Assembly: GCF_010015585.1 (NCBI RefSeq) | Contig: NW_022985068.1 | Coordinates: forward strand, 1,629,911 to 1,693,910 | Direction of reading: 5' to 3' | DNA: 64,000 nt | Source: Eremomyces bilateralis CBS 781.70 | Taxonomy: Eukaryota > Ascomycota > Dothideomycetes > Eremomycetales > Eremomycetaceae | Shown here: in pieces, positions 1-64,000 of the stretch | Position numbering within the stretch: position 1 is the stretch's first letter | How the letters are laid out: the number at the start of each line of letters is the position of its first letter | Notes under the pieces: model-generated | What the model saw: the letters and a program-made list of their open reading frames with translations, nothing else | Databases searched by the model: none | Told to the model about the DNA's origin: nothing | Translations under genes and position numbers: made by a program

Positions 1-312
1 GTCGATAATCACCCTTTCTTCCATATTTGAGAGCTTTTTCGAATTCGGGACACAATCGCTTCGTGCAGTCATTCCGTTGCGGCGGTCACGTAAGGTACTC
101 CACGGGACGTTGTAAGCTTTTGCAGCTTCTCGAATTGATTGAACTTGGTCTTGTTCGATAGTCTGGATGGCTAGGTTCATTCTAGCTTCATTTGAAGGTA
201 ATTGAGGGCTCTGTTGTTGAGACATTGCGAAAAAATCGTGATGATCGCTGTTACGGAGATGAAGTGGGCGACTCGGTGGTTTGGGCGACTCGCTGGTGGA
301 TTACGTTAGTTA
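1..312 (-). mobile_element. pogo/Fot1-like DNA transposon, 5' end (runs off window start)
   Basis: The minus strand opens a transposase at 225 (ATG) and stays open to base 1, so the rest lies outside the window. The 75 residues seen begin MSQQQSPQLPSNEARM and carry the psq-type helix-turn-helix expected at the N-terminus of pogo/Fot1 transposases (REAAKAYNVPWSTLRDR). Upstream, 256-310 forms the terminal repeat with two copies of the motif GGGCGACTCG, ending ACGTTAGT followed by TA, the usual pogo target. The same terminus and start recur at 3047-3242, which supports the element boundary. The visible part has no stop, so this copy could be intact, but most of it cannot be seen. Confidence 0.8.
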
Positions 313-1290
313 ACTTAACTAAGTTAGTTAACCAGAAAACGAAGAATTCATAGTCCAGACCTATCCCCTTCGTCGTCGTCGCCTGTATGCCCGAATCCTT
401 AAGTTCTGAGCGCTGTCCTATTAAGACAGATACTAGGAATACCAAAAGAGTACTCCGCACTCTACTTAGGACAAGTTCAGCCGGACTTGCATCGAACTGG
501 ACACTTTTGATATGCCAAATGGAGTACGGAGTAAGAGAGTAGTATTATTGAATTATAATTGTATCATCCGAAGACTACGCTGGCATGTCCAACTACCGAG
601 AGCTGCTAGTGACGGACTGACGGTACACTCGGTGGCTTCAATTCAGGGGTACGAATAGGGGGCGCAGATCGTCCAGAAATCCGAAGAGCGGGTGACTGTG
701 CGGTTGCCAATAGCTTTGCCATACGGTACCATCTGGACACCACATCCCACCCAAGTCTTCATCACCGAGTATCGAGTTTCCAGAAGGACGATAAATTTCC
801 AAACCGCATCTACTAATACTCGGGTACTGATATCTTGTGGAACTTGGCTTATTCAGGCTCCCCCTTCTTCCGGTGTTCGGCTCGCGTCGATCACGGCTCG
901 GTTGGAATTATGTATCCCGCAAAGTCTGAGGGCCACCAATAAGGGGAGTTTTCATGAAGCTAGTATCTGATTAGAGGCCAAGAGCACCATTCAATGCTGT
1001 ACGGCTAGATTTTATGGTGAGTAGTATGTTGTTCCCGCTACAAATCACGTTCAACATACGTAGTAATTATTACTGCTACATCTGATATTTTGCGCCCCAA
1101 CGTGGTGGCAAAGAGCGACTAGACGTCTACTTTGTGAGTCCGAGTCCCTTCTTTAAGCTCCTAGGCATTTGTGGGAACCTGAGTCGGCAATGGGGTATTT
1201 CTTTCAATTGTCCAAGAAAGAAGATTCGAAAGAGGAGGAAAAGTTATGGAATTTCACCTAATGGTATCTGTATCTACCGTAACGCCATGA
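313..1290. other. intergenic, no gene seen
   Basis: Between the pogo-like end and the tubby-like gene I see no convincing coding region; the short open frames here show no family motifs. The sequence is moderately AT-rich. Confidence 0.5.
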
Positions 1291-1366
1291 GTGAGGAGGA
1301 ATCAGCATGATGTTGAAGTCCAATCTCGCAATCATGTACTCTGTACCTGTCCAGCTCGCTCTCGTT

Positions 1367-1431
1367 CTTTTCTTCTTCTTCTTCCTCCTCCTCCTCCTCC
1401 TCCTCCTCCTCCTCCTCCTCTTCTTTCTCCC
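1367..1431 (+). repeat. polypyrimidine (TTC/CTC)n microsatellite
   Basis: An uninterrupted pyrimidine tract: a few TTC units followed by about fifteen CTC units. It lies just past the stop codon of the tubby-like gene, so on that gene's transcript it would be a purine-rich 3' UTR tract. It creates artificial poly-Pro, poly-Leu and poly-Arg open frames that are not genes. Confidence 0.95.
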
Positions 1432-1465
1432 GTTGCGTCTCCTCCACCGCCTTCGCAAGCGCTTC

Positions 1466-2089
1466 TCACTCCGTTTTGCTTTTGTGGCTCGGCTGCGAGA
1501 AGAGGGCGCCAAAGAATGACAGAATACTGGTCGATCGGCGTGCAACGCAGTAGTAGAGCGTCAATCCCATGACCAATATCTCCTGCTTCACGGCATCACT
1601 GTTCGCTTTCGGCCCCATGAATTCGATAGTGCCGATTTTCTTGAAAGCCCAGCAGTTTACGGAATACTTCGCGACGGGGCTTTGATCGGCGTCCATGCAG
1701 ATGAAATCCCAGACCCTGAAGTCGCTGTCTCTGGTCCAGTGCATGGTTACGGGCTCGTCAGTGTCGGAGTAGGTGCGGGACTGGTGGGTATACTCGACCT
1801 TAAAGCGCTTCTGTGCTTTAAGCGTGATGGACTGATTGTTCAACTCGCAGTCGGCATCGATGCCGAAGGTGTGCAGTGAGCCGGTGCCAAAGGTCGACTC
1901 GTCCTCGGCACGCTTGAAAACCAGATGGGGCTTGAGCGATTTGAAGTCGACGAGGTAGACTGGTTTTGCCTCTGGATCGTCTTTCCCGACGACTTTCGCT
2001 GTGAAGTCCTTCCAGGAGAAGTCAACCTGGAGAGTACGGCCCTGCATTGAGGCTTTTTCGTGCGGTAGCATCTCTATCGAATGCTCCAT
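1466..2089 (-). CDS. tubby C-terminal-like (LOR) domain protein, 207 aa
   Basis: Intronless frame of 207 residues. The body is beta-rich with alternating strands (LQVDFSWKDF, YLVDFKSLKPHLVF, FKVEYTHQSRTY, MHWTRDSDFRVWDFICMD), and it ends with a hydrophobic helix containing LTLYYCVARRSTSI. This layout is characteristic of small ascomycete proteins annotated with a tubby C-terminal-like or LOR-type domain: a 12-strand barrel around a central hydrophobic helix, in some families able to bind phosphoinositides. Neither ligand nor role is known for the fungal members. The chosen ATG is the first in the frame and the length suits a one-domain protein. No signal peptide is seen. Moderately sure of the fold, unsure of any function. 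Confidence 0.75.
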   Translation of the reverse strand: MEHSIEMLPHEKASMQGRTLQVDFSWKDFTAKVVGKDDPEAKPVYLVDFKSLKPHLVFKRAEDESTFGTGSLHTFGIDADCELNNQSITLKAQKRFKVEYTHQSRTYSDTDEPVTMHWTRDSDFRVWDFICMDADQSPVAKYSVNCWAFKKIGTIEFMGPKANSDAVKQEILVMGLTLYYCVARRSTSILSFFGALFSQPSHKSKTE

Positions 2090-3046
2090 TGCGTTGTGAT
2101 CTTTTCTCGTGACGAGAGGCTGTTGAGCTCAGTGTGGACAGGGTAGAGGCCGGTTTGGTTTTCTGACTCAGTCTTGCAAAGGTCTTTGAAGGGATTGGTT
2201 ACGGTAGATGGAGTTATCCTGCTGGTTCCGGTGGTGAAGGAGATGATTCGCGACAACCGAATTATATAACCTGATGTTAGAAAATATCGATCGACACCTT
2301 CCTCCATCCCGGCCGACGTGCCATCTCGCCCGATCTCGGTAGGAATTGCACTGGGACATCATGATCATCAGTAAATATTCCGTACAGGAGCAAGAGATCG
2401 ACGCAGGCGCGGTTTAAGCACTGCCATCTGTGGGTACGAACTCCAGTCCCCACGTGGGCCAACCAATGTTGGCGGGAACGGGCTCAGGAATGAATGAATC
2501 AATCAATCAATCAAACCAATGCATGTACGTAGTCTTCTCGATACAACAATTATCTACAACTTCATAATATCAGACCCTGCGATACACAATAAAAGACATG
2601 ACAATCACCTACTGGGTCTTGAATCAGACCAGATACTCCACCAAAATTAGCGACCGGGGTCGCCCCCAAAAGTTCAACTACGCGTGCCCTTCGAAACCGC
2701 CGATGCTAATCTTTTATTGTAGGCTTATTTCGATATATTTTTTAATATACTATAAAAGAGTGGGTCCTTTTACCCTTTACCTAGCCCCGCGTGAACTTTC
2801 GAGTACTGAAAGTTAAATGGTTGGCTGAAACGGCTGGGAACTCTGAAAACTTCAACTACGCGTCCACACAAATCTTACAAATGGACCTCAGACGGCATCT
2901 AAAGATGCCTTGCCTGCACCGCCACATTATAGTCACGTGCAGCATCTGAAGATACCGTCTGAGGCTCTGAGCTTGCTGAGATAAGCATAAACCTTGAGTC
3001 ACTTTGTTAGGCACTCAAGCCTCCCGTCTCTTCGTTCCTCCAGGCA
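2090..3046. other. intergenic; contains a small hairpin element and a short direct repeat
   Basis: No gene seen. A 17-18-bp direct repeat (AAAAGTTCAACTACGCGT, one mismatch) lies near 2668 and 2844, and the hairpin at 2886-2964 is listed separately. Confidence 0.5.
2886..2964. repeat. 79-bp imperfect palindrome (MITE-like hairpin)
   Basis: The arms are 2886-2908 and 2942-2964 and match in 20 of 23 positions as inverted repeats (outer core CCTCAGACGG against CCGTCTGAGG). The 33-bp loop holds CACGTG. This could be a small fold-back element, the remnant of two transposon ends, or a stem-loop in a transcript. I see no second copy in the window. Confidence 0.6.
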
Positions 3047-3242
3047 CTTCTGCAGCCTCTCGAATTGATTGAACTTGGTTTTGTTCGATAGTCTGGATAG
3101 CTAGGTTAATTCTAGCTTCATTTGAAGGTAATTGAGGGTGCTGTTGTTGAGACATTGCGAAAAAACCGTGATGATCGCTGTTATGGGGATGAGATGGGCG
3201 ACTCGGTAGTTTGGGCGACTCGCTGGTGGATTACGTTAGTTA
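3047..3242 (-). mobile_element. pogo/Fot1-like end fragment (second copy)
   Basis: This nearly repeats bases 115-312: the same inverted end (through ACGTTAGT and the TA target) and the first ~35 codons of the same transposase (MSQQQHPQLPSNEARI). It stops abruptly at 3047, where unrelated sequence begins, so only the first fifth or less of the element survives. Differences from copy one are mainly transitions. Confidence 0.8.
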
Positions 3243-3494
3243 GGCATATGTTATCTAGGATAGAGCACGCCTGGTCAGCGAACGATCCTCGGCTAATTAT
3301 CTATCTATTCGCTTAATTGCCCCGCTATAGACCTCGTTAAGCGCTGCCGAACCTTTCGACAGCTTCCCTAGAGTGGACATCACTTTCTGTCTATTCCTTT
3401 TATCAAGGAGCGAGTCAACATGAAGACGCGCGAGAATGAACCTAGCCGCCTTATAAGTACGAATATATCGTAAGAGAAAATGTCTAAAGAGTAC

Positions 3495-3816
3495 TTATTG
3501 TAACGGATCACGATAATATCTTGATTTCAGGGGCGAAAACCATACAACATCTAAAGGCTGGAGGACATGGGAAGAATGGGCTGGCAAATACAAAATAAAT
3601 ACCTTACTATCTTTCGCCAACTTCATAAGCTCGATCGTAGCATGCGTACCGTGCCCGTCACATACCAAAAGGCGCCATTCTTGGGGGTCTTCTTCTCCAT
3701 AATGGTTCAGGGTTTGGCCTCCGTAAGAACCTTTTCTCGAGCCATTGTAGGCCAATTTCGTTAGATGTCCAGGCATTTTCTGAGGACGTATAATGCCAGT
3801 TCGGGGCCTCTAAGGC
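3495..3816 (-). pseudogene. pogo/Fot1-like transposase fragment (DDE domain)
   Basis: The minus strand encodes a piece of a DDE_1-type transposase with VCDGHGTHATIELM (second catalytic Asp and the conserved HGTH) and LPAHSSHVLQPLDV (the LPPHTSHLLQPLD signature of pogo/Fot1). It matches 16436-16740, roughly 88% identical at the DNA level by eye, so both are remnants of one family. It has neither N-terminus nor terminal repeat. Its orientation and position mean it is not part of the copy ending at 3242. Confidence 0.8.
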
Positions 3817-3860
3817 CTTGCTTGGCCTACAACATTATTAACTTCTTTACATGATTATCT

Positions 3861-5221
3861 TTACTCTTTTGCCGCAACAAACTCCTTACGCCTCTTCATG
3901 CCCGCAAACGGACACTCTCCTGCTCCCCGACCCTTCATAAACTCGACCGTCGCCCTCATATCCTCAAGACCCTTGCCCTCTTGCGGTGGCGGTCCGATCG
4001 ACTTTAGGTCATACCCCGTTGGCTTATACCTGTCGCCTTTGCTGCCGGGTTTCCTAGCGCCAAACATCCTCAGAAGCACTGCGCCAGGACTCCAAATCGA
4101 CCAGAAGCCAGGTTGAACATACCAAGGCTGGAAGCCCCCATGACCGAAGTTGTACAAGCCCTCAGCATTTGGTGTAGACGCGACGGATTGATAGGCGAAA
4201 ACCTCTGGGCGGGGTAGCGCAAGGTAGCGGAGGAGCATCTTGCGGGTGTTCCTGATAGCGAATAGGAGAGCAGACACGAACGGCCCAGGGGCTTCGATGC
4301 AGAGGCTTGTCCTCATCGTATCATCCAGATCCGAACCAACGACCTGTCTAAGGAGTGCCGTGACTCCCTTGCCCAACTTCTTGGTGGCTGAATCAACATA
4401 GACTCTCACATACTGATCTCCTGTTGCCGTCGGTCTTGCAACCTCTTTCTCATATTCCTTCGTCCATTCAATCAGCTCAGTCATAAAATGCAACCCATCC
4501 TGCCATCCTAACTCAAAACTTTCTAATGGAGTAAATAGGATCTCCAAGTCTTCGCCAAGGTTGCGATGGAAGATTCCCACGGCGCACTTTTCGACATCGC
4601 TGAGATTCCGCCACTCTTCGTTATCTATAACATGCACGATCTCCAACGCTCCGTCGCCCAACGTGTGCAGAAGGTCCATGTCTAGAATCTTTCCCGCTTT
4701 ACGATATCGAGCGTGGAGGTAGTTCATTCGTGCAACAGCATCCATGTAGCGCTCAGAATCCCGTGGCTGTGTTTGTGACTCACGTAGAAGAACCTCCGTA
4801 TCGACAGCTCGCCTTCCTGCATTCCTGGCGTTATTTTGACCCGTGACGGCAAACAGCTTTGACATCGTGGGTATCCCGCCCGCCTATATAATCAAGTCAG
4901 CGGCAATACCACAAGGGTTAGAGTACTACTACATACCTTCAGAAGAGCAACACTTCGCGCCTTGTTCATCGCATAAGGAAACTCAAGCGATTGCAGCTGG
5001 GTCATGATTTCGAACGCTTCCTGCGTAGTCATGCTCGACAACGGCCTTTTACCATCCGTAAAGGGAGACGCAATCCTGTTTGTACGCTTGTAACGCAACC
5101 AACGAACGAGTGCAAGGTATGTAACTATAACAACCACGAAGACATAATGCTTCGCGGTAAAAGCTCGCATATATGCTAGTGAGATTGACAAACTCAAGGG
5201 ATGCAATGCTTTTGGAGCCAT
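3861..5221 (-). CDS. ER-bound oxygenase of the MpaB / rubber-oxygenase (DUF2236) family, 435 aa
   Basis: Join complement(3861..4883, 4937..5221): a 53-nt intron with donor GTATGT and acceptor ATATAG, phase 0. The N-terminus carries one membrane anchor (about residues 25-42, HYVFVVVIVTYLALVRWL). The rest matches the MpaB-type alpha-helical oxygenase domain: NYLHARYRKAGKI near 135, then DLLHTLGDGALEIVHVI and EWRNLSDVEKCAVGIFHRNLG. MpaB, the best-known fungal member, cleaves a farnesyl chain oxidatively at the ER membrane during mycophenolic acid synthesis; rubber oxygenases cleave polyisoprene. The substrate here is unknown. The gene shares a 630-bp divergent promoter with the hotdog thioesterase at 5852, and no polyketide or terpene synthase lies nearby. 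The frame is intact and the family call is fairly sure. Confidence 0.82.
4884..4936 (-). other. intron of the MpaB-like gene
   Basis: GTATGT donor at 4936 and ATATAG acceptor at 4884. A CTGAC branch-like motif precedes the acceptor. Removing it joins LLK to AGGIPTMSK in frame. Confidence 0.8.
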
Positions 5222-5851
5222 GATGAAGGCTGAGTAGAAACAGATTGCAGTATTACCTAAATGAAAATAGGGCAGATAGTCCAGGCTATATACATGCCAT
5301 TAATATTGCCGAATCGGTGGACGTCAGACTTCACGAAATGGAGCCGAGAAAAGCTTTCACATGATTTACACCAAGTCTTCCAGTATTCCGTATCATTGGT
5401 CGGTCGAACTTTGTTCAGGCCAAGCCGATTGGATGTTCACGATCCATTCCCACATATGGCCCATGGTCGAGCGCGCTAGAAGCAATAAGCCAATCAAATC
5501 ACAACCGATAACCTTGTGTAAATGTTTTGCAAGACGTACCGACCTTGACGTAGAATGACCTCGACAGCAGAACATTGCGAACCTTAGCAAATGTAGTGGA
5601 AACAGATAAACTAATCATGGTGCTGACAGCTGTAGGACCTCGGTTACCCGGTACTTTGTGTCGTATGTGTATGCCAAATCTTCGGGCCCAATAAGGAAAG
5701 TATATTAATACAATACCTATCCTCTCGTGTGATCGTGTGCATTGGTTGTCGCATCTAGCAATCCACGTCATTTCCCCATTAAGGGGCCTGAATTTGTGTC
5801 GCTCAACAAGAGTAAACCATTACACCTAGACATCACTGCGGATCGTCGACA
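5222..5851. promoter_or_regulatory. divergent intergenic region, MpaB-like / thioesterase
   Basis: These 630 bp separate two genes transcribed away from each other, so both promoters must lie here. I see no further gene and no clear TATA or activator motif that I would stake a claim on. Confidence 0.4.
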
Positions 5852-6487
5852 ATGGACTACTTCCAATCTATTCCCTGGTGCGCGGCGCTTCTCGAAAAAC
5901 CCGGCATTGTTCCATACACACCCACGTGCCGCCTCGAACCAGACGCCAACGGCGCTCTCCCAACACAAGACCAATTCTTCCGCATCAATCTCAGAAGCAG
6001 CGACTTAATTCCCCATGCAATCGGCTTCTACCAAGACCCGTTCTCCCCTGCTACCATTTCACCCTCTCCAACCTCATCTGGTCTCCGTCTCCTGATCCAC
6101 TCCTCCACCTTAATGCTAGACCTCCGTCCCGGAACGAATGGCTATAACGGGTCCGCACACGGCGGGCTCATGTCCACGCTGATCGACGAAGCGATGGGCT
6201 CTCTTATCTATATCAACCATCAGCTATACACTGAAGTCGAAGCAAAACACAAAGAGAAGATGCCATCGAATGTTCTGAACATGCACGGAGTTGCGATGTT
6301 CACGGCGGGTATGAATGTACGGTTCCTAAAGCCGTTAGGGACGCCGCAGGTCGTGCTAGTGACGGCAAGCCTCAACAAAATTGAAGGGAGGAAAGTGTAC
6401 TTAGACGTCCAAGTGAAGGATAGGGAGGGGGTTAGGTTTGCAAGCTGTGAAGGGATGTGGATGAGTGTATTAAGGGAGAAGCTGTGA
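5852..6487 (+). CDS. hotdog-fold thioesterase (4HBT family), 211 aa
   Basis: Single-exon frame; the ATG at 5852 has a good context (GACAATGG). The hotdog core begins near residue 80 (STLMLDLRPGTNGYNGSAHG). The family signature NGSAHGGLMSTLIDEAMG (about 95-112) contains the His-Gly-Gly turn at the head of the long central helix and an Asp/Glu pair in the catalytic position. A second half follows with MNVRFLKPLGTP and strands typical of acyl-CoA thioesterases of the PaaI/THEM4 type. Such enzymes hydrolyse acyl-CoA thioesters; in fungi they are often accessory enzymes of lipid or polyketide pathways. The substrate cannot be read from the sequence. Divergent from an MpaB-like oxygenase, which may or may not reflect joint function. 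Confidence 0.82.
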   Translation: MDYFQSIPWCAALLEKPGIVPYTPTCRLEPDANGALPTQDQFFRINLRSSDLIPHAIGFYQDPFSPATISPSPTSSGLRLLIHSSTLMLDLRPGTNGYNGSAHGGLMSTLIDEAMGSLIYINHQLYTEVEAKHKEKMPSNVLNMHGVAMFTAGMNVRFLKPLGTPQVVLVTASLNKIEGRKVYLDVQVKDREGVRFASCEGMWMSVLREKL

Positions 6488-6507
6488 GATGGTGGAATGA
6501 TCTTTTA

Positions 6508-7075
6508 GGGGCACAGCGATGGGTGCCGGGTTACGCAGTTGGTAACGTAACTTGTCTCGGACATTGTAATTAAGATCCCATCGCTCAGCAAGCTCTTCGA
6601 AGGAAGCGGGAGGGCGATCGTGAAGCATTGGGTCTAGGGACTGACCATTGCTATGGAAAATCCCGCAGCCAGTACAACCTGGAGTCCCATAGGATACACT
6701 CTGGGTGTCGGTAGCGCAGAGAGGGCCTTGGACGCCAATGAAGAGATCAAGCAACGCTTCGGGGTAGTGCTAGTATGAGACGTATCCTTGCATCTTTTTA
6801 AAGTACGTCCCAGGCTGCCCTAAAGGCCTCTTAGTAGCAGGATCAATAGCTACGTAGGAGGCATCCCCAGGTTGTCCAATTAGCGTAGGGAGAGATCCAG
6901 CGGAGGATGTTGCAGGCTCAACCTGAGGTTGCTGTAATTGGGACTCCGGATCCGCTTCCACAGCGGTGGTAGCATCAGACGGCACTCCCCATACAAATTC
7001 AGTGGTGAGCTCATCCTCAGATACCTCGTCATCGGAAGCGGTGGTGTCTGAAGCTGATGGGAGCATCGAAAGCAT
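6508..7075 (-). pseudogene. unrecognised, probably broken reading frame
   Basis: A minus-strand frame starts MLSMLPSASDTTASDDEVSE at 7075, runs to a TAG at 6771, and continues in the same frame to about 6508 with a cysteine-containing tail (GTPGCTGCGIFHSNG, then a charged stretch NYNVRDKLRYQLRN). I do not recognise it. It could be a degraded gene, a transposon ORF or, if spliced, a small gene. It lies directly downstream (minus direction) of the dispersed repeat at 7298-7376. Confidence 0.3.
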
Positions 7076-7297
7076 AGTTGATCGCTTCGATTGTACAGAT
7101 TAGAGTTGCGATGAGCAATGGAGCGGGCAAAAAGGCGCAAAAGCTGTAATTTTCGTACCGCGTTGTGATTGGAGTCTATTAGTACGCTAACTTGGCGCCA
7201 CCAAGCCCCTCCCGGCGCTAAAAAGGAATGAACCAGATGGACCGTGCATGGAATAGGAATCCACATCTTCTCTACTATCTGTCTTTGTAACACCTAA

Positions 7298-7376
7298 AAA
7301 GGGAAAGAATAGGGATAGAATCGAATACGGAATGGAGCTGTGCGGAAACGCCAAGAAACACAGATATTCTGTGACA
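7298..7376 (-). repeat. dispersed repeat, copy 1 (possible LTR end)
   Basis: On the minus strand it begins TGTCACAGAATATCTGTG and matches 10849-10927 over about 79 bp (roughly 88% by eye). The shared start TGTCACAG suggests the beginning of an LTR, but I find no clean far end or target duplication. A near-direct repeat (TGTRACACCTAA) flanks this copy. Confidence 0.5.
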
Positions 7377-7777
7377 CCTAATACGGAGTACATGCCTTCC
7401 AAAAAGCCCTGGTTACCTTTGCGATCATACAAACATCTGTACGTCAACCTACCACAACAAATCACCAAAGCTAGAAACCATCACCAAAATGCGCTTTCAA
7501 ACCCGATTCCTTGCTAGCTACTGGCCGCTCAGGTGTTCTTAGATTAGCCTTATCCAGGAGGCGAAGGGTTTTCTCTCGTCTCTGGCGATGTTCCGTAGTC
7601 CACTAATAGCTTCTCAATATCAGCACATCTGCCAGCATTACTTTCAGGCACATGTATTCGATGCATTGGATGATATGGGCTTAGCAATTGAGGATTTACA
7701 GAACAAAGAGACCGCAAGTGCTCTCCTCCTAGTTCGTATTGACAAGAGAATTAATCCTATTGAAGCTAGTCACAGCA

Positions 7778-9325
7778 TTACGAGCGTATAGCATTCGCTC
7801 CAGTGGTAGCATTCATTACCGTTGAAGATGTATTTGCAGCAGGAAGACTGTCGTCCGCAGCAAAGATGATGGCCAGCATTCCCATTGCCTCTGCCCCTCC
7901 TGCATCAGAGACCATCCCTTCTGAGCTGTGGTCACCATGACCCATTGATGCCATAGGACGTCTAGAAGATCCATTTCATCAGCTAGGGATCATGGAAAAT
8001 TGAGAACCAGTTAGTGGCAACTTACAGTTTGTGTTTGATGAGATCATATGTTGCTGCGACGATAACCTCATCCCCTTTCTTCACACTGACAGGATCCAGG
8101 CACTTCGTATAGTTCTGAATGGTTCGCCACTCAGAACCTTCGAGGACAAGAGTACCTGATTCACCTCCATACAGAGCGGTTGAAGTACATACTAGCATGC
8201 GATTGACGTACAGGCTCACATCAACACCACCATCGTGGAGGTGAGCATGCATGTTGTACAAAGTCCCGGCTCTGGTTACTGTGTAGGAAGGTGAGAGCAT
8301 GGTGGTTGACTTGTTCGCAGGCGGATCTAGATGGCATCAGTGTCAGAGTCCAGTAAATATGAAATGTCAAAGGAGTACTTACAGTATGCAACGCCTCTGC
8401 ATCCCAAGACGCTCACGGATGTCATGGAGGCGTCTTTGTATCCTTCGGGGCGACCAGGGACGTACTCATATTGGATGGTGATGTAAACGCTTTGCTCTTC
8501 TTTCCTGTAGTTCACAAACTCCGAAGAATGGATGATTCTGTCCGTGGGACTGACATATGATCCAGCCTTTAGGTTACCTTTCCTCACAAAATAATCAATT
8601 GGAGTCCCATCGTCCCCACTCCCCATGATCTGCGTAAGGCCAGCGAATTGTCTCTTTGAATGTGAATGTGAGTGGCTGTCCATATTGGATTCGGAACCAT
8701 TGGAGTGGCCTCCAGCCTCTGATCCTGCGGCTGGTGTAGTTGAGGCACCGGGCAAAGGGGGAAGGTTTTCAGTGGAGCAATTGAATGGATTCGGTGTAGT
8801 CTTTCCCATATTCCCTATAAAAACATGGTGATTGTAGACTCCAGTGGCTATGTCTGCATGAGATCCATTCTCATAAGTCAGGTCGGTACTGCCAAAGAGG
8901 ATGATGCAGTTCTTGCAGAGCCCTTCAAGCACTCCACTGAAGGCACTGCCATTGGGATCAAGAGTTGCATCCGTATGCGCAGCCTGTTCATTTCAGTCAG
9001 TTTCTTGCATGGTTAACTGCCATCTGGATCGTATTGACTCACACCAGCAGGTCGAAGCTTAAGTGGACCGTAGCGCACAATCTCTCGCTCTGCAATTGGA
9101 TATAGCAATGGAGCCAACTTTTCAATTGTCGCTGGTTGGATAGGATTCAGTCCTTGTGGTAGAGGAACTGCTAACTGGCGGCGACCTTTGGATCTGATCA
9201 GTCGAGTATCTCAGTCCTCATTGACGCTGCAACATACCCAGTCGATCAGAGTCTGGCAAAGCTGGTAGGCCAGCAATACCTTGACCGAGAAGCAAAACTG
9301 TCAGCCAGCTCTTCGATAGTCCCAT
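7778..9325 (-). CDS. secreted SURNod19-like protein with His-rich copper-type motifs, 438 aa
   Basis: Five exons: complement(join(7778..7961, 8026..8326, 8383..8983, 9043..9185, 9238..9325)). All four introns (51-64 nt) have GT-AG ends and keep frame. The protein starts with a signal peptide (MGLSKSWLTVLLLGQGIAG). It shows GVYNHHVFIGNMGK near residue 120, a His/Ser-rich insert (SHSHSHSK), VLGCRGVAYC, then YNMHAHLHDGGVDVSLYVN and YGGESGTLVL. The paired NHH and HxHxHDGG motifs and overall order fit the 'stress up-regulated Nod19' family, which resembles the copper-binding PHM/DBM fold. The tail (MASMGHGDHS, then a weakly hydrophobic stretch) is usual for the fungal members. A copper site is an inference; no enzyme activity is established. 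Confidence 0.68.
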
Positions 9326-9982
9326 CTTGCTTCCTTTACCCGATTCTCGCTATTGTGGTCAAGTTCTCCTGCCCACTATTTATACGGGTGCTGTCCTGAC
9401 ATGATCCAGAGCACGTGCTTTGACAACTCTCGCGAAGCATACCGTTGCGGTGCATAATTTTCCGTCTCTTCCAAGCATTGAAAATGCGGTCTATGCCATA
9501 TTCGGCTTATGAAAGCATTTGTGCAACTAATTTATGATTGATTCGAGTTGATAGCGGTCTTGAGAGTGCATTACGAGCGAATCCGAAGTTTTTAATCTGT
9601 CCTTTGCCCTATTGATCACGGTGAAAGAGCCAATACGGATCTGAATCAAGAAATTAAAGAGGGACTGCGACTGAGATGGGTCCAGTTCATTTCGACGGAA
9701 GATCGAAACAGGGCTTCCATGTTATGGTTCTTCCTTGTCTATGTGCGATACACCTAGGTCCAAATCTGCCATCGACCTCTTAATAAACCATAGGAATTAA
9801 CTCTCCAGTTCAGGAGGCATGGATAATGGATTAATTCTCAAATGCAATTTGTACTTCGCGATGAGGAATTATGACCAGTATAGTTGTGCCAACGTTGAGC
9901 AAGGGCGGCTCTAATATATCCAATGCCTTAACTAGTTAGGGAACTAGCTATGGATAGTCGCTGCTTCTGTCCTGATCCCAAC
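9326..9982. other. intergenic, AT-rich, no gene seen
   Basis: Upstream of the SURNod19-like gene. No coding signature and no repeat boundary seen before the solo LTR at 9983. Confidence 0.5.
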
Positions 9983-10239
9983 TGTCGCATTTTGCGGGGA
10001 TGATGATTAAGCACGATCGCTGCTTAAGCTCAGTTACTGTAGAGTCATAGTTAACGCAAATTGGTATTAGTTAACGATTCCCATTATCTAGAAAAGGGGA
10101 TCTAGCTAGTAAGGCAGATGAAGATAACTTAAATACATAGGAGAAGACTGAAGAGCCCTGATTAGGCCTAGCCCAGGGGTAGAGGGCAGTGAAAGGAATG
10201 TTAGGTGGCAGTAGAAGCCAACAGGGGCATCTTGCGACA
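9983..10239. repeat. solo LTR, family B, copy 1
   Basis: 257 bp beginning TGTCGC and ending GCGACA (perfect 6-bp inverted termini, TG...CA), flanked by the 5-bp target duplication CCAAC at 9978-9982 and 10240-10244. It aligns over its whole length with 18159-18406. No internal retrotransposon region is attached, so it is a fossil left by LTR-LTR recombination. The superfamily cannot be decided from the LTR alone; divergence between copies suggests an old insertion. Confidence 0.88.
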
Positions 10240-10302
10240 CCAACCCTCCTACTGAGTATTGTACTTCATCGGCCCAACAGTTCGGGTTTTATACGGTCCC
10301 TT

Positions 10303-10489
10303 TGTGACAGTCTTGGGCTTCGTCCAGTCTGTGTGTTGTGGCCTTGCGGCCTAAGGCAGAAGAGATAGGTAGACTGTTCGCCCACAGATGTAAATAGCAG
10401 ATCGCAGTAAGAGAGATCTTTTCCTTTCTCTTTAACAATTCATCAGCGTTACCAGCTTACCAAATCCTTCGTGGTTTGGGCCTATGACA
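10303..10489. repeat. solo LTR, family A, copy 1
   Basis: 187 bp with TGTGACAG at one end and TATGACA at the other (TG...CA), flanked by the target duplication CCCTT at 10298-10302 and 10490-10494. It aligns end to end with 15745-15932 at high identity, so it is younger than the family B copies. No internal region. It lies only 58 bp from the family B duplication. Confidence 0.9.
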
Positions 10490-10848
10490 CCCTTCGGCAC
10501 CCTATTACAAATAAATCTTTAGTTACGCAACGTACTATGCTCGTCGTGGCCGTTTTCGGCCCATTTAAGACCCTGCAGAGCAAAGGCAGCATAAGAGCGA
10601 GTTGACGATCTGAATGTGCAGCCGACTCTAGATAAGGCTCGTGTATCCATAATGAGCAAATCAACCATGCGATATCGAATCAGTTTATCCACCCTGTCGA
10701 ATATTTAACGTTAATCACGCTTACTGACCTTAGTTTCCTTTCTAAGGTTTTCACAGAAGTTTGTCCGGTCGATACGCCTGACGATATTTTTATCGAGCTC
10801 TATGAAGGGAGTAGGGAAGCTTAGCGCCACTGTCTGAACTTCCTCATG

Positions 10849-10930
10849 TGTCACAGAATATCTGTGTTTCTTGGTGTTTCCCCACGGCTTTATTCCGTAC
10901 TCGATTCTATACCCCTATTCTTTCCCTTTA
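10849..10930 (+). repeat. dispersed repeat, copy 2 (possible LTR end)
   Basis: Matches the reverse complement of 7298-7376, starting TGTCACAGAATATCTGTG. Beyond 10930 the two copies diverge. Confidence 0.5.
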
Positions 10931-11255
10931 CTCGCGCCCCACGCTCATTACTTGTAATGGGCGTTAGCCAGCCCAATGTACAGGAAATAGTCCCAGGACG
11001 CGTCGAAGCGTGTTATCTTCGCACCATTACCGTATTCCGTACTTATTTTGGTGGATTAGTGAATTTAATCCAATTATCTAAGCTGCTAGATATTGTTTGA
11101 AGTTCTAATTCATTTCCATCGTGGTTTGATATGCCGCCCAATCTAGCCACTCTTCCACCCTAAAACCCACCCCCACAATTGAATCATGCCTATCCCTCGC
11201 CCCATCATGAAACCTGAGAAAGAAAGGATAGAGGAACCCTCCATTGGCACTACAG

Positions 11256-13766
11256 CTAATCTTTCGTGATTCTTAAACCCTTTTTGCGAGCTATTAGCGC
11301 CAAAACCTCATCCATACCGCGATGTTGTAACATCTCACGGCACGTATACCCGCTGTTATCTATCGAATCAGGGTTTGCTCCTGCTTCAACTAGAAGCTTT
11401 GCTGCCTCAGTATTCCCTCTCCAAGCTGCCACGAAAAGTGGCGTAGAGTAATACCTTCCCCCTCTTCGATCGATTTTCACGTCATCTCCTCGTTTAAGCA
11501 GCAGCTTGATTATCGACACCATATCATACGACGCCGCGTAATACAGCGGCTGCGTCTGTTCGATCGGTTTCGTGTCCGTGGTCCCGATCAGGAACTGGGC
11601 CCAGGAATCGAAGTTCCCTCCGTGTTTCCCAGATTTCGTTGCGAAGAAGGAGAGGATGAGATCCACGTCAGCGGGTTTCAGTGCGGTAAGTTCTGCGTGA
11701 TACGGCCAGAAGTATGCCGCGTACAGTAGCAATGGGTGCGCTCGGAATCGGTTGCGTAGGTGAACAGATCCGGTAACGCGACCGTTGGAGAACTCGTCGA
11801 AGTAGAGATATGTTAGACATTTCCGCATTATCTCTCTGTTGCTCGACACACTATCCAATGCAAACCCCGAGACGCTTGAAGTTTTGATCCAGTCCGACAT
11901 AAGAAACGTCCGAATTGAATCATGAGATAGCTTAACGCTAGCATTGTCGGACAACATCTTCGCTGCAGGTGGTATATTGCTTTCACTGTAGCTCAACCCT
12001 ACTTCCGCGTGAATCAGCCCCTGACAGAGAGTCAGCAGCGCTTTGGGCTTTGCGAGTCGGCAATCTTCGTCCAAGGACCGGTCAGAGTCGTGGAGGACAA
12101 CGGCTTCCGCGAGTTCGTGGATGGTAAGTGGCCGCACGCTGAAGCTGAGCCAGAGGAGGACATCTCGGGCCAGCGAGCGGTCGGATGGGGGGATGCGTGA
12201 GAGGATTGTGGCGTACGTTTCGTGGAGAGTGGTGGGGAGGTCGTTCAAGGCGGACTTTATAGCGCGACCGGTGCGGAGAGAAGAGAGGTGGTCCATTGAC
12301 AGTTGAGCCCAGCGAAACCTTGAGAGGTGTCAGAAAGATGAGATGGGATCAGAATATACGGAAAGTTAACTTACATGCCGTTCGCTGTAGATGCGATTGT
12401 TTCCAACACTTGTTCGCGGGTTGCTTTGCTCAAGCAACTGAATACTGGCTCTGATTTCATTCGGTAGTCAACATAGCTCGCTATGTCATGATTGATCATA
12501 GACGCCGCCATGTACCGAGTGATGACCATGGAACTAGTTTCCGGGCGTGTATCTGCATCTGTTGTGCAAGTTATTAGTACTCGTAGAGTAGGTGCAACTG
12601 CCACAAGCTCTGCCAGAGCGGACAATATGGTGCCCTGGTGAGGCGTTTCATTAAGTGCATCAACGAGTATAAAGAACTCCTCGAATATATTTATGGACTT
12701 CCGTAAAAGCTCGATAAGCTCGTGGACACTCAGAGTATTCCGTGTGATTAAATGATAGTCGTGTCTCCGAATTGGCCGAATCCACTCGATTATTTCGGGC
12801 TTCCTCTCAGCGGCTTGCGCAAGGATCGAGCCCAGCACGTTGGCCGGCTGCTGCGTACTCGCGTTATTCAGAGAACAATAATGAAATCCGCATACTCTAT
12901 TGTTAGAGGATTGACAGCGACTCTGGAGTTTCTCAACGATGCAGGAACTAGGTTGCTGTGAGCTAGATATGCAAAAGCGGATAATACGGTCCTACGAACA
13001 ATATCATAGTCTTTCCCGCTCCCGCTATTGCCAAAGCAATTAGTGTCAGTACAGCTATATCTGAGACGTCCCCGAAATGGAACTTTCTCTTACATTTGCC
13101 TGTAACCCACATGATTCGTCTCTTATCGCCAACAGAGCTCAGCCAGCCATGGAATTCCTTGTCGAAGAACCATTCTCCACTGCCTGGAGCCCGAAGCTGA
13201 GTTAGATCCGCGTGCTCTTCTTCGGGTCGTACGGGGGCGAGCCAACGGATGATCTCTTCGGTGTCTTTTAGGAGGCTTTCTGATTTGCGTTCTATTATGT
13301 CTTCATGTATTGTGTCTGACAACGACTTCATATCGGCGTGCACTTTTGTCGTCAGCGCTGAAGTCTCATTCATAATGATCATGAGAAACCATGTTTTGGA
13401 CCGTTCAAGAGACGCAATATATCGATCGATATCCCGTTTCGCAAAAGGCCAGGTGAGTGTTCTCTTTGCATTATTTAGCACGCCTGTCGGCACCTTGAGC
13501 CGTTTCTGAAGAGCCACAAGTGTCTCCCGTGTCATCGACACCATTGCTGGCCATGATTCCTCATCCGCTAAGTCGGAATTCCTGGGTAAACGGTCTTCGA
13601 AATCAGCGGAGACGGATTCCAGAATACCCTTAAGCGCAAAAACTTCCAGCATCAGACTTCTCGTCTCCTCTTTCCGATCCTTCAGGGCGGCACCATATGA
13701 GCACAAAGCAGTTGCCACTTGGCCGACTGCAATCACCAGCCCAGCAATTGAGACCGGATCGGTCAT
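11256..13766 (-). CDS. NLR-type STAND protein: fungal N-domain, NACHT, ankyrin repeats, 781 aa
   Basis: Join complement(11256..12318, 12375..12955, 12996..13024, 13094..13766); every junction keeps frame. I prefer the ATG at 13766 (MTDPVSIAGLVIAVGQV), the usual start of the fungal STAND N-terminal domain; an in-frame ATG lies 24 codons upstream. The NTPase has the P-loop GKSGAGKT (about 224-231), a Walker B region FFILVDALNE (about 325-335) and ITCTTDAD sensor-like stretch. MFRWAQLSMDHLSSLRTGRA (about 428) opens the winged-helix region, followed by PPSDRSLARDVLLWLSFS. Ankyrin repeats close the protein (TPLFVAAWRGNTEAAKLLVE near 735). Such proteins are cytosolic switches in fungal non-self recognition and regulated cell death. 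The second intron is only 40 nt and its exact ends are less sure. Confidence 0.85.
12996..13024 (-). other. 29-nt micro-exon of the NLR gene
   Basis: It lies between introns 13025-13093 and 12956-12995 and carries the last residues of the P-loop (SGAGKTM). An alternative acceptor 12 nt upstream (CTAG at 12968) with donor GTTCGT would also keep frame but give a 36-nt intron. Confidence 0.6.
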
Positions 13767-14130
13767 TGCTAAACATGGAACGACGTCGAAAAGACCGCCA
13801 GTGTAAATCGAGGAGGGTTCATACGTCGGGTATTTCATAGATCGCTAAAGCGCAAATTATTCAACCCCTAATGAATTCAACTTTCAGTGTTCCACAACTC
13901 TTGCATAAAGTCCCATTTGACACTTGATCTTCCTGATATCTACATCGATCGAGAGAGTGAGACCTGAGAGAGAGAGAGAGATTCATACGCCCGTCAGGCC
14001 TCTCGGCGAGGCCCATGTGGGGAACTACCCGGGCTGACTAATTACATACATTAGTGCCTTGTGGCCTTGTGCCCCCATTCGATTCAACATGAAGGGTGAA
14101 GGGGGGGCGCTTAGTCACCGTGCAGAGGGC
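13767..14130. other. NLR upstream region, no gene seen
   Basis: Includes a short GA-rich run near 13950-13982. No TIR of the downstream mariner relic could be identified here. Confidence 0.4.
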
Positions 14131-15200
14131 TTGGCAAAGGCTCAGATTCATCAATTATTTCATTTTTTACCACTTATCAGAGCGAATTCGGCCTCCTTTT
14201 AGCTCGATGAGCTTTTTACAACGCGGAGGCATCTCACTAATATATCCACGAATTGATTGCTGTGATACCGAGCGAAGGCAGCCCGAATAGCTTGCTTAAA
14301 CTCCTCCACCGAATGCCACGATCCACCTCGAAGTACCTGTTTCATCGCTCTCTAAACTGGCTCCTGTGGACTTAGATCAGATGATTGAGCGGGGTAATCA
14401 AGTAAGAGGAGATCTTCATCTCTTTTTCATTGTATAACGGGATTGTTCATAGAACGAGTTCCATGAGATGGGTCGTTATCCTCAACAAAGAAGAATTTCC
14501 GATTAAATTTAGCCTCGAGCCATTTAATATGTTTAATATGATGCGGAGGAACTTCTTTTAGATAGAATTTCTGGCTCATAGAGTTTCCTTTAGGCTTTAA
14601 TTCGACCTCTGGTCGATCAGCTGTTTCTCGAAAGATTCGGACGTTCTCAGCATGTTGCTCTTCTGATTCAATGCCAGATCGGCGAGGGGCGCGTGGTCTG
14701 TAGGCTTTCGGGACGGTCGGACAAGCTGGATCGTTGTAGAAGACGAGTGGACCTTTGTGGCCGTACGAAACACCGCTTGCGACGTGAACGGTAACGTTGA
14801 GTGGGAGTGATCCTGTCTCCTGGAGATTTTGAAGACGTTGACTTGCTCCGGGGACCCCGAAGCTCATATTCAGGTCGATCTGAGAGATCTCGAGAATTGA
14901 AATGGGCTTCGTCTGTGTAGTAGACGTATCGCCAGAATCTCGTTAATATTTTGCCCTTGTATCGTTGGCCAAACGAGACCCGTCTTCGTTTATTTGCTAG
15001 GGAGATAGCTATGATATAGGGCTTTCGAAATCGTTGGGCTCCAGACCGTTTCTGTACGTTTCGTTGTACTGTTTTCCCTTTAACATTGAATTCGAGTGAG
15101 ACGGTTTGATCGCAGAAGTTACGAGAACCACTTTCATTTGCCTGGAGGAACGAAGTTCCGTAAGGTCTTTGGTCGCACGAGGGGAGACAACAAACTTCTA
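14131..15200 (-). pseudogene. Tc1/mariner-superfamily transposase relic
   Basis: Read on the minus strand, fragments in two frames give, in order, NESGSRNFCDQTVSLEF, a stretch ending RFWRYVYYTDEAHFNS (first catalytic Asp), HVASGVSYGHKGPLVFYNDP, FFFVEDNDPSHGTRS (second Asp) and DYPAQSSDLSPQEP (the catalytic-acid region, HPPQSPDLNPIE in intact relatives). A frame change falls near 14880, and in-frame stops at about 14427 and 14365 follow GTT ATA CAA-like contexts. The DDE triad order is recognisable. I could not find matching terminal repeats. An old, dead DNA transposon. Confidence 0.75.
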
Positions 15201-15399
15201 ACTCGACCTTAAATCACATGATATTCACGTGAGTTTCACGTGATTTGTCCCCCTCAACCACAGCCGTCGTTGACACGCCTTCGTCGACATCGCGATCGGC
15301 CCCCCCGCTTTAGCCCCTGTGATATGATTGGAACGAACTATAAAACTACACGCTCCGCGGCGTCCACTTCGCGTCCGCAGACACTGCCGGATTCTGACC

Positions 15400-15495
15400 T
15401 TGCGCCTGACTGAGTCCGATCGTTGAGTCTGGCTCGGATGGTTAAGACGGACTCTAATGGTCGAGACTTCACTCTGATTGTCGAGACTGACTAAT
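15400..15495. repeat. short imperfect tandem/subterminal repeats
   Basis: Reiterated near-copies of GAGTCTGATGGTYGAGAC (GAGTCCGATCGTTGAG, GGCTCGGATGGTTAAGAC, GGACTCTAATGGTCGAGAC, CACTCTGATTGTCGAGAC), spaced about 20-24 bp. They sit upstream of the pogo-like relic and may be subterminal repeats of that or another DNA transposon. Confidence 0.5.
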
Positions 15496-15539
15496 TTGAT
15501 AACGCAAATAAATCCAACAACGATGGATTCTTTTTCAAT

Positions 15540-17460
15540 ATGCCTCCTATAAATGAAAGTGCAATTGCTGAAGCTATATAAGCTTTTTGAGATCGAGAAT
15601 TCCCATCGATTCACAAATTTGCGGAGGCTTATGGCGTTAAGTACTCTACTCTCTAAGAACATATCTAAAAGGGCACCGAATCCCATCAAAAAGGGGCCGA
15701 GAAGTTGCAAAAGTTGTCAAAAGATCAAGAAAAATGGCTGGTCTTGTGACAGTCTTGGGCTTCGCCCAGTCTGTGTGTTGTGGCCTTGCGGCCTAAGGCA
15801 GAAGGGATAGGTAGACCGTTTGCCCACAGATGTAAATAGCAGATCGCAGTGAGAGAGATCTTCTCCTTCTCTCTTTAGCAATTCAACAGCGTTACCAGCT
15901 TACCAAATCCTTCGTGGTTTGGGCCCATGACAGGTCTAGTGGATTACGGAAGAAGACCTTTGCGGGAGGGCCCCTTCGCATGCCCAGGTTCGCTAAATGG
16001 CAGAACTGATTGCGAAAGAAAATAGAGATAACACTCCCTGCGGCACAAATTAGACCGACGGGTTTCTACTCCGGAATCCTGAGGTAAGAAACGATTATCG
16101 GACGGACGATCGAGGCTTCTAGAATAAATTCTGCCACAAAAGATGTTATTTCGGAGTTCTTTTCGGCTTATACACGCATTATCGAAAGGTATAACATTAA
16201 AACCAATAACCAGTGGAATTTTAATGAGCATAGCATCGCCCTAGGGTGCGGAATTAATGGCCGCGTAATTACACCAGTCTAGGAGAAGCAAAAGAGGAAG
16301 AAGAACACGATATACGTGAAGATTCCTAAAGATAGAGAATGGGTCTCTATCCTAGAATACATATATGCAGATGGCCGATCAATTACGCCCCTGATTATCC
16401 TTAAAGGCAAATCTCTGCAGTCGACGTAGTTCCCTTCTCGCGATATCCCGAACTGGCATTATACGTCCTCAGAAATTGCCTAGACATCCAACGAAATTGG
16501 CTTATAATGGCTCGAGAAAAAGTTCTTACGGGAGGCCAAACCCCTGAACCAAAATGGAGAAGAAGACTCCCGAGAATAGCGCTTTTTGGTATGCGCCGGG
16601 CACGGTACGCATGCTAAGATCCAGCTCATGAAGTCGGCGAAAGATAGTAAGGTATTTATTTTATGTTTGCCAGCCCATTCTTCCCATGTCCTCCAGCCTT
16701 TAGATATTGCATGCTTTTCGCCCCTGAAATCAAGATATCATAAAGAACTGAGCCGCCTATCTTCGCTTGATGACTCTGCACCAGTTAAGAAGCATAATTT
16801 TATAGAAATATATTATAAATCTCGAAATACGGCTCTAAATTCGCATAACATACGTGCAGGGTTTCGTGGAACAGGAATGGTGCCCTTTAACCCAGCCAAA
16901 GTATTAAATAGTTTCGTAATTGAACGAAATTCACACCGTAATGCCCAGTCGTGTGACCCCTAAACTAATTCCGTATACCTATAGCATACTAAAGGGGCTA
17001 CAGGACATATATAAGCAAAAGTTTGAGGGAATATCATCGCGAGACTTCGGGGGATTCTAGGGGAAGTTGGCCAAGTCCCTGGCGGAGAAGAATACCGAAA
17101 TCGCTGCACTTAAAGCACACGTTCTACAACTTGAAAAAACTATTCAAGATCTAGGTGGTTCGACTACGAGGAAAAGGAAACGAGTCTAGCCTGATTTGAA
17201 CGAAAGATTTGCTACAATTGAGCAAATCGTTGCGTTGCAGGAGGCGGCCAAAGAAGCGGAGCGGAAAGCTGCGGAAAAGGCGGAGAGGATTTCAGAGCAC
17301 GCAAATCTAGATTCGAGCACTTATGCTCTGTATTTGAACTAGATGTATAGAAATATATATGGTGGCTGTTCTATTTGTGTAACTCTAGGGCAATACGTGG
17401 ATCAAATGGATTGTTTGTGGTGGCCGGAAACTGGGATGACCGGAAACTGGGTGCTTTGAC
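15540..17460 (+). pseudogene. pogo/Fot1-like transposon relic with nested solo LTR
   Basis: Plus strand. It starts ATGCCTCCTATAAATGAAAG with a broken helix-turn-helix segment, is interrupted at 15745-15937 by a solo LTR plus target duplication, and resumes with fragments matching pogo transposases. The best preserved part is 16586-16963: VCAGHGTHAKIQLM, LPAHSSHVLQPLDI, GFRGTGMVPFNPAKV. A C-terminal coiled coil follows (about 17070-17340). Many stops and frame changes. The right end holds two copies of CCGGAAACTGGG (17424-17451) and CTTTGACTTA, probably its terminal repeat; the matching left repeat was not found. Related to 3495-3816. Confidence 0.78.
15745..15932. repeat. solo LTR, family A, copy 2 (nested in pogo relic)
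   Basis: 188 bp with TGTGACAG and CATGACA ends, flanked by the 5-bp duplication GGTCT (15740-15744 and 15933-15937). It is the partner of 10303-10489. It inserted into the transposase region of the pogo-like element and is therefore younger than that element. No internal retrotransposon sequence remains. Confidence 0.92.
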
Positions 17461-18153
17461 TTAGAGGTATTATGAATAAATTCGAGGGATTCGTCGTCGT
17501 AGTGAAATTCGAACCGGACTAGGCAAGTCGCTATTATTCTAAAAACAATTGAATTGGGAATATAAACTATATCATTCTATGTAGGATCATCGCATCCAAA
17601 ATAGCGAATTCATTCCTTGCTTTGTTGCTTTATGGTATACAATATGTTGACTCTTTGGCCTATCATATGACTGCCGTAGCATCATGTCTTAAAACCAACC
17701 TAGAACAATGGAAAATAAGCCTTTTATGATGCTTCTGTGAATATAATTCGAGTACTCTTTTAAGGGAGATTCGAAGACTGCGAACTCTAGCTTCGTTCCT
17801 CCAGGCTCTCTTTGAGCGAAACCCGCTTGCGGGTTCGCATCTCCTGTATTGCAAAGCTAAAGAAGAAGAGCTATTGTCGCACGTGATGTGCTAAAATGGT
17901 TGGGGGTGAGGTGCTGTTGTTCCAGCAGCGAAGTTGTTGTGTGTAAGTTGTGTGTAAGTTTTTTTTGTTCTAGCTGAATGCCTGGTTCCCCGGCCCTACA
18001 GATATACGAGAGTCACGGCAAGATTATTAATGCAGTTTGTAGCCTTGGACTCCTAGAGCTCATGCCTTGGCCTGCGACAGCTATCTACGACGTGTGCGCG
18101 ATGTCCAAGACTTCGACAGTTGACTTAGTCACGTGACTATCATTCAGGAGACA
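17461..18153. other. intergenic, no gene seen
   Basis: AT-rich sequence between the pogo-like relic and the second family B LTR; no coding signature. Confidence 0.4.
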
Positions 18154-18158
18154 GGCCA

Positions 18159-18406
18159 TGTCGCATTTCGCGTGGGTGACGATTAAGCAAGTTGGCTGCT
18201 TTAGCTCAGTTGCTGTAGAGTCATAACGCAAGTTGGTCTTGACGATTCCCATTGTTCCCCAAAAAGGAGATGTAGCTAGCAAAACAGTTGAAGGTAATTA
18301 AATACAAGGGAAAACACTAAGCTGTCCGAAATAGGCCTAGCCTAGGGGTAATAGGCAGTGAAAGGAAAGTTAGGGCAGTAGAAACCAACAGGGGCATCTT
18401 GCGACA
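18159..18406. repeat. solo LTR, family B, copy 2
   Basis: 248 bp, TGTCGC...GCGACA, flanked by the duplication GGCCA (18154-18158 and 18407-18411). It aligns with 9983-10239, with small length differences and many substitutions, so both are old. It sits against the end of a transposase fragment (18412-18747). Confidence 0.9.
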
Positions 18407-18411
18407 GGCCA

Positions 18412-18747
18412 CAGGCCTGGAACCATAACATCGAGGGCTTGTTCATCGTACGATTGGTAATGGAGAGGACTGGAAGGGTCTAATAAGCGATGTATATCGG
18501 AATCACTTATTCGAGAGGGTTGTCCGAAACGTGTACTAAGCTTATGAGTCTTTCGATATGCAGCTCGACCACACTGTTCGCGCTGTTTAAGCCAAGTTCG
18601 ACCTGTTGATGGATGGATCTCTATTCTCTCTCTTTTACAAAGACTATTAAAAGAACAGCTTTTCGGAAGTGTGTCATAGGCATCAAAGAATCGCGTTTTC
18701 CGTATAGTATCGTATTCAAATCGTTTGGGCTTCTCTGTGGCAGGCAT
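18412..18747 (-). pseudogene. fungal transposase N-terminal fragment
   Basis: The minus-strand frame from ATG at 18747 reads MPATEKPKRFEYDTIRKTRF and has a helix-turn-helix-like layout (SLCKRERIEIHPSTGRTWLK, AYRKTHKLSTRFGQPSRISD). This start is typical of a class of fungal Tc1-like transposases whose DDE domain follows. Here the frame runs into a solo LTR at 18406 and I see no DDE domain beyond it, so only the DNA-binding part survives. Confidence 0.55.
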
Positions 18748-19355
18748 TGTTGTATAATTTGCGATAGAAAAGTATAGGTGAGGCTGAAATGATGTTGACT
18801 GGGGCCTGTCTGGAGCTCTGCGTGGTGACTAAGCGCCCTCCCTTGGACGATCTAAGCGAGAGCAGTGTGTTAAGAAAAGGGAATTACCACGCCTGTGTAT
18901 CTTATGGCTAGTGAGATTTTCCCACCCGGTTTTGAGAATTTCTCACCCGCGCTAGTATGGTGGAAATTAATCGTTAAACTAGACCTAGCGCGTATTTTCC
19001 TTCGTCTTCGACTATATTATCAGGCCTATCTGTTATGGTCCGAGGCCTGCGGCCAGTTCCCTTGGTTGTGGCTAAAGACGTGGCTGGTGGATTATATCAG
19101 AGAAGCAAACAAACATGGTAACACAGCATTAGGGCATTGGAGAGGAGAGTCGCTATCTTGCGCACAAAGGTGCCGGGAGATTTCTTTTCTCTCTCTCTCT
19201 CTTCAGTTTAGATTAATGGAACTCGGTAATCGCAGACCTTGCGCATCCAGACCGTGTCACTGTAAACTTGGCATGTAACGGAAAATTTTGTAATACGTAA
19301 TTGCTGTAACTTAATTCTAGAATTTTTGTAATATAGGAATTTATAATTTCCATCC

Positions 19356-19631
19356 TTACAGTGAGTCCCGTGACGCGGCAGGTCGCCAGGGAGATGGGAC
19401 GGAGTGTGGCGGGGAGCTCGGGGAGCCGGAGGGGGAGCGTGAGCGGTAGCTGTTGGCACCCGGGAGGCGGCGACACTTGGGAAGGGTTTGCGAAGGTCGT
19501 CTTGGAAGTACTACGTCGTAGTCGTTGTCATCCTCATTGAATTGCACTCGGGCAGCACCCGCTTGGCGGTCAATGAACTTGCGGGGCTGATTTTCTTTCT
19601 CACTATCTGCGCGGCGGTTGGGTAGAGTCAT
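19356..19631 (-). CDS. unrecognised short ORF, possibly transposon-derived
   Basis: A 91-residue frame starting MTLPNRRADSEKENQPRKFI. It is charged, then Pro/Ser/Arg-rich (RSRSPSGSPSSPP) with an acidic patch (NEDDNDYD). Low complexity; it looks like the disordered N-terminus of a mobile-element-associated protein, but I cannot name the family. It lies 100 bp from the 5S-like repeat at 19734. Confidence 0.25.
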   Translation of the reverse strand: MTLPNRRADSEKENQPRKFIDRQAGAARVQFNEDDNDYDVVLPRRPSQTLPKCRRLPGANSYRSRSPSGSPSSPPHSVPSPWRPAASRDSL

Positions 19632-19733
19632 GGTTAAGGCAGCGGTTTAGCTATCCCCCGGGGCCGCTCTGACGACCAGTCGATTAAGAATGCACTGTAA
19701 TATTCCAGGCTAATAACTTGACCAAAAACAAAA

Positions 19734-19840
19734 ACATACAGCAATGGGAGTTCCCCATAACTCTCCCACGAGCATAAAAGCTGTCGAAATCAAACCGTAA
19801 ATACCACCGAAAAACGTGGGTCCGTCGAAAGACGTGGTTT
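19734..19840 (-). ncRNA. 5S-rRNA-like sequence, copy A
   Basis: On the minus strand its last part reads GGGAACTCCCATTGCTGTAT followed by GTTTTTG, resembling the 3' end of a fungal 5S rRNA and its Pol III T-run stop. The upstream part (CGTTTTTCGGTGGTATTTAC) corresponds loosely to the CCGTCCGCTCTGCCGTAC arm. It aligns with 26011-26120 (about 75% by eye), and in both copies CTCCYTAGTTTTYCAGTCTC follows a little further on. Too diverged to be a working rRNA gene; it may be a pseudogene, a 5S-derived SINE, or the target-side remnant of an insertion. Confidence 0.5.
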
Positions 19841-19889
19841 CTCCTTAGTTTTTCAGTCTCGCTCTCAATCTCGTCGATAAAGCGTACCG

Positions 19890-21036
19890 TAGAATGGGGG
19901 GGTCTCAGACCGCCTAAGAATAGGCACCTAGAGCCTGCCCTATAATGTCACGAAGTCACACGGTGAGGTAGAATGCGAAAGGTCGTGATCGTGAAATGAT
20001 GAGATATCAACACGAATTTAGGGGTGTAGATGCAAAGGCACAGTGGATGTAAAGGTATCAGCATCCATAGGTCTGATGCCTCAGGCTGTAAGGTTTAAAA
20101 GGGGAGTGATGTCTGGGGTCAACAGGGGTGCATGACTGTCAAGATCTGATGTCATTACTTAGTCATCCGTTTCCCCGCTTCGGCTATTACTTAGTCATTC
20201 GTTTCCCCTCTTCGGCTATTACTTAGTCATAGATAGTTATATCTACCTCGTTCGGTACTCTACTTCTTACACAAATACAAGCACTTTACATTCTTCGTCA
20301 CGTAACCTATTGCTTCCGTGTGGATAGACACGCTAAGCTATCAACAATGACACCCTGCATAGTAGGTGGTTCGTGGTAGACGGTAGTGCCTTACCCCGTC
20401 TGTAAGAGAACTTTAAGACCTTGATTCAGTGATTCTGGACTCATGGAATGGATTTATGATTGGATAGGATAATAGAACCTCACCAATGAAAATTTAGCGG
20501 TTTGCCACCTTGAGTCCTTGACGGAATTCTACGCCCTTGGCTGGTGCAGTGACCAACTTCCCTGTTCCAGAGCAAGCCAGTCCCTCGAGTCTCAACGATT
20601 CACAATACTATGGTACGGTACAGTCCCAGTGTCATGGTATCCAGCCTCCAGGTTGCCAGTTTATTGCCAGACTCACAGTCCGGGCTTGCATTGCAGTCCG
20701 GACACGAGAAAACCAAGCCGCTAGACATGAGTTTGGGTACCGTTCCAGAGAGGGGGATATGCACGAACCGTCGTTTACCTTTTTTAAATTATGGCGTTGC
20801 ACCATCCGGGGGTGGCGGAATTCATCAAGATTCTAGCAGGGAAACCAGCTGGTAGATTCTCGAACAATTCCGTCAACCCCGAAGTGCCCTGTGCCTTGAT
20901 CTGGCCTCAGTGTCTGTGATCTTGCCTCAGTGCCTGTGATCATTTGGGCCTTTTAAGACAGAGATTAGCCGCCTACAATGTAGGTTTTGGCCCTTCATTA
21001 GTGTACTTCTCTTTTCCGTCTACCCCGTCAGTCAAG
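19890..21036. other. intergenic; upstream region of the rhodopsin-domain gene
   Basis: Apart from the tandem repeat at 20154-20230 and a 20-bp near-direct repeat (GCCTCAGTGYCTGTGATC, about 20902-20941), I see no gene. The short frames here show no family motifs. Confidence 0.45.
20154..20230. repeat. 32-bp tandem repeat, about 2.4 units
   Basis: Unit ATTACTTAGTCATYCGTTTC plus CCCKCTTCGGCT at 20154-20185 and 20186-20217, with a partial third unit to 20230. No gene overlaps it. Confidence 0.85.
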
Positions 21037-22306
21037 ATGGTGGACGCTGGACTCGCCTTCGAGGCCTTCACGATGCGACCAGATGAGTCCAAGAGAGGAC
21101 GTCTGTTGGCCACCATGACTCCTCTTTTTGCTGTCGCGGTACTTACGTATATTGGGCGTATGTACACCCGAACACGTCCGGTGGTGAACCTTCGATGGGA
21201 CGACTTCGTCATGTCGCTGGCGGTAGTAAGTCCAACTCCCATGATCAGACGGAGCATTACAGGCTCGTGCTAATATTTTGTAGGCTCTCACCATCGTCCA
21301 TTATGGTTTGGCGGTTTATGCTTTCAACCTTGGCGCTGGACGACATTTCTACTACCTGAAGCCGCCGCAACTGGAGACTGTGGGGCGCACGTTGTTTATC
21401 TTGAATATTATTTGGACATGGTGCATCACGTTTGTGAAGGTCTCTGTTACCCTCATGTTATACCGTACCCGAGGGGACAAGGCGTGGCGACTCTGGCTGT
21501 CGGGGTTCATGGGCTTCCTTGTCGTTATAGGCATTGTAATCACTGCTCTACATTTGGGCCAGTGCAAGCCTGTACGCGCCTTTTGGAATCCACTCATACC
21601 AGGAGCAAAGTGCTGGTCCAATGCAATTGCTGTAAATGTGCTCCACGGTACCTCTGGTAAGTCAAATCCCTATACGTTGAATGACAATGATCAGGGTAAC
21701 TAATAAGGATGTGCAGCGTTCTTGCTGGTAACCGACATTGTCTTATCGCTGTTACCCTTGACATTTATTGTTAAACTTCAGCGACCAAGGCGTGACAAAA
21801 TCGCCATTGGCCTGCTTATGGTTTATTCACCCACTGTCGTCGACCCGGTGCTCGTCCTAACTGAAGACTAGGGCCTCGGTCTCGTCGCCTCAGGAACGTC
21901 CATTGTCAAGATAATTCGCACACCCATACTCGGCACAACCAAGGACCCGATATGGGACCTTCCCGACCTCGCAATATGGGCATGGGTTGAGCTATATATA
22001 GGCATAATGGCAGCCTGCATACCATGCCTGAAGGCACCCTTCGAAAGGTTGCTGAAGAAGACGGGCCTCCTTACCACCACGGGAAACAGGAGCCAGCAGA
22101 ACACAAAAACTGGTAACCTATCCAAGGGATATATTTCCGTGGGCCCAATGGAAAGCGGTTCGGCCCTGGGGGAGGATACGGAATTGAGGGCAATTGTAAA
22201 AAAACAGGAGGTGTACATTGAAGAATACAGTCAAAAGGATGCGAACTATCCTGAGTATCCACCGAGGGGCCTGTACCGCCACGATGGCATGGACAGCAGA
22301 TGGTAA
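21037..22306 (+). CDS. fungal rhodopsin-domain (PTH11/SAT4-like) 7TM integral membrane protein, 366 aa
   Basis: Join 21037..21225, 21284..21656, 21717..21820, 21872..22306; all introns are GT-AG and keep frame (the third has donor GTTTAT, a CTAAC branch point and CTAG acceptor, and removes an otherwise in-frame TAG). Membrane helices: FAVAVLTYIGRMY, ALTIVHYGLAVYAF, RTLFILNIIWTWCITFVKVS, LSGFMGFLVVIGIVITALHL, a helix starting AFLLVTDIVLSLLPLTF, and LLMGLGLVASGTSIV. WCITFVKVSVTLMLYR and the conserved Cys pair (GQCKPVRAFW, GAKCW) are signatures of the fungal rhodopsin-like domain. Such proteins are candidate receptors in the plasma membrane, but ligands are unknown. The tail is cytosolic and Lys/Glu-rich. 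The ATG at 21037 has a good context. Confidence 0.82.
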
Positions 22307-23915
22307 ATTCGGAACAGAATGTCAATTGGTTAAAACTTGCACAAATTTATAGATTATAGAGTATCTACCAGTTGGAGCTAGGTTTGGAATACCAAGATGT
22401 ATCTCTGAAGTCTGTCGTCCAGAGCGGCATCCTCGTCCGAGTGATTGGGAGAAATTTTGAGATGCCTTGTCGCTGATCTCAACGCTGGCTTCGGTACAAT
22501 CGTCGACTGCGTGTTATGACAATGGTATCCTGGAGATACGTCAAGTGGTTGGTTCTCTTGGAGAGGAGTGTCAAGGCAATGAAGGCTTGGTAGCAGATAG
22601 GCGAGTGAGTAGACTGAATTGATTTGCAGATATCAAGTCACAACGTTATACCTGTATAACTGGTACATTCCTCTGATTCAACGGGTGGATCTTTGCAGGC
22701 TTATCGCATGGATGGGCGACTTTGATGAATGGTCGGAATTTCAACCTCATCCTAGCTCTACCGGTACCACGCATTCCGCAAATTTCAAGTTTTGATTGCA
22801 GACGTTCCTGGGGGCGGTCGAAGACCGTGCTAACCGATTTAGGCGCGTGCGGCTCAGCTCGCATGTCTGGGGCGGGGTGGGCACGGCTGCGAAGAACGCC
22901 ATAACAACCCGCCACTAGCGGGGCGATCCTTAATCGAGATTAACGCCGCCCTAGTACCTGTAGCGTCCGCGCCCGTTCTATGTCTGGGACCAGAGATAGC
23001 GTACAGTAAAATTCATGATTCCGGAATCCGGCAATATCCCGAACAAGGGTACAGGTAGCTATTCTAGCTTGATCTGGACACTACAGATCGTCTATGGTCT
23101 CCCCATAGTACATGGAAAAGACTTCTACACCATCCCTCAGCTTAGCTATCAACATTTGACATACCACGTTGATGTGTGTTTACTCTGTTGACCCCTTTCC
23201 CAACGATTGCCATCTTTCCCCCTTTCTCTTCATGGAATAACGTGTTTGGTACCATCTCTCCTGCTCCGTGTCAGTATGTATACCGGTCGTTGCCCTACCA
23301 TGTCATCTTAATGAGACTATCGTACGGAGTACTGACTCTTGGTCACCTTTGAGACCACGAAAGGTTTTGACTTTTGTCACAGCACCAGCCGTCCAGCCAC
23401 CAAGACATGTCACATGGAAAACGGGTGCAGGCCTGCAGGGGGCGGCTCAAGCAACTTGCAGCAATAGTCGGGTTTGCGCTGGACGCCACACCCATGGAGT
23501 TGCATGGGAGATGTGCCTGTCAATGTTAGTTAGGGGTAGAAACCTTGCTATCAACACCTCCCTCCGTCCCTCGGCTCCTACTCCCTTTCATCTCTGTACT
23601 GTTGAGCCGTTGAGGTGGTCACCCTTGCCATTTCATTGCGGGTCGCTCACTAATTGCATGGAATGCCTCGCTGTTGGACAGGCTCAAGCGCAAGCGAGCT
23701 GTCATGAGTCGTGACCGTAGCAAGTGGCAACCCCCGAATGCCTTTCCGACATCTATGAAAAATTTCAATATCATAATAACATAATTAAAATGAGTATAAC
23801 TATGTGCAGGGTTGAATGAAGAAGTGGATAGTTGAGACCTCGATGAGGCGGACTAAAGGCATTCAGTTACCACTTCACGATGCCGATACCAGTCAGTTCT
23901 ATGTGCTTCGCAACC
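22307..23915. other. intergenic, no gene seen
   Basis: 1.6 kb between the convergent rhodopsin-domain and tyrosinase genes. Several frames of 60-150 codons are present but none has recognisable motifs, hydrophobic pattern or splice support. Confidence 0.45.
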
Positions 23916-25203
23916 TTAGAAATAGATGTAGCAGAGAGGCCCGTCCATTGTGTCCATGACGTCCCGAATCGGCAGAGTTGGTCCATTCACGCCCATATCA
24001 AGCATGTCATCAAGCGATGTATCGCGACTTGGTGGATTGTTGAACATCGTAATGGTACCTGCAATCGCGTCCAGTCGTGTTCTCCGGTTCAGGTTTTGCC
24101 AAATCCACCATAGACGGTCGAGTTGAGCGTGATGCAGGAAGAAGTATGGATCACTATCACTTGGTTAGAATCTTGCCGAATATTGTTAGGGTATTCTTAC
24201 GCAGTGCTGGTGAAGATATCGGCGCCAGGCTCGCCGTTGATAAGATAATGGCCGGCAGCATGAACACCCAGGAAGTAATTGGGTCCAGGAGTGACATTGC
24301 CTTGCATCTTATCTTGGAACTGCGCAATAGTCGAGCTTTGGATGAGAAGGCTGGCTACCCTCAATGCTGACAATCCTTCAGATGCCATGGAGTTCAAAAG
24401 TGATCGCCGAAGACATCTTGGATTGTACCCTAAGCCGTCCGGTTGTGGGTTTGGCGTAGCGTCGTCAAAGGACGGGTCCACGGGACCAATATTGACTGTT
24501 ATGTTTTGGAACGCACCGGACGTTACGCAGCCACCTCCACCCTCCTGCGGGATGACCTGGAAGGGCATAGAGACTGAAGGAATGTAGATGCCACTAAGTT
24601 GCTTAAAGTCACCATCGCCGCCGATGGAGGTGCTACTGCCGTCGAATAGAGGGGCAGCTTTGGCGTTGCTCGCATACTTGGACCAGTTGAAGTATGGAAG
24701 GCTGCCAGTGTAGCCACATTCGTTTTGAAGTGCTTGCTCAAAAGTGCGTATGAAGTATCGATGCCAGGAGAGAAAGTTTCCCTGCAGAAAGTTAGCTATG
24801 CTAGGCTTCACTAGACAGTTATATGGCCTACCGTGAAGTGAATTTGCTGAGTGTTAAGAACGTGGGTCACAACAAAGTCATCGTATCGGTTCCTTGCACC
24901 AGGGGCGCCACTTTTCGAAGGTTTGTTAAACAGACAAAGCACGGAATCCAGATAGTGACGTTTCGCAGGGCTGCTCAGATTATCCCATTCCATCCTTTTT
25001 GCGCTACCGAAAACGTTGCATGAATTGACTGAGCGCGCCGCTCTGGCGGCCACGGACCCGACGCTCGTGGGGTTGGCGGTTTCGTCCACGAGGATGTTTC
25101 TCAAGGCTTGTTCAGCGAGGTCATCGAGTGGCGTTGTGTCATCCTGAGCCCACGCGAACTGGGTGCCCAGGAGTAAAAGGGGATAAATAGAGAGTAGCCG
25201 CAT
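23916..25203 (-). CDS. secreted tyrosinase-type copper oxidase, 396 aa
   Basis: Join complement(23916..24153, 24201..24781, 24832..25203); introns of 50 and 47 nt, frame kept. Signal peptide MRLLSIYPLLLLGTQFAWAQ. CuA-side ligands lie in VVTHVLNTQQIHF and GNFLSWHRYFIRTFEQAL; CuB-side ligands in LGVHAAGHYLIN and DPYFFLHHAQLDRLWWIWQ, the hallmark of the tyrosinase central domain (PF00264). Two metal ions bind there and oxidise phenols; short secreted fungal tyrosinases of this size lack the C-terminal shielding domain, and some act as o-aminophenol- or catechol-type oxidases. The protein ends soon after the CuB helix region, in the usual range for this subfamily. The substrate and physiological role cannot be told. 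Confidence 0.88.
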
Positions 25204-25429
25204 CGTAAAACAAAGTGAACGACAGTAAAAGAAAGTACTGATCTGCAAAGAGAATATTCGACAACAATCCAAGAACTTTTCATCGGTACGTACCTTATCT
25301 TTTATAATGAAGAGGATTAAGAGCCAGGATGCTCGGATCACACCACGTGTCGCCCCTGTGCCTTGGCTAATTTCGTTGTATGCACAGGCAGCCGGAGATA
25401 AGTATGTTAGAGTATTGGGCTATTGGCAG

Positions 25430-25691
25430 TCACTGACTCACCAGAGAGGTCTAAACGGAGAGGCTGCGATGAAGAAATTATGTCCCGCCTGGTCTCCGGA
25501 GAACCGGATCTTTTCATATCCAAGCTTCTTCTTGCCGGTGTCATTTTCGATGCCCTGGAAAGCAACCTCCTCCTTGTTATCGGCATCCCATGTACCGTAT
25601 GTGATAGTATAGCATAGGGAGGTATTGGATCGTCCTCAGAGAACTTCTTGAGACTGAATGTGCCAGTGTCGCTGCGTTGTAGGAGTCGCAT
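25430..25691 (-). pseudogene. HET-domain N-terminal fragment (broken)
   Basis: The minus strand starts MRLLQRSDTGTFSLKKF followed by PPYAILSHT, the standard opening of fungal heterokaryon-incompatibility (HET) domain proteins. Only the first part of the domain is recognisable before the similarity ends, so it is a truncated, broken copy. HET domains act in non-self recognition. Confidence 0.72.
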
Positions 25692-25699
25692 GGTTACCT

Positions 25700-26010
25700 A
25701 TTATGGAGAGGCTTGATGCTTGCAAATCGCAACTGGTGGAGGCGTGGAGATCGGGTATTCCCTGCACTCGGGCTGGTACAGACCGTCCAGTGCTCAACTT
25801 CTCTGCTAGTGCCGTAATAAAATAGGGATAATTTGTCAATAAGCCACGTGGGTCTGTACTTAAAAAGAAAAATATCGCGCTAGCGGAGACGGGATGTTGC
25901 CGGTAATAGACTAATAGTGCTATTTGGGGGCGGGAATTCGGGAGCTACCGGTAGTCACCCACCCTCCTCCTTCTCGATCCTGGCAAAAACGAAGCAAAAA
26001 AACAAAAAAA
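25700..26010. other. intergenic, no gene seen; ends in an A-rich run
   Basis: No coding signature. The A-rich run at 25994-26010 is the T-run terminator-like stretch of the 5S-like sequence on the minus strand. Confidence 0.4.
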
Positions 26011-26120
26011 ACATACAGCAATGGGAGTTCCCCTATGGTCTCCCAGCGGTATAAACGAGGTCGAAAACAGAGGGTCAATACCGCCGAAAGACGAGGGCCC
26101 GTCGAAAATACACTCTGGTA
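26011..26120 (-). ncRNA. 5S-rRNA-like sequence, copy B, upstream of the recombinase gene
   Basis: On the minus strand: GGGAGACCATAGGGGAACTC, then CCATTGCTGTATG and a run of eight T. The GGGWGACCATAGGGGAACTC core is shared with the much better preserved 5S-like gene at 46571-46689, and the T-run resembles a Pol III stop. The 5' half is poorly conserved. The homologous copy A at 19734 shares the flank on the recombinase side but not the other flank. Confidence 0.55.
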
Positions 26121-26284
26121 AGGATCGTAAAGATGCCCTTTCTCTGTTGAAATTAGGTGAAATTGCTTGCTTGATTGTTCTAAGATGTTGAAGACATAGG
26201 ATTCCTTTTATAGTAGGAATTGTTGTGCTAACACTTTGTCCTGTGTTCTCTTCCTTAACACTTCCAGTCATCCTTTTTCCAACA

Positions 26285-26395
26285 TTCTCCCTAGTTTTCC
26301 AGTCTCGCTCTCAATCAGGAGTCCTGTTCGCAGTTTCTACAATCTCGCCCTCAGTCAGGATCTCCGTTCGCAGTTCTACAGTACTCTTCTTCAGT
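26285..26395 (+). repeat. ~40-bp tandem duplication in the recombinase 5' region
   Basis: Two imperfect units, CTCGCTCTCAATCAGGAGTC...GTTCGCAGTTTCTACA and CTCGCCCTCAGTCAGGATCT...GTTCGCAGTTCTACAG. The stretch before it matches 19851-19873 next to 5S-like copy A. Confidence 0.6.
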
Positions 26396-27872
26396 TCCAG
26401 TTCCATCGGGTTCGGAGGTAGTCGACACTATCAACGCTCCACGCAGCCAAAATCCTCGGCGTCTATTCCAAGATACGTCTTTGACTATGGCGCCACGACG
26501 CACTATTCGAAAGGGCGAAGCCGGAGAACAAGAGGCAAAGGAGCTTCTAGCTGGCTTCCAGAGCAAGCCCCTCGACGATACGGTCCCAGTGTCGGACAGA
26601 ACTACCTACAAGCGCGGCTACGCCATGGGGCTCTTCAAGGAGTACGAAACACCTGGACTTATCATGCCTATGACCTACACTCACATCCTCTAGATACGTT
26701 CGAGACGTCCTACACCGCGAGCCGGACGATACCTGGTTATCCCTTTGCAGCTCTTCACCAGTAGAGGTAGCCTTGGCTCAGGATACATGTCGTGCCTTTC
26801 TCCAGACCTACGTCTCCGACTCTTGGGACTCCCGGGTTGCGTTGGGAGATCAAGAATCCGAGGAGGTCTGACAGGTTAATCGAGCATCATCTGTCCTAAC
26901 AGTTGTGGAGAGCTCTTGTGCAGGAAGGAGATGAATCAGTCCTTGCACCCAAAAGAAGAGAGAACAGGCATGCCGCGAGGCAATGGAGGCTCGTCAATCC
27001 AAGTGGAAAACTGATTTTAGGACCCGTGTGGGAGATACCTAATGTAAGGTCTGCCCTCTATTTGTGCGGAGAAGGATACTAACGTCCCTGTAGTAGATTG
27101 TCCACGACCTTCCTTTGCTTACCGGTATCTCTAACGAACTTAAGCGCCAAAAGCGGGCCGCGACTGCTCAGGATATAGTAGTCATTATGCAGGCTCTCCT
27201 GAATCGACACGGCGATATCCTTCACTCTACGGCACAACTTAGCGACTTCGCCATGATCGTGCTCTGTATGGCTATTGGCGGATTCCGGACCGACTGTCCT
27301 AGAAACCTGAAGTATGCAGACGTCAGGATAGGGCTCGCTAACCTTAGGGGAAAACGAACGCGTTCGTACGAATCCGAATGCCAGAAAACAATCTGCGAGT
27401 GGCTTCCCTAAAGCCTGCGAGCCCCAGGCGCGAGTTTGCCGTGACCATTTTGCCATGCCGACTGGTCTGCCTTACTAGTCACATCATTGGCCGCGCTCTA
27501 GCACGGCGTACTTTCAGGGCCGGATATACGTCCTTTAGTGAAGTTTTGACCTAGCCGAACCTTCGACGTTGCAAAATTCTTTTCCTTCTGTGGGCACAGG
27601 GACTGAACGATTCCCCATTCGTCGATATCAGCGGGTCACAGTTCTACAGGATATGGTATCGCTACTACGAAGTCGCCGGCATAGAGGATCCTCCGATCCC
27701 CTACTCTATGCGGGTCGGTTCCGGGGGCAAAATTATCGGAATTCTCGGCGAGCTGCTTGAGAATTGGATGCTTATACACAAATCGAATACCCACCAGGAG
27801 TATTATTTCCCGGACTACATGTCTCAGAATCTAACGTGTGTCACGCTGGGCGTGCTCGCGCCTCCTGAGGAT

Positions 27873-28039
27873 CAGGCGGTTGCATATATTGTTACATTGC
27901 TTGGCGCGCAACTCGCAAAAAAACTGCCAAATTTGGGTAACAACTTTTGCAATCGTATAGAATCCTGGATTTCGCCTCCAATACGCGTATCTATATCAAT
28001 TTGACGCGTTTTTGTACCGATTAGCGTGTTTATCGTGAT
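27873..28039 (+). repeat. left terminal inverted repeat of the 4.5-kb element
   Basis: Inverted match to 32205-32398. The inner part holds repeats of ACGYGTTTT and ends GTTTATCGTGAT. Confidence 0.9.
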
Positions 28040-28121
28040 GCCTGACAGGTATTAGTCTATATCTGTTGCGGAAGACGTGTTTTGATGATAATCTAGAGCG
28101 GCATCGACGCCTATACGCCCC

Positions 28122-29246
28122 CCGCGAGGAATCGATGGAAGCAGGCGGTCTAAACTCGCTCGATATCTCCTTCTCAATTGGGATAAGAAGGAGATAGCCG
28201 ACGAGCTCAAAGTCAGTCGGAAGACAGTCTATAATTACGAGAAGAACATCCTTCCCCACGGTTCAGTTCGAGCGCCTCCGACAGGGCGTACTCTTGGACG
28301 ACAGCGGCGAATGACCCGAGCGGATGAGGATGCACTCCTACAGAAACTGTTATATGATGGATGGTCATACCTAGACGAGATGGTATATTGGTTATATATG
28401 GAGAGGGATGTCAGCGTTAGCCAGTCAACGGTCTGTCGAATGCTAAAGAGACGTGGATGGAACCGGAAAGAACTCCATCGGATTGCACAAGGGTAGAGCC
28501 GTGAGCTCCGGGATAGATTCAAGCAGGAGATGAGCCAATACGATACGGAAGATATCGTCTGTCTTGATGAGGCGATCTTCAACGACAAGACGGGATGGAG
28601 ATACCGCGCCTATGCACCCCGAGGGCATACCGCGAATACCTATGATACGGTGCGTCGAGGGGAGACTCACGGTGTAATTGGGGCATACTGTACGGATGGG
28701 CTCCTGTGTGTGGGTATCAAGAAGGGGTATTATTCGCGCGTTGACTTCCTTGAATGGCTCCGGGATACGCTCCTACCGTCGTTGGCGCGGAGATCACCAC
28801 GACCTCAATTGGTATTAATGGATAACGTCTCTATCCATGTTGCCGAAGAGGTGATCCAGATGATCGAAGCAGAGGGACATCTGGTTCTGTTTTCACCACC
28901 GTACTCACCAGATTTTAACCCAATCGAGATGGTGTGGTCGGTCCTGAAGGCCTGGATTCGACGCAATCATCTCTTCGTTAGAGAGCGCTTCCCTAATTAC
29001 GCTCTGTTCCTCCATTTCGCCATTCGAGCAAGTCGGTGCGATAGGTTCGCACTAGAACACTTCCATCACGCTGCAGATGGAACATACTTAGATGCTGATC
29101 AGCTAGAGGAGCTTCAGCAGCAGCTGTTTGAATATGAGACTGGGGAAGGATACACCGAAGAGGTCCCTATAGCTAGGGAGTTTCCTGTTGCTGAAGCGTT
29201 CCCTATCGTCGTGCGCGACGACGGGCCTGACGATAGAGATGTTTGA
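28122..29246 (+). pseudogene. Tc1-type DD34E transposase (one in-frame stop)
   Basis: The frame can be followed from about 28122; an upstream start is not clear. Helix-turn-helix: DKKEIADELKVSRKTVYNYE; second HTH: VSQSTVCRMLKRRGWNRK. Catalytic triad: VCLDEAIFND (Asp), QLVLMDNVSIH (Asp) and PPYSPDFNPIEMVWS (Glu), with 34 residues between the last two acids, i.e. DD34E as in Tc1. A single TAG at 28494-28496 (AQG stop SREL) interrupts it; CAG there would restore Gln, so a CpA-to-TpA change explains it. The tail after the triad (VREDDGPDDRDV-like acidic end) is longer than in animal Tc1. It would cut and join the element's own inverted ends if translated. Confidence 0.85.
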
Positions 29247-29349
29247 TGACAGCATCCCTTTGTTTTAATTGACTCATTTTATATATTGTCTCGACACTCT
29301 AGGTAGTAATAATATAGCTTCTGGATAAGTATGTGGTCTCAAATACCCC

Positions 29350-29515
29350 GAAAGAGAGAGCGCTGCCGAGATTCGAACCCAGATTATCTGTTCCCCCGAC
29401 CACCCCGCCGAGGGACTAGTGGGGACAGGCAAACGAATGAGAGATAGGGAAAGAAGGCATGATCTAGGAACATCCCGTGGTAGAACTTCATATAGGATCA
29501 TCCCGTGGAGGGAGG
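29350..29515. other. spacer between transposase and passenger; tRNA-B-box-like motif and short direct repeat
   Basis: GGTTCGAATCTCGG lies on the minus strand near 29368-29382. A direct repeat TAGGANCATCCCGTGG occurs near 29466 and 29493. No complete tRNA fold was found. Confidence 0.4.
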
Positions 29516-32200
29516 AAACCTCCTCCGGTTCCGGTTACCCTCGGATTACGCATATCCAGTAGGGCGGATGCTGTTCTCGCAGCATCGATATGGCCCTTGC
29601 CCTTAACCTCGCTCTTGAACAGGCGTAGATCTGACTTAAACTGACGTGCCATACCGTCAGTGATACCCTTCGCTAGAGCGAGTGAGTATAACCGTGTATC
29701 TGGATCAGACATAGTCTTCATATCATCTAGCGTCCAGTCGTTTTGTACAATGGTCTCCTTAGCCCGCATCAATTTATCCTGACGTATCTCCGATTGCGTG
29801 TTCCGGATCTTCCAATCAAAGAACTTTATCACTATCTCGATATCGTCTTCGTCCGTGTTGATGGGGCTCGATGGAGCGCTTTGGGAGATGGGGGCGACAG
29901 AAGCTTGACGAGGGCGGTGGTCTTGAGCAGACTGAGGGCGATATTCAGTGTTCGCGAATGTGGTAGGCGGATGGTTGATATCCGACGGTGGCCCGCGAAA
30001 CTGATCTACACTAGATATCGTTAATACCAAGCTAATTCAGGTAACAGATTACTTACGGAGTGCGATGATGGTCCGATCCAGGAAATTGGAACGGCGTGCC
30101 GGCGTCGAAACCACGTCCGTATAACGACGATTGCCCGTATGGAGGGCGAGCCATAGACACCTGTTCTGCCATCTCTCTTTGTTCCTGACGTTGAGATCGT
30201 CGCTCGTTATTCCTCTGCATCTGTTCCTGCATCTCCATCTGCATCTGTATCTGTGTCATCTCCATTATCTGTTTCTGAGTCTCCTGGAACGATTCCATCA
30301 TCGATTTCGACTGCTGTGCGGCAGATAACTGCTTTGGGCGACGAGCAAGCTTATTCACGGCCCCATCCTGTTGCCAGACACGAACCAATTTGACAGGCGG
30401 GCTGGTCAGCGTTGCGTCTCCTGCGCGTATCGCGTTAGCCCAGGACTGCTGATGGATAGCGGTCATGTTATAATGGAGATGATCTGTTGGGTCAACCCAA
30501 CAGAAACCACGCCAGTTGTTACAGTTCTCGTCGTGGCACTGCCATCGATCGGTGATCTGTTTCTCATAGGCGCCAGCCACTTGTATACGCTCCATCCGAG
30601 CGTCCTGTTGAGATAACAGGTTCTGCGTACGACGAGTGGTCTTTGAGGAAGAGTCCGGGGCAGAAGGCGAGCTGGTAATCCGTACAGGGAGAGCATGATC
30701 TTGTGCTTTTGGAGTCGCTGTCTTTATACGCTTTTTTCCCTTAATACCCTCGCAGGTTATCCGGACAGAGAATATCACCCGGACTGGGGAATGGGGCCGT
30801 TCGGTAACGATATCCTCCGACATCGTATGGATACGTTTCGCGACGACTTCAGTAAAGTCCGTGATAGTCTGAGTCTGTATAGAACCACGCCCGGAAAGTG
30901 AGCGGCAAGAGACATCGAGATCACCGTAATCCCAATCCTCCCCATCAGTCCTCTCCTCAATCTTCGCTGATATCTCATCCTCAAGGACCGCGATATCAAA
31001 CTCGCTCGCACGGGACTTCTCTTTCTTCTCATCTCAGGCCTTCTTCGCATTGATATAGAGGTACCATTCAAGAATTATAGTCCAATCGAGTGGGACGGTA
31101 TCGAAATCTCTGTTTAATCGGCCGGAGGCGACTTCGTCGTTGACCTCTGACGTCGTCGGCGAAAGAATGACCATCTGTTCCCGGTGTTTCTTTAGCGCAC
31201 GCTTATCCATCTCAAGCTGGAGATGGTAATCGGTCGAGTCCTGGAGAGGCCTGAACCAGTCTCCCCGTTCAGGATCTTGATCATGGGGGGCCTATCCTGT
31301 CTAGCCCTGGTACGATCAATACCGGTCGAGAGGAATTCTTCAATCCCCTGTTGGTCTACAGGCGTCCTGATATGTGGCTGACGTTTTTGGCGCTGTATAA
31401 AACGGATGTCCTTGCCCGCCTTCGGCTGACCTTTCTATTTCTCTAGTTCCTCCCTTTGCATCCTCTTCGCTTGCTCGTGGTCCCGGGTAACCCCAGCTAG
31501 ATCATCGCAGATGACACTATATGCCCATGCTCTACCCGGTCGGTTATCTGGTGCCAAGTCACTGTCTAACCAGGCCTTATTCGAAGCGATAGTCGGGGAG
31601 TTATCGACATAACGAGATATCCCTGCTTGCCCTGGGCGCCTCTGGGCGTTGGGAGTAGTATCCACGTCGGTATCTGTATCATCCTCCTCTACTGATTCTT
31701 CAGTGCCAGTCTCCTCCTCTGTAGGAGGAGGTTGGCTACTTCCTCCGGACTTTTTAGCAGGTTGCTGCTTCGCCCTAGGTTTAGGAGGAGCGGTCGTTTT
31801 CTTTCGTTACCGTGGTCAGTTGCTCGGTCGTATCGCCGGATGAGGTTTCCTTCGACCGTTTAGCTCGCTGTTTTGGTGGTGCTTTGGGCTTAGAGGTGGC
31901 CTTTGACTTCGCGGCGGGTTTCTGTGCCGGTTGACTAGGAGCCTTCTGTTTCCGGGCCGGAGGAGCCAACACCTCCTCGTGGCGGTCTGCAATATCATCT
32001 CCAGCGTCTTCGTTCACGATCGGGTCCTCGAAGGTGACTCGACGACGGTTAGATCGGAGTCCATACGAAGGTGGAGGTATGAATTGAGAAGTTTGGGTCT
32101 TGCCCTTGGTCTTGGGGGGAAGAGGAGGCATCTTGACCGGTCTGGCGTTCCACCCACGGTTAAGGAGGTCAAGATTACGAGAAATAGATCGATTCGTCAT
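29488..32200 (-). CDS. passenger gene of the Tc1-type element, unrecognised, probably broken upstream
   Basis: Best defined at its 3' end: complement(join(29488..30010, 30057..30823)), with a 46-nt intron (GTAAGT...CTAG) that keeps frame. That part has a Cys motif WQCHDENCNNWRGFCW, a Gln/Met-rich coiled coil (about 30180-30290) and a compact C-terminal module (IEIVIKFFDWKIRNTQSEIR, NDWTLDDMKTMSDPDTRLYS, GITDGMARQFKSDLRLFKSE). Further upstream, minus-strand pieces to about 32200 give a basic Ala/Lys/Pro-rich N-terminus (MTNRSISRNLDLLNRG) and RPGRAWAYSVICDDLAG, but frames change and a TAG lies at 31435. Whether one gene or two is unclear. A DNA- or RNA-binding accessory protein is a guess only. 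Confidence 0.5.
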
Positions 32201-32204
32201 ATAG

Positions 32205-32398
32205 ATCACGATAAACACGTTGATGAGTATGAAAACACGTTAATTGGTACGAAAACGCGTCAAATTGGTATGGGATATGTGTATTGGGGGCGAAATCCAG
32301 GATTCTATACGATTGCAAAAGTCGTTACCCAAATTTGGCAGTTTTTTTGCGAGTTGCGCGCCAAGCAATGTAACAATATATGGATATGCAACCGCCTG
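32205..32398 (-). repeat. right terminal inverted repeat of the 4.5-kb element
   Basis: Inverted match to 27873-28039, with one extra AACACGT-type internal unit near 32217-32245. Confidence 0.9.
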
Positions 32399-33519
32399 AT
32401 GCCCTTTTCTCCCTCCTGGCGGATTTGTCTTCCACGGCGGATCCCCATGCCCCATGCCACCTGAGTGAGGACGAGGATAAAAAGCTTCTTGAGCGACGAG
32501 ATGTGCAAGCTCTCCAGGACCATAAAACGGGACAGCGCAACCTATTGGACCGGTTATCTTTCTTGGCTATTCGAGAGAAGTAGGAGAAATACTTTCGCAA
32601 GGTACAAGATGCAAGGGCGCTGGGCGGCAATATCACCATTGCCGAGTTGCCAATTTCGAACAGCGATGTCATCGTTGATGCAACGCCCGTTGATGAAGAA
32701 GGCCGGGCTTCATTTATTAAGTTACTGGCTAGCTACCCCCGCCTTTTGAAGAGAAGTAAGAGGTATGACTCTAACCGAAACGCTCAAGATCCATGTCCTC
32801 GGTCTATCTGTGTCCTTTGCAATCCGACTGGGAAGGTTTTATCTTTCTCACAACATTCGTCTCTCACCAGGCACTTTCAGATCAAACATTTACGACATCA
32901 TCACCTAGATCAAGGACGCGAATGCCCAGTTCCTGACTGTGGCCTGACTATTGACGCTGGTGTATCTCCGTTTTACTGTCACTTAGAACGCCAGCACGGC
33001 AAACACTATACACCCGCTGCTCATCGACGCATCGAACGTTCGATCTGCGTCCTCTGCGATCCGACCGGGCGTCAATTGTCCTTTTCCCAGCGCCAAAATT
33101 TGACAGAACATTTCAAGGCTGATCATCTACCCTCGGGCCACCTCGATCAAGCTCGTCAATGTCCAGTTCCTGACTGCGGGTCAATGATTGAAGCTGGAAT
33201 AGACCCCTTTTGCGGTCACTTGCAGTGCACGCATGGGAAGCATTACACGCCTCATCTGTGCAAAACTGGGTTAAAGCAGCGTGAACATCATCGATCATAT
33301 AAGCGAGTTCAACCAGCATCCGAACTTCAGAATAAGAGCACAGTTACGGTTAATGTAAAACGGAAAGCAGATGATGATACCGGGAGGAAATTGACCGACT
33401 TAGGTCTGCTCGAGCAAATGCTCCAGGAGGAAGTCTTTGCTGTACATTCGGATGAAGAACCGGTTACGAAGAAACGAAAGCAAAACGGAGTTGCAGATTA
33501 TTGAAGAATTCTAAGTTGG

Positions 33520-34380
33520 GTAACAGTTGACAGCATCGGTATCATAAAGCTCGTCAATGGAATTGGGATATAACTTAGGAGAAAATTGCAGCGTAAATCA
33601 TCTTCTTCCAACCTTCGATGCTATATATGTGATTATAAGTAGTCATCTGACCTTGACGCGGCGTAGCAATGCTCACCCTGTGATCGCTTTGATCTGCTCC
33701 CGCTGTGTGCGGATTTCTCCAGGTCTGCAACCCGCTCTTCGAGGCTCGATATACCGGAGATAACGCGCTGCATTTCTTGTTGGTGATATCCTTGAATTAT
33801 ATGTATCACCTTATCCGCTGCAGACTTTGCAATTGAATGGGTATAGGTGACATGAGCTAGGTGTTGCTGCAGTGTAGCCATTGCAATATCTGACTGGTCT
33901 TGCTTCATTCTCCAGTCGGCTACGTGAATGTCCATACCGCGGTTCTTGTAAAAGTTAACATTTGTTCCTCCCAATAAAGAAGGATCAACTTGCCGTATTC
34001 TCCGTCTGAACATTAAAATCTGGAGACTCAGGGTTCAGCGGCCTACTATTAAGAAGCGTCGCTGATGGAGCGATGTGTTCCGTGGGACGGGAGTCCGGAT
34101 CCGGCAGGACAAAGTTGTCGTGTAACATATCTAATGCGTGCTCTACCATAGATAAGAACGTTGACGGAATCTGTCTTGAAGTGCTCTAAAAGGGCATTGT
34201 CAATATAAACCCATTTTCATTTGCTGAGGACCCGGAGCTTTCAGTCGCCCCAGACGCTTGAAATGACCACTTCTCCGGCACGACTCTACCGAAAATGTTC
34301 TGCGGCATCCAGTCCCATATAAAGATGAGTTGTTCTCGTTTTCGTTCACTGATCGCCCGGCTAAATGCCATCTGGGCCAC
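33520..34380 (-). CDS. unrecognised coiled-coil ORFs next to the recombinase relic
   Basis: Minus-strand pieces: 34380-34189 (MAQMAFSRAISERKREQLIF), an open stretch at 34200-33995 (EHALDMLHDNFVLPDPDSRP), and 34013-33633 (LLGGTNVNFYKNRGMDIHVADWRMKQ, then HSIAKSAADKVIHIIQGYHQ and ISSLEERVADLEKSA, a coiled coil). They could be exons of one gene, but I did not find a clean splice solution. The block lies tail to tail with the DUF3435 gene. The family is unknown to me. Confidence 0.35.
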
Positions 34381-35245
34381 TTTCGCCGGTTACATGTTCA
34401 TACCTAGAACACAATCTACGAAAAATGAGGAGCCACCCGTGGCACAAAGTGACATTGCCTCAGAAAACTCAAACCATATGGACCATATGGACAAGGAAGT
34501 GAATGCTGAGCCAGCAATCGACGGACAACGAGCACTCCCAAAAGAGAGTGGAGAGACCCTTTGTCTAGATCAAGTAAGAGAAGTCGCATGCAAACTACGA
34601 CAAAGAGATCGGAGTAGGCAGGGCCAGCCCTCAAGGGTAGAAAATATTTAGTAGGGTAGGGAGCCTCGTTCTATTAGTTAGACTTATCCGACTGATTCTA
34701 CTGAATAGTTGGATTTCAGGGTGATTTGATCATAAGCAGCAGAGTTGTATTGTGTGAGTTGCGTGTTCTAGAGCGAGAGAGGTTGCGCGAAAAGATTCGA
34801 AAATTGTTAAGAGTAACCTCCCTCCCTGCGTGCCGAGCCAGATCATGGGTACTTTTACTTCAGAGCAAGCCAGACACTGCACACACAGTGATATTTCTAA
34901 AGTTTTGTTTAATTCGTACGCTGTAGCCATTCCTTAACTTCGGGCCAACTTCTATCTAAAAAATTACGTTGGCATCGCCGCCTTGATATTATAAGGAAAA
35001 TAGATTGCCGAATACTCCTGTCTTCGGTATTTAAGTACACTTACTACTGAGTAGTAGGAGCCAGAGTTTCCAAAATTTGGTCGACTAGCACACCTTATAA
35101 ATCGCCCGGACTTTCAAACCCGTTCTTGGATAATCCTCAAGCTCGCTCTTCGAACCTAGTCACGTCGAAGCTGAACGTTGTTCTCTCTATCTCCTCCTCC
35201 TTAGTTCAGAAGTCCTTAAGCCCCCAATATCTTGGATAAGGGGGC

Positions 35246-35677
35246 TCACAGGTCTCCAATATTGCATTGCATCTCGATCATCAAAACCTTGAAGGCGGGC
35301 AGCATAGAATACTCCACGCTCCCAACAATGCCAACGTCTCGGAGCTCAAGAACTTCGAGCGTGCTAATCTCAAGTAGGCTTTCTATAAGGAAGGAGAATA
35401 CGTCATGGTCTAAAGAAAGTGCATCTGGCGATCTAGGACCGGAAATTGAGGCTTTTCTGAGCTTGCTAAATGCGGCTGTAATAGCTGCCTTTGTTTTAAA
35501 CAATTCCAGCGGCCACTTGCTAGAGCCACCCACATTTACGGAAAGAATTCGAAGGGTTGGGAGCATACGAAGGACGAAGAGGCTACCCCTCATCGAGCCA
35601 CCAACAATCAGCGTCACCGAGGACTGATTCGACTGGTTGACCCATCTTTCCGCATCGAGAAGATTAACTCGCCTCAA
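35246..35677 (-). pseudogene. LRR-like fragment
   Basis: A 143-residue frame with leucine-rich periodicity (MLPTLRILSVNVGG, LLEISTLEVLELRDVGIVG), as in the C-terminal part of fungal F-box/LRR proteins. No F-box and no upstream exon was found, so it is probably a remnant. Confidence 0.35.
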
Positions 35678-35744
35678 GCTAAGTTACGCCCCTTAACAAG
35701 GCTCCAGAGATCCTTTTAGATTTCGGGCATTACTTGGACCTGTT

Positions 35745-36210
35745 GAATAAAAGTACAGTTGGCTCAAATATTGCCCAATCTCTGTCACGCGTCCTTGTAA
35801 CGCTTCCAAAGCAGAGGATATATTTTAATAAATGTTCCTCTTTGTTCACATCGGAGGACCTCCACCACTTGATCTGCTGCTGAGTCCGTTCATGCTGTTG
35901 TAGACCAAAGAACATGGCATCATGAAGCATATGAATTTCAGAGCTCAGCTCTTCTCGTTTCATCTTCCAATGGGCAATTCGAATCTCTAAATACTGAACC
36001 AATATAAGTCAAGGTTAACATTAAAAAAAATGAGTTATGTACTAAAAGATCTTCTAGGTTGCTGGGAACACGAGGGCCGATCCCTTTAATAAGTCTATTG
36101 CGAATATCTTTGGGCGAAATAGAGCTTGTCACTCCTAGAGAAGGAAAGATGGCTGCTGATGAATGCTTCTGATAGAGTTGGATCAGTTCATTGATTGGTA
36201 CAGGATGATG
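35745..36210 (-). CDS. unrecognised small spliced ORF with amphipathic helices
   Basis: An upstream stretch (INELIQLYQKHSSAAIFPSL, GVTSSISPKDIRNRLIKG) ends at DLL, and a putative intron (GTACAT...GTTCAG, about 36000-36048) leads to YLEIRIAHWKMKREELSSEI and a helix-rich tail. It resembles in layout the IHVADWRMKQDQ segment at 33.9 kb. Speculative. Confidence 0.3.
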
Positions 36211-37320
36211 CTCCTAGTATACGGGAAATATCGGCCGAACAAGCGCCAGAGGCTTTCGTGCTCTTATAAGAGTATCGCTTAGAGAAGAGCCGCCTTGGTG
36301 CGACTATGAGGTCATTGCAAGGGGTTTCAATGGAGAAGATATGTAAAGGCAATAGGATGCTAGAAGGAAGTAAGGTTTTCGTTGGTTTGCTTGTTTTTAG
36401 CAAACTGATATGGTATTGGGGACGAGTGGAAGATTTTTTTTTACCATATACGCGAGTATCTGTAAAGGCTCAAACCTCGAAGGATTTGGTATAGCTGGAA
36501 CGCTGTTGATTTGCTAAAGAGAAAAAGGAAAAGATCTCTTTCACTGGCGATCTGCTATTTTACATCTGTGACTGTCACAGTAGTTTGACTTCAGGCAATT
36601 CAAACTCTTTTATACACACCTAAAAGTGCAGATTTTTGTGTTTAACCGCATGCCGTGGTCACTGCTGACGCTCCAGGAGCCGGCCATAGGAAAATTTCGT
36701 CGCAACGTTGTCGCAGCTACTGATTTGCGGAGAGCCTCCTTTTGCGCCCAAACAGTGCGCTTCCTCCACAGCATCGCCATCAAGCTTGCGCAGCTGGCGA
36801 AACTCATAAATGACGGTTATCCGAACTTTTGAGTCCCCTGGGAACGACGAGAACCTCCTATCTGCCGTAGGGCTGCCGTGGGAGGCGATCTCATGCAACG
36901 TCGCCACTCTGCTTGATACCTCCAATCAAAGAAACGCGATCCCGAAAGAACCCGCATGATGACTAAGGAGTAACTTAACTTATATAATCTGCTTTTGTCT
37001 AGCCGTGAGCCAAAGCTGTGGCTGTGTGCTCTTCCTCCTAAAAATAGATATATCACGAGGGCGGGAGCGGCCATCTCAAGGCATGACAAGCGTACAGTGA
37101 CTTGCGAAATCAGTGTCGGGCTTTTCCTGCATACAAAGCGAAGTAGCAACTCACTTCAACGTTATACGGCGCTAGCAGGGAGGGCGCCGACCTGCTTATG
37201 CTACACCATTGTGAAGAGTTTATGAGAAATAGGCTGCTGGCTCGATTGCCTCTAGTTGTTTGTGAGCATCACTGCACGGTGAGGACGCTCGTATCATGAA
37301 CCATGGAAGACTTTGACAAG
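36210..37320. other. intergenic, no gene seen
   Basis: AT-rich, with T-runs (for example 36436-36443). No coding signature before the HNH gene's stop codon. Confidence 0.45.
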
Positions 37321-38699
37321 CTAAGCACTTATATTGCATTCAGCATTATGTTCTTGACTTTCAAGTACACTCTGTCTCTTGGGGAGACTTGATAGGTTAC
37401 AATGAAATCTCTCATCGCCGTCTCCGTGCTGCCCATCACTGTGACTTTCACCACTTTCGTCTTCCTCTGATGTTAAATGATCACCTCGAAATGAGGAAGC
37501 AAAGGATGATGATTTATGATCAAAGCTCCTCTGTCTCTTCCTGCCTCTGAAATCTTCTTCGCTGCACGTTTCAAGATCTTCTAAGACATCGTCCCGTTGT
37601 CTCTTCTTTGGGCTTTGGCTCCTGCTCTTGACTCGGGCGGCAAAAATATGCCTACATTTGTCGCCAGACGCGTCCAGGATCCTGCTCGAGCCATCCTCTC
37701 CGTCCACAAGAACAAGCCTTCGTGAAACTCCCTGCCGTAAGAAAGTACTCTGTGCAAGAATAGTCCAAGCAAACCGAGCGAACAGACACTCCACGCTTAC
37801 ATCCATAAGTGGCTGCAGCGTGACATTATGGTATAGTTTCGCAAGCTCTCCTGTCAAGCCAGGGGCAAAGACATGGACAACCCAGGAACTCCCTTTAGGT
37901 ACAGCAACCAACCATTTCTGGTCGAACACAGTGTGAATATCCGATCGTAGCAAAATGGAGTTTCGAGCATCATCAGTTGGATCGGTCATAGTGGCGGGAC
38001 GAGAAGTGTATTGAAACATCATGTTTGAACTGAACCACGGCTCCTCACTCCGAGGAATGAGATGCGCAGCTTCCGTGCCCTCAGTGTGGCTGGTTACTCT
38101 GCAAGAAACATCGCGGGACAAGAGGATCTCTGTCAGGCCGCTCTGTCGTGGTAAGATGTCGGACCTGGGGATGCGGAAGATGTCCGATTTCCAAAAAGGT
38201 GGTAGGTTATCGTGGGGGAATTGAAAGTGGGCAAAGGATGGGATGATAGGGTATTTAGGATCTGAGAATAGTTTATGTTAGTTAGTATGTGGAATATAGC
38301 GGTCCAGCGAAACATTAATCCTCGAGACATACCGTCATCAGGGTCCTCTTTGATCCGGAAATAGTAATTCTTCAGCGTTAGGAGGGAGTCTGCCTCCGCT
38401 GCAATTCGTCGTCCTTTTCTCGTCTCTGTCAAAAATCCTTCCCAGGTGCAATTTGCAATTATCGCACAAGCAATCCTTGCCGTCTCGTGATGAATGCCCC
38501 CTTCAGAGCTATCCAGTGCTGGCAATACGAGAAGAATATTGTTTGTGTCTGGATATCCTGGATGGCGAAAATGCACATTGTATGAGTCATTGTTCTTAGG
38601 AAGAGAGGCACCAAGATCCGAGTGCGTTGGTGGTGGGTAGGGTTTGCGAGCTTGAAAGTTGGAGGAGATCGAAGCGGATGGAAGAGTGGTATTTGGCAT
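37321..38699 (-). CDS. HNH-nuclease-domain protein of the fungal HNH_2 family, about 435 aa
   Basis: Join complement(37321..38261, 38333..38699); a 71-nt intron with GTATGT donor and CTCAG acceptor, frame kept. The N-terminal half shows NVHFRHPGYPDTNNILLVLP and ETARIACAIIANCTWEGF. The HNH_2 core follows the junction: CRVTSHTEGTEAAHLIPRSE, WFSSNMMFQYT, DDARNSILLRSDIHTVFDQ, then WVVHVFAPGLTGELAKLYHN. The His of AAHLIPR and the Asn/His of NSILLRSDIH form the usual HNH metal site. A Ser/Glu-rich basic tail follows. The family is expanded in Pezizomycotina, with no defined role. I start at the ATG at 38699; the frame stays open up to an ATG at 38927, so the N-terminus is uncertain. Confidence 0.8.
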
Positions 38700-39059
38700 T
38701 TGGGCTGTAGTGATTTGGTTTATTGGAGGAGATTGAGCGGGTGCAAGTAGGTGGAAAAGACCGAACTCTGGACTTTTGTATAGAATACCCTTTGTGGAAG
38801 CGATAATGTTGTCGATATGTGGATGGCTGCTTGTTGCTGTGGATGTTTGCTGTCGTCGCGTCAATAAAACTGCGCAGGTGTTCCAAACGCGAGGGTGCGC
38901 GATAGCACGTGACTTACCCACTCCCACTCTGCCATTAATTACAGTGTTAAGGAATACGCAATCGGTATAAACCAGAAATATACCAATAACAACGTCGGAA
39001 TTACCTGCCAGCTCTCTGCTGAGTATAATTGCGCAGCGTAGCGGAGCAGTTTAAAATCC

Positions 39060-39228
39060 AAATGGGGCTCCTTTTCCAAAAAAGCACACACGCTCATTGG
39101 TCAGTTGAAAACTCTCTGTGATTGGTCCAAAAATTTCCTTGGCAAAATGATTGGCTGAGAAAAGGGTCCGGAAAGTTCCGTGTCTCTGTGATTCGTCCAA
39201 ATTACTTGGCAAAGTGATTGGCTGAAAA
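39060..39228. promoter_or_regulatory. CCAAT-box cluster in an imperfect tandem duplication
   Basis: ATTGG (CCAAT on the minus strand) occurs near 39096, 39121, 39150 and 39217, with a degenerate ATTCG near 39191. The units CTCTGTGATTGGTCCAAAAA...CTTGGCAAAATGATTGGCTG and CTCTGTGATTCGTCCAAATT...CTTGGCAAAGTGATTGGCTG show a ~70-bp duplication. It lies 360-530 bp upstream of the HNH gene start, in its promoter orientation. Confidence 0.55.
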
Positions 39229-39855
39229 GTTCTTCCATCTCCGAACTCTGTGGACTTCGTTGTCGTCGCCGTCGCCAGGTCCTGCGCTCTCGTTACCTAC
39301 ATGGAGCACCTTTTCACTACTATCACGGCATCAGGCGAATCCTACATTTGGGGGAGTGAGACATAGCATCGTAAGGTATAGACAATTCGACAATGCAGAG
39401 TAGTTGAGTCTCACGGACAATGTCCATAGAAGAAAGTGAAGAGAAAGAAAGCAAGATCCTCGAGACATCTCCGGGCATCATCTATGTTCTTATACCGGCC
39501 GACAGTCCTGAAATCATCTACACGGACACTCGTTGCCTTCATCGTGTACGATACAGTGTCGTCTTGAGCGATTCCATCCCTCAAAATCAACCAGAGGAAG
39601 TCATGCGGGCGAAAGACTGTAGAAACATATGTGCATGTGGTCGAAGGTGGAAGAGTGAATGAAGTAGGGCCGGTCACATAGATTCTACTCAGCTCCTCTG
39701 CTTAAAATCTATTTGTTTTTTCATCTCTTACTCACAATTTTCTTCTCTACCTTATCGCTTTCCTGGCACCTTTGTCGACTCTCTATCAATTAACTACTAT
39801 CGGTCTAGCATCACAGTCTATATTGTCAATTGGAGATCTATCAAAGCGATCCCGC

Positions 39856-42800
39856 ATGGCGGAGGTCAGCCTAAGTACTATACCTCCTCCTGGAGGTTAT
39901 GCACCCGACCCCCCTTCCGATGTTCCCGACCCATCCAATCCACTGCATCGATGTATTCACTGTAAACATCGGAAGGATGCTGCTTATGACCTGAAGCGCA
40001 ATGGAGAGTATTATGCTAAGTGTAAGGCTTGCCGTGAGAGTCATACATCTTCTGTAAGTGTGTTTCGAAGTCCCGCATCATATTCAAACTAATATTACCC
40101 TAGAGGAAGCGCCCTCGCTATCAACGAGATACAAGCGCATTAATCCAGAGGCAAGTGAAGCCTCGTCTACAGTCGGAAGGATTCTTTCCCCGAGGTCAAC
40201 ACGAGGAAGATACTCCTTCTCAAGCAGCAGTTCGCAGAGACTTCGTGGATATTCAACGTGAGCACCGTTCTCGCAGGAGACACGGTGAGATTGTCTCTTC
40301 GACGCCCAATTTCGATGACTTCGTTACACAACGGACGCGTCCGCCTGGACAGTATCCTGGCGCGACCCATGTTCCATCCCGGACTCCACCTAATCTGTCC
40401 CAGCTTGGAAATCCAATCTTTCCGCCTATTGAAGACGAGCAGGAGGATGGTGAGCAACCTGTCCGCGGTCCAATCTTCCGCCGATACTCCCTACCTTCAC
40501 TTCGCGGTCGAACTCGGAATCTATCTCGGTTTACTGGATCAAGCGCTCGGTCCGAATCCTCTAGAGGTTTACTTCGCGAACTTCAACCGCCTCCTAGCCA
40601 GGAGGCTCCCGAACTACAATACTTTCTGTGTAGACTCTGTGACACCTACCGTGAAGAGTCTCGGAAAGTGAGACATATGGAATCGTGTACCTATTGCAGG
40701 GATTATACTCCTGTATCTGAGCGTACGCAGTGGTGTTTGCAAGGTGGTCATGAAGTGAACCAGTCTTCGTGCATGGAAGATAAACAAGAGCAAGGAGCAG
40801 ATTCCGAGGCCTTATATTTCCTCAACTGTGTATCCTGTCGTCAAAGTACAGACGGGTGGATTAATAATGACCATCGCCGGAGAGCCCCAGAGCAGTCTCA
40901 ACGCCGCTCTAGCTTGGATCCTCCGAGAAGTCGCACCCCTTCGCGTCCAGGTCCCCATCGACGCGCTCGAGAACTTGCTACCGCGGATCTACTAGCCCCT
41001 AATCCTCCTATCGATTTCTCTAGTCTAACTCTCGGAACCACGGATCCGGCACTCACCGAACGCGATAAAACGCTTATACAGAACTTTCATCGAAAGGTCG
41101 ATTCTGTTAATATGGCCACCTGTGTCCGCTGCCATGAGCGATGGCTTGGGATAAGCTACGACGAGAACGGTGTTTGCAAGTCATGCCTTACCATTGATGC
41201 AAAGCGTGGCCCCGACGAACCATATCTCTGGAGCGATGAGAACAATGCCGATCCCGGGGAATTTCCGGATATTTGTCTCCCTAAGCTTTCTCAGATCGAG
41301 GAGATGCTTATCTCGCGTGTCCATACCTTTGTTGAGGTTCGGCAATACCGCGGCCAGCAGTACAAGTACTCTGGTCATATCTGTCACTTCCTCTCGAATA
41401 CTGCACGCGTTTATGCGCGTCTCCCTCTCTTGCCTAGAGAGCTAGATGTTATCATCCTTCGCCCTTCTAATCATGCTACGGATCCAAGGGTTAATCGTCA
41501 ATTCATTCGCGATTATCGAGTGCGTCGTAGCGCAGTGATAAAATGGCTCTACTTCCTTCAAGAACACCATCCTGCCTATGCTTCTATCGACATTGATCTA
41601 ACTCGACTCGACGCCTTGCCCGAAAACGGCTCAGTTGAAGAGGACCTGCTTATCTATGACCACCAGGATGAGCCCAATGTTGAAATGCAGGCAGACGACT
41701 TTGACGACCCAGAAGACGACGATATATCCCCGCCGCAAGCCAGTGCAGTCCCGGACTTGAACCCGGACCGCCAAGAGATCGATCAGATGCGTCTTGAAAT
41801 TGGAGCACGTAGAAGGGAACGGCTCCAGGCCAGTCAAGCACCCTTCATGACCATGCCATCCCTCCGTGCGACCCCTCTTGCAGACTTGAACAAATCAGTC
41901 CCATGTTTGACATGGGCTTTCCCTACACTGTTTCCATACGGGAGGGCGGAGTTTGCCACGCCAAGGATCCGAGCTATCAAGTACAACGAATTCGTCAAGC
42001 ATCTGCTTCTCTACAAGGATGGACGCTTCGCACAGCACCCTCGCTTTCGATATGTTGTCTTCAATACAATCATGAGGAGCCAAGTCAACTCACGCGCGAG
42101 CTTTTTCGTCAAGAAGATCCGCCCTGGTCCCACTGACTTAACAGTTGACGATCTTCGACGAGCTTTCGAGGAAGATACTCCAGAAGCGGAAGCTATGGTT
42201 AACTCTATCTCCCGTTACTCCGGCAGTATGCGCGGCACCCGTTCATTTTGGGCAGGAAAGCGTCGGGCTTTAGAAGCCGGTGTCCGACAACTCGGGTGTC
42301 CGCATCTCTTTATCACCTTCTCTGCAGCCGATTATCACTGGGATGATCTGATGCAATCCATGCCGAACTACGAGTAGTGGAAATCCGCCACTTCAGTACA
42401 ACGTATTCGCATTGCTCGTGATGCGGTCCGAGATAATCTATTGATTGTCGCGAATCATTTCCACCGTCGTTTCGAGGCCTTCCGGACCGAGGTGCTTATT
42501 CCAAAGTTTAACATCGTCGACTACTGGCATCGTTTCGAATGGCAATCACGCGGTAGTACCCATGACCATGGTTCATATTGGATGGAGGGTGACGGCTTAC
42601 CTAGTCCTGAACTTCAAGACAATATCGACCAACTGACGGAATTTGCTCGGTTTTGGGGAATCCACATCCATGCTATCAATCCAGACCGTGGGCGTGATTG
42701 GGTTCGTCCTGAGGAGAGGTCAGAACTGCAGATGCCGTTTGCGGACCAACCGAACACACTGCGCCATCTTTCCAACCTACTGAACCGTGTTCAGGTTCAT

Positions 42801-45427
42801 CATTGTACTAGGCAATATTATCTTCGTACTAATAAGACGACTAGCATTGAGGAGTGTCGTATTAAGGCCCCGTGGCCCATTACGACTACGCCAGAGATGG
42901 TGAAGGATCCTGGAAGATCGTGGTACCGTTCCCAATCCGAACGCAATGACCCAAAGCTCAACCAGTACAACCCGCTTATTACTAAGGCATGGTGCGCCAA
43001 TACGGACATCCAGCCCTGTACCGGTAAAGATGGAGTTATCTTCTATCTCGGTAAGTACACTACCAAGGCCGAAGAGGCATCAGAGTTATATCGTGATATG
43101 ACTTCAAAGCTCCTTCCGCGTCTCAATTCGAATCGCCCCTACCAATCACTCGTGGAAAAGACGATGAATCGTCTCGTAGGCGAACGGAATTGGTCTGCGC
43201 AAGAGATCTGCCATCTTCTCTTAGACCTGCCTTTGTGCTCCCAGAGTCGGATGGTCATCAATGTTGACTGTCGCCCGGAGCAGCAGCACGCTGAGCTCCA
43301 CTTCCTCGAGGATCATGAGAGCGGTGTTCAGGTTCGCGCTGGCAAGTCACTGCTTCAGAAGTATAAAGATCGTCCTCCGGAGTGCGATAGCATTACTTAT
43401 CTCGAGCTTCTGCGTGAATATGACCTCCAGAAATACCGAAGGCGACCTCGTGCTTCGGAACGGGTGTTGAACTTCTTCCCACGCTATCGTCCTGAAATCG
43501 ATCCAGAGAACTTTGCTCGAGTAAAGTTGATGTTGCACCATCCGTTCCGTGAAGTCGATGATCTAAAGGCATACCTTTACGATCCAGAGAAGACTTGGGA
43601 TACGTTCTACGAGGCTTAGGAAGAGTGTAAAACGTTTCATGAAGGCCATACTCCCGACGGGTATGAGGTGGAGATGCTAACGGGGGATAATGATGAGGAG
43701 CCACTCGATTCCGAGGAGGAGGATATTCTTGCTTCCTGGCAAGAGCTTGCACAAGTTTGCCCCGGTCGAGATAGTGCGCAGGTCGAGGACCCTGACCGCA
43801 TTGGCGACCGAGACATCGACCGTGCATATATCCTTGATGGCATGATCGGTAACTATCTCGACCTCGATGTCGAGTTCTGGAAACGGATAAAGGCGGACTT
43901 TCCGGCTAACTTAGTAGCCGTTGCTGCTGGGACATATGCTAGCCTAAATGGCAAACAGAAACTCTGTCAGGACCTCGTCATGCGTCACTTTCACGCCTAC
44001 CAGGAGCACCGGCCTCCGCCTCAGCTCCTGCTAAGCATCGATGGTAAGGGTGGGACAGGGAAGACGTACCTTATTATGATCCTTTCCGAGGCGCTTGAGA
44101 CTGTCGCGAGTGCGATAGGGCATACTACCTCCCCAATCGTTCGGGCTGCCCCTACCGGTGTAGCCGCGCATAACATTTCGGGTAAGACCCTTCATTCCCT
44201 ATTCCGCCTCACTCCGAAGGCCAAGCAGTACGAAAAGTTGTTAAAGCAAGCCGCTCAGGCTATTCAGACTGCATTCAAAGGTGTTCAATATATCGTCATT
44301 GACGAGAAGTCAATGGTTGGCTTGAAACTTCTTGCTTGGATTGACCGTCGATGTAATGAGATTTGGCCTGATCGTAGTGACCGTCCATTTGGTGGCCTCA
44401 ACGTTATCCTAGCTGGCGACTTCTTCCAGCTGCCGCCCGTTGGCGAGAAGCCGCTCTTTACCAGCCAGAACAACATTTCAAAGAACATCGATGAGAGCCA
44501 TGGCCATAGACTCTATTAAGGCTTCTTCCGAACAATTGAGCTAGACGTTGTTGTCCGTCAGCAGGGACCTGAGGAGGCAATGTTTCGAAATGCACTCGAA
44601 GACTTGCGAACCGGGAATGTCACGGTTGATAACTGGCGCCTTCTTGCTACGCGAGTTGCTTCTACTCTCTCGCCCAGTGACGTCTAAAGCTTCCAGGGTG
44701 CCCTTCACGTCTACGCCAAGAAGGCAGACGTCATTCAATTCAACCATACACAGATGCGCGAAAGTGGCCGACCAGTTGTCCTGATGATTGCAACTAATGA
44801 GGGGAAAGGTGCAGCGAGCGCCACTACCGAACAAGCCGGCAACCTGCAGAACACCTTCCCTATATCTATTGGTTCCGTGTCATGCTTACCGAGAATATCT
44901 GGACCGAACGAGGATTGGTAAACGGTACTATGGGTAATGTACGCGACATGGCCTGGGAAGCGGACGTTCAAGATCCCCGGAAGTCGCCTCCCACGGCATT
45001 ACTGGTTGCATTCGACAGCTATGATGGTCCATCCTTTCGAGAGGTTAACGGTGAAAAGCTCGTGCCTATATTCCGGTCCCGTCGAGACTTCGTTCGCGAT
45101 TCTGTCGCCTGCCTGCGTACCCAGTTTCCAATGGTTCTGGCGTATGCTATCACCATCCACAAGAGCCAGGGAATGACACTAGAAAAGGCAGTTTTGAACA
45201 TCGCTGATAAGCGGGACTTTGCGCCGGGATTAACTTATGTAGCTGTCTCGCGTGTTAAGTCGCTGAAAGGGGTGTTATTCGAAGAATCGTTTGATCTACC
45301 GCGATTGCGCATGCAAGTAACTGCTACAACTCAAGCTAGGAACGATGATGTCGCTCGGCGCGCATTGTATCACGTCGCGTCCTCCGTACATACTACATAC
45401 CGTCTACTCCTTGCGCAGCATGGCTAA
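39856..45427 (+). pseudogene. Helitron RepHel gene, nearly full length, with a few breaks
   Basis: Exon 1 39856-40053 (MAEVSLSTIPPPGGYAPDPP, zinc-finger-like CIHCKHRKDAAYDLKR...CKAC), intron 40054-40103, then one long frame. The Helitron_like_N region includes LTWAFPTLFPYGRAEF (about 41910). The Rep nuclease has the HUH-type motif RGSTHDHGSYW (about 42550) and the two-Tyr motif FYLGKYTTKAE (about 43040). The PIF1-type helicase has Walker A DGKGGTGKTYL (44040), Walker B IVIDEKSMVGL (44290), LAGDFFQLPPV (44410), ITIHKSQGMTLEKAVL (45150) and TYVAVSRVKSLKGV (45235). Four in-frame stops (42375 TAG, 43617 TAG, 44517 TAA, about 44685 TAA) and one frame change near 44880 interrupt it. Rolling-circle transposition is the family's mode. 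The 5' TC and 3' CTRR ends were not located. Confidence 0.9.
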
Positions 45428-45955
45428 TGTGTCTATACAGGATCCTCAGCAATTCGCGGTCGGTTTCATGCCACCGCCTCTACGACGTGTTTAACTTCCG
45501 ATCCGATCATCCTCTCCACCTCGGAGGTCGTCCCCGCTACTTGCGAGTGAGATCGATACACCTACAACGGGGTCTAACCCGTCCGGCACTCAAGGTTCCT
45601 GAATGGAGATTTAGAGTGCTTAAAAACGTTCATAGTTTGCTTGATCGTCCCATCAATCAAAAGAACACCTCAATAAGGTTGGTTGTTAGGTGCAACCTGA
45701 GTAAGCGGGAATCGCTTGATTCATATCCTCTATAACGTTGCGGATATGGAGTCTGCGTAGATAGATCAAAATCAACGAGTTATAGTATATCATCTGCTGT
45801 TTATTTCATTATGTGGTTTAGCTATCGGTGAAACCAGTACTAATAAGCGCGTGTGATTGGCCGTAGAGGATCAGGACTTCATCAGCAAACTGTGGCTGGG
45901 TATGCTGTTAAAACTTGGGAGGTTCTGCTCCCTACGCTGCGCACCCCTTGGGTCC
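45428..45955. other. Helitron 3' flank; end of element not resolved
   Basis: Hairpin CATATCC...GGATATG (45722-45748) and ACGGG...CCCGT near 45577, but no CTRR directly follows either. Confidence 0.35.
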
Positions 45956-46420
45956 ATTTATGACCCTCGGGCGTATTTTTCTGGATGTCTGGTTCCGAGT
46001 ACCATCTTTTAAGACCATCACCCTTTGTCACTCTCCTGCGCACGTAGGCCCGGATATCATCAGTGATAAGGTCACTCTGAATAGGAATTATGTCGTCCAT
46101 ACGAGCAAATTTGCTGATTATAGACTCGATGTCTCGTTCTTGGCGGCTTGTCACAAGGAGATGGACATTCTTTCGGTAGGAGCTTTGGAAATCTTTCATC
46201 CACGAGAGCAATCCTTCGCTTGGCGACCCTGTCCTCGCGTTGCATTCATCAAGAGCATCGAGAACAATCCAGACTTCTTTTACTTGCAGGATCATCTGTA
46301 AGAAAGTCTTATAAAGTGCTTCACACGATGGTTGTCGATGTCCGTCTTCGTAAGAGGAAAGGAGAGTCTGTAAAGCTATCAAAGTATCTCCAGAGTGTAG
46401 GGCAGTCCAAATGAGCTCAT
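45956..46420 (-). pseudogene. NACHT-domain fragment of a second NLR-type gene
   Basis: Minus strand: FNPDELIWTALHSGDTLIAL, then KEVWIVLDALDECNARTG (Walker B), KNVHLLVTSRQERDIESIIS and IQSDLITDDIRAYVRRRVTK. This is the middle of a fungal NACHT domain. No P-loop upstream (a 5S-like gene lies there instead) and no winged-helix or ankyrin part downstream, so it is a fragment. It is less similar to the intact NLR at 11.3-13.8 kb than to the NPHP3-type NACHT group, judging by the DALDECN form. Confidence 0.75.
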
Positions 46421-46570
46421 CTGGATTAAATGATGAATTACGGAGGTGTACGAAGGGAGGGATTGCCGGGGGCGCAAAACATAAACCAACCATCTAATTC
46501 CCCGTAACGTATCCCTCGCTGACTAAGAATGTATGGTAACATTGTTGGCCAATGGCAGACAAGCCGAGTA

Positions 46571-46689
46571 GTACTACAGTGAGAGAGTTCCCCTATGGTC
46601 ACCCACCGTAGTACTATTCCATCTCTAACCTGCTTGAGTACGGCAGAGCGGACGGGATGCCCTATATTCAGGTTGATGTGGCCGTATGT
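46571..46689 (-). rRNA. 5S rRNA gene or pseudogene, about 119 nt
   Basis: The minus strand begins ACATACGGCCACATCAACCT, contains GGGCATCCCGTCCGCTCTGC and CGTACTCAAGC, then TAGTACTACGGTGGGTGACC and ATAGGGGAACTC. These match the conserved arms and loops of eukaryotic 5S rRNA (loop A/helix III CCCGTCCGCTC; loop E/helix IV TAGTACTACGGTGGGTGACC), and the length fits. The 3' end (CACTGTAGTAC) pairs poorly with the 5' ACATACGG and no T-run follows, so a diverged pseudogene is likely. Fungal 5S genes are often dispersed singly, as here. Confidence 0.75.
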
Positions 46690-48264
46690 ATCAGAATCTG
46701 AAGCCTTTCCAAATATAAACCTAGATTCTGGACTCATTCGCCTGCTTAGCGGGTCTGCTCAGTTTTTGCATCGGCTCCGATCTTCACAAAACGGAACACG
46801 AGCAAATAGTCGAAATGATCGAAATGATGAGCGAGAGAATAATTGTTTAACACGCGTAAGAAAAGCGAGGAGATCTGATGTACACCGAAGATAGCGCATT
46901 CTGAAGCGGCTGATGACTTGAGAATAGCTTTGCGTAGACTTGAACTGCAAGGGGTGCGTCTCCGAATTGCTGGATCGGCGCTAGAATCGGAGGCAGACGA
47001 CATCGTCGTGTGCGAAGTTGAGGTTATAAGGCATTTTTCGAAGGGAGAGAGTTATGCCGCATTTGATATATCACACGTCATGTCGCGAGTCTCCTAGGGA
47101 CATACTAGGAGCTACAGATGCCCAGCCCCCGCCACACCAGAGCTCTTTCGAACTCGTTGGTCAGACCTTCAAATGGCGTGCCGTTTGGAGGTCCAGCCTG
47201 TTTGTATCTGTACGATACCTCTTAAAGTGAATGGGAAGATTGTGAGGGCCTGGAACGAACTGTACACATTAGTTCTCATCAATGTGCGCATCTGATTCGC
47301 CAGACTGTTGTAGCATGAATATCCAACAGCTGCGACGCGTTACTTTTATCCCTCCTCATCTCATCCATCCCAACAGCGCGTATCCCACGCTCGTCGCGGA
47401 GCATCGACAGCCTCTCGATGCCGGCTCAACAGAAATGCCGACTTGCTAATCATAGGCCATCGCGACGCAGTGCGGCAGCGGGAGCGGAGCCGGTTTGAAA
47501 GTGAACCCTGGAGCGGAACGAGGCTCCACGGCTTCTACATCAAACGAGAACCAACAACGCCGAGTGGAGCCCGCTACGACGGTTGCGCTGGAGACTTTGG
47601 GATTCCGGAGCCTCATCCAGGCAAGATGGCGTCAAAACATGGGATTCACGGTCCTGTTGGAAGAGGACGTTGCGCTTGAGGACCAGTTTTCTGTAGGCGC
47701 CGGTATGGAGCCCGCCCCAAACACACCCCTCCCGCTATCGGGAAGAGCCGCATTGCCGATTCATCCCCCCCATTGGATGCTTCAGCGTCAACTCAGGACG
47801 GTGTGAAACGAAAGTCCATTATGATTCATGATCTAACAATGGTCAACAACACTGACAGGAATAGATGTCTCTCGTGGGAACTGATCGCATGGTGATGCTC
47901 TCCTGATACCTTCGCTAGGCACGGATGCTCTTGGGTACACGGATCTCGGTTCAGCAGGTATATAATCCAGTCATGGACAGCTTCACACTTCCTGTCTTCT
48001 GCTTCATCTTCAGATCCATTCAGTCTTTGCAAACAAAGTCGTGACGAATTTCCTTGACTCATTCTTTCTGCTAGTCGGTTTTCTCTATCTGCTTTGGTTG
48101 CTGGCATTCATCGCTCTCTATATATCTACCGGCAGGTCCAGTCTTTACATACGACCATCCCCAACATTCATTGTTGAAAAGCATTTTATATTGCATTCCT
48201 TCTCGCTCTGTAGCCCACAAACGAACGAATCTCCTTCACGAATCGAACTATCAACCCCGTCATC
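46690..48264. other. intergenic, no gene seen
   Basis: Frames of 60-100 codons near 46750-47000 and 47440-47800 lack motifs. The second half holds the promoter of the MARVEL gene. Confidence 0.45.
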
Positions 48265-48912
48265 ATGCCTATCCCAAGCTACGGAGCCGCTCCCCTGAGC
48301 ACCACCTTCCTCCTTGTCCGGGGCTTGCAAGTCATTGCCATGATTGGCATTGTTGGAATGACGGCGAATTTTGTCAGCGAGATGGTCGCATATGGTCGCG
48401 AGCCTTCTAAGGAGGTGGTTGGCACTCTCAGCGTCGTATGTTTTCCAAGGTCCTAACACTCTTCCCGTTCTGACCGTTTCTACCCGCAGACATGCATCGC
48501 AACTCTCTACACCCTGGTGTCCATCGCCTTCTATTGGGCCCAAGCCAACATCGGCCTCTTCGTCATGTGCGGTGTCGATTCCCTCCTCCTCATCGCCTGG
48601 ATCGTCGTCGCCGTCACCGTTGGCAAACCGCTCTCGTTCCTCCACTGCCCCGCCCTTGGCGATTCCACCCAAGCGCAAGACGCAATCCAGACCTACTCGA
48701 TGGTTCAATCCATGAAGACCAACCTCGGCGTTCCCGGCAGCCAACTCGACCTTCGCGCGTGGGCGGGCTTCACCAAGGCCAATTGCTACGAGACGAAGGC
48801 GATCTGGGGTCTTAGCATCGCCCTTTGCATTCTCTATACGGTGTCTGCACTGCTTTTGCCGACACTGTTTTTCAAGAACAAGAAGGCTGGATACGTTAAG
48901 GATCCTGCATAG
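48265..48912 (+). CDS. MARVEL-type four-helix membrane protein, 197 aa
   Basis: Join 48265..48435, 48490..48912; a 54-nt intron with GTATGT and CGCAG, phase 0. Four membrane helices: LLVRGLQVIAMIGIVGMTANF (about 14-33), ATLYTLVSIAFYWAQANIGLF spanning the junction, CGVDSLLLIAWIVVAVTVG, and a last helix (IWGLSIALCILYTVSALLL, about 165-183) after a Cys-containing extracellular loop (HCPALG, NCYETKAIWG). This topology and the helix-1 RxLQ motif fit fungal MARVEL-domain proteins, thought to organise membrane microdomains or vesicle budding; the function here is unknown. The C-terminus is short and charged. Confidence 0.78.
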
Positions 48913-50028
48913 ACGGATCTAACGTGTACACAAGCCAAATTCATGGAGAACGTTGTTAAGATGTTAGTCTGTCATCTGATCTGGATCAAATATGAACCGC
49001 GAGAAACCTTGCATGCCTAGATGGCAGCTTGTCCGCAATGGCATGGGGAAGGCGTTTGGGGATTCATGTTGCTCATTTCACCTAATTGTCCTGGTGCTCG
49101 ACAGGCGTTCCGAGCAGATTTTGTCTAATACCATAATGAAAAGTCCAAAATATATACATCAACACATCAAGGATAAACAAGCTCCCTTCGGACATTTTCC
49201 TCTTGCCTGTTCCCGTCGTCCATCACCGATTTCGCCGTGCCCCCAAGCTGTTGTCCCCCACGTCCGCATCACATTCCCAGCAGCGCAGCCCGAACCCTCA
49301 GATCACTCGGCATGGATATGGCAATTGAATATTGACGAAGCGCAATTGGACGTTGATTCTCACAAAATTACCTGTTTGGAGATTAGTGGCATAGTTGGTA
49401 TCGCTCAGGCCCGACGACCGATCACCATGAAGCGCCCCCGGTAGTTTGGTGACCCGCAGTTCCAACCGAATTTCTTGCTCTCTCCAGTGACGTCTGCATT
49501 TTGATGTCCGTCGAAGCTCCATATGCACGCCGCTCTCCGCACTTACGCCTTTTTCAAATGTACGTCTCAAACTAATTTTCGCCGATTATCGCTGCAATCC
49601 TGCGATTCCTGTCAACCACGAGCTCGAGTGCCGTTTTACTTCCTGCATAGTGCATACAAGCCCCCGCAGGAACAAGGAACAGAGGACCTCTCATGCATGC
49701 TCTCGACCCGCCCATCCGCGAGTCCATCATGTCCTCCATCCAGTAATTTCGTCCGGCGCTGATCCCTCGACCGTGTTCGGAGACGGGGACCTGGATCATC
49801 AGGCCTCGCAATTTTTTTTTCCTCTCGTCAAGCCGACGGGGCGAGAAAAAAACTGCAATAGGGTGACGGATTTATAGTGACACGCAAGTCTGTTTCTTGC
49901 AGCTGTCTCACCCTCACCCAATCGCCGCCATTCCCCGCCTTCCTGTATCGCGACTACTCCCGCCATCTCCTACTCCCATCGTAAGAGTTTAGCAAGATAG
50001 TGTTGGAAGCCCTTGAACGAACGTCGAA
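48913..50028. other. intergenic, no gene seen
   Basis: Separates two genes read in the same direction. No coding signature. Confidence 0.45.
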
Positions 50029-52062
50029 ATGTCTCTCAGCCAACGCGTCTCGGCCCTCGAAGAATACGATCTATGGCGCGAGATATCGCCTTCGGGCGGC
50101 CAACGACGCAAGCTCAGCTTTAACCCTGTCGATAATTGGGTGCCACCGCTTTTGCAGGAGGAACTGGAACCGATCGGGGCATTTGAGGTATCGACGACCA
50201 AGAGAATAGGTACGTCGTGAAAATAGAAGTACGGTGGTGGAACATACCACCAAAGTCAATATACCCTGGATTTGCATGCTATACGGATTCGCTCATGGTG
50301 GAATAGATAGCTAACCTCTTCGGTGTACAGCTCAAGTTATAGTTGCCGTCATATATTGCCTCTTCGCTGCTGGGATCGTGTTTGGTTATGCAGCGATTAA
50401 GCCGGTGTTGATTCAAGAGGGGGTATACCGAGAAACATGTTCAAAAGATGAGCTGGATAGGGGAGTGCATGTATGCTACGAGCAGGAATTACGGTAAGTC
50501 TGGAACCGCTCTCCAATAAAACGTCCAACATGAAGCTAAGTTGACTTCTAGACTCAACTTCATGTTCACAATCGCTGCGGTCTCTACGAATGTCGTTGCT
50601 CTCCCTGTGGGTACAATCCTCGATCGCTATGGACCGCGAGTCGCCGGCATCATCGGGTCATTATTCGTCTACCTTGGATGTCTCTTCTTCGCGTTCGCCG
50701 GCCAGCTCCCCTTCGACGGCTACATCCCATCGTATCTCTTCCTCGCCCTCGGCGGCCCCTTCATCTTCATCTCCTCCTTCCAACTCTCCAACACCTTCCC
50801 GCGGTACTCAGGACTCATCCTCGCCCTGTTGACCGGCGCCTTCGACTCCTCGTCCGCCATCTTCCTCTTCTATCGCCTCATCTACCAGGCCACACACGCG
50901 CGCTTCTGGCCGAAATACTTCTTCCTCGCCTATCTCCTCGTCCCCACCTTCATCCTCGTCGTCCAGATCTTTCTCATGCCCAGCGCCTCCTACAAGACCG
51001 TCGGCGAGCTCGTCAGCGACGCCGAGACCGGCGCCGAGGCCGACGCCCACGAGTCCGACGGCGACATCGAAGACGAGTCGGAGCGTCAGCTCCTACAGGA
51101 CGAGCGCCGCCACCGCCGGGAGAGCGTCATCGAAGAAGTCACCGCGCTGCTCGGCACAGTGGACGCGGATGAGCAGAACCAGAAGGAGGAGGCGAAGAAG
51201 CACAACTCGGGCGTTTGGGGCGCGCTGCACGGCCGCACGGCCGCACAGCAGATGGCTACGCCGTGGTTCGTCCTGATCACCCTGTTCACCGTGATCCAGA
51301 TGACACGCATCAACTACTTCGTCGCGACGATCCGCCCGCAGTACGAGCACCTGCTCGGCGACGAGCGGAAGGCCGTCGCGGTCAACACGTTCTTCGACGT
51401 TGCGCTCCCCTTGGGCGGCGTCGTCGCCGTCCCCTTCATCGGCTGGTTCCTCGATAATTTGAGCACCCCGACCGTGCTGGCCGTACTCGTCACCACCGCC
51501 ACGACCATTGGCGTCCTCGGCGTCCTCCCGCACATGTGGGCATCGTATGCCAATGTATGCCTCTTCGTCCTATATCGACCATTCTACTATACAGCGGTCT
51601 CGTAAGTTTCCTATCCCCACTTTCTCTCTCAGATTGCCCCTCCGACACCTCCCCCCTCGAAATTCCGTCGGCATGCCAATTCGCTAACGCATCTCCCGCA
51701 GTGACTACGCCGCCAAAGTGTTCGGCTTCGCCACCTTCGGCAAAGTCTACGGCACGATTATCTGTCTCGCCGGGCTCCTCAACTTCTCGCAATCCGGCCT
51801 CGAAGCCCTGACCCACCGCGTGTTCCACCACGATCCCGTCCCCGTCAACCTCCTCCTGCTCGGCACCGCGCTGGTCGTGGGAATCGCGCTGGTCGGCTAC
51901 GTCGCAGCGAAGAGTCGGGAGACCGGGTTGGAGATCTTGAGAAGGGAGGCGAGGGAGGCGCAGGAGACGGAGCGGTTGATGCCGAGTGTGGAGGTGGGGC
52001 AGGGGGAGGGGAGAGGGAGAGGGTATGGGACGGCGAACGGGACGGCGAATGGTCGCGGGTGA
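50029..52062 (+). CDS. MFS transporter, SLC43/FMP42-like, 584 aa
   Basis: Join 50029..50209, 50331..50493, 50552..51601, 51702..52062; all junctions keep frame. N-terminal cytosolic segment (MSLSQRVSALEEYDLWREIS), then 12 predicted helices in two halves. The first begins IVAVIYCLFAAGIVFGYAAI, and the MFS A-motif-like loop is LPVGTILDRYGPRVAGIIGS. The long charged central loop (about 285-350) is rich in Asp/Glu, followed by FVLITLFTVIQMTRINYFVA. Order and loop sequences fit the vacuolar FMP42 and animal SLC43 (LAT3/4) group, facilitators of large neutral amino acids in animals; the substrate in fungi is not established. The C-terminus is Gly/Glu-rich. Antisense GC-rich frames are shadows. Confidence 0.8.
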
Positions 52063-52551
52063 AGGGGTTGGGTAGGTAAGAGAAGGAAAATGTGGGGAGA
52101 AGTTGAAATGGAATTTACTGCATCTAGCTTGGAAACGTTTGGAAGCGATGGCGTTGGAGCGTTGGATTGCATGTTAGAATTTTCCCAGACATTTTTGGGT
52201 CATGAAAAGATATACTGGTACATACGATGACTTGACTATGTTCATGCCGAAGGATAGGATTTTATTATTTTTGTTCTGGGGCGGATTGACTTTGACTTGG
52301 ACTTGGTATAGATTTAGGGAGATATCCAAAATTGTTTAGGATCACCTTCGATACACGATAGCGTCCAAAACCATAGAGATGTCAAATTAGTTCTATGAAC
52401 CGAGCATGAGCTGATCGACGCCATGACCTGCTTGAATTGCCGGTCCCCAGGATATTTTACATATGCCAACCGACGGCGGGAAGACCGAGACCATGCAAAA
52501 TGAAACCTTCTCGGGTATTGTAGTTTCTAAAAGCAGAGCTGAAAGGTACGG
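52063..52551. other. 3' flanks of the transporter and Rpn11 genes
   Basis: Convergent 3' ends; nothing further seen. Confidence 0.5.
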
Positions 52552-53817
52552 TCATAGCTCGTCAACATCCATTCCATTCGACTGCCCGTTGGCCTCGGAC
52601 TTTGCGGTCGGTACGGATGCTTCCTTGTCGATCATCTGGCGGGATACGGAGACGATGTTGTCTTCGATGAGGAGCTGGCCTACGTCTTCGAGGTCTACCG
52701 AATGTGTTAGTAAAATTTACCACATAAATTGATCCCGCAATAGACATGGATTGCCTCAGGACAAATCAGAAAAAGGAAAAGAAAATGCCAAACTTACGCT
52801 TCTTCGGATCAACCTTCCCAACATATCGCGTCTTTAATTGCTCTTTCGTCAACTCCGTTTCCTCCTTGACCCGCTTCTCATATCCCTCCGCAAGCCCTAC
52901 CAACTTCGTCAACCGCTCCTTATTCCGCACGTCCTCGGTCCGGAAGTCCGCCATCTGCAGCGCCTCCGTCCACACGTGCTTGTGCAGATTCATCAGCATG
53001 TTCTCCTCGAGCCCCGTTTTCCGGTAGTTGATGGCAATGCTGTAGTAGTGGCGGTTCAGGCCGTGGATGAGGGCCTGGATGGACGGCTTGTTGAGGTGGC
53101 CGAGATTGGAGGTCGTTTGGCGGGGTTCGTGGCCCATCATGAGGAGCTGCGGGTTGATCAGGCGGAAGGCGTCGATGACGACTTTGCCTTTGACGGATTG
53201 GATGGGGTCGACGACGACAGCGACAGCGCGAGGGGTGAGCTGCTCGAAGGATTGCTGTGTGTTGATATCGACGCTGGAGAGCCAGCAGCCGAAGCCGGGA
53301 TGGGAGTGGTACCAGCCGACGACGGTTTCGGGTCTGGGGGACGTCAGTGCTATTCACTTCAAGATCGATGCGTCGAATGAGAATAAGAGGGAAGGGCAAG
53401 AGAGGGTAAAGAGGGAGGGAAGATGCATACCTTCCCGTCTGCTTCAACATATCCATCATCTTCGTCTGGAACACCGGGTCCACCGCCTCGACACTCACAC
53501 CCGTCCCGCTCTGGGGCATGGCGAACACGTCCACCACTCGCACCGTATAATCATCCACAAACACTCCGAGCATCAGTCCCATGACCTCCATCGGTACACC
53601 AGCCCGTCCATGCCGTAACATTTTGAGGAGCGCAAGGGATGAGATGTAAACTGTTTCGGAGTTGTCGATGATGTTGGTATCCTGTGGCAAGCGGTTAGGG
53701 TCTGGCTGGTACAGAGAGGTCAGAGAGTCGAAGGGATGAAGGCACCTGTGATGATCCTCCGCCCATGCCACCGCCCATACCACGGGCGGCGTTGATTAAC
53801 CCGCTTAACCTGTCCAT
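52552..53817 (-). CDS. rpn11: Rpn11, deubiquitinase of the 26S proteasome lid, 333 aa
   Basis: Join complement(52552..52694, 52798..53333, 53431..53681, 53746..53817); four exons, all in frame. The 24-codon first exon ([20 protein letters not shown]) has the unusual donor GTGCCT. The JAMM/MPN+ site is complete: EVMGLMLG, the Glu before it, and [20 protein letters not shown] (HxHx7S...D). Next comes [20 protein letters not shown], then the lid-binding C-terminal helices ([20 protein letters not shown]) and the conserved end ([20 protein letters not shown]). It removes ubiquitin chains from substrates during degradation. Length and motifs are those of fungal orthologues, so the call is firm. 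Head to head with RLP24. Confidence 0.97.
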
Positions 53818-54194
53818 CGTGTTGGTGTATCTGGAGGTGGAAGCTGGGGAGGTGTGATGGGAGGCGGCGGAGGTGAGAAGGCGTCGTTTTCGGAATGTGT
53901 TTGATAGCCTTAGATTTCAGACACGCAGTATTTGAGGATTGGAAGTCGATATGAGAAATGTCGAAGGTTGTTGTATCGGTCTTAGGCTGTTATGAGCTTA
54001 CGCGATGCTTTGATGCCTCTGGAGGATGTGAAGCTGTGGAACTTTGGAGTTGGAGAGTCGCCATGCTCCGGAGAACCGTAGCGACCAACTGCGCAATCTG
54101 CAAACCAGAACTTCGTCCCGCATTTGAATTTTTTGGCAACTTCAAGCCTTCCTCACCGCAATAATAATCCTGCACTGCGCTACAGGTCGTCAAG
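53818..54194. promoter_or_regulatory. bidirectional promoter, Rpn11 / RLP24
   Basis: 377 bp between two start codons pointing apart. I searched for the yeast proteasome element GGTGGCAAA and did not find it. Confidence 0.5.
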
Positions 54195-54945
54195 ATGAGG
54201 TAAGTTATCCTTAATCGTACAAATTGAATGATCACTGACTCTGTATGCAGGATCGAAACGTGTTACTTCTGCTCGCGGCCATGCTTTCCCAGCAAAGGTG
54301 GGATTCTCTCCTCCATCCATCGCAAGATCGCTCGGCTCACATTTCACAGGCATATCCTTCGTCCGAAACGACGCCAAACTCTTCCGCTTCTGCCGCAGCA
54401 AATGCCATAAGAACGTATGTTCCCGCTATCCCCACCCAAACCCCCAGCGATGCGCTGACCACAGTGCCCTGCAATAGTTCAAAATGAAGCGAAACCCGCG
54501 CAAGCTCTCCTGGACCAAAGCCTTCCGCCGCGCCCACGGCAAGGAGATGACCGTCGACACCACCCTGACCTTCGCTGCCCGCCGCAACGTGCCGGTGCGC
54601 TACAACCGCGACCTGGTCGCCACCACGCTGCGCGCCATGTCGCGCGTGAACGAGCTGCGCGCGAAGCGCGAGCGGCAGTTCTACCTGAACCGGATGAAGG
54701 GGAATAAGAGGCGGGCGTTTGAGGAGGATCGCGCGCTGGTGGCAGAGAATCAGCATCTGCTGCCGCCGAGTCAGAGGGATCGGGTGGAGACGGCGATGGA
54801 GGTGGATGCGGTGAAGGAGGGCGAGTGGGCGGGCATCGAGGCGGAGGAGATGGATGTGGAGGAGGAGGAAGTTGTGGTGAAGCAGAAGGGGAAGGAGAAG
54901 AAGAAGCAGCGGTTGGTGGTGGGTGGGGGTACTGTGGAGGGATGA
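54195..54945 (+). CDS. rlp24: RLP24, 60S ribosome biogenesis factor (L24e family), 194 aa
   Basis: Join 54195..54199, 54251..54297, 54350..54414, 54478..54945. The first coding exon is only 5 nt (ATGAG), with strong GTAAGT donor; all joins keep frame. The L24e zinc-finger N-terminus is [17 protein letters not shown] and [20 protein letters not shown], with the four Cys in place. [20 protein letters not shown] and [16 protein letters not shown] follow, then a basic helix and an acidic Lys-rich tail typical of Rlp24 rather than of ribosomal L24. Rlp24 holds the place of L24e on pre-60S particles, recruits and stimulates the AAA-ATPase Drg1, and leaves in the cytoplasm. The call is firm. Confidence 0.95.
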
Positions 54946-55290
54946 GGAATGGCTTTTTCTTGGGGAACATCTCGACTGGAGTTAGGTGGGATACCACGGT
55001 GACGGTTGGCGTTGAGGGCATGAAAACGGTCTGATTTCTGTGGGAACAGCGTGTTGCCTGGACGAAAGCGAGGTCGTCGCGAGAATGCTTCGCGAGAAGG
55101 AGATCGGGGACAGTCAGGAAGCGATTCTCTCGCCCGTGAAGCCGATTGAAAGCAGACCCGTCTCGCTTCATTTGTCAACCCGAATTTAAATGGCATTCTT
55201 ACAACTGAAGCTAGGGTATAAAGACGCGACGCTAGACCGGCAGAAATGCAAAGCAGCTTCATATCAGACAGGACCCGGCGTTGATCCAGC

Positions 55291-56455
55291 CTATCTGATC
55301 TGCCCGATACGGTTCTTCGCCACTGCAACCTTCCCAGAGACCCTAAAACCTGTTAGCATGTCCGGTAATAATATAGCTGAAGAGAACGACGTACCGATCT
55401 ACATCCTGGTCCAAGATGTTGACCAAGTCCATTTGAGACACCAACTCCTCATTGATGGCGATCCCCATCTCCTTGATCCGCCTCACCACGCCCGTCATCG
55501 ACTCCACATCCTGGTCCTGCTCCTTCATGATCCGCTGCTGCAACTGCAACACCCCTTGATTATCCAACTCCCTCGACCGCTCCGTCTCCTTCAACGGCGC
55601 CCCCAACACTCTCCTCCCCCTGCCCCCCGCCCCGCCCATCAGCTCCCCCTTCTTATCACCCGCGCTCTCCTCCTCCTTCCCTACCCGACTCGCCGACCAC
55701 GCATTCAACACCCCCTCCAAACCCTCCCTCTCCATCCTCGCCACCCCCAACAGATCCCTCCGCCTCCGCACCTCCCCCCTCCCCAACTCCCCCTTCCCCT
55801 CCAACCGCCCCAACCCCTCCTCCAACCGCGCAATCAACGTTCCCGCCCTCACCAGCCCCTTCTTCGCATTCGCACTCGCCTCCCGCTTCCCCTGTACATC
55901 CCGCCCCCCCTCTCCCCCACTCCCCAACGACGTACTGCTCTGGTCCCGTTTCGCTAACTGCAACCGCGCCTGCTGCAGCTGCGTCTTCAACTCCGCATGC
56001 GCATCTAGCCACGCCCCCGGCGACGCGATCGCTCCTAACACTCCGATGAGCCCACCCCGCGCTTTCACCCCGTCCTCCCCGAACGCCCCTCCACCTGCCG
56101 CCGCGGCGCCCGCGGGCAACCCCAGAAACGTGCGCCAAGCAGGGGTGTTCCGCCAGCGGGGGTCTATGTCGGCTTCGATGGCGCGGAGGTAAGCCTCAAG
56201 GCGCTGACGGCGAGTTTCGGTGAGGGATGGGGAGGCGATGGTGCGGGTGAGCCAGGATTTGGGGGGGAGGGGGGCGGGTGGGGGGGTGGCGGTGGAGGCG
56301 GTGAGGGCGGCGTGGAGGGCGAGGAAGTCGGAGTAGCGCTTTTGGAGCTCGGTAGTGCGGAGGGGGGAGGTGAGGATGAGGTGGTAGAGGGTGTGAGGTT
56401 TGGTGGTGGGGGGATGGGCGGTGCTGGTGGTGGGTATACGGATGTCGAGGGGCAT
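55291..56455 (-). CDS. vam7: Vam7, PX-domain Qc-SNARE of the vacuole, 370 aa
   Basis: Join complement(55291..55342, 55395..56455); a 52-nt intron (GTACGT...TTTAG), frame kept. I start at ATG 56455 (MPLDIRIPTTSTAHPPTTKP) rather than 13 codons upstream. PX domain: residues 1-110 with LQKRYSDFLALHAAL, PPLPPKSW-type loop and RRQRLEAYLRAIEAD, which binds PI3P. A low-complexity Gly/Glu-rich linker follows. The C-terminal SNARE helix starts LDNQGVLQLQQRIMKEQDQD and reaches the Gln layer (SQMDLVNILDQDVDR). There is no transmembrane segment, as expected of Vam7. It acts with Vam3, Vti1 and Nyv1 in homotypic vacuole fusion under HOPS. The GC-rich antisense frame is a shadow. Confidence 0.92.
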
Positions 56456-57186
56456 GGTGGAAGTGGTGTTTGAAGGATAGATGTGGTCTTTCAAGATCGC
56501 ACGCGGTATGGAGTCTTAGGTGCTGAGTGTCGTGTGTAGAATGTTCTCGGAGTTGTGAGATTCGTTGTCGCCTGTTTGTTTATCTTCCGCTGCTGTACTA
56601 GGCAGTCAGATGGGGTCGGATTGGAGCCTGGAGCGGTGGAAACTCTGGTGCAGGTGGGACACAGACTCTCATTGATCGCGGTATTCTTCAAAGCTTCCAT
56701 GAAATATTCGAACATAAGCATGGAGATTATCAACTTGGTAGTTGGTGAGTGTCGAGGAAACAATCGTAGTTTGATAAAGACGTCACAGCGATACCTCAAA
56801 TGATGCCTGAGGCTGAAATTCTTTTGTTGTAAGGCATCGAAATGTAACCATGGACAGCATGGACAGCATGGACCAGTGCTGCATCACCAGACCCTGACAG
56901 CAGGGTCCATGGCAGAGCAACGAGAGACAATCTTCACAGGAGTCAGAGATGCAGCTTGTCTCACGACTCTATGAGATTCGTTCCTCGTTATCTAAGTCCC
57001 CGGAAACAGAGAGTACATACTATGCATCAACGCGATGCCTACTTATCAAAAGACGACTGGGACTTTCCTCAGCGATACTAAACCCCCACTCGCTTGAATT
57101 CCATAAACCTACACGCCTCCTCCCATATCCCTGGGACCCCATGCCAAAGTTGAACACAGGACGTGCTCATCGCCAGAGTCCATCGC
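56456..57186. other. intergenic, Vam7 promoter and Bim1 3' flank
   Basis: Contains a short direct repeat, GGACAGCATGGACAGCATGG (about 56850-56870). Nothing else seen. Confidence 0.45.
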
Positions 57187-58258
57187 TCAGAACGTCTCCT
57201 CCTCCTGCACCTCGCCTTCCTCCTGCGGGATCTCAAACCCATCCTACCAAGCGTCAGTGAAGCTGCCCCGCCCACCCAATTCCAAAATTCATAGAGAATC
57301 ACCCACCTCAGTCGAGTACAGAATGTTCTGTATCTGTTTCAGGATCCCGTCCTCCACCTCCTCCAGCTCTGGATGCGTCTCCATCTCCGTCTGGATCAGC
57401 AGCTCGATGTCCCGCAGCTTGCTGAAGTAGAAGTCACGCTCCCGCTCTAGCCCCGCCACTGTCTCCTTCAGCTGGTTGTTCTCCATCACTAGCGCCGCGC
57501 TCGGCGCCCCGCCGCCCTGGGGCGTGCGGGTTCGCGGGGCTGCGCCGGGGGCCGCCCGTCGTGCGCCGGTGGCGGGCGCGCGGGCGGAGCTGGCGGTGGC
57601 GGCGGGAGCGCCGGAGCCTTTGCGGCGGGCGAGGGCGTCGTATTCGCCGCCGGGGTAGTATTGGTCCCAGTATCGCTTCGCCCATTGGAGGAATTCGAGG
57701 TTGTCTTGCATCTTGCATTTGACGAGGGCCTCGACAGGGACGATCTTCTCGATGTGATGCCGTGTGAACGCATCTGAGGGTAGAGGGTGGTTAGAATTCA
57801 GGGGGTGAGGGGGAATGAGATGGGTTGCGTACTTTGCAGGACTTTGAAGTTCTGTATGTACGCATATTCGGTGTTGACGTTGAATCGGACCTTCGACATA
57901 GCCACGTCGACTATTCGTGAGTTAGTGTCGAGAAGGTTATCGTGTGCTCCTATCGGACTTACGGAAGATACTATCGAAAATTTGGCACAAGGCAGCCCTT
58001 TGAACGTGTTAGTACCCAGTCCCGCATTATCGTCTCATGATGGCGTACCCAGTTCCGCATTGCTCGACTTTGGTGATGTTGAGCTGGAGGAGGTTGTTGA
58101 GCCACGCGAGCAACTCCTGTCTGCAGAAAGAAAGCAATTAGCGACATTGATTTCCGACAATATCTCTGCAAAGATGTCTTCATGTTCGAGTGATGCCTGA
58201 CTCAAGGCACCACATTGCAGCCAGGGGCTCACGGGTCAACATACCTTGATTCACCCAT
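57187..58258 (-). CDS. bim1: Bim1/EB1-family microtubule plus-end binding protein, 240 aa
   Basis: Join complement(57187..57243, 57307..57773, 57833..57910, 57963..57997, 58049..58120, 58245..58258): six exons including a 14-nt first one (MGESR). All joins keep frame. Calponin-homology domain: RQELLAWLNNLLQLNITKVE, CGTGAALCQIFDSIF, VRFNVNTEYAYIQNFKVLQ, IEKIVPVEALVKCKMQDNLE, FLQWAKRYWDQYYPGGEYDA, the binding site for GTP-like tubulin. Then an Ala/Pro/Arg-rich linker, the EB1 coiled-coil end domain (VMENNQLKETVAGLERERDF, FYFSKLRDIELLIQ) and an acidic tail (FEIPQEEGEVQEEE). Homologous to Bim1/Mal3; it tracks growing microtubule ends. The call is firm. Confidence 0.95.
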
Positions 58259-58805
58259 TTTGGCGGTAGCACGGAGCAAAAGTCTATGGGATTCGTAAAG
58301 GATGAAAAGGAATGGTTTTTCAAGAAAGAGGGTGGGCGTTGCAAGGTGAGAAGAATGACCAAGTTGTCGGAGTTGGAGGGGCGATGGTTTGTTTAGCGAT
58401 GTTGAATGTTGTCAAGGAGATGTTGCTGACCAGCGGAAAGCGGCCCGAGCGTGAGCCAGTGCGGAAAGGCCGAAAGGGGGTCTGCACAAGAACAGCGGAA
58501 CACTTGGCGGTTCATCCCGCGTCTCCCCGCTCCAATGGTAGGGAGGTTGTTTACTAATACACAGGGCCTGGACTACTATGTAGTATGCGAATTACGTGCA
58601 GAGTATTTTGAATTTTTGATAGCTAACTGGAGGGAAAATATCTATCCCCCTCCAGATTTAGCTAACCCACTTGAATCAAATAGATCCATATCAGCCAGCC
58701 ATGTCCCAGAGACTCCAATGCCGGCCGTGTCGGTGTTCAAGCATGATACATGTACACATAAGTCATAGTGCCTTTCTATCCGTTCCGCCCTTCCTTACCC
58801 TACCC
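58259..58805. other. intergenic, Bim1 promoter region
   Basis: No gene seen. Confidence 0.45.
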
Positions 58806-60537
58806 TTATCGACCCTTTCCTGGGCCATAGTACCCTTCTTGCGGGTGTCGCGAGTGGCTCGGACGTCGCGGGCCAGGCGGGCTTCGGTCCTCATATTTCG
58901 GCGGCGCCTTCCTCGCCCTCTTTCGCTCGCCCAGGACGGCGGCGATGACATACAGCACCCACATGATCCCCGCGACGATGGCGAAGATGATGTATCCGGC
59001 CTGCGTGTTGCCGGCAAGCATGAAGCCCAGGCCGCCATTGATGATGCCCAGGGTAATGATGATGCGGCCGTTCCAGAGATGACCGTGGGACCAGGCAGTG
59101 CGGGTGCCGTATTTCTTGAACATGGTGTGGTGGACCATTCCGAGAATCGGTTGGAAGAAAAGGAGGACGAATAGGACGATGCCGATGATAGGATGGTATT
59201 TGTCCAACTGCACATATCAGTTAGCGGTGCTGTCACGGTACTCTTTTATTTCTTTACCATGTTGACAGGGCCAGTGGTCGCCATGTATATCCCAAGGCCA
59301 AAACAAGCCACGAACACCAACCAGGTAAGTACCTGAAGCCCCGCATGCAGCCAGATAAGCCCCGGGAAGCTTAGGATCCGGATAATGATGGCACCAACCG
59401 GGAACAGGACACCAAAAGCAAGGCATCCTAGCACCCCATGGGCGATCAAGATGTTTCGCTGCATCAGGAAGTTAAGGCCCGCGAAACCCGACACCCCAGG
59501 ACCCAAAGCCCCATTGCTCTCGGTACCGCTGGTACTTCCCTCATCGCAATACGGCAACTCGTCGGCTCGCTCCTCGAGTTCTCGCTTGCCGTTGTTGTAC
59601 CCTCCTCCGTAACCGCCGGGATATCCGGTCGGGCGGGAGGCAGGGCCATGTGGAGGGGCACTTCCCCACGGTCCCCATGCACTGTTCGTGGCGGTCTCGG
59701 GAGACGGGTCCGATGGCATGCTATACGTGGGTGACCCCGAGTTGCCGCCTGCCGATGGTCGTAGTCGACAACCTGAAGGGCTAGCCGGGGTGCCCGACGT
59801 TCCTGTGCCGGAGCTTCCAGTCTCGGAGCTTCCAGTGCCAGAGCTGTCTGTGCCGCTCGTACTGCTATCCAGGAAAGGATTCGCCGTGTTGCCACCCCGC
59901 GCTTGGGCGAAGTCGAGCTCGAAACGTCCCTCGGAGGCATGCTGCGTGATGCCGGCCGATTGATCGTCGGTGTTCATCGCGCGACCGGATTGGTATGCCC
60001 AGATGAAGTCGCCATTGTCGTCGGTGAGGTCCATGGATCCCCCTTTCCATGAATCACAGTTCGAGCCTAGGTTCACGGTCAATATATGGGTGCGTCGATC
60101 GACGCTGCGGAAACGTACACCGGACATTGGCGGTCATCATCCCGTTCGACACGCCGGAGCCCTCAAGGAGCGTCACCTGGGCACCGGAGTCGAATTGGGG
60201 CATAACATGGCCTTGCCCAAGGCGTGGCGATAGTGTGACATTGTTCCCCGAGGCTGAGGTGTACATGAGGAACATGTTCGCGCCGGACATACTGCTGCCC
60301 TGGCCGAAGGCTATCCATGCATTGCTCGTGGGACCGGTAATTTGGAAGAGCAGGTCGCCGGAACCGGGAAGGTTGATGCTGTAGCACACCTGTCCTTGAC
60401 AGCGTTTCGTGATTTGTGCAGAGATTCCAGAACTCAGGCCTAAGAGGGGGAAATGTCAGTTACAATCATCATTGCATTGGCGGGCTCCATGATCACGTAC
60501 CAAGCGCGAGAAACGCAGTCACAGAGGTAAGCCTCAT
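58806..60537 (-). CDS. DOMON-cytochrome b561 membrane redox protein, 522 aa
   Basis: Join complement(58806..59207, 59258..60066, 60119..60439, 60501..60537); all introns GT-AG, frame kept. Signal peptide MRLTSVTAFLALGLSSGISA. The DOMON/CDH-cytochrome-like domain (about 25-190) has NLPGSGDLLFQITGPTSNAW, FLMYTSASGNNVTLSPR and NCDSWKGGSMDLT. A Ser/Thr/Gly-rich linker follows (SGTDSSGTGSSETGSSGT). The cytochrome b561 core has five-to-six helices with heme His in MQRNILIAHGVLGCLAFGVL, LIWLHAGLQVLTWLVFVA, LDKYHPIIGIVLFVLLFFQP and WSHGHLWNGRIIITLGI. The cytosolic tail is basic. Such proteins pass electrons across the plasma membrane, probably to iron or to extracellular acceptors. The electron acceptor here is not known. 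Confidence 0.88.
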
Positions 60538-62876
60538 GCTGAACCAGTTGATTCAGTGAAACACCAGATCAATGAATTAAAAGGACATAAAACGATCCAA
60601 ATCTCAACACCAAAACATATAAGTCCGATATAAAATATGGAACTGCAGAGCAATATGCTTTCTATGCAGGACTCGCAAATCTCGGTGACAGGGACACCGA
60701 GCGACCTTAAACCTCGAGAATTCCGGCGGGGCTCTTTTCAATTTAAAAATCGACTAGAATGGCGGCGCAGCGCAGTTTAGGAAGGCTATTTAAGTTTAGC
60801 AGCAGTGTCACACACTCGACGAGGCCGGCTGCGTATCACATCTCGCTCAGGACGCCTCTCCTCTCCTAGGAGGGCATGCGTGTGCGTTTTTGAGACCTGT
60901 TGGCTGGCTGCATCAATGACTTGTCTACCTGTGCTAGTTTCTGCCAATCACACTTACAACATGAACGGACCGTCAGCACAGCAGTTAGTGGAGAGAAGGC
61001 CCTTGGTCGATCTTGGACAGGTGGGATCCCCGCCTCTCGGTGTACACTAAGCGGAGGACCATCGCTGGATGATGGTTGAGCCTTGGGATGCTTGGAGAGA
61101 TTGATATTTGGCATTCCGGAAGGTACAGAAATGGTGCCGATCACTGACGCAAGCGACGGGAACTACAGAAGCCAGAAGTTGACCAGCGCCAGTATAACGG
61201 TCCAGACCGAGGTGGGGATCCGTTGCTTGCCTTATTTGGACTTCATCGCTTCTCCAACCACCATGTCCAACAATCATCCCATTTTCAATCCTCCGTCACT
61301 CTCCATTCCGTGCCGTAATATTGAAAGAATTCCATCGCTCGTCACACAGAAGAGAGAGAGAGTACCTTCCGCCATCAATGAGAGCCTAAACGTAGACCGT
61401 AGAGAATAATGGCATCATCACTCCCGATCCAGGCGACTCCTCCAACCTTACCTGTTTGGAATGCGCCCCCAATTGCCGCACAAGCAATCAGCACGCAACA
61501 CCGCATCCCATTTGCTGGACAGCGTCATGGGCAGTGGCTGAGCAGCTCCCCTTTCATGTGTCTGATATGAACCTGCATCACCAACCCTTCTCTCACAGGC
61601 CCACGATAACAACCACTTAATCCAAGACGCCTGCCATTCCCTCCACCCTGATCTCCCGTCATCGACGATCTTCGTTTCCGGCTCTGAAACTACAGTGGAT
61701 TCTCGGTTTGCCAACAGCGGAATACAGGCGCCCAACCACTGATAGGACCGCCGGTCGCGCGATGCAGGAAATGCCCCCGCTGTAACACCGTAGCACCGCT
61801 GTGCGACGATGCCAAACCCAGGCGCAAGGGTCGCATGAACTTACGCGTCCTCTTGTACCTCCGCATGGTGATGCCAGTCCTGAATGACAACCAATGGTGC
61901 GGGGTAGAGCGACATGAATTGACGAGAAACGTAGCCCGTAGCTACCTAGGTCTCCCCGATGCCAAGTCGACGACAAGAGGATGCGCGGGTTGGCAGACCA
62001 CGGAGTCGCTCCGTGCAGGGGGACGGTACGGTAGTCCGTCGACAGAATGAATCTGAATGTATTGTGACTGCAAATCAACGACACCTCACTCCCATCGCTG
62101 ACGTACGTGCGATAATCTCATCATCCCCAGATCCAGTCATCACCAATTGCCGTCGTCCCATTGGCGGCATCGCAGGTCTCGGCTCCGCGTGGGGAGCTCC
62201 ACCCCCCGAGAAGTCCGCGAGTGGATATCAGATGCTTCGGACTTTGGGTTCCGCGCTTGATCTCCACGGGCCGGGCGTGGTGCTCTAGATTACGTGGTCG
62301 AAGCGGCTATGCCAGCGATGGTTGGGATGCGGTCGATTACTGTCTGAGTGGAGGAGCATACCCAGACGCATTCACTTCACCCTCGAAGCCGACCCGTGTT
62401 GTGAAGTACGAATAATTCCATAGATACCCACCCGACCGCACGAAGGCCGGTCCATAGCGCAAAGCGACTACTGGTATGTACGCTAACGACTTAATCATAC
62501 AATGCTCATCCATGCGAGAGAAAGTTACCCACGCCCGCTGAACGATCCCAAACGCATGCCGTGATAAAAATCCAAATAACCATAACTCCATGCCGGCCGT
62601 CGCCGACCGAACGCCGTTTTGTCGATGCGCGATGCGTGGATGGAGGAAGGGGGTATCCAACGCAGAAGAAATAGGGATGCTGTGTCGCTAATATGAATGC
62701 ATGCAATGCAGACGTGGAGGTTCGTCTCGTGTATTTTGGTTCTTGTGGGACCGTCAAACTTCGTTCAGGTCCATTAGGTGGGTGTATCAAGCTCGAAATG
62801 AGCGTCGTGATCGAGGTGTGCATGCTGGACGTGGTCATAAAAGACGCGGAATGTGGAAAACAGGGTCGCAATGACC
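60538..62876. other. intergenic, no gene seen
   Basis: 2.3 kb of moderate GC; frames of 60-140 codons on both strands lack motifs and splice-supported extension. It would fit the long 5' and 3' flanks of its neighbours or an unrecognised non-coding gene. Confidence 0.4.
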
Positions 62877-64000
62877 TTATGCTCCGTCTTCGTCGTCGTC
62901 GTAGAAATCGTCGTCATCGTCGATCGTCTCCATGGCCTCTTTAATATATGCAGCAGCCTAGACGCTCAATCAGCACGATCCTAACAAAAACAGAAGCGTC
63001 CAGCTGAACATACCTTCGGATCCAAATTCAACGCGTTCGTGAAATACTTCACCGCCAGCGACCGCTCCCGTAACATCTTATACGTCCGCCCCAGCAAGAA
63101 ATGCACATTCGCCACATCCGGCGCGATGTCCTTTAACACCGTCAACTCCCCCAGCGCATCCTGCGGCCGCCCCAACGTCAGCAGTGCCCGCGCCCGGTTC
63201 AGCCGTGCGAACCGCGACAGGCTCGGCCGCGGGTCCAGATCGCAGGCGTGCGAATACTGCGTGAGCGCGGCGTGGATCTTCTTCATCTTCTGCAGGACGG
63301 TGCCGATGCGGACGGCGAGGACCGCGTTGGTCGGGTTGATCTGCGCGGCGGAGCGATAGTGTTTCTCGGCGACGTCGAATTTGCCTAAGCGCTCGTACAC
63401 GCGGCCGAGGCCGTACCAACCGTGGTAGTGGCGGTGATCGGCGGAGATGGCGCACCGGTAGGCGTGCTGGGCTTTGTCGAACTCTTCATTCTCGACGTGC
63501 TCGTGGCCTTGGAGGGTGTAGGCGTAGGCGAATTTGGGGTCGAGCTGCGTGGCACGCTTGAAGCATTTGACGGCCTGGTCGTGCTCGCGTTGGAGGGAGA
63601 AGGAGTTGCCAATGGCGCACCACGCTTGGGGGGAGAGACGGTCGGCGTCGATCAGCTCGTGGGAAAGGTAGGCGAGTTCGATCTCGTTCTTCTGGTGCCA
63701 GAGGACGGTGGAATAGATTTCCAGGTCTTCCATCCGGGAGGGTGCGATTTTTCTCATTCGAGAGAACGCATCTGCAGCTTCCGGGTACGACGTTCGTTCG
63801 TAATGAGCTTTGCCGATCTGTGCCAGTACCCAGCCAGTCTCCCGTTGAGAAGCAGGAAGGGAATTAAATATCTCAAGCGCCGCTTGGTTCTGGTAACGAG
63901 AGAGGTTGTAGTATCCTGATCCAAGTCGCAGCAGTAATTGCGAAATCCACTGGACGGCTTGCTCTTGCTCTTTCGCCGGATCAGGCTGTGGAGGGCCGGC
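62877..64000 (-). CDS. APC3/Cdc27 (BimA/Nuc2), TPR subunit of the anaphase-promoting complex, C-terminal part
   Basis: Join complement(62877..62957, 63014..>64000); a 56-nt intron, frame kept. The gene continues past the window end, so only the last 356 residues are seen. TPR repeats in tandem: AGPPQPDPAKEQEQAVQWIS, YYNLSRYQNQAALEIFNSLP, MEDLEIYSTVLWHQKNEIEL, LSPQAWCAIGNSFSLQREHD, FAYAYTLQGHEHVENEEFDK, HYHGWYGLGRVYERLGKFDV, TNAVLAVRIGTVLQKMKKIH and ANVHFLLGRTYKMLRERSLA. The order and the acidic tail (AAAYIKEAMETIDDDDDFYD) match APC3. It is the docking arm for Cdc20/Cdh1 IR tails and drives ubiquitination at mitotic exit. Confidence 0.9.

Follow-up and report, generated by a model that had tools for sequence, protein, structure and literature searches.

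A broken DUF3435 gene in Eremomyces bilateralis is very probably the captain of a dead Starship-like element inserted into a 5S rRNA gene

Does a DUF3435-type gene split by a transposon in E. bilateralis CBS 781.70 mark the start of a larger mobile element, and if so, where does that element end? The gene lies at 26487-33504 on the + strand of the window, by which we mean the whole 64,000-nucleotide stretch of contig NW_022985068.1 analysed here, and had been described in the initial annotation as two collinear halves of one gene at 26481-33504, coordinates which are correct to a few bases. The halves do belong together, as window 26283-27872 and 32398-33650 align to a single insert-free locus at C9 (L074; 93.8% and 87.5%) and to another at C1 (L075; 93.2% and 86.5%), with the two halves joined in C9 at the three bases GAT (L074:4818-4820). 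We rejected the possibility that the halves are unrelated genes on the basis of these insert-free paralogues, and relatives at C9, C1, C24 and C6 also led us to reject the idea that the gene is unique in this genome.

Judged by sequence similarity, the gene is a relative of the DUF3435 tyrosine recombinases, as had been claimed: the C9 exon, which is uninterrupted, reaches 59.3 bits against PF11917, while the window copy alone remains under the cut-off of 25.8 (15.3 bits for the left piece at 27555-28004, and no Pfam match for the left piece at 27097-27411). Arg, His and Tyr residues near the active site align by eye with those of other DUF3435 proteins, and a PDB sequence search returned a single weak match (2dlk, E=0.41). 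The C2H2 zinc fingers noted earlier on the right were recovered as four distinct C2H2-like patterns in the tails of both the C9 and window copies, whereas 1000 shuffles of the C9 tail averaged 0.10 such patterns and never exceeded 2; Pfam zf-C2H2 gave E=0.02, which is under its cut-off.

The insert itself has the features first ascribed to it, a 4.5-kb inverted-repeat element with an AT duplication (at 27871-27872 and 32399-32400), and its empty site is observed in both C9 and C1. The outer ends are CAGG..CCTG and the arms consist of inverted repeats of 109 nt (27883-27991/32274-32382, 96%) and 39 nt (27993-28031/32233-32271, 90%). It has in common with Tc1/mariner (IS630) elements a DDE_3 transposase with a helix-turn-helix, inverted repeats and a 2-bp duplication, but its arms, at about 150 nt, are long, and it has passenger frames on the opposite strand, of which the four pieces tested matched no Pfam family at E<0.1; the duplication itself differs as well. 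The usual Tc1/mariner duplication is TA, whereas here it is AT, as read from the empty site and from the flanks of four related loci.

It should be noted that the window copy of the gene is dead, i.e. a pseudogene: compared with C9 its left half (introns included) has three single-base gaps, the frame changes within the exon, and its right half contains a stop. In a count made with RIP in mind, transitions with A/T in the window and G/C in C9 compared with the reverse number 41:21 in the left half and 39:37 in the right half. The initial annotation had the captain killed by the inserted transposon, and the insertion does split the gene; however, because the small lesions break it too, the transposon is not established as the killer, and the events could have happened in either order. 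We consider it rather unlikely that a captain which still worked was inactivated by the nested transposon and nothing else, leaving the element frozen at this site.

Both borders of a larger element were observed in the window (Table 1). It spans 26033-46592 (20.55 kb) with both ends inside one 5S rRNA gene, and the captain-like gene is its first gene, reading inward from an ATG at position 26487, which lies 454 bp from the left terminus. A tyrosinase gene (24.2-24.9 kb) is located to the left of the element. The left stub and right remainder together make up one 5S gene in which the overlap is the direct-repeat core GAGTTCCC, equivalent to 5S nt 98-105. The right junction in the window reads CTATGGTC, which is the window's own left-end sequence and is found in six of 21 left ends, and this ties the two ends of the element together; in comparison, ACGTGGTC is found in all 13 intact type-A 5S genes and in the five other right junctions. 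The leader contains an insertion, parts of which were found alone by DNA search at C1:521268, C1:2277672, C11:671877 and C13:395725. An earlier suggestion of a giant mobile element starting near 26.0 kb was right about the start, and both ends are now located, but at 20.55 kb 'giant' is marginal: taking out the Tc1-like insert leaves about 16 kb, and taking out all of the nested transposons leaves 16 kb or less, which is near or below the lower limit for Starships. No terminal inverted repeats stood out in the element.

Table 1. Features of the element and its surroundings in the window.
Feature	Position	Strand	Evidence or remark
Second, solo left terminus behind its own 5S 3' stub	19734..19870	+	
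5S rRNA gene 3' end (nt 98-119; ACATAC = nt 1)	26011..26032	-	22/22 identical to intact 5S gene end
Left direct repeat GAGTTCCC	26025-26032		final 8 bases of 5S 3' stub
Whole Starship-like element, including one direct-repeat copy	26033..46592	+	left terminus CTATGGTCTCCCAGCGG..., right terminus ...GTAGTACTACAGTGAGA
~140-bp insertion in leader	26145..26283	.	alignment break; without counterpart in C9 and C1
DUF3435 gene, left part, with lesions	26487..27872	+	93.8% to C9; tblastn with C9 exon
Nested Tc1-like DNA transposon, 4526 bp	27873..32398	.	empty site in C9 and C1
Helix-turn-helix part upstream of DDE_3, cut off by stop codon	28092-28496	+	HTH_32 E=5.4e-07
DDE_3 transposase	28497..29246	+	PF13358 E=2.6e-31
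Passenger reading frames of nested transposon, several broken pieces	29488..32239	-	
DUF3435 gene, right part, four C2H2-like zinc fingers	32401..33504	+	81% protein identity to C9
Interior, common to relatives in pieces	33651..37300	.	33652-33887 with C24; 34435-34736 with C1 element
HNH_2 endonuclease-like reading frame	37324..38277	-	PF13391 E=6e-12
Nested Helitron (Helitron_like_N, PIF1 helicase), stop-broken	40104..45424	+	PF14214 E=2.7e-26, PF05970 E=1.4e-25
NACHT / NLR-type fragment, element's right end	45885..46493	-	PF24883 E=2.2e-11
Conserved right terminus	46459..46584	+	alignment of 6 right ends
5S rRNA gene remainder, 5' part (nt 1-105)	46585..46689	-	RF00001 64.4 bits, E=3.1e-11 for 46571-46689
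Right direct repeat GAGTTCCC	46585-46592		within 5S sequence

The same termini recur throughout the genome. Beyond the window copy, a DNA search located the left terminus in 18 places and a pattern search added two, one at window 19734 and the other, degenerate, at C24; of the 21 examined, 19 lie behind a 5S 3' stub and two are fused head-to-tail to a right terminus, with the stub matching at least 17 of 22 bases at 18 of the 21 (the degenerate C24 stub has three errors). The right terminus was found in four further places plus a diverged one at C5, and among the eight right termini seen, six join 5S at one position and two join a left terminus. Insertion is inside 5S rDNA, and all six right junctions and 19 left ones fall at a single 5S position, though the right junctions at C1 and C5 have one change each in the core, which also sits between the right and left termini in the two head-to-tail junctions. 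For the family, these repeated 5S junctions disfavour an account in which a resident, non-mobile DUF3435 gene is merely located between 5S pseudogenes: solo DUF3435 genes are described as common (PMC12134995) and the window copy is a pseudogene, but the repeat family upstream of the gene is joined to the same 5S stretch at 19 of 21 places, and we regard a resident gene as very improbable.

Only three elements have paired termini among the 21 left and six right ends (those in the window, C20 and C1), and the majority are unpaired. In the C20 relative the termini are 9.35 kb apart, with a 5S relic on one side and an intact 5S gene on the other, and enclose 6PGD, PMI, xylose-isomerase-like barrel and SDR cargo genes; the left relic, half a 5S gene, is about 110 bp off, where the usual spacer is 67. 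The C1 pair is 47.0 kb apart and a minor part of its interior was read. Captain relics only were seen in C20 and in the part of C1 that was read, so that a working captain is missing from all three pairs.

These unpaired ends raise the question of whether a short Crypton-like tyrosine-recombinase element, with a recombinase gene only and about 3.5 kb long, could lie at 26.0 kb, with the 5S junction at 46.6 kb the result of another, older insertion and the DNA in between ordinary genome plus transposons. The C9 and C1 captain copies have only about 3.7 kb in common, including a 5S gene, a right terminus was searched for beside both and not found, and the solo left terminus at 19.7 kb, which is probably an older scar of the same 5S-inserted family, means that unpaired ends do exist. 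However, the C20 termini flank cargo genes and adjoin 5S copies, the eight right termini seen are joined either to 5S or to a left terminus, and the right junction in the window carries its own left-end letters, all of which speak against a short element, and we consider this unlikely.

A single cargo-type element would also set the limit to what it might carry. The genes to the right of the captain had been proposed as candidate cargo, which stands as far as 46.59 kb and no further; genes past 46.7 kb were rejected as cargo as the right terminus precedes them. The interior is mostly other transposons, repeats and fragments, including a sequence at 37781-39029 with a 97% copy at C10, and the NACHT fragment which also matches PF05729 (E=8e-06, just under the cut-off).

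We think it highly probable that the gene is the captain of a cargo-type tyrosine-recombinase element, now dead, of a Starship-like kind that integrates into 5S rRNA genes. The recombinase, presumably the DUF3435 protein, would join the circular junction of an excised element to a 5S gene at GAGTTCCC, after which the 3' end of the 5S gene would flank the captain, the 5S remainder would flank the opposite end of the element, and both ends would carry the 8-bp core; the 26.03 and 46.59 kb ends would come from one insertion. Head-to-tail junctions containing the core are to be expected from site-specific recombination.

In this genome, six of the seven low-scoring 5S matches are right junctions of the family and the seventh is cut by a contig end, one more 5S half-gene adjoins the C20 element, and left junctions account for 19 further 3' stubs. 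The 5S pseudogenes with a foreign 'block C' in Aspergillus nidulans may be a related case. Truncated pseudogenes are reported to make up 18-83% of 5S sequences in filamentous fungi (Rooney and Ward 2005, via PMC5555474), and the abundance of broken fungal 5S genes might be accounted for by scars such as the twenty or so further ones seen here. We tentatively suggest, while leaning slightly towards doubt, that most of these truncated pseudogenes are scars at the attachment sites of 5S-targeting Starship-type elements, with 5S genes acting as reusable attB-like sites at which elements accumulate head-to-tail and then decay until solo ends are left. If so, the birth-and-death of fungal 5S genes would record past transposon traffic. 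A literature search for DUF3435 with 5S rRNA gave no match, and none of the matches listed for 5S pseudogenes with 'block C' was on 5S. Starships are mostly detected by strain comparison and most captain-like genes are described as orphans whose borders are not known (PMC12289983). Here a 5S target made it possible to read both borders from one genome, and in other fungi whose 5S genes are dispersed, orphan captains could be delimited in this way. The C20 relative is a compact element with additional copies of central sugar-metabolism genes.

Fungal Cryptons also have a tyrosine recombinase and short direct repeats, as does the window element, and they are a few kb long with a recombinase only and are not known to carry cargo. 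In contrast, the relative at C20 spans 9.35 kb and that at C1 47.0 kb, and both C20 and the window element hold more than a recombinase, while for C9 and C1 a search for right ends beside the captain copies found none. Voyager is a DUF3435 element from Macrophomina. It is placed in a 5S-rDNA-inserting group with the target AGAATACAGGGC (PMC10128009), for which the best 5S match in this genome is at nt 20-31 (10/12 bases, with 3/1000 shuffles equally good), and the window family does not use this target: its own insertion point, nt 98-105, lies about 70 nt beyond it in the 5S gene. The inward DUF3435 first gene and short direct repeats belonging to the target site are features of Starships, for which a size range of 15-700 kb is given (PMC12134995, PMC12289983); the window element is within this range at 20.55 kb but is largely nested transposons, and clear cargo is seen only in C20, which at 9.35 kb is under it. 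Starships which insert into and break up 5S genes are documented in Aspergillus fumigatus, where Osiris, of the Enterprise family, has four strain-variable haplotypes with mean lengths of about 38-138 kb, and direct repeats of >6 bp are reported to accompany 5S targeting (PMC12153272). Compared with Osiris as described there, the window element is short, degraded and known from one genome, but as far as sequence allows it is built like a 5S-targeting Starship such as Osiris, with which it shares insertion into and fragmentation of a 5S gene, a captain at the 5' end, and probably variable cargo.

A search of the whole window against Rfam (E up to 5) returned a single match, a 5S rRNA on the minus strand at 46571-46689 (64.4 bits, E = 3.1e-11) that no longer follows the intact 5S genes beyond nt 105. 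This right part and the stub on the left (see table) make up one 5S gene, overlapping in GAGTTCCC, the 8-bp core repeat at 5S nt 98-105 (numbered with ACATAC as nt 1). Homology with the C9 locus, which carries a paralogue of the captain (the DUF3435 tyrosine-recombinase-like gene of the element), starts at 25995. The core is followed by ACGTGGTC in all 13 intact type-A 5S genes and at all five other right junctions, and by CTATGGTC at the right junction of the window, identical to the window's own left-end sequence. We take the CTATGGTC shared by the two window ends as evidence that those at 26.03 and 46.59 kb form a pair, and as a sign that strands were exchanged or repaired inside the attachment site; CTATGGTC is found at 6 of the 21 left ends but is absent from the 19.7-kb solo end. 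By simple arithmetic, six right ends scattered randomly over 26.6 Mb would put one, correctly oriented, no further than 20.6 kb from any particular left end about 0.002 times, although 5S genes themselves are not randomly placed.

Positions of the window element, its parts and the two relatives paired at both ends (bare coordinates are window positions)
Feature	Position	Strand	Length	Remarks
5S 3' stub, left of element	26011-26032	minus		reads ACATACAGCAATGGGAGTTCCC, the 3' end of the genome's main 5S rRNA type
Element	26033 to 46584 plus one repeat copy		20.55 kb	first gene is DUF3435, pointing inward
Tc1-like insert in captain	27873-32398		4526 bp	AT on both sides; ends CAGG...CCTG
Stretch common to C24	33652-33887			
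HNH_2 frame	between 33.65 and 46.46 kb			97% copy at C10
Repeats occurring elsewhere	39.0-39.9 kb			
Broken Helitron	40.1-45.4 kb			
NLR-type fragment	between 33.65 and 46.46 kb			
C20 element	C20:153112-162466		9.35 kb	both termini, same orientation
C1 element	C1:531988-484997	minus	47.0 kb	both termini and captain relic

Searches with the leader (26033-26490) and with patterns located 21 left termini, including the two in the window, and at least 17 of the 22 stub bases precede the terminus in 18 of them (as a control, one of 2000 random window segments was as good, with 22/22, presumably because it hit a genuine stub, of which the window has two). The degenerate C24 terminus found by pattern search has a stub with three errors, and at C1:1607282 and C2:778727 a right terminus lies upstream in place of the stub, giving head-to-tail right/left junctions with the core between them (C1:1607150-1607450 and C2:778580-778860, the core being somewhat altered at C2). 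The right-terminus query (46380-46600) identified four more 5S-joined sites at C1:484981, C20:162329, C46:30248 and C19:7270, while ten further hits fell on a distinct 49-53 bp repeat contained in the query, and a sixth, diverged right end was found at C5 by 5S search. All six right ends join the 5S gene at the identical position, with one core change each in C1 and C5. Genome-wide, RF00001 matches at least 22 places, of which 15 score 83-89 bits and seven score lower; six of the seven are the six right junctions, and the other (C6) runs off its contig. The 5' part of 5S, used as a DNA query, found at least 23 places, these being the 22 of RF00001 plus a half-relic at C20:152930 adjoining the C20 element (these searches score the best candidates only, so both counts are lower bounds). 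We also note a second 5S rRNA type at C5:444425-444544 and C1:1125039-1125158, in which the exact core GGGAGTTCCC is replaced by GAACGTTCCC (C5) and GAACATTCCC (C1), and no element junctions were seen in these two copies. The solo left terminus at 19734-19870, 6.3 kb left of the element, is also preceded by a 5S stub, and a search with the C9 exon found no captain remnant there.

The initial annotation had described two DUF3435-type gene halves flanking a 4.5-kb inverted-repeat element, and this is correct, as insert-free paralogues near contig ends of C9 and C1 align to both halves (the genome search covered 26.6 Mb in 62 contigs, the window being C2:1629911-1693910). Window positions 26283-27872 and 32398-33650 align to C9 with 93.8% and 87.5% identity, respectively, and the two blocks join at three bases, GAT, in C9 and likewise abut in C1; because they meet directly in both paralogues, the intervening sequence is an insertion. 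The better of two left window pieces tested matched DUF3435 weakly (15.3 bits against a cut-off of 25.8), and the uninterrupted 625-aa C9 exon scored 59.3 bits. The tail of this exon has four distinct C2H2-like patterns (1000 shuffles gave 0.10 on average and 2 at most), with Pfam zf-C2H2 matching at E = 0.02 only, and Arg, His and Tyr positions near the active site align with other DUF3435 frames of the genome in an alignment read by eye. The window captain is broken even without counting the transposon insertion: there are three single-base gaps across the left half (exons and introns counted together), a frame change inside the exon, and a stop just upstream of the frame opening at 32584 in the right half, where the C1 copy likewise has one stop. 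Several DUF3435 genes lie some 1-20 kb from contig ends (C9, C1, C6 and C23), and a dispersed repeat of about 140 bp (26145-26283) interrupts the captain's leader.

Going from left to right, the window and C9 become less alike, with identities of 97.8% (left end), 95.1, 93.8, 89.3 and finally 83.1% beyond the gene. The drop is smaller between C9 and C1, which are 99.3-99.5% identical at the left end and later 94.7%; in 200-bp windows the course is uneven. The window-C9 gradient may stem from gene conversion that spread from the 5S side, or alternatively from constraint.

The transposon within the captain carries inverted repeats 109 and 39 nt long and a DDE_3 transposase (E = 2.6e-31) in which a stop separates the helix-turn-helix part, and its opposite strand holds broken frames. 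AT flanks are also seen at four related loci. The family as a whole (the insert and L003-L007) has an AT rather than TA duplication, inverted repeats of about 150 nt and passenger frames, and a shorter relative, only 332 bp long, lies at C1:1031734-1032065.

Besides the window element, the C20 and C1 elements are those with both ends paired. The former has the 5S half-relic about 110 bp to the left and an intact 5S gene to the right at one usual spacer (about 67 bp), and contains a captain relic and frames for a 6-phosphogluconate dehydrogenase, a type I phosphomannose isomerase, a xylose-isomerase-like barrel and a short-chain dehydrogenase. It is compact and 5S-inserted, and its first two enzymes are additional genome copies, with others at C2:1942233-1943233 and C3:910181-910566. 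The C1 element, read mainly at its two ends (C1:526000-532300 and 484700-487700), shares 90-96% identity with window 34435-34736 at C1:522961-523358.

Clear host-gene cargo is scant in the window element, as 33.65-46.46 kb holds mostly repeats, the broken Helitron, fragments, and small frames without a Pfam match. Outside it there are thioesterase, ankyrin-repeat and tyrosinase frames on the left (before 26 kb), as well as MFS and JAB frames on the right (beyond 46.7 kb). A repeat of about 105 bp at 36460-36571 occurs in at least 28 further places, six among the listed matches lying <300 bp from contig ends (C4, C2, C12, C38, C53 and C61), and is possibly subtelomeric. Measured in 1-kb steps, G+C content is about 43-53% up to 51 kb and rises to about 48-64% in the remainder of the window (51000-64000).

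With its recombinase at one end, direct repeats derived from the target, a precise 5S split and head-to-tail junctions, the element has the anatomy expected of site-specific tyrosine-recombinase elements. We class the window element as Starship-like; most probably it is a small Starship of the 5S-targeting kind, now degraded. It differs from Voyager, whose target, as given in PMC10128009, best matches this genome's 5S at nt 20-31 (10/12 bases), some 70 nt away from the site used here. The Osiris Starships of A. fumigatus, according to PMC12153272, insert into 5S rDNA and fragment the 5S gene, with 5S targeting associated with direct repeats of over 6 bp, and the window element likewise inserts in and splits 5S with direct repeats of 8 bp.
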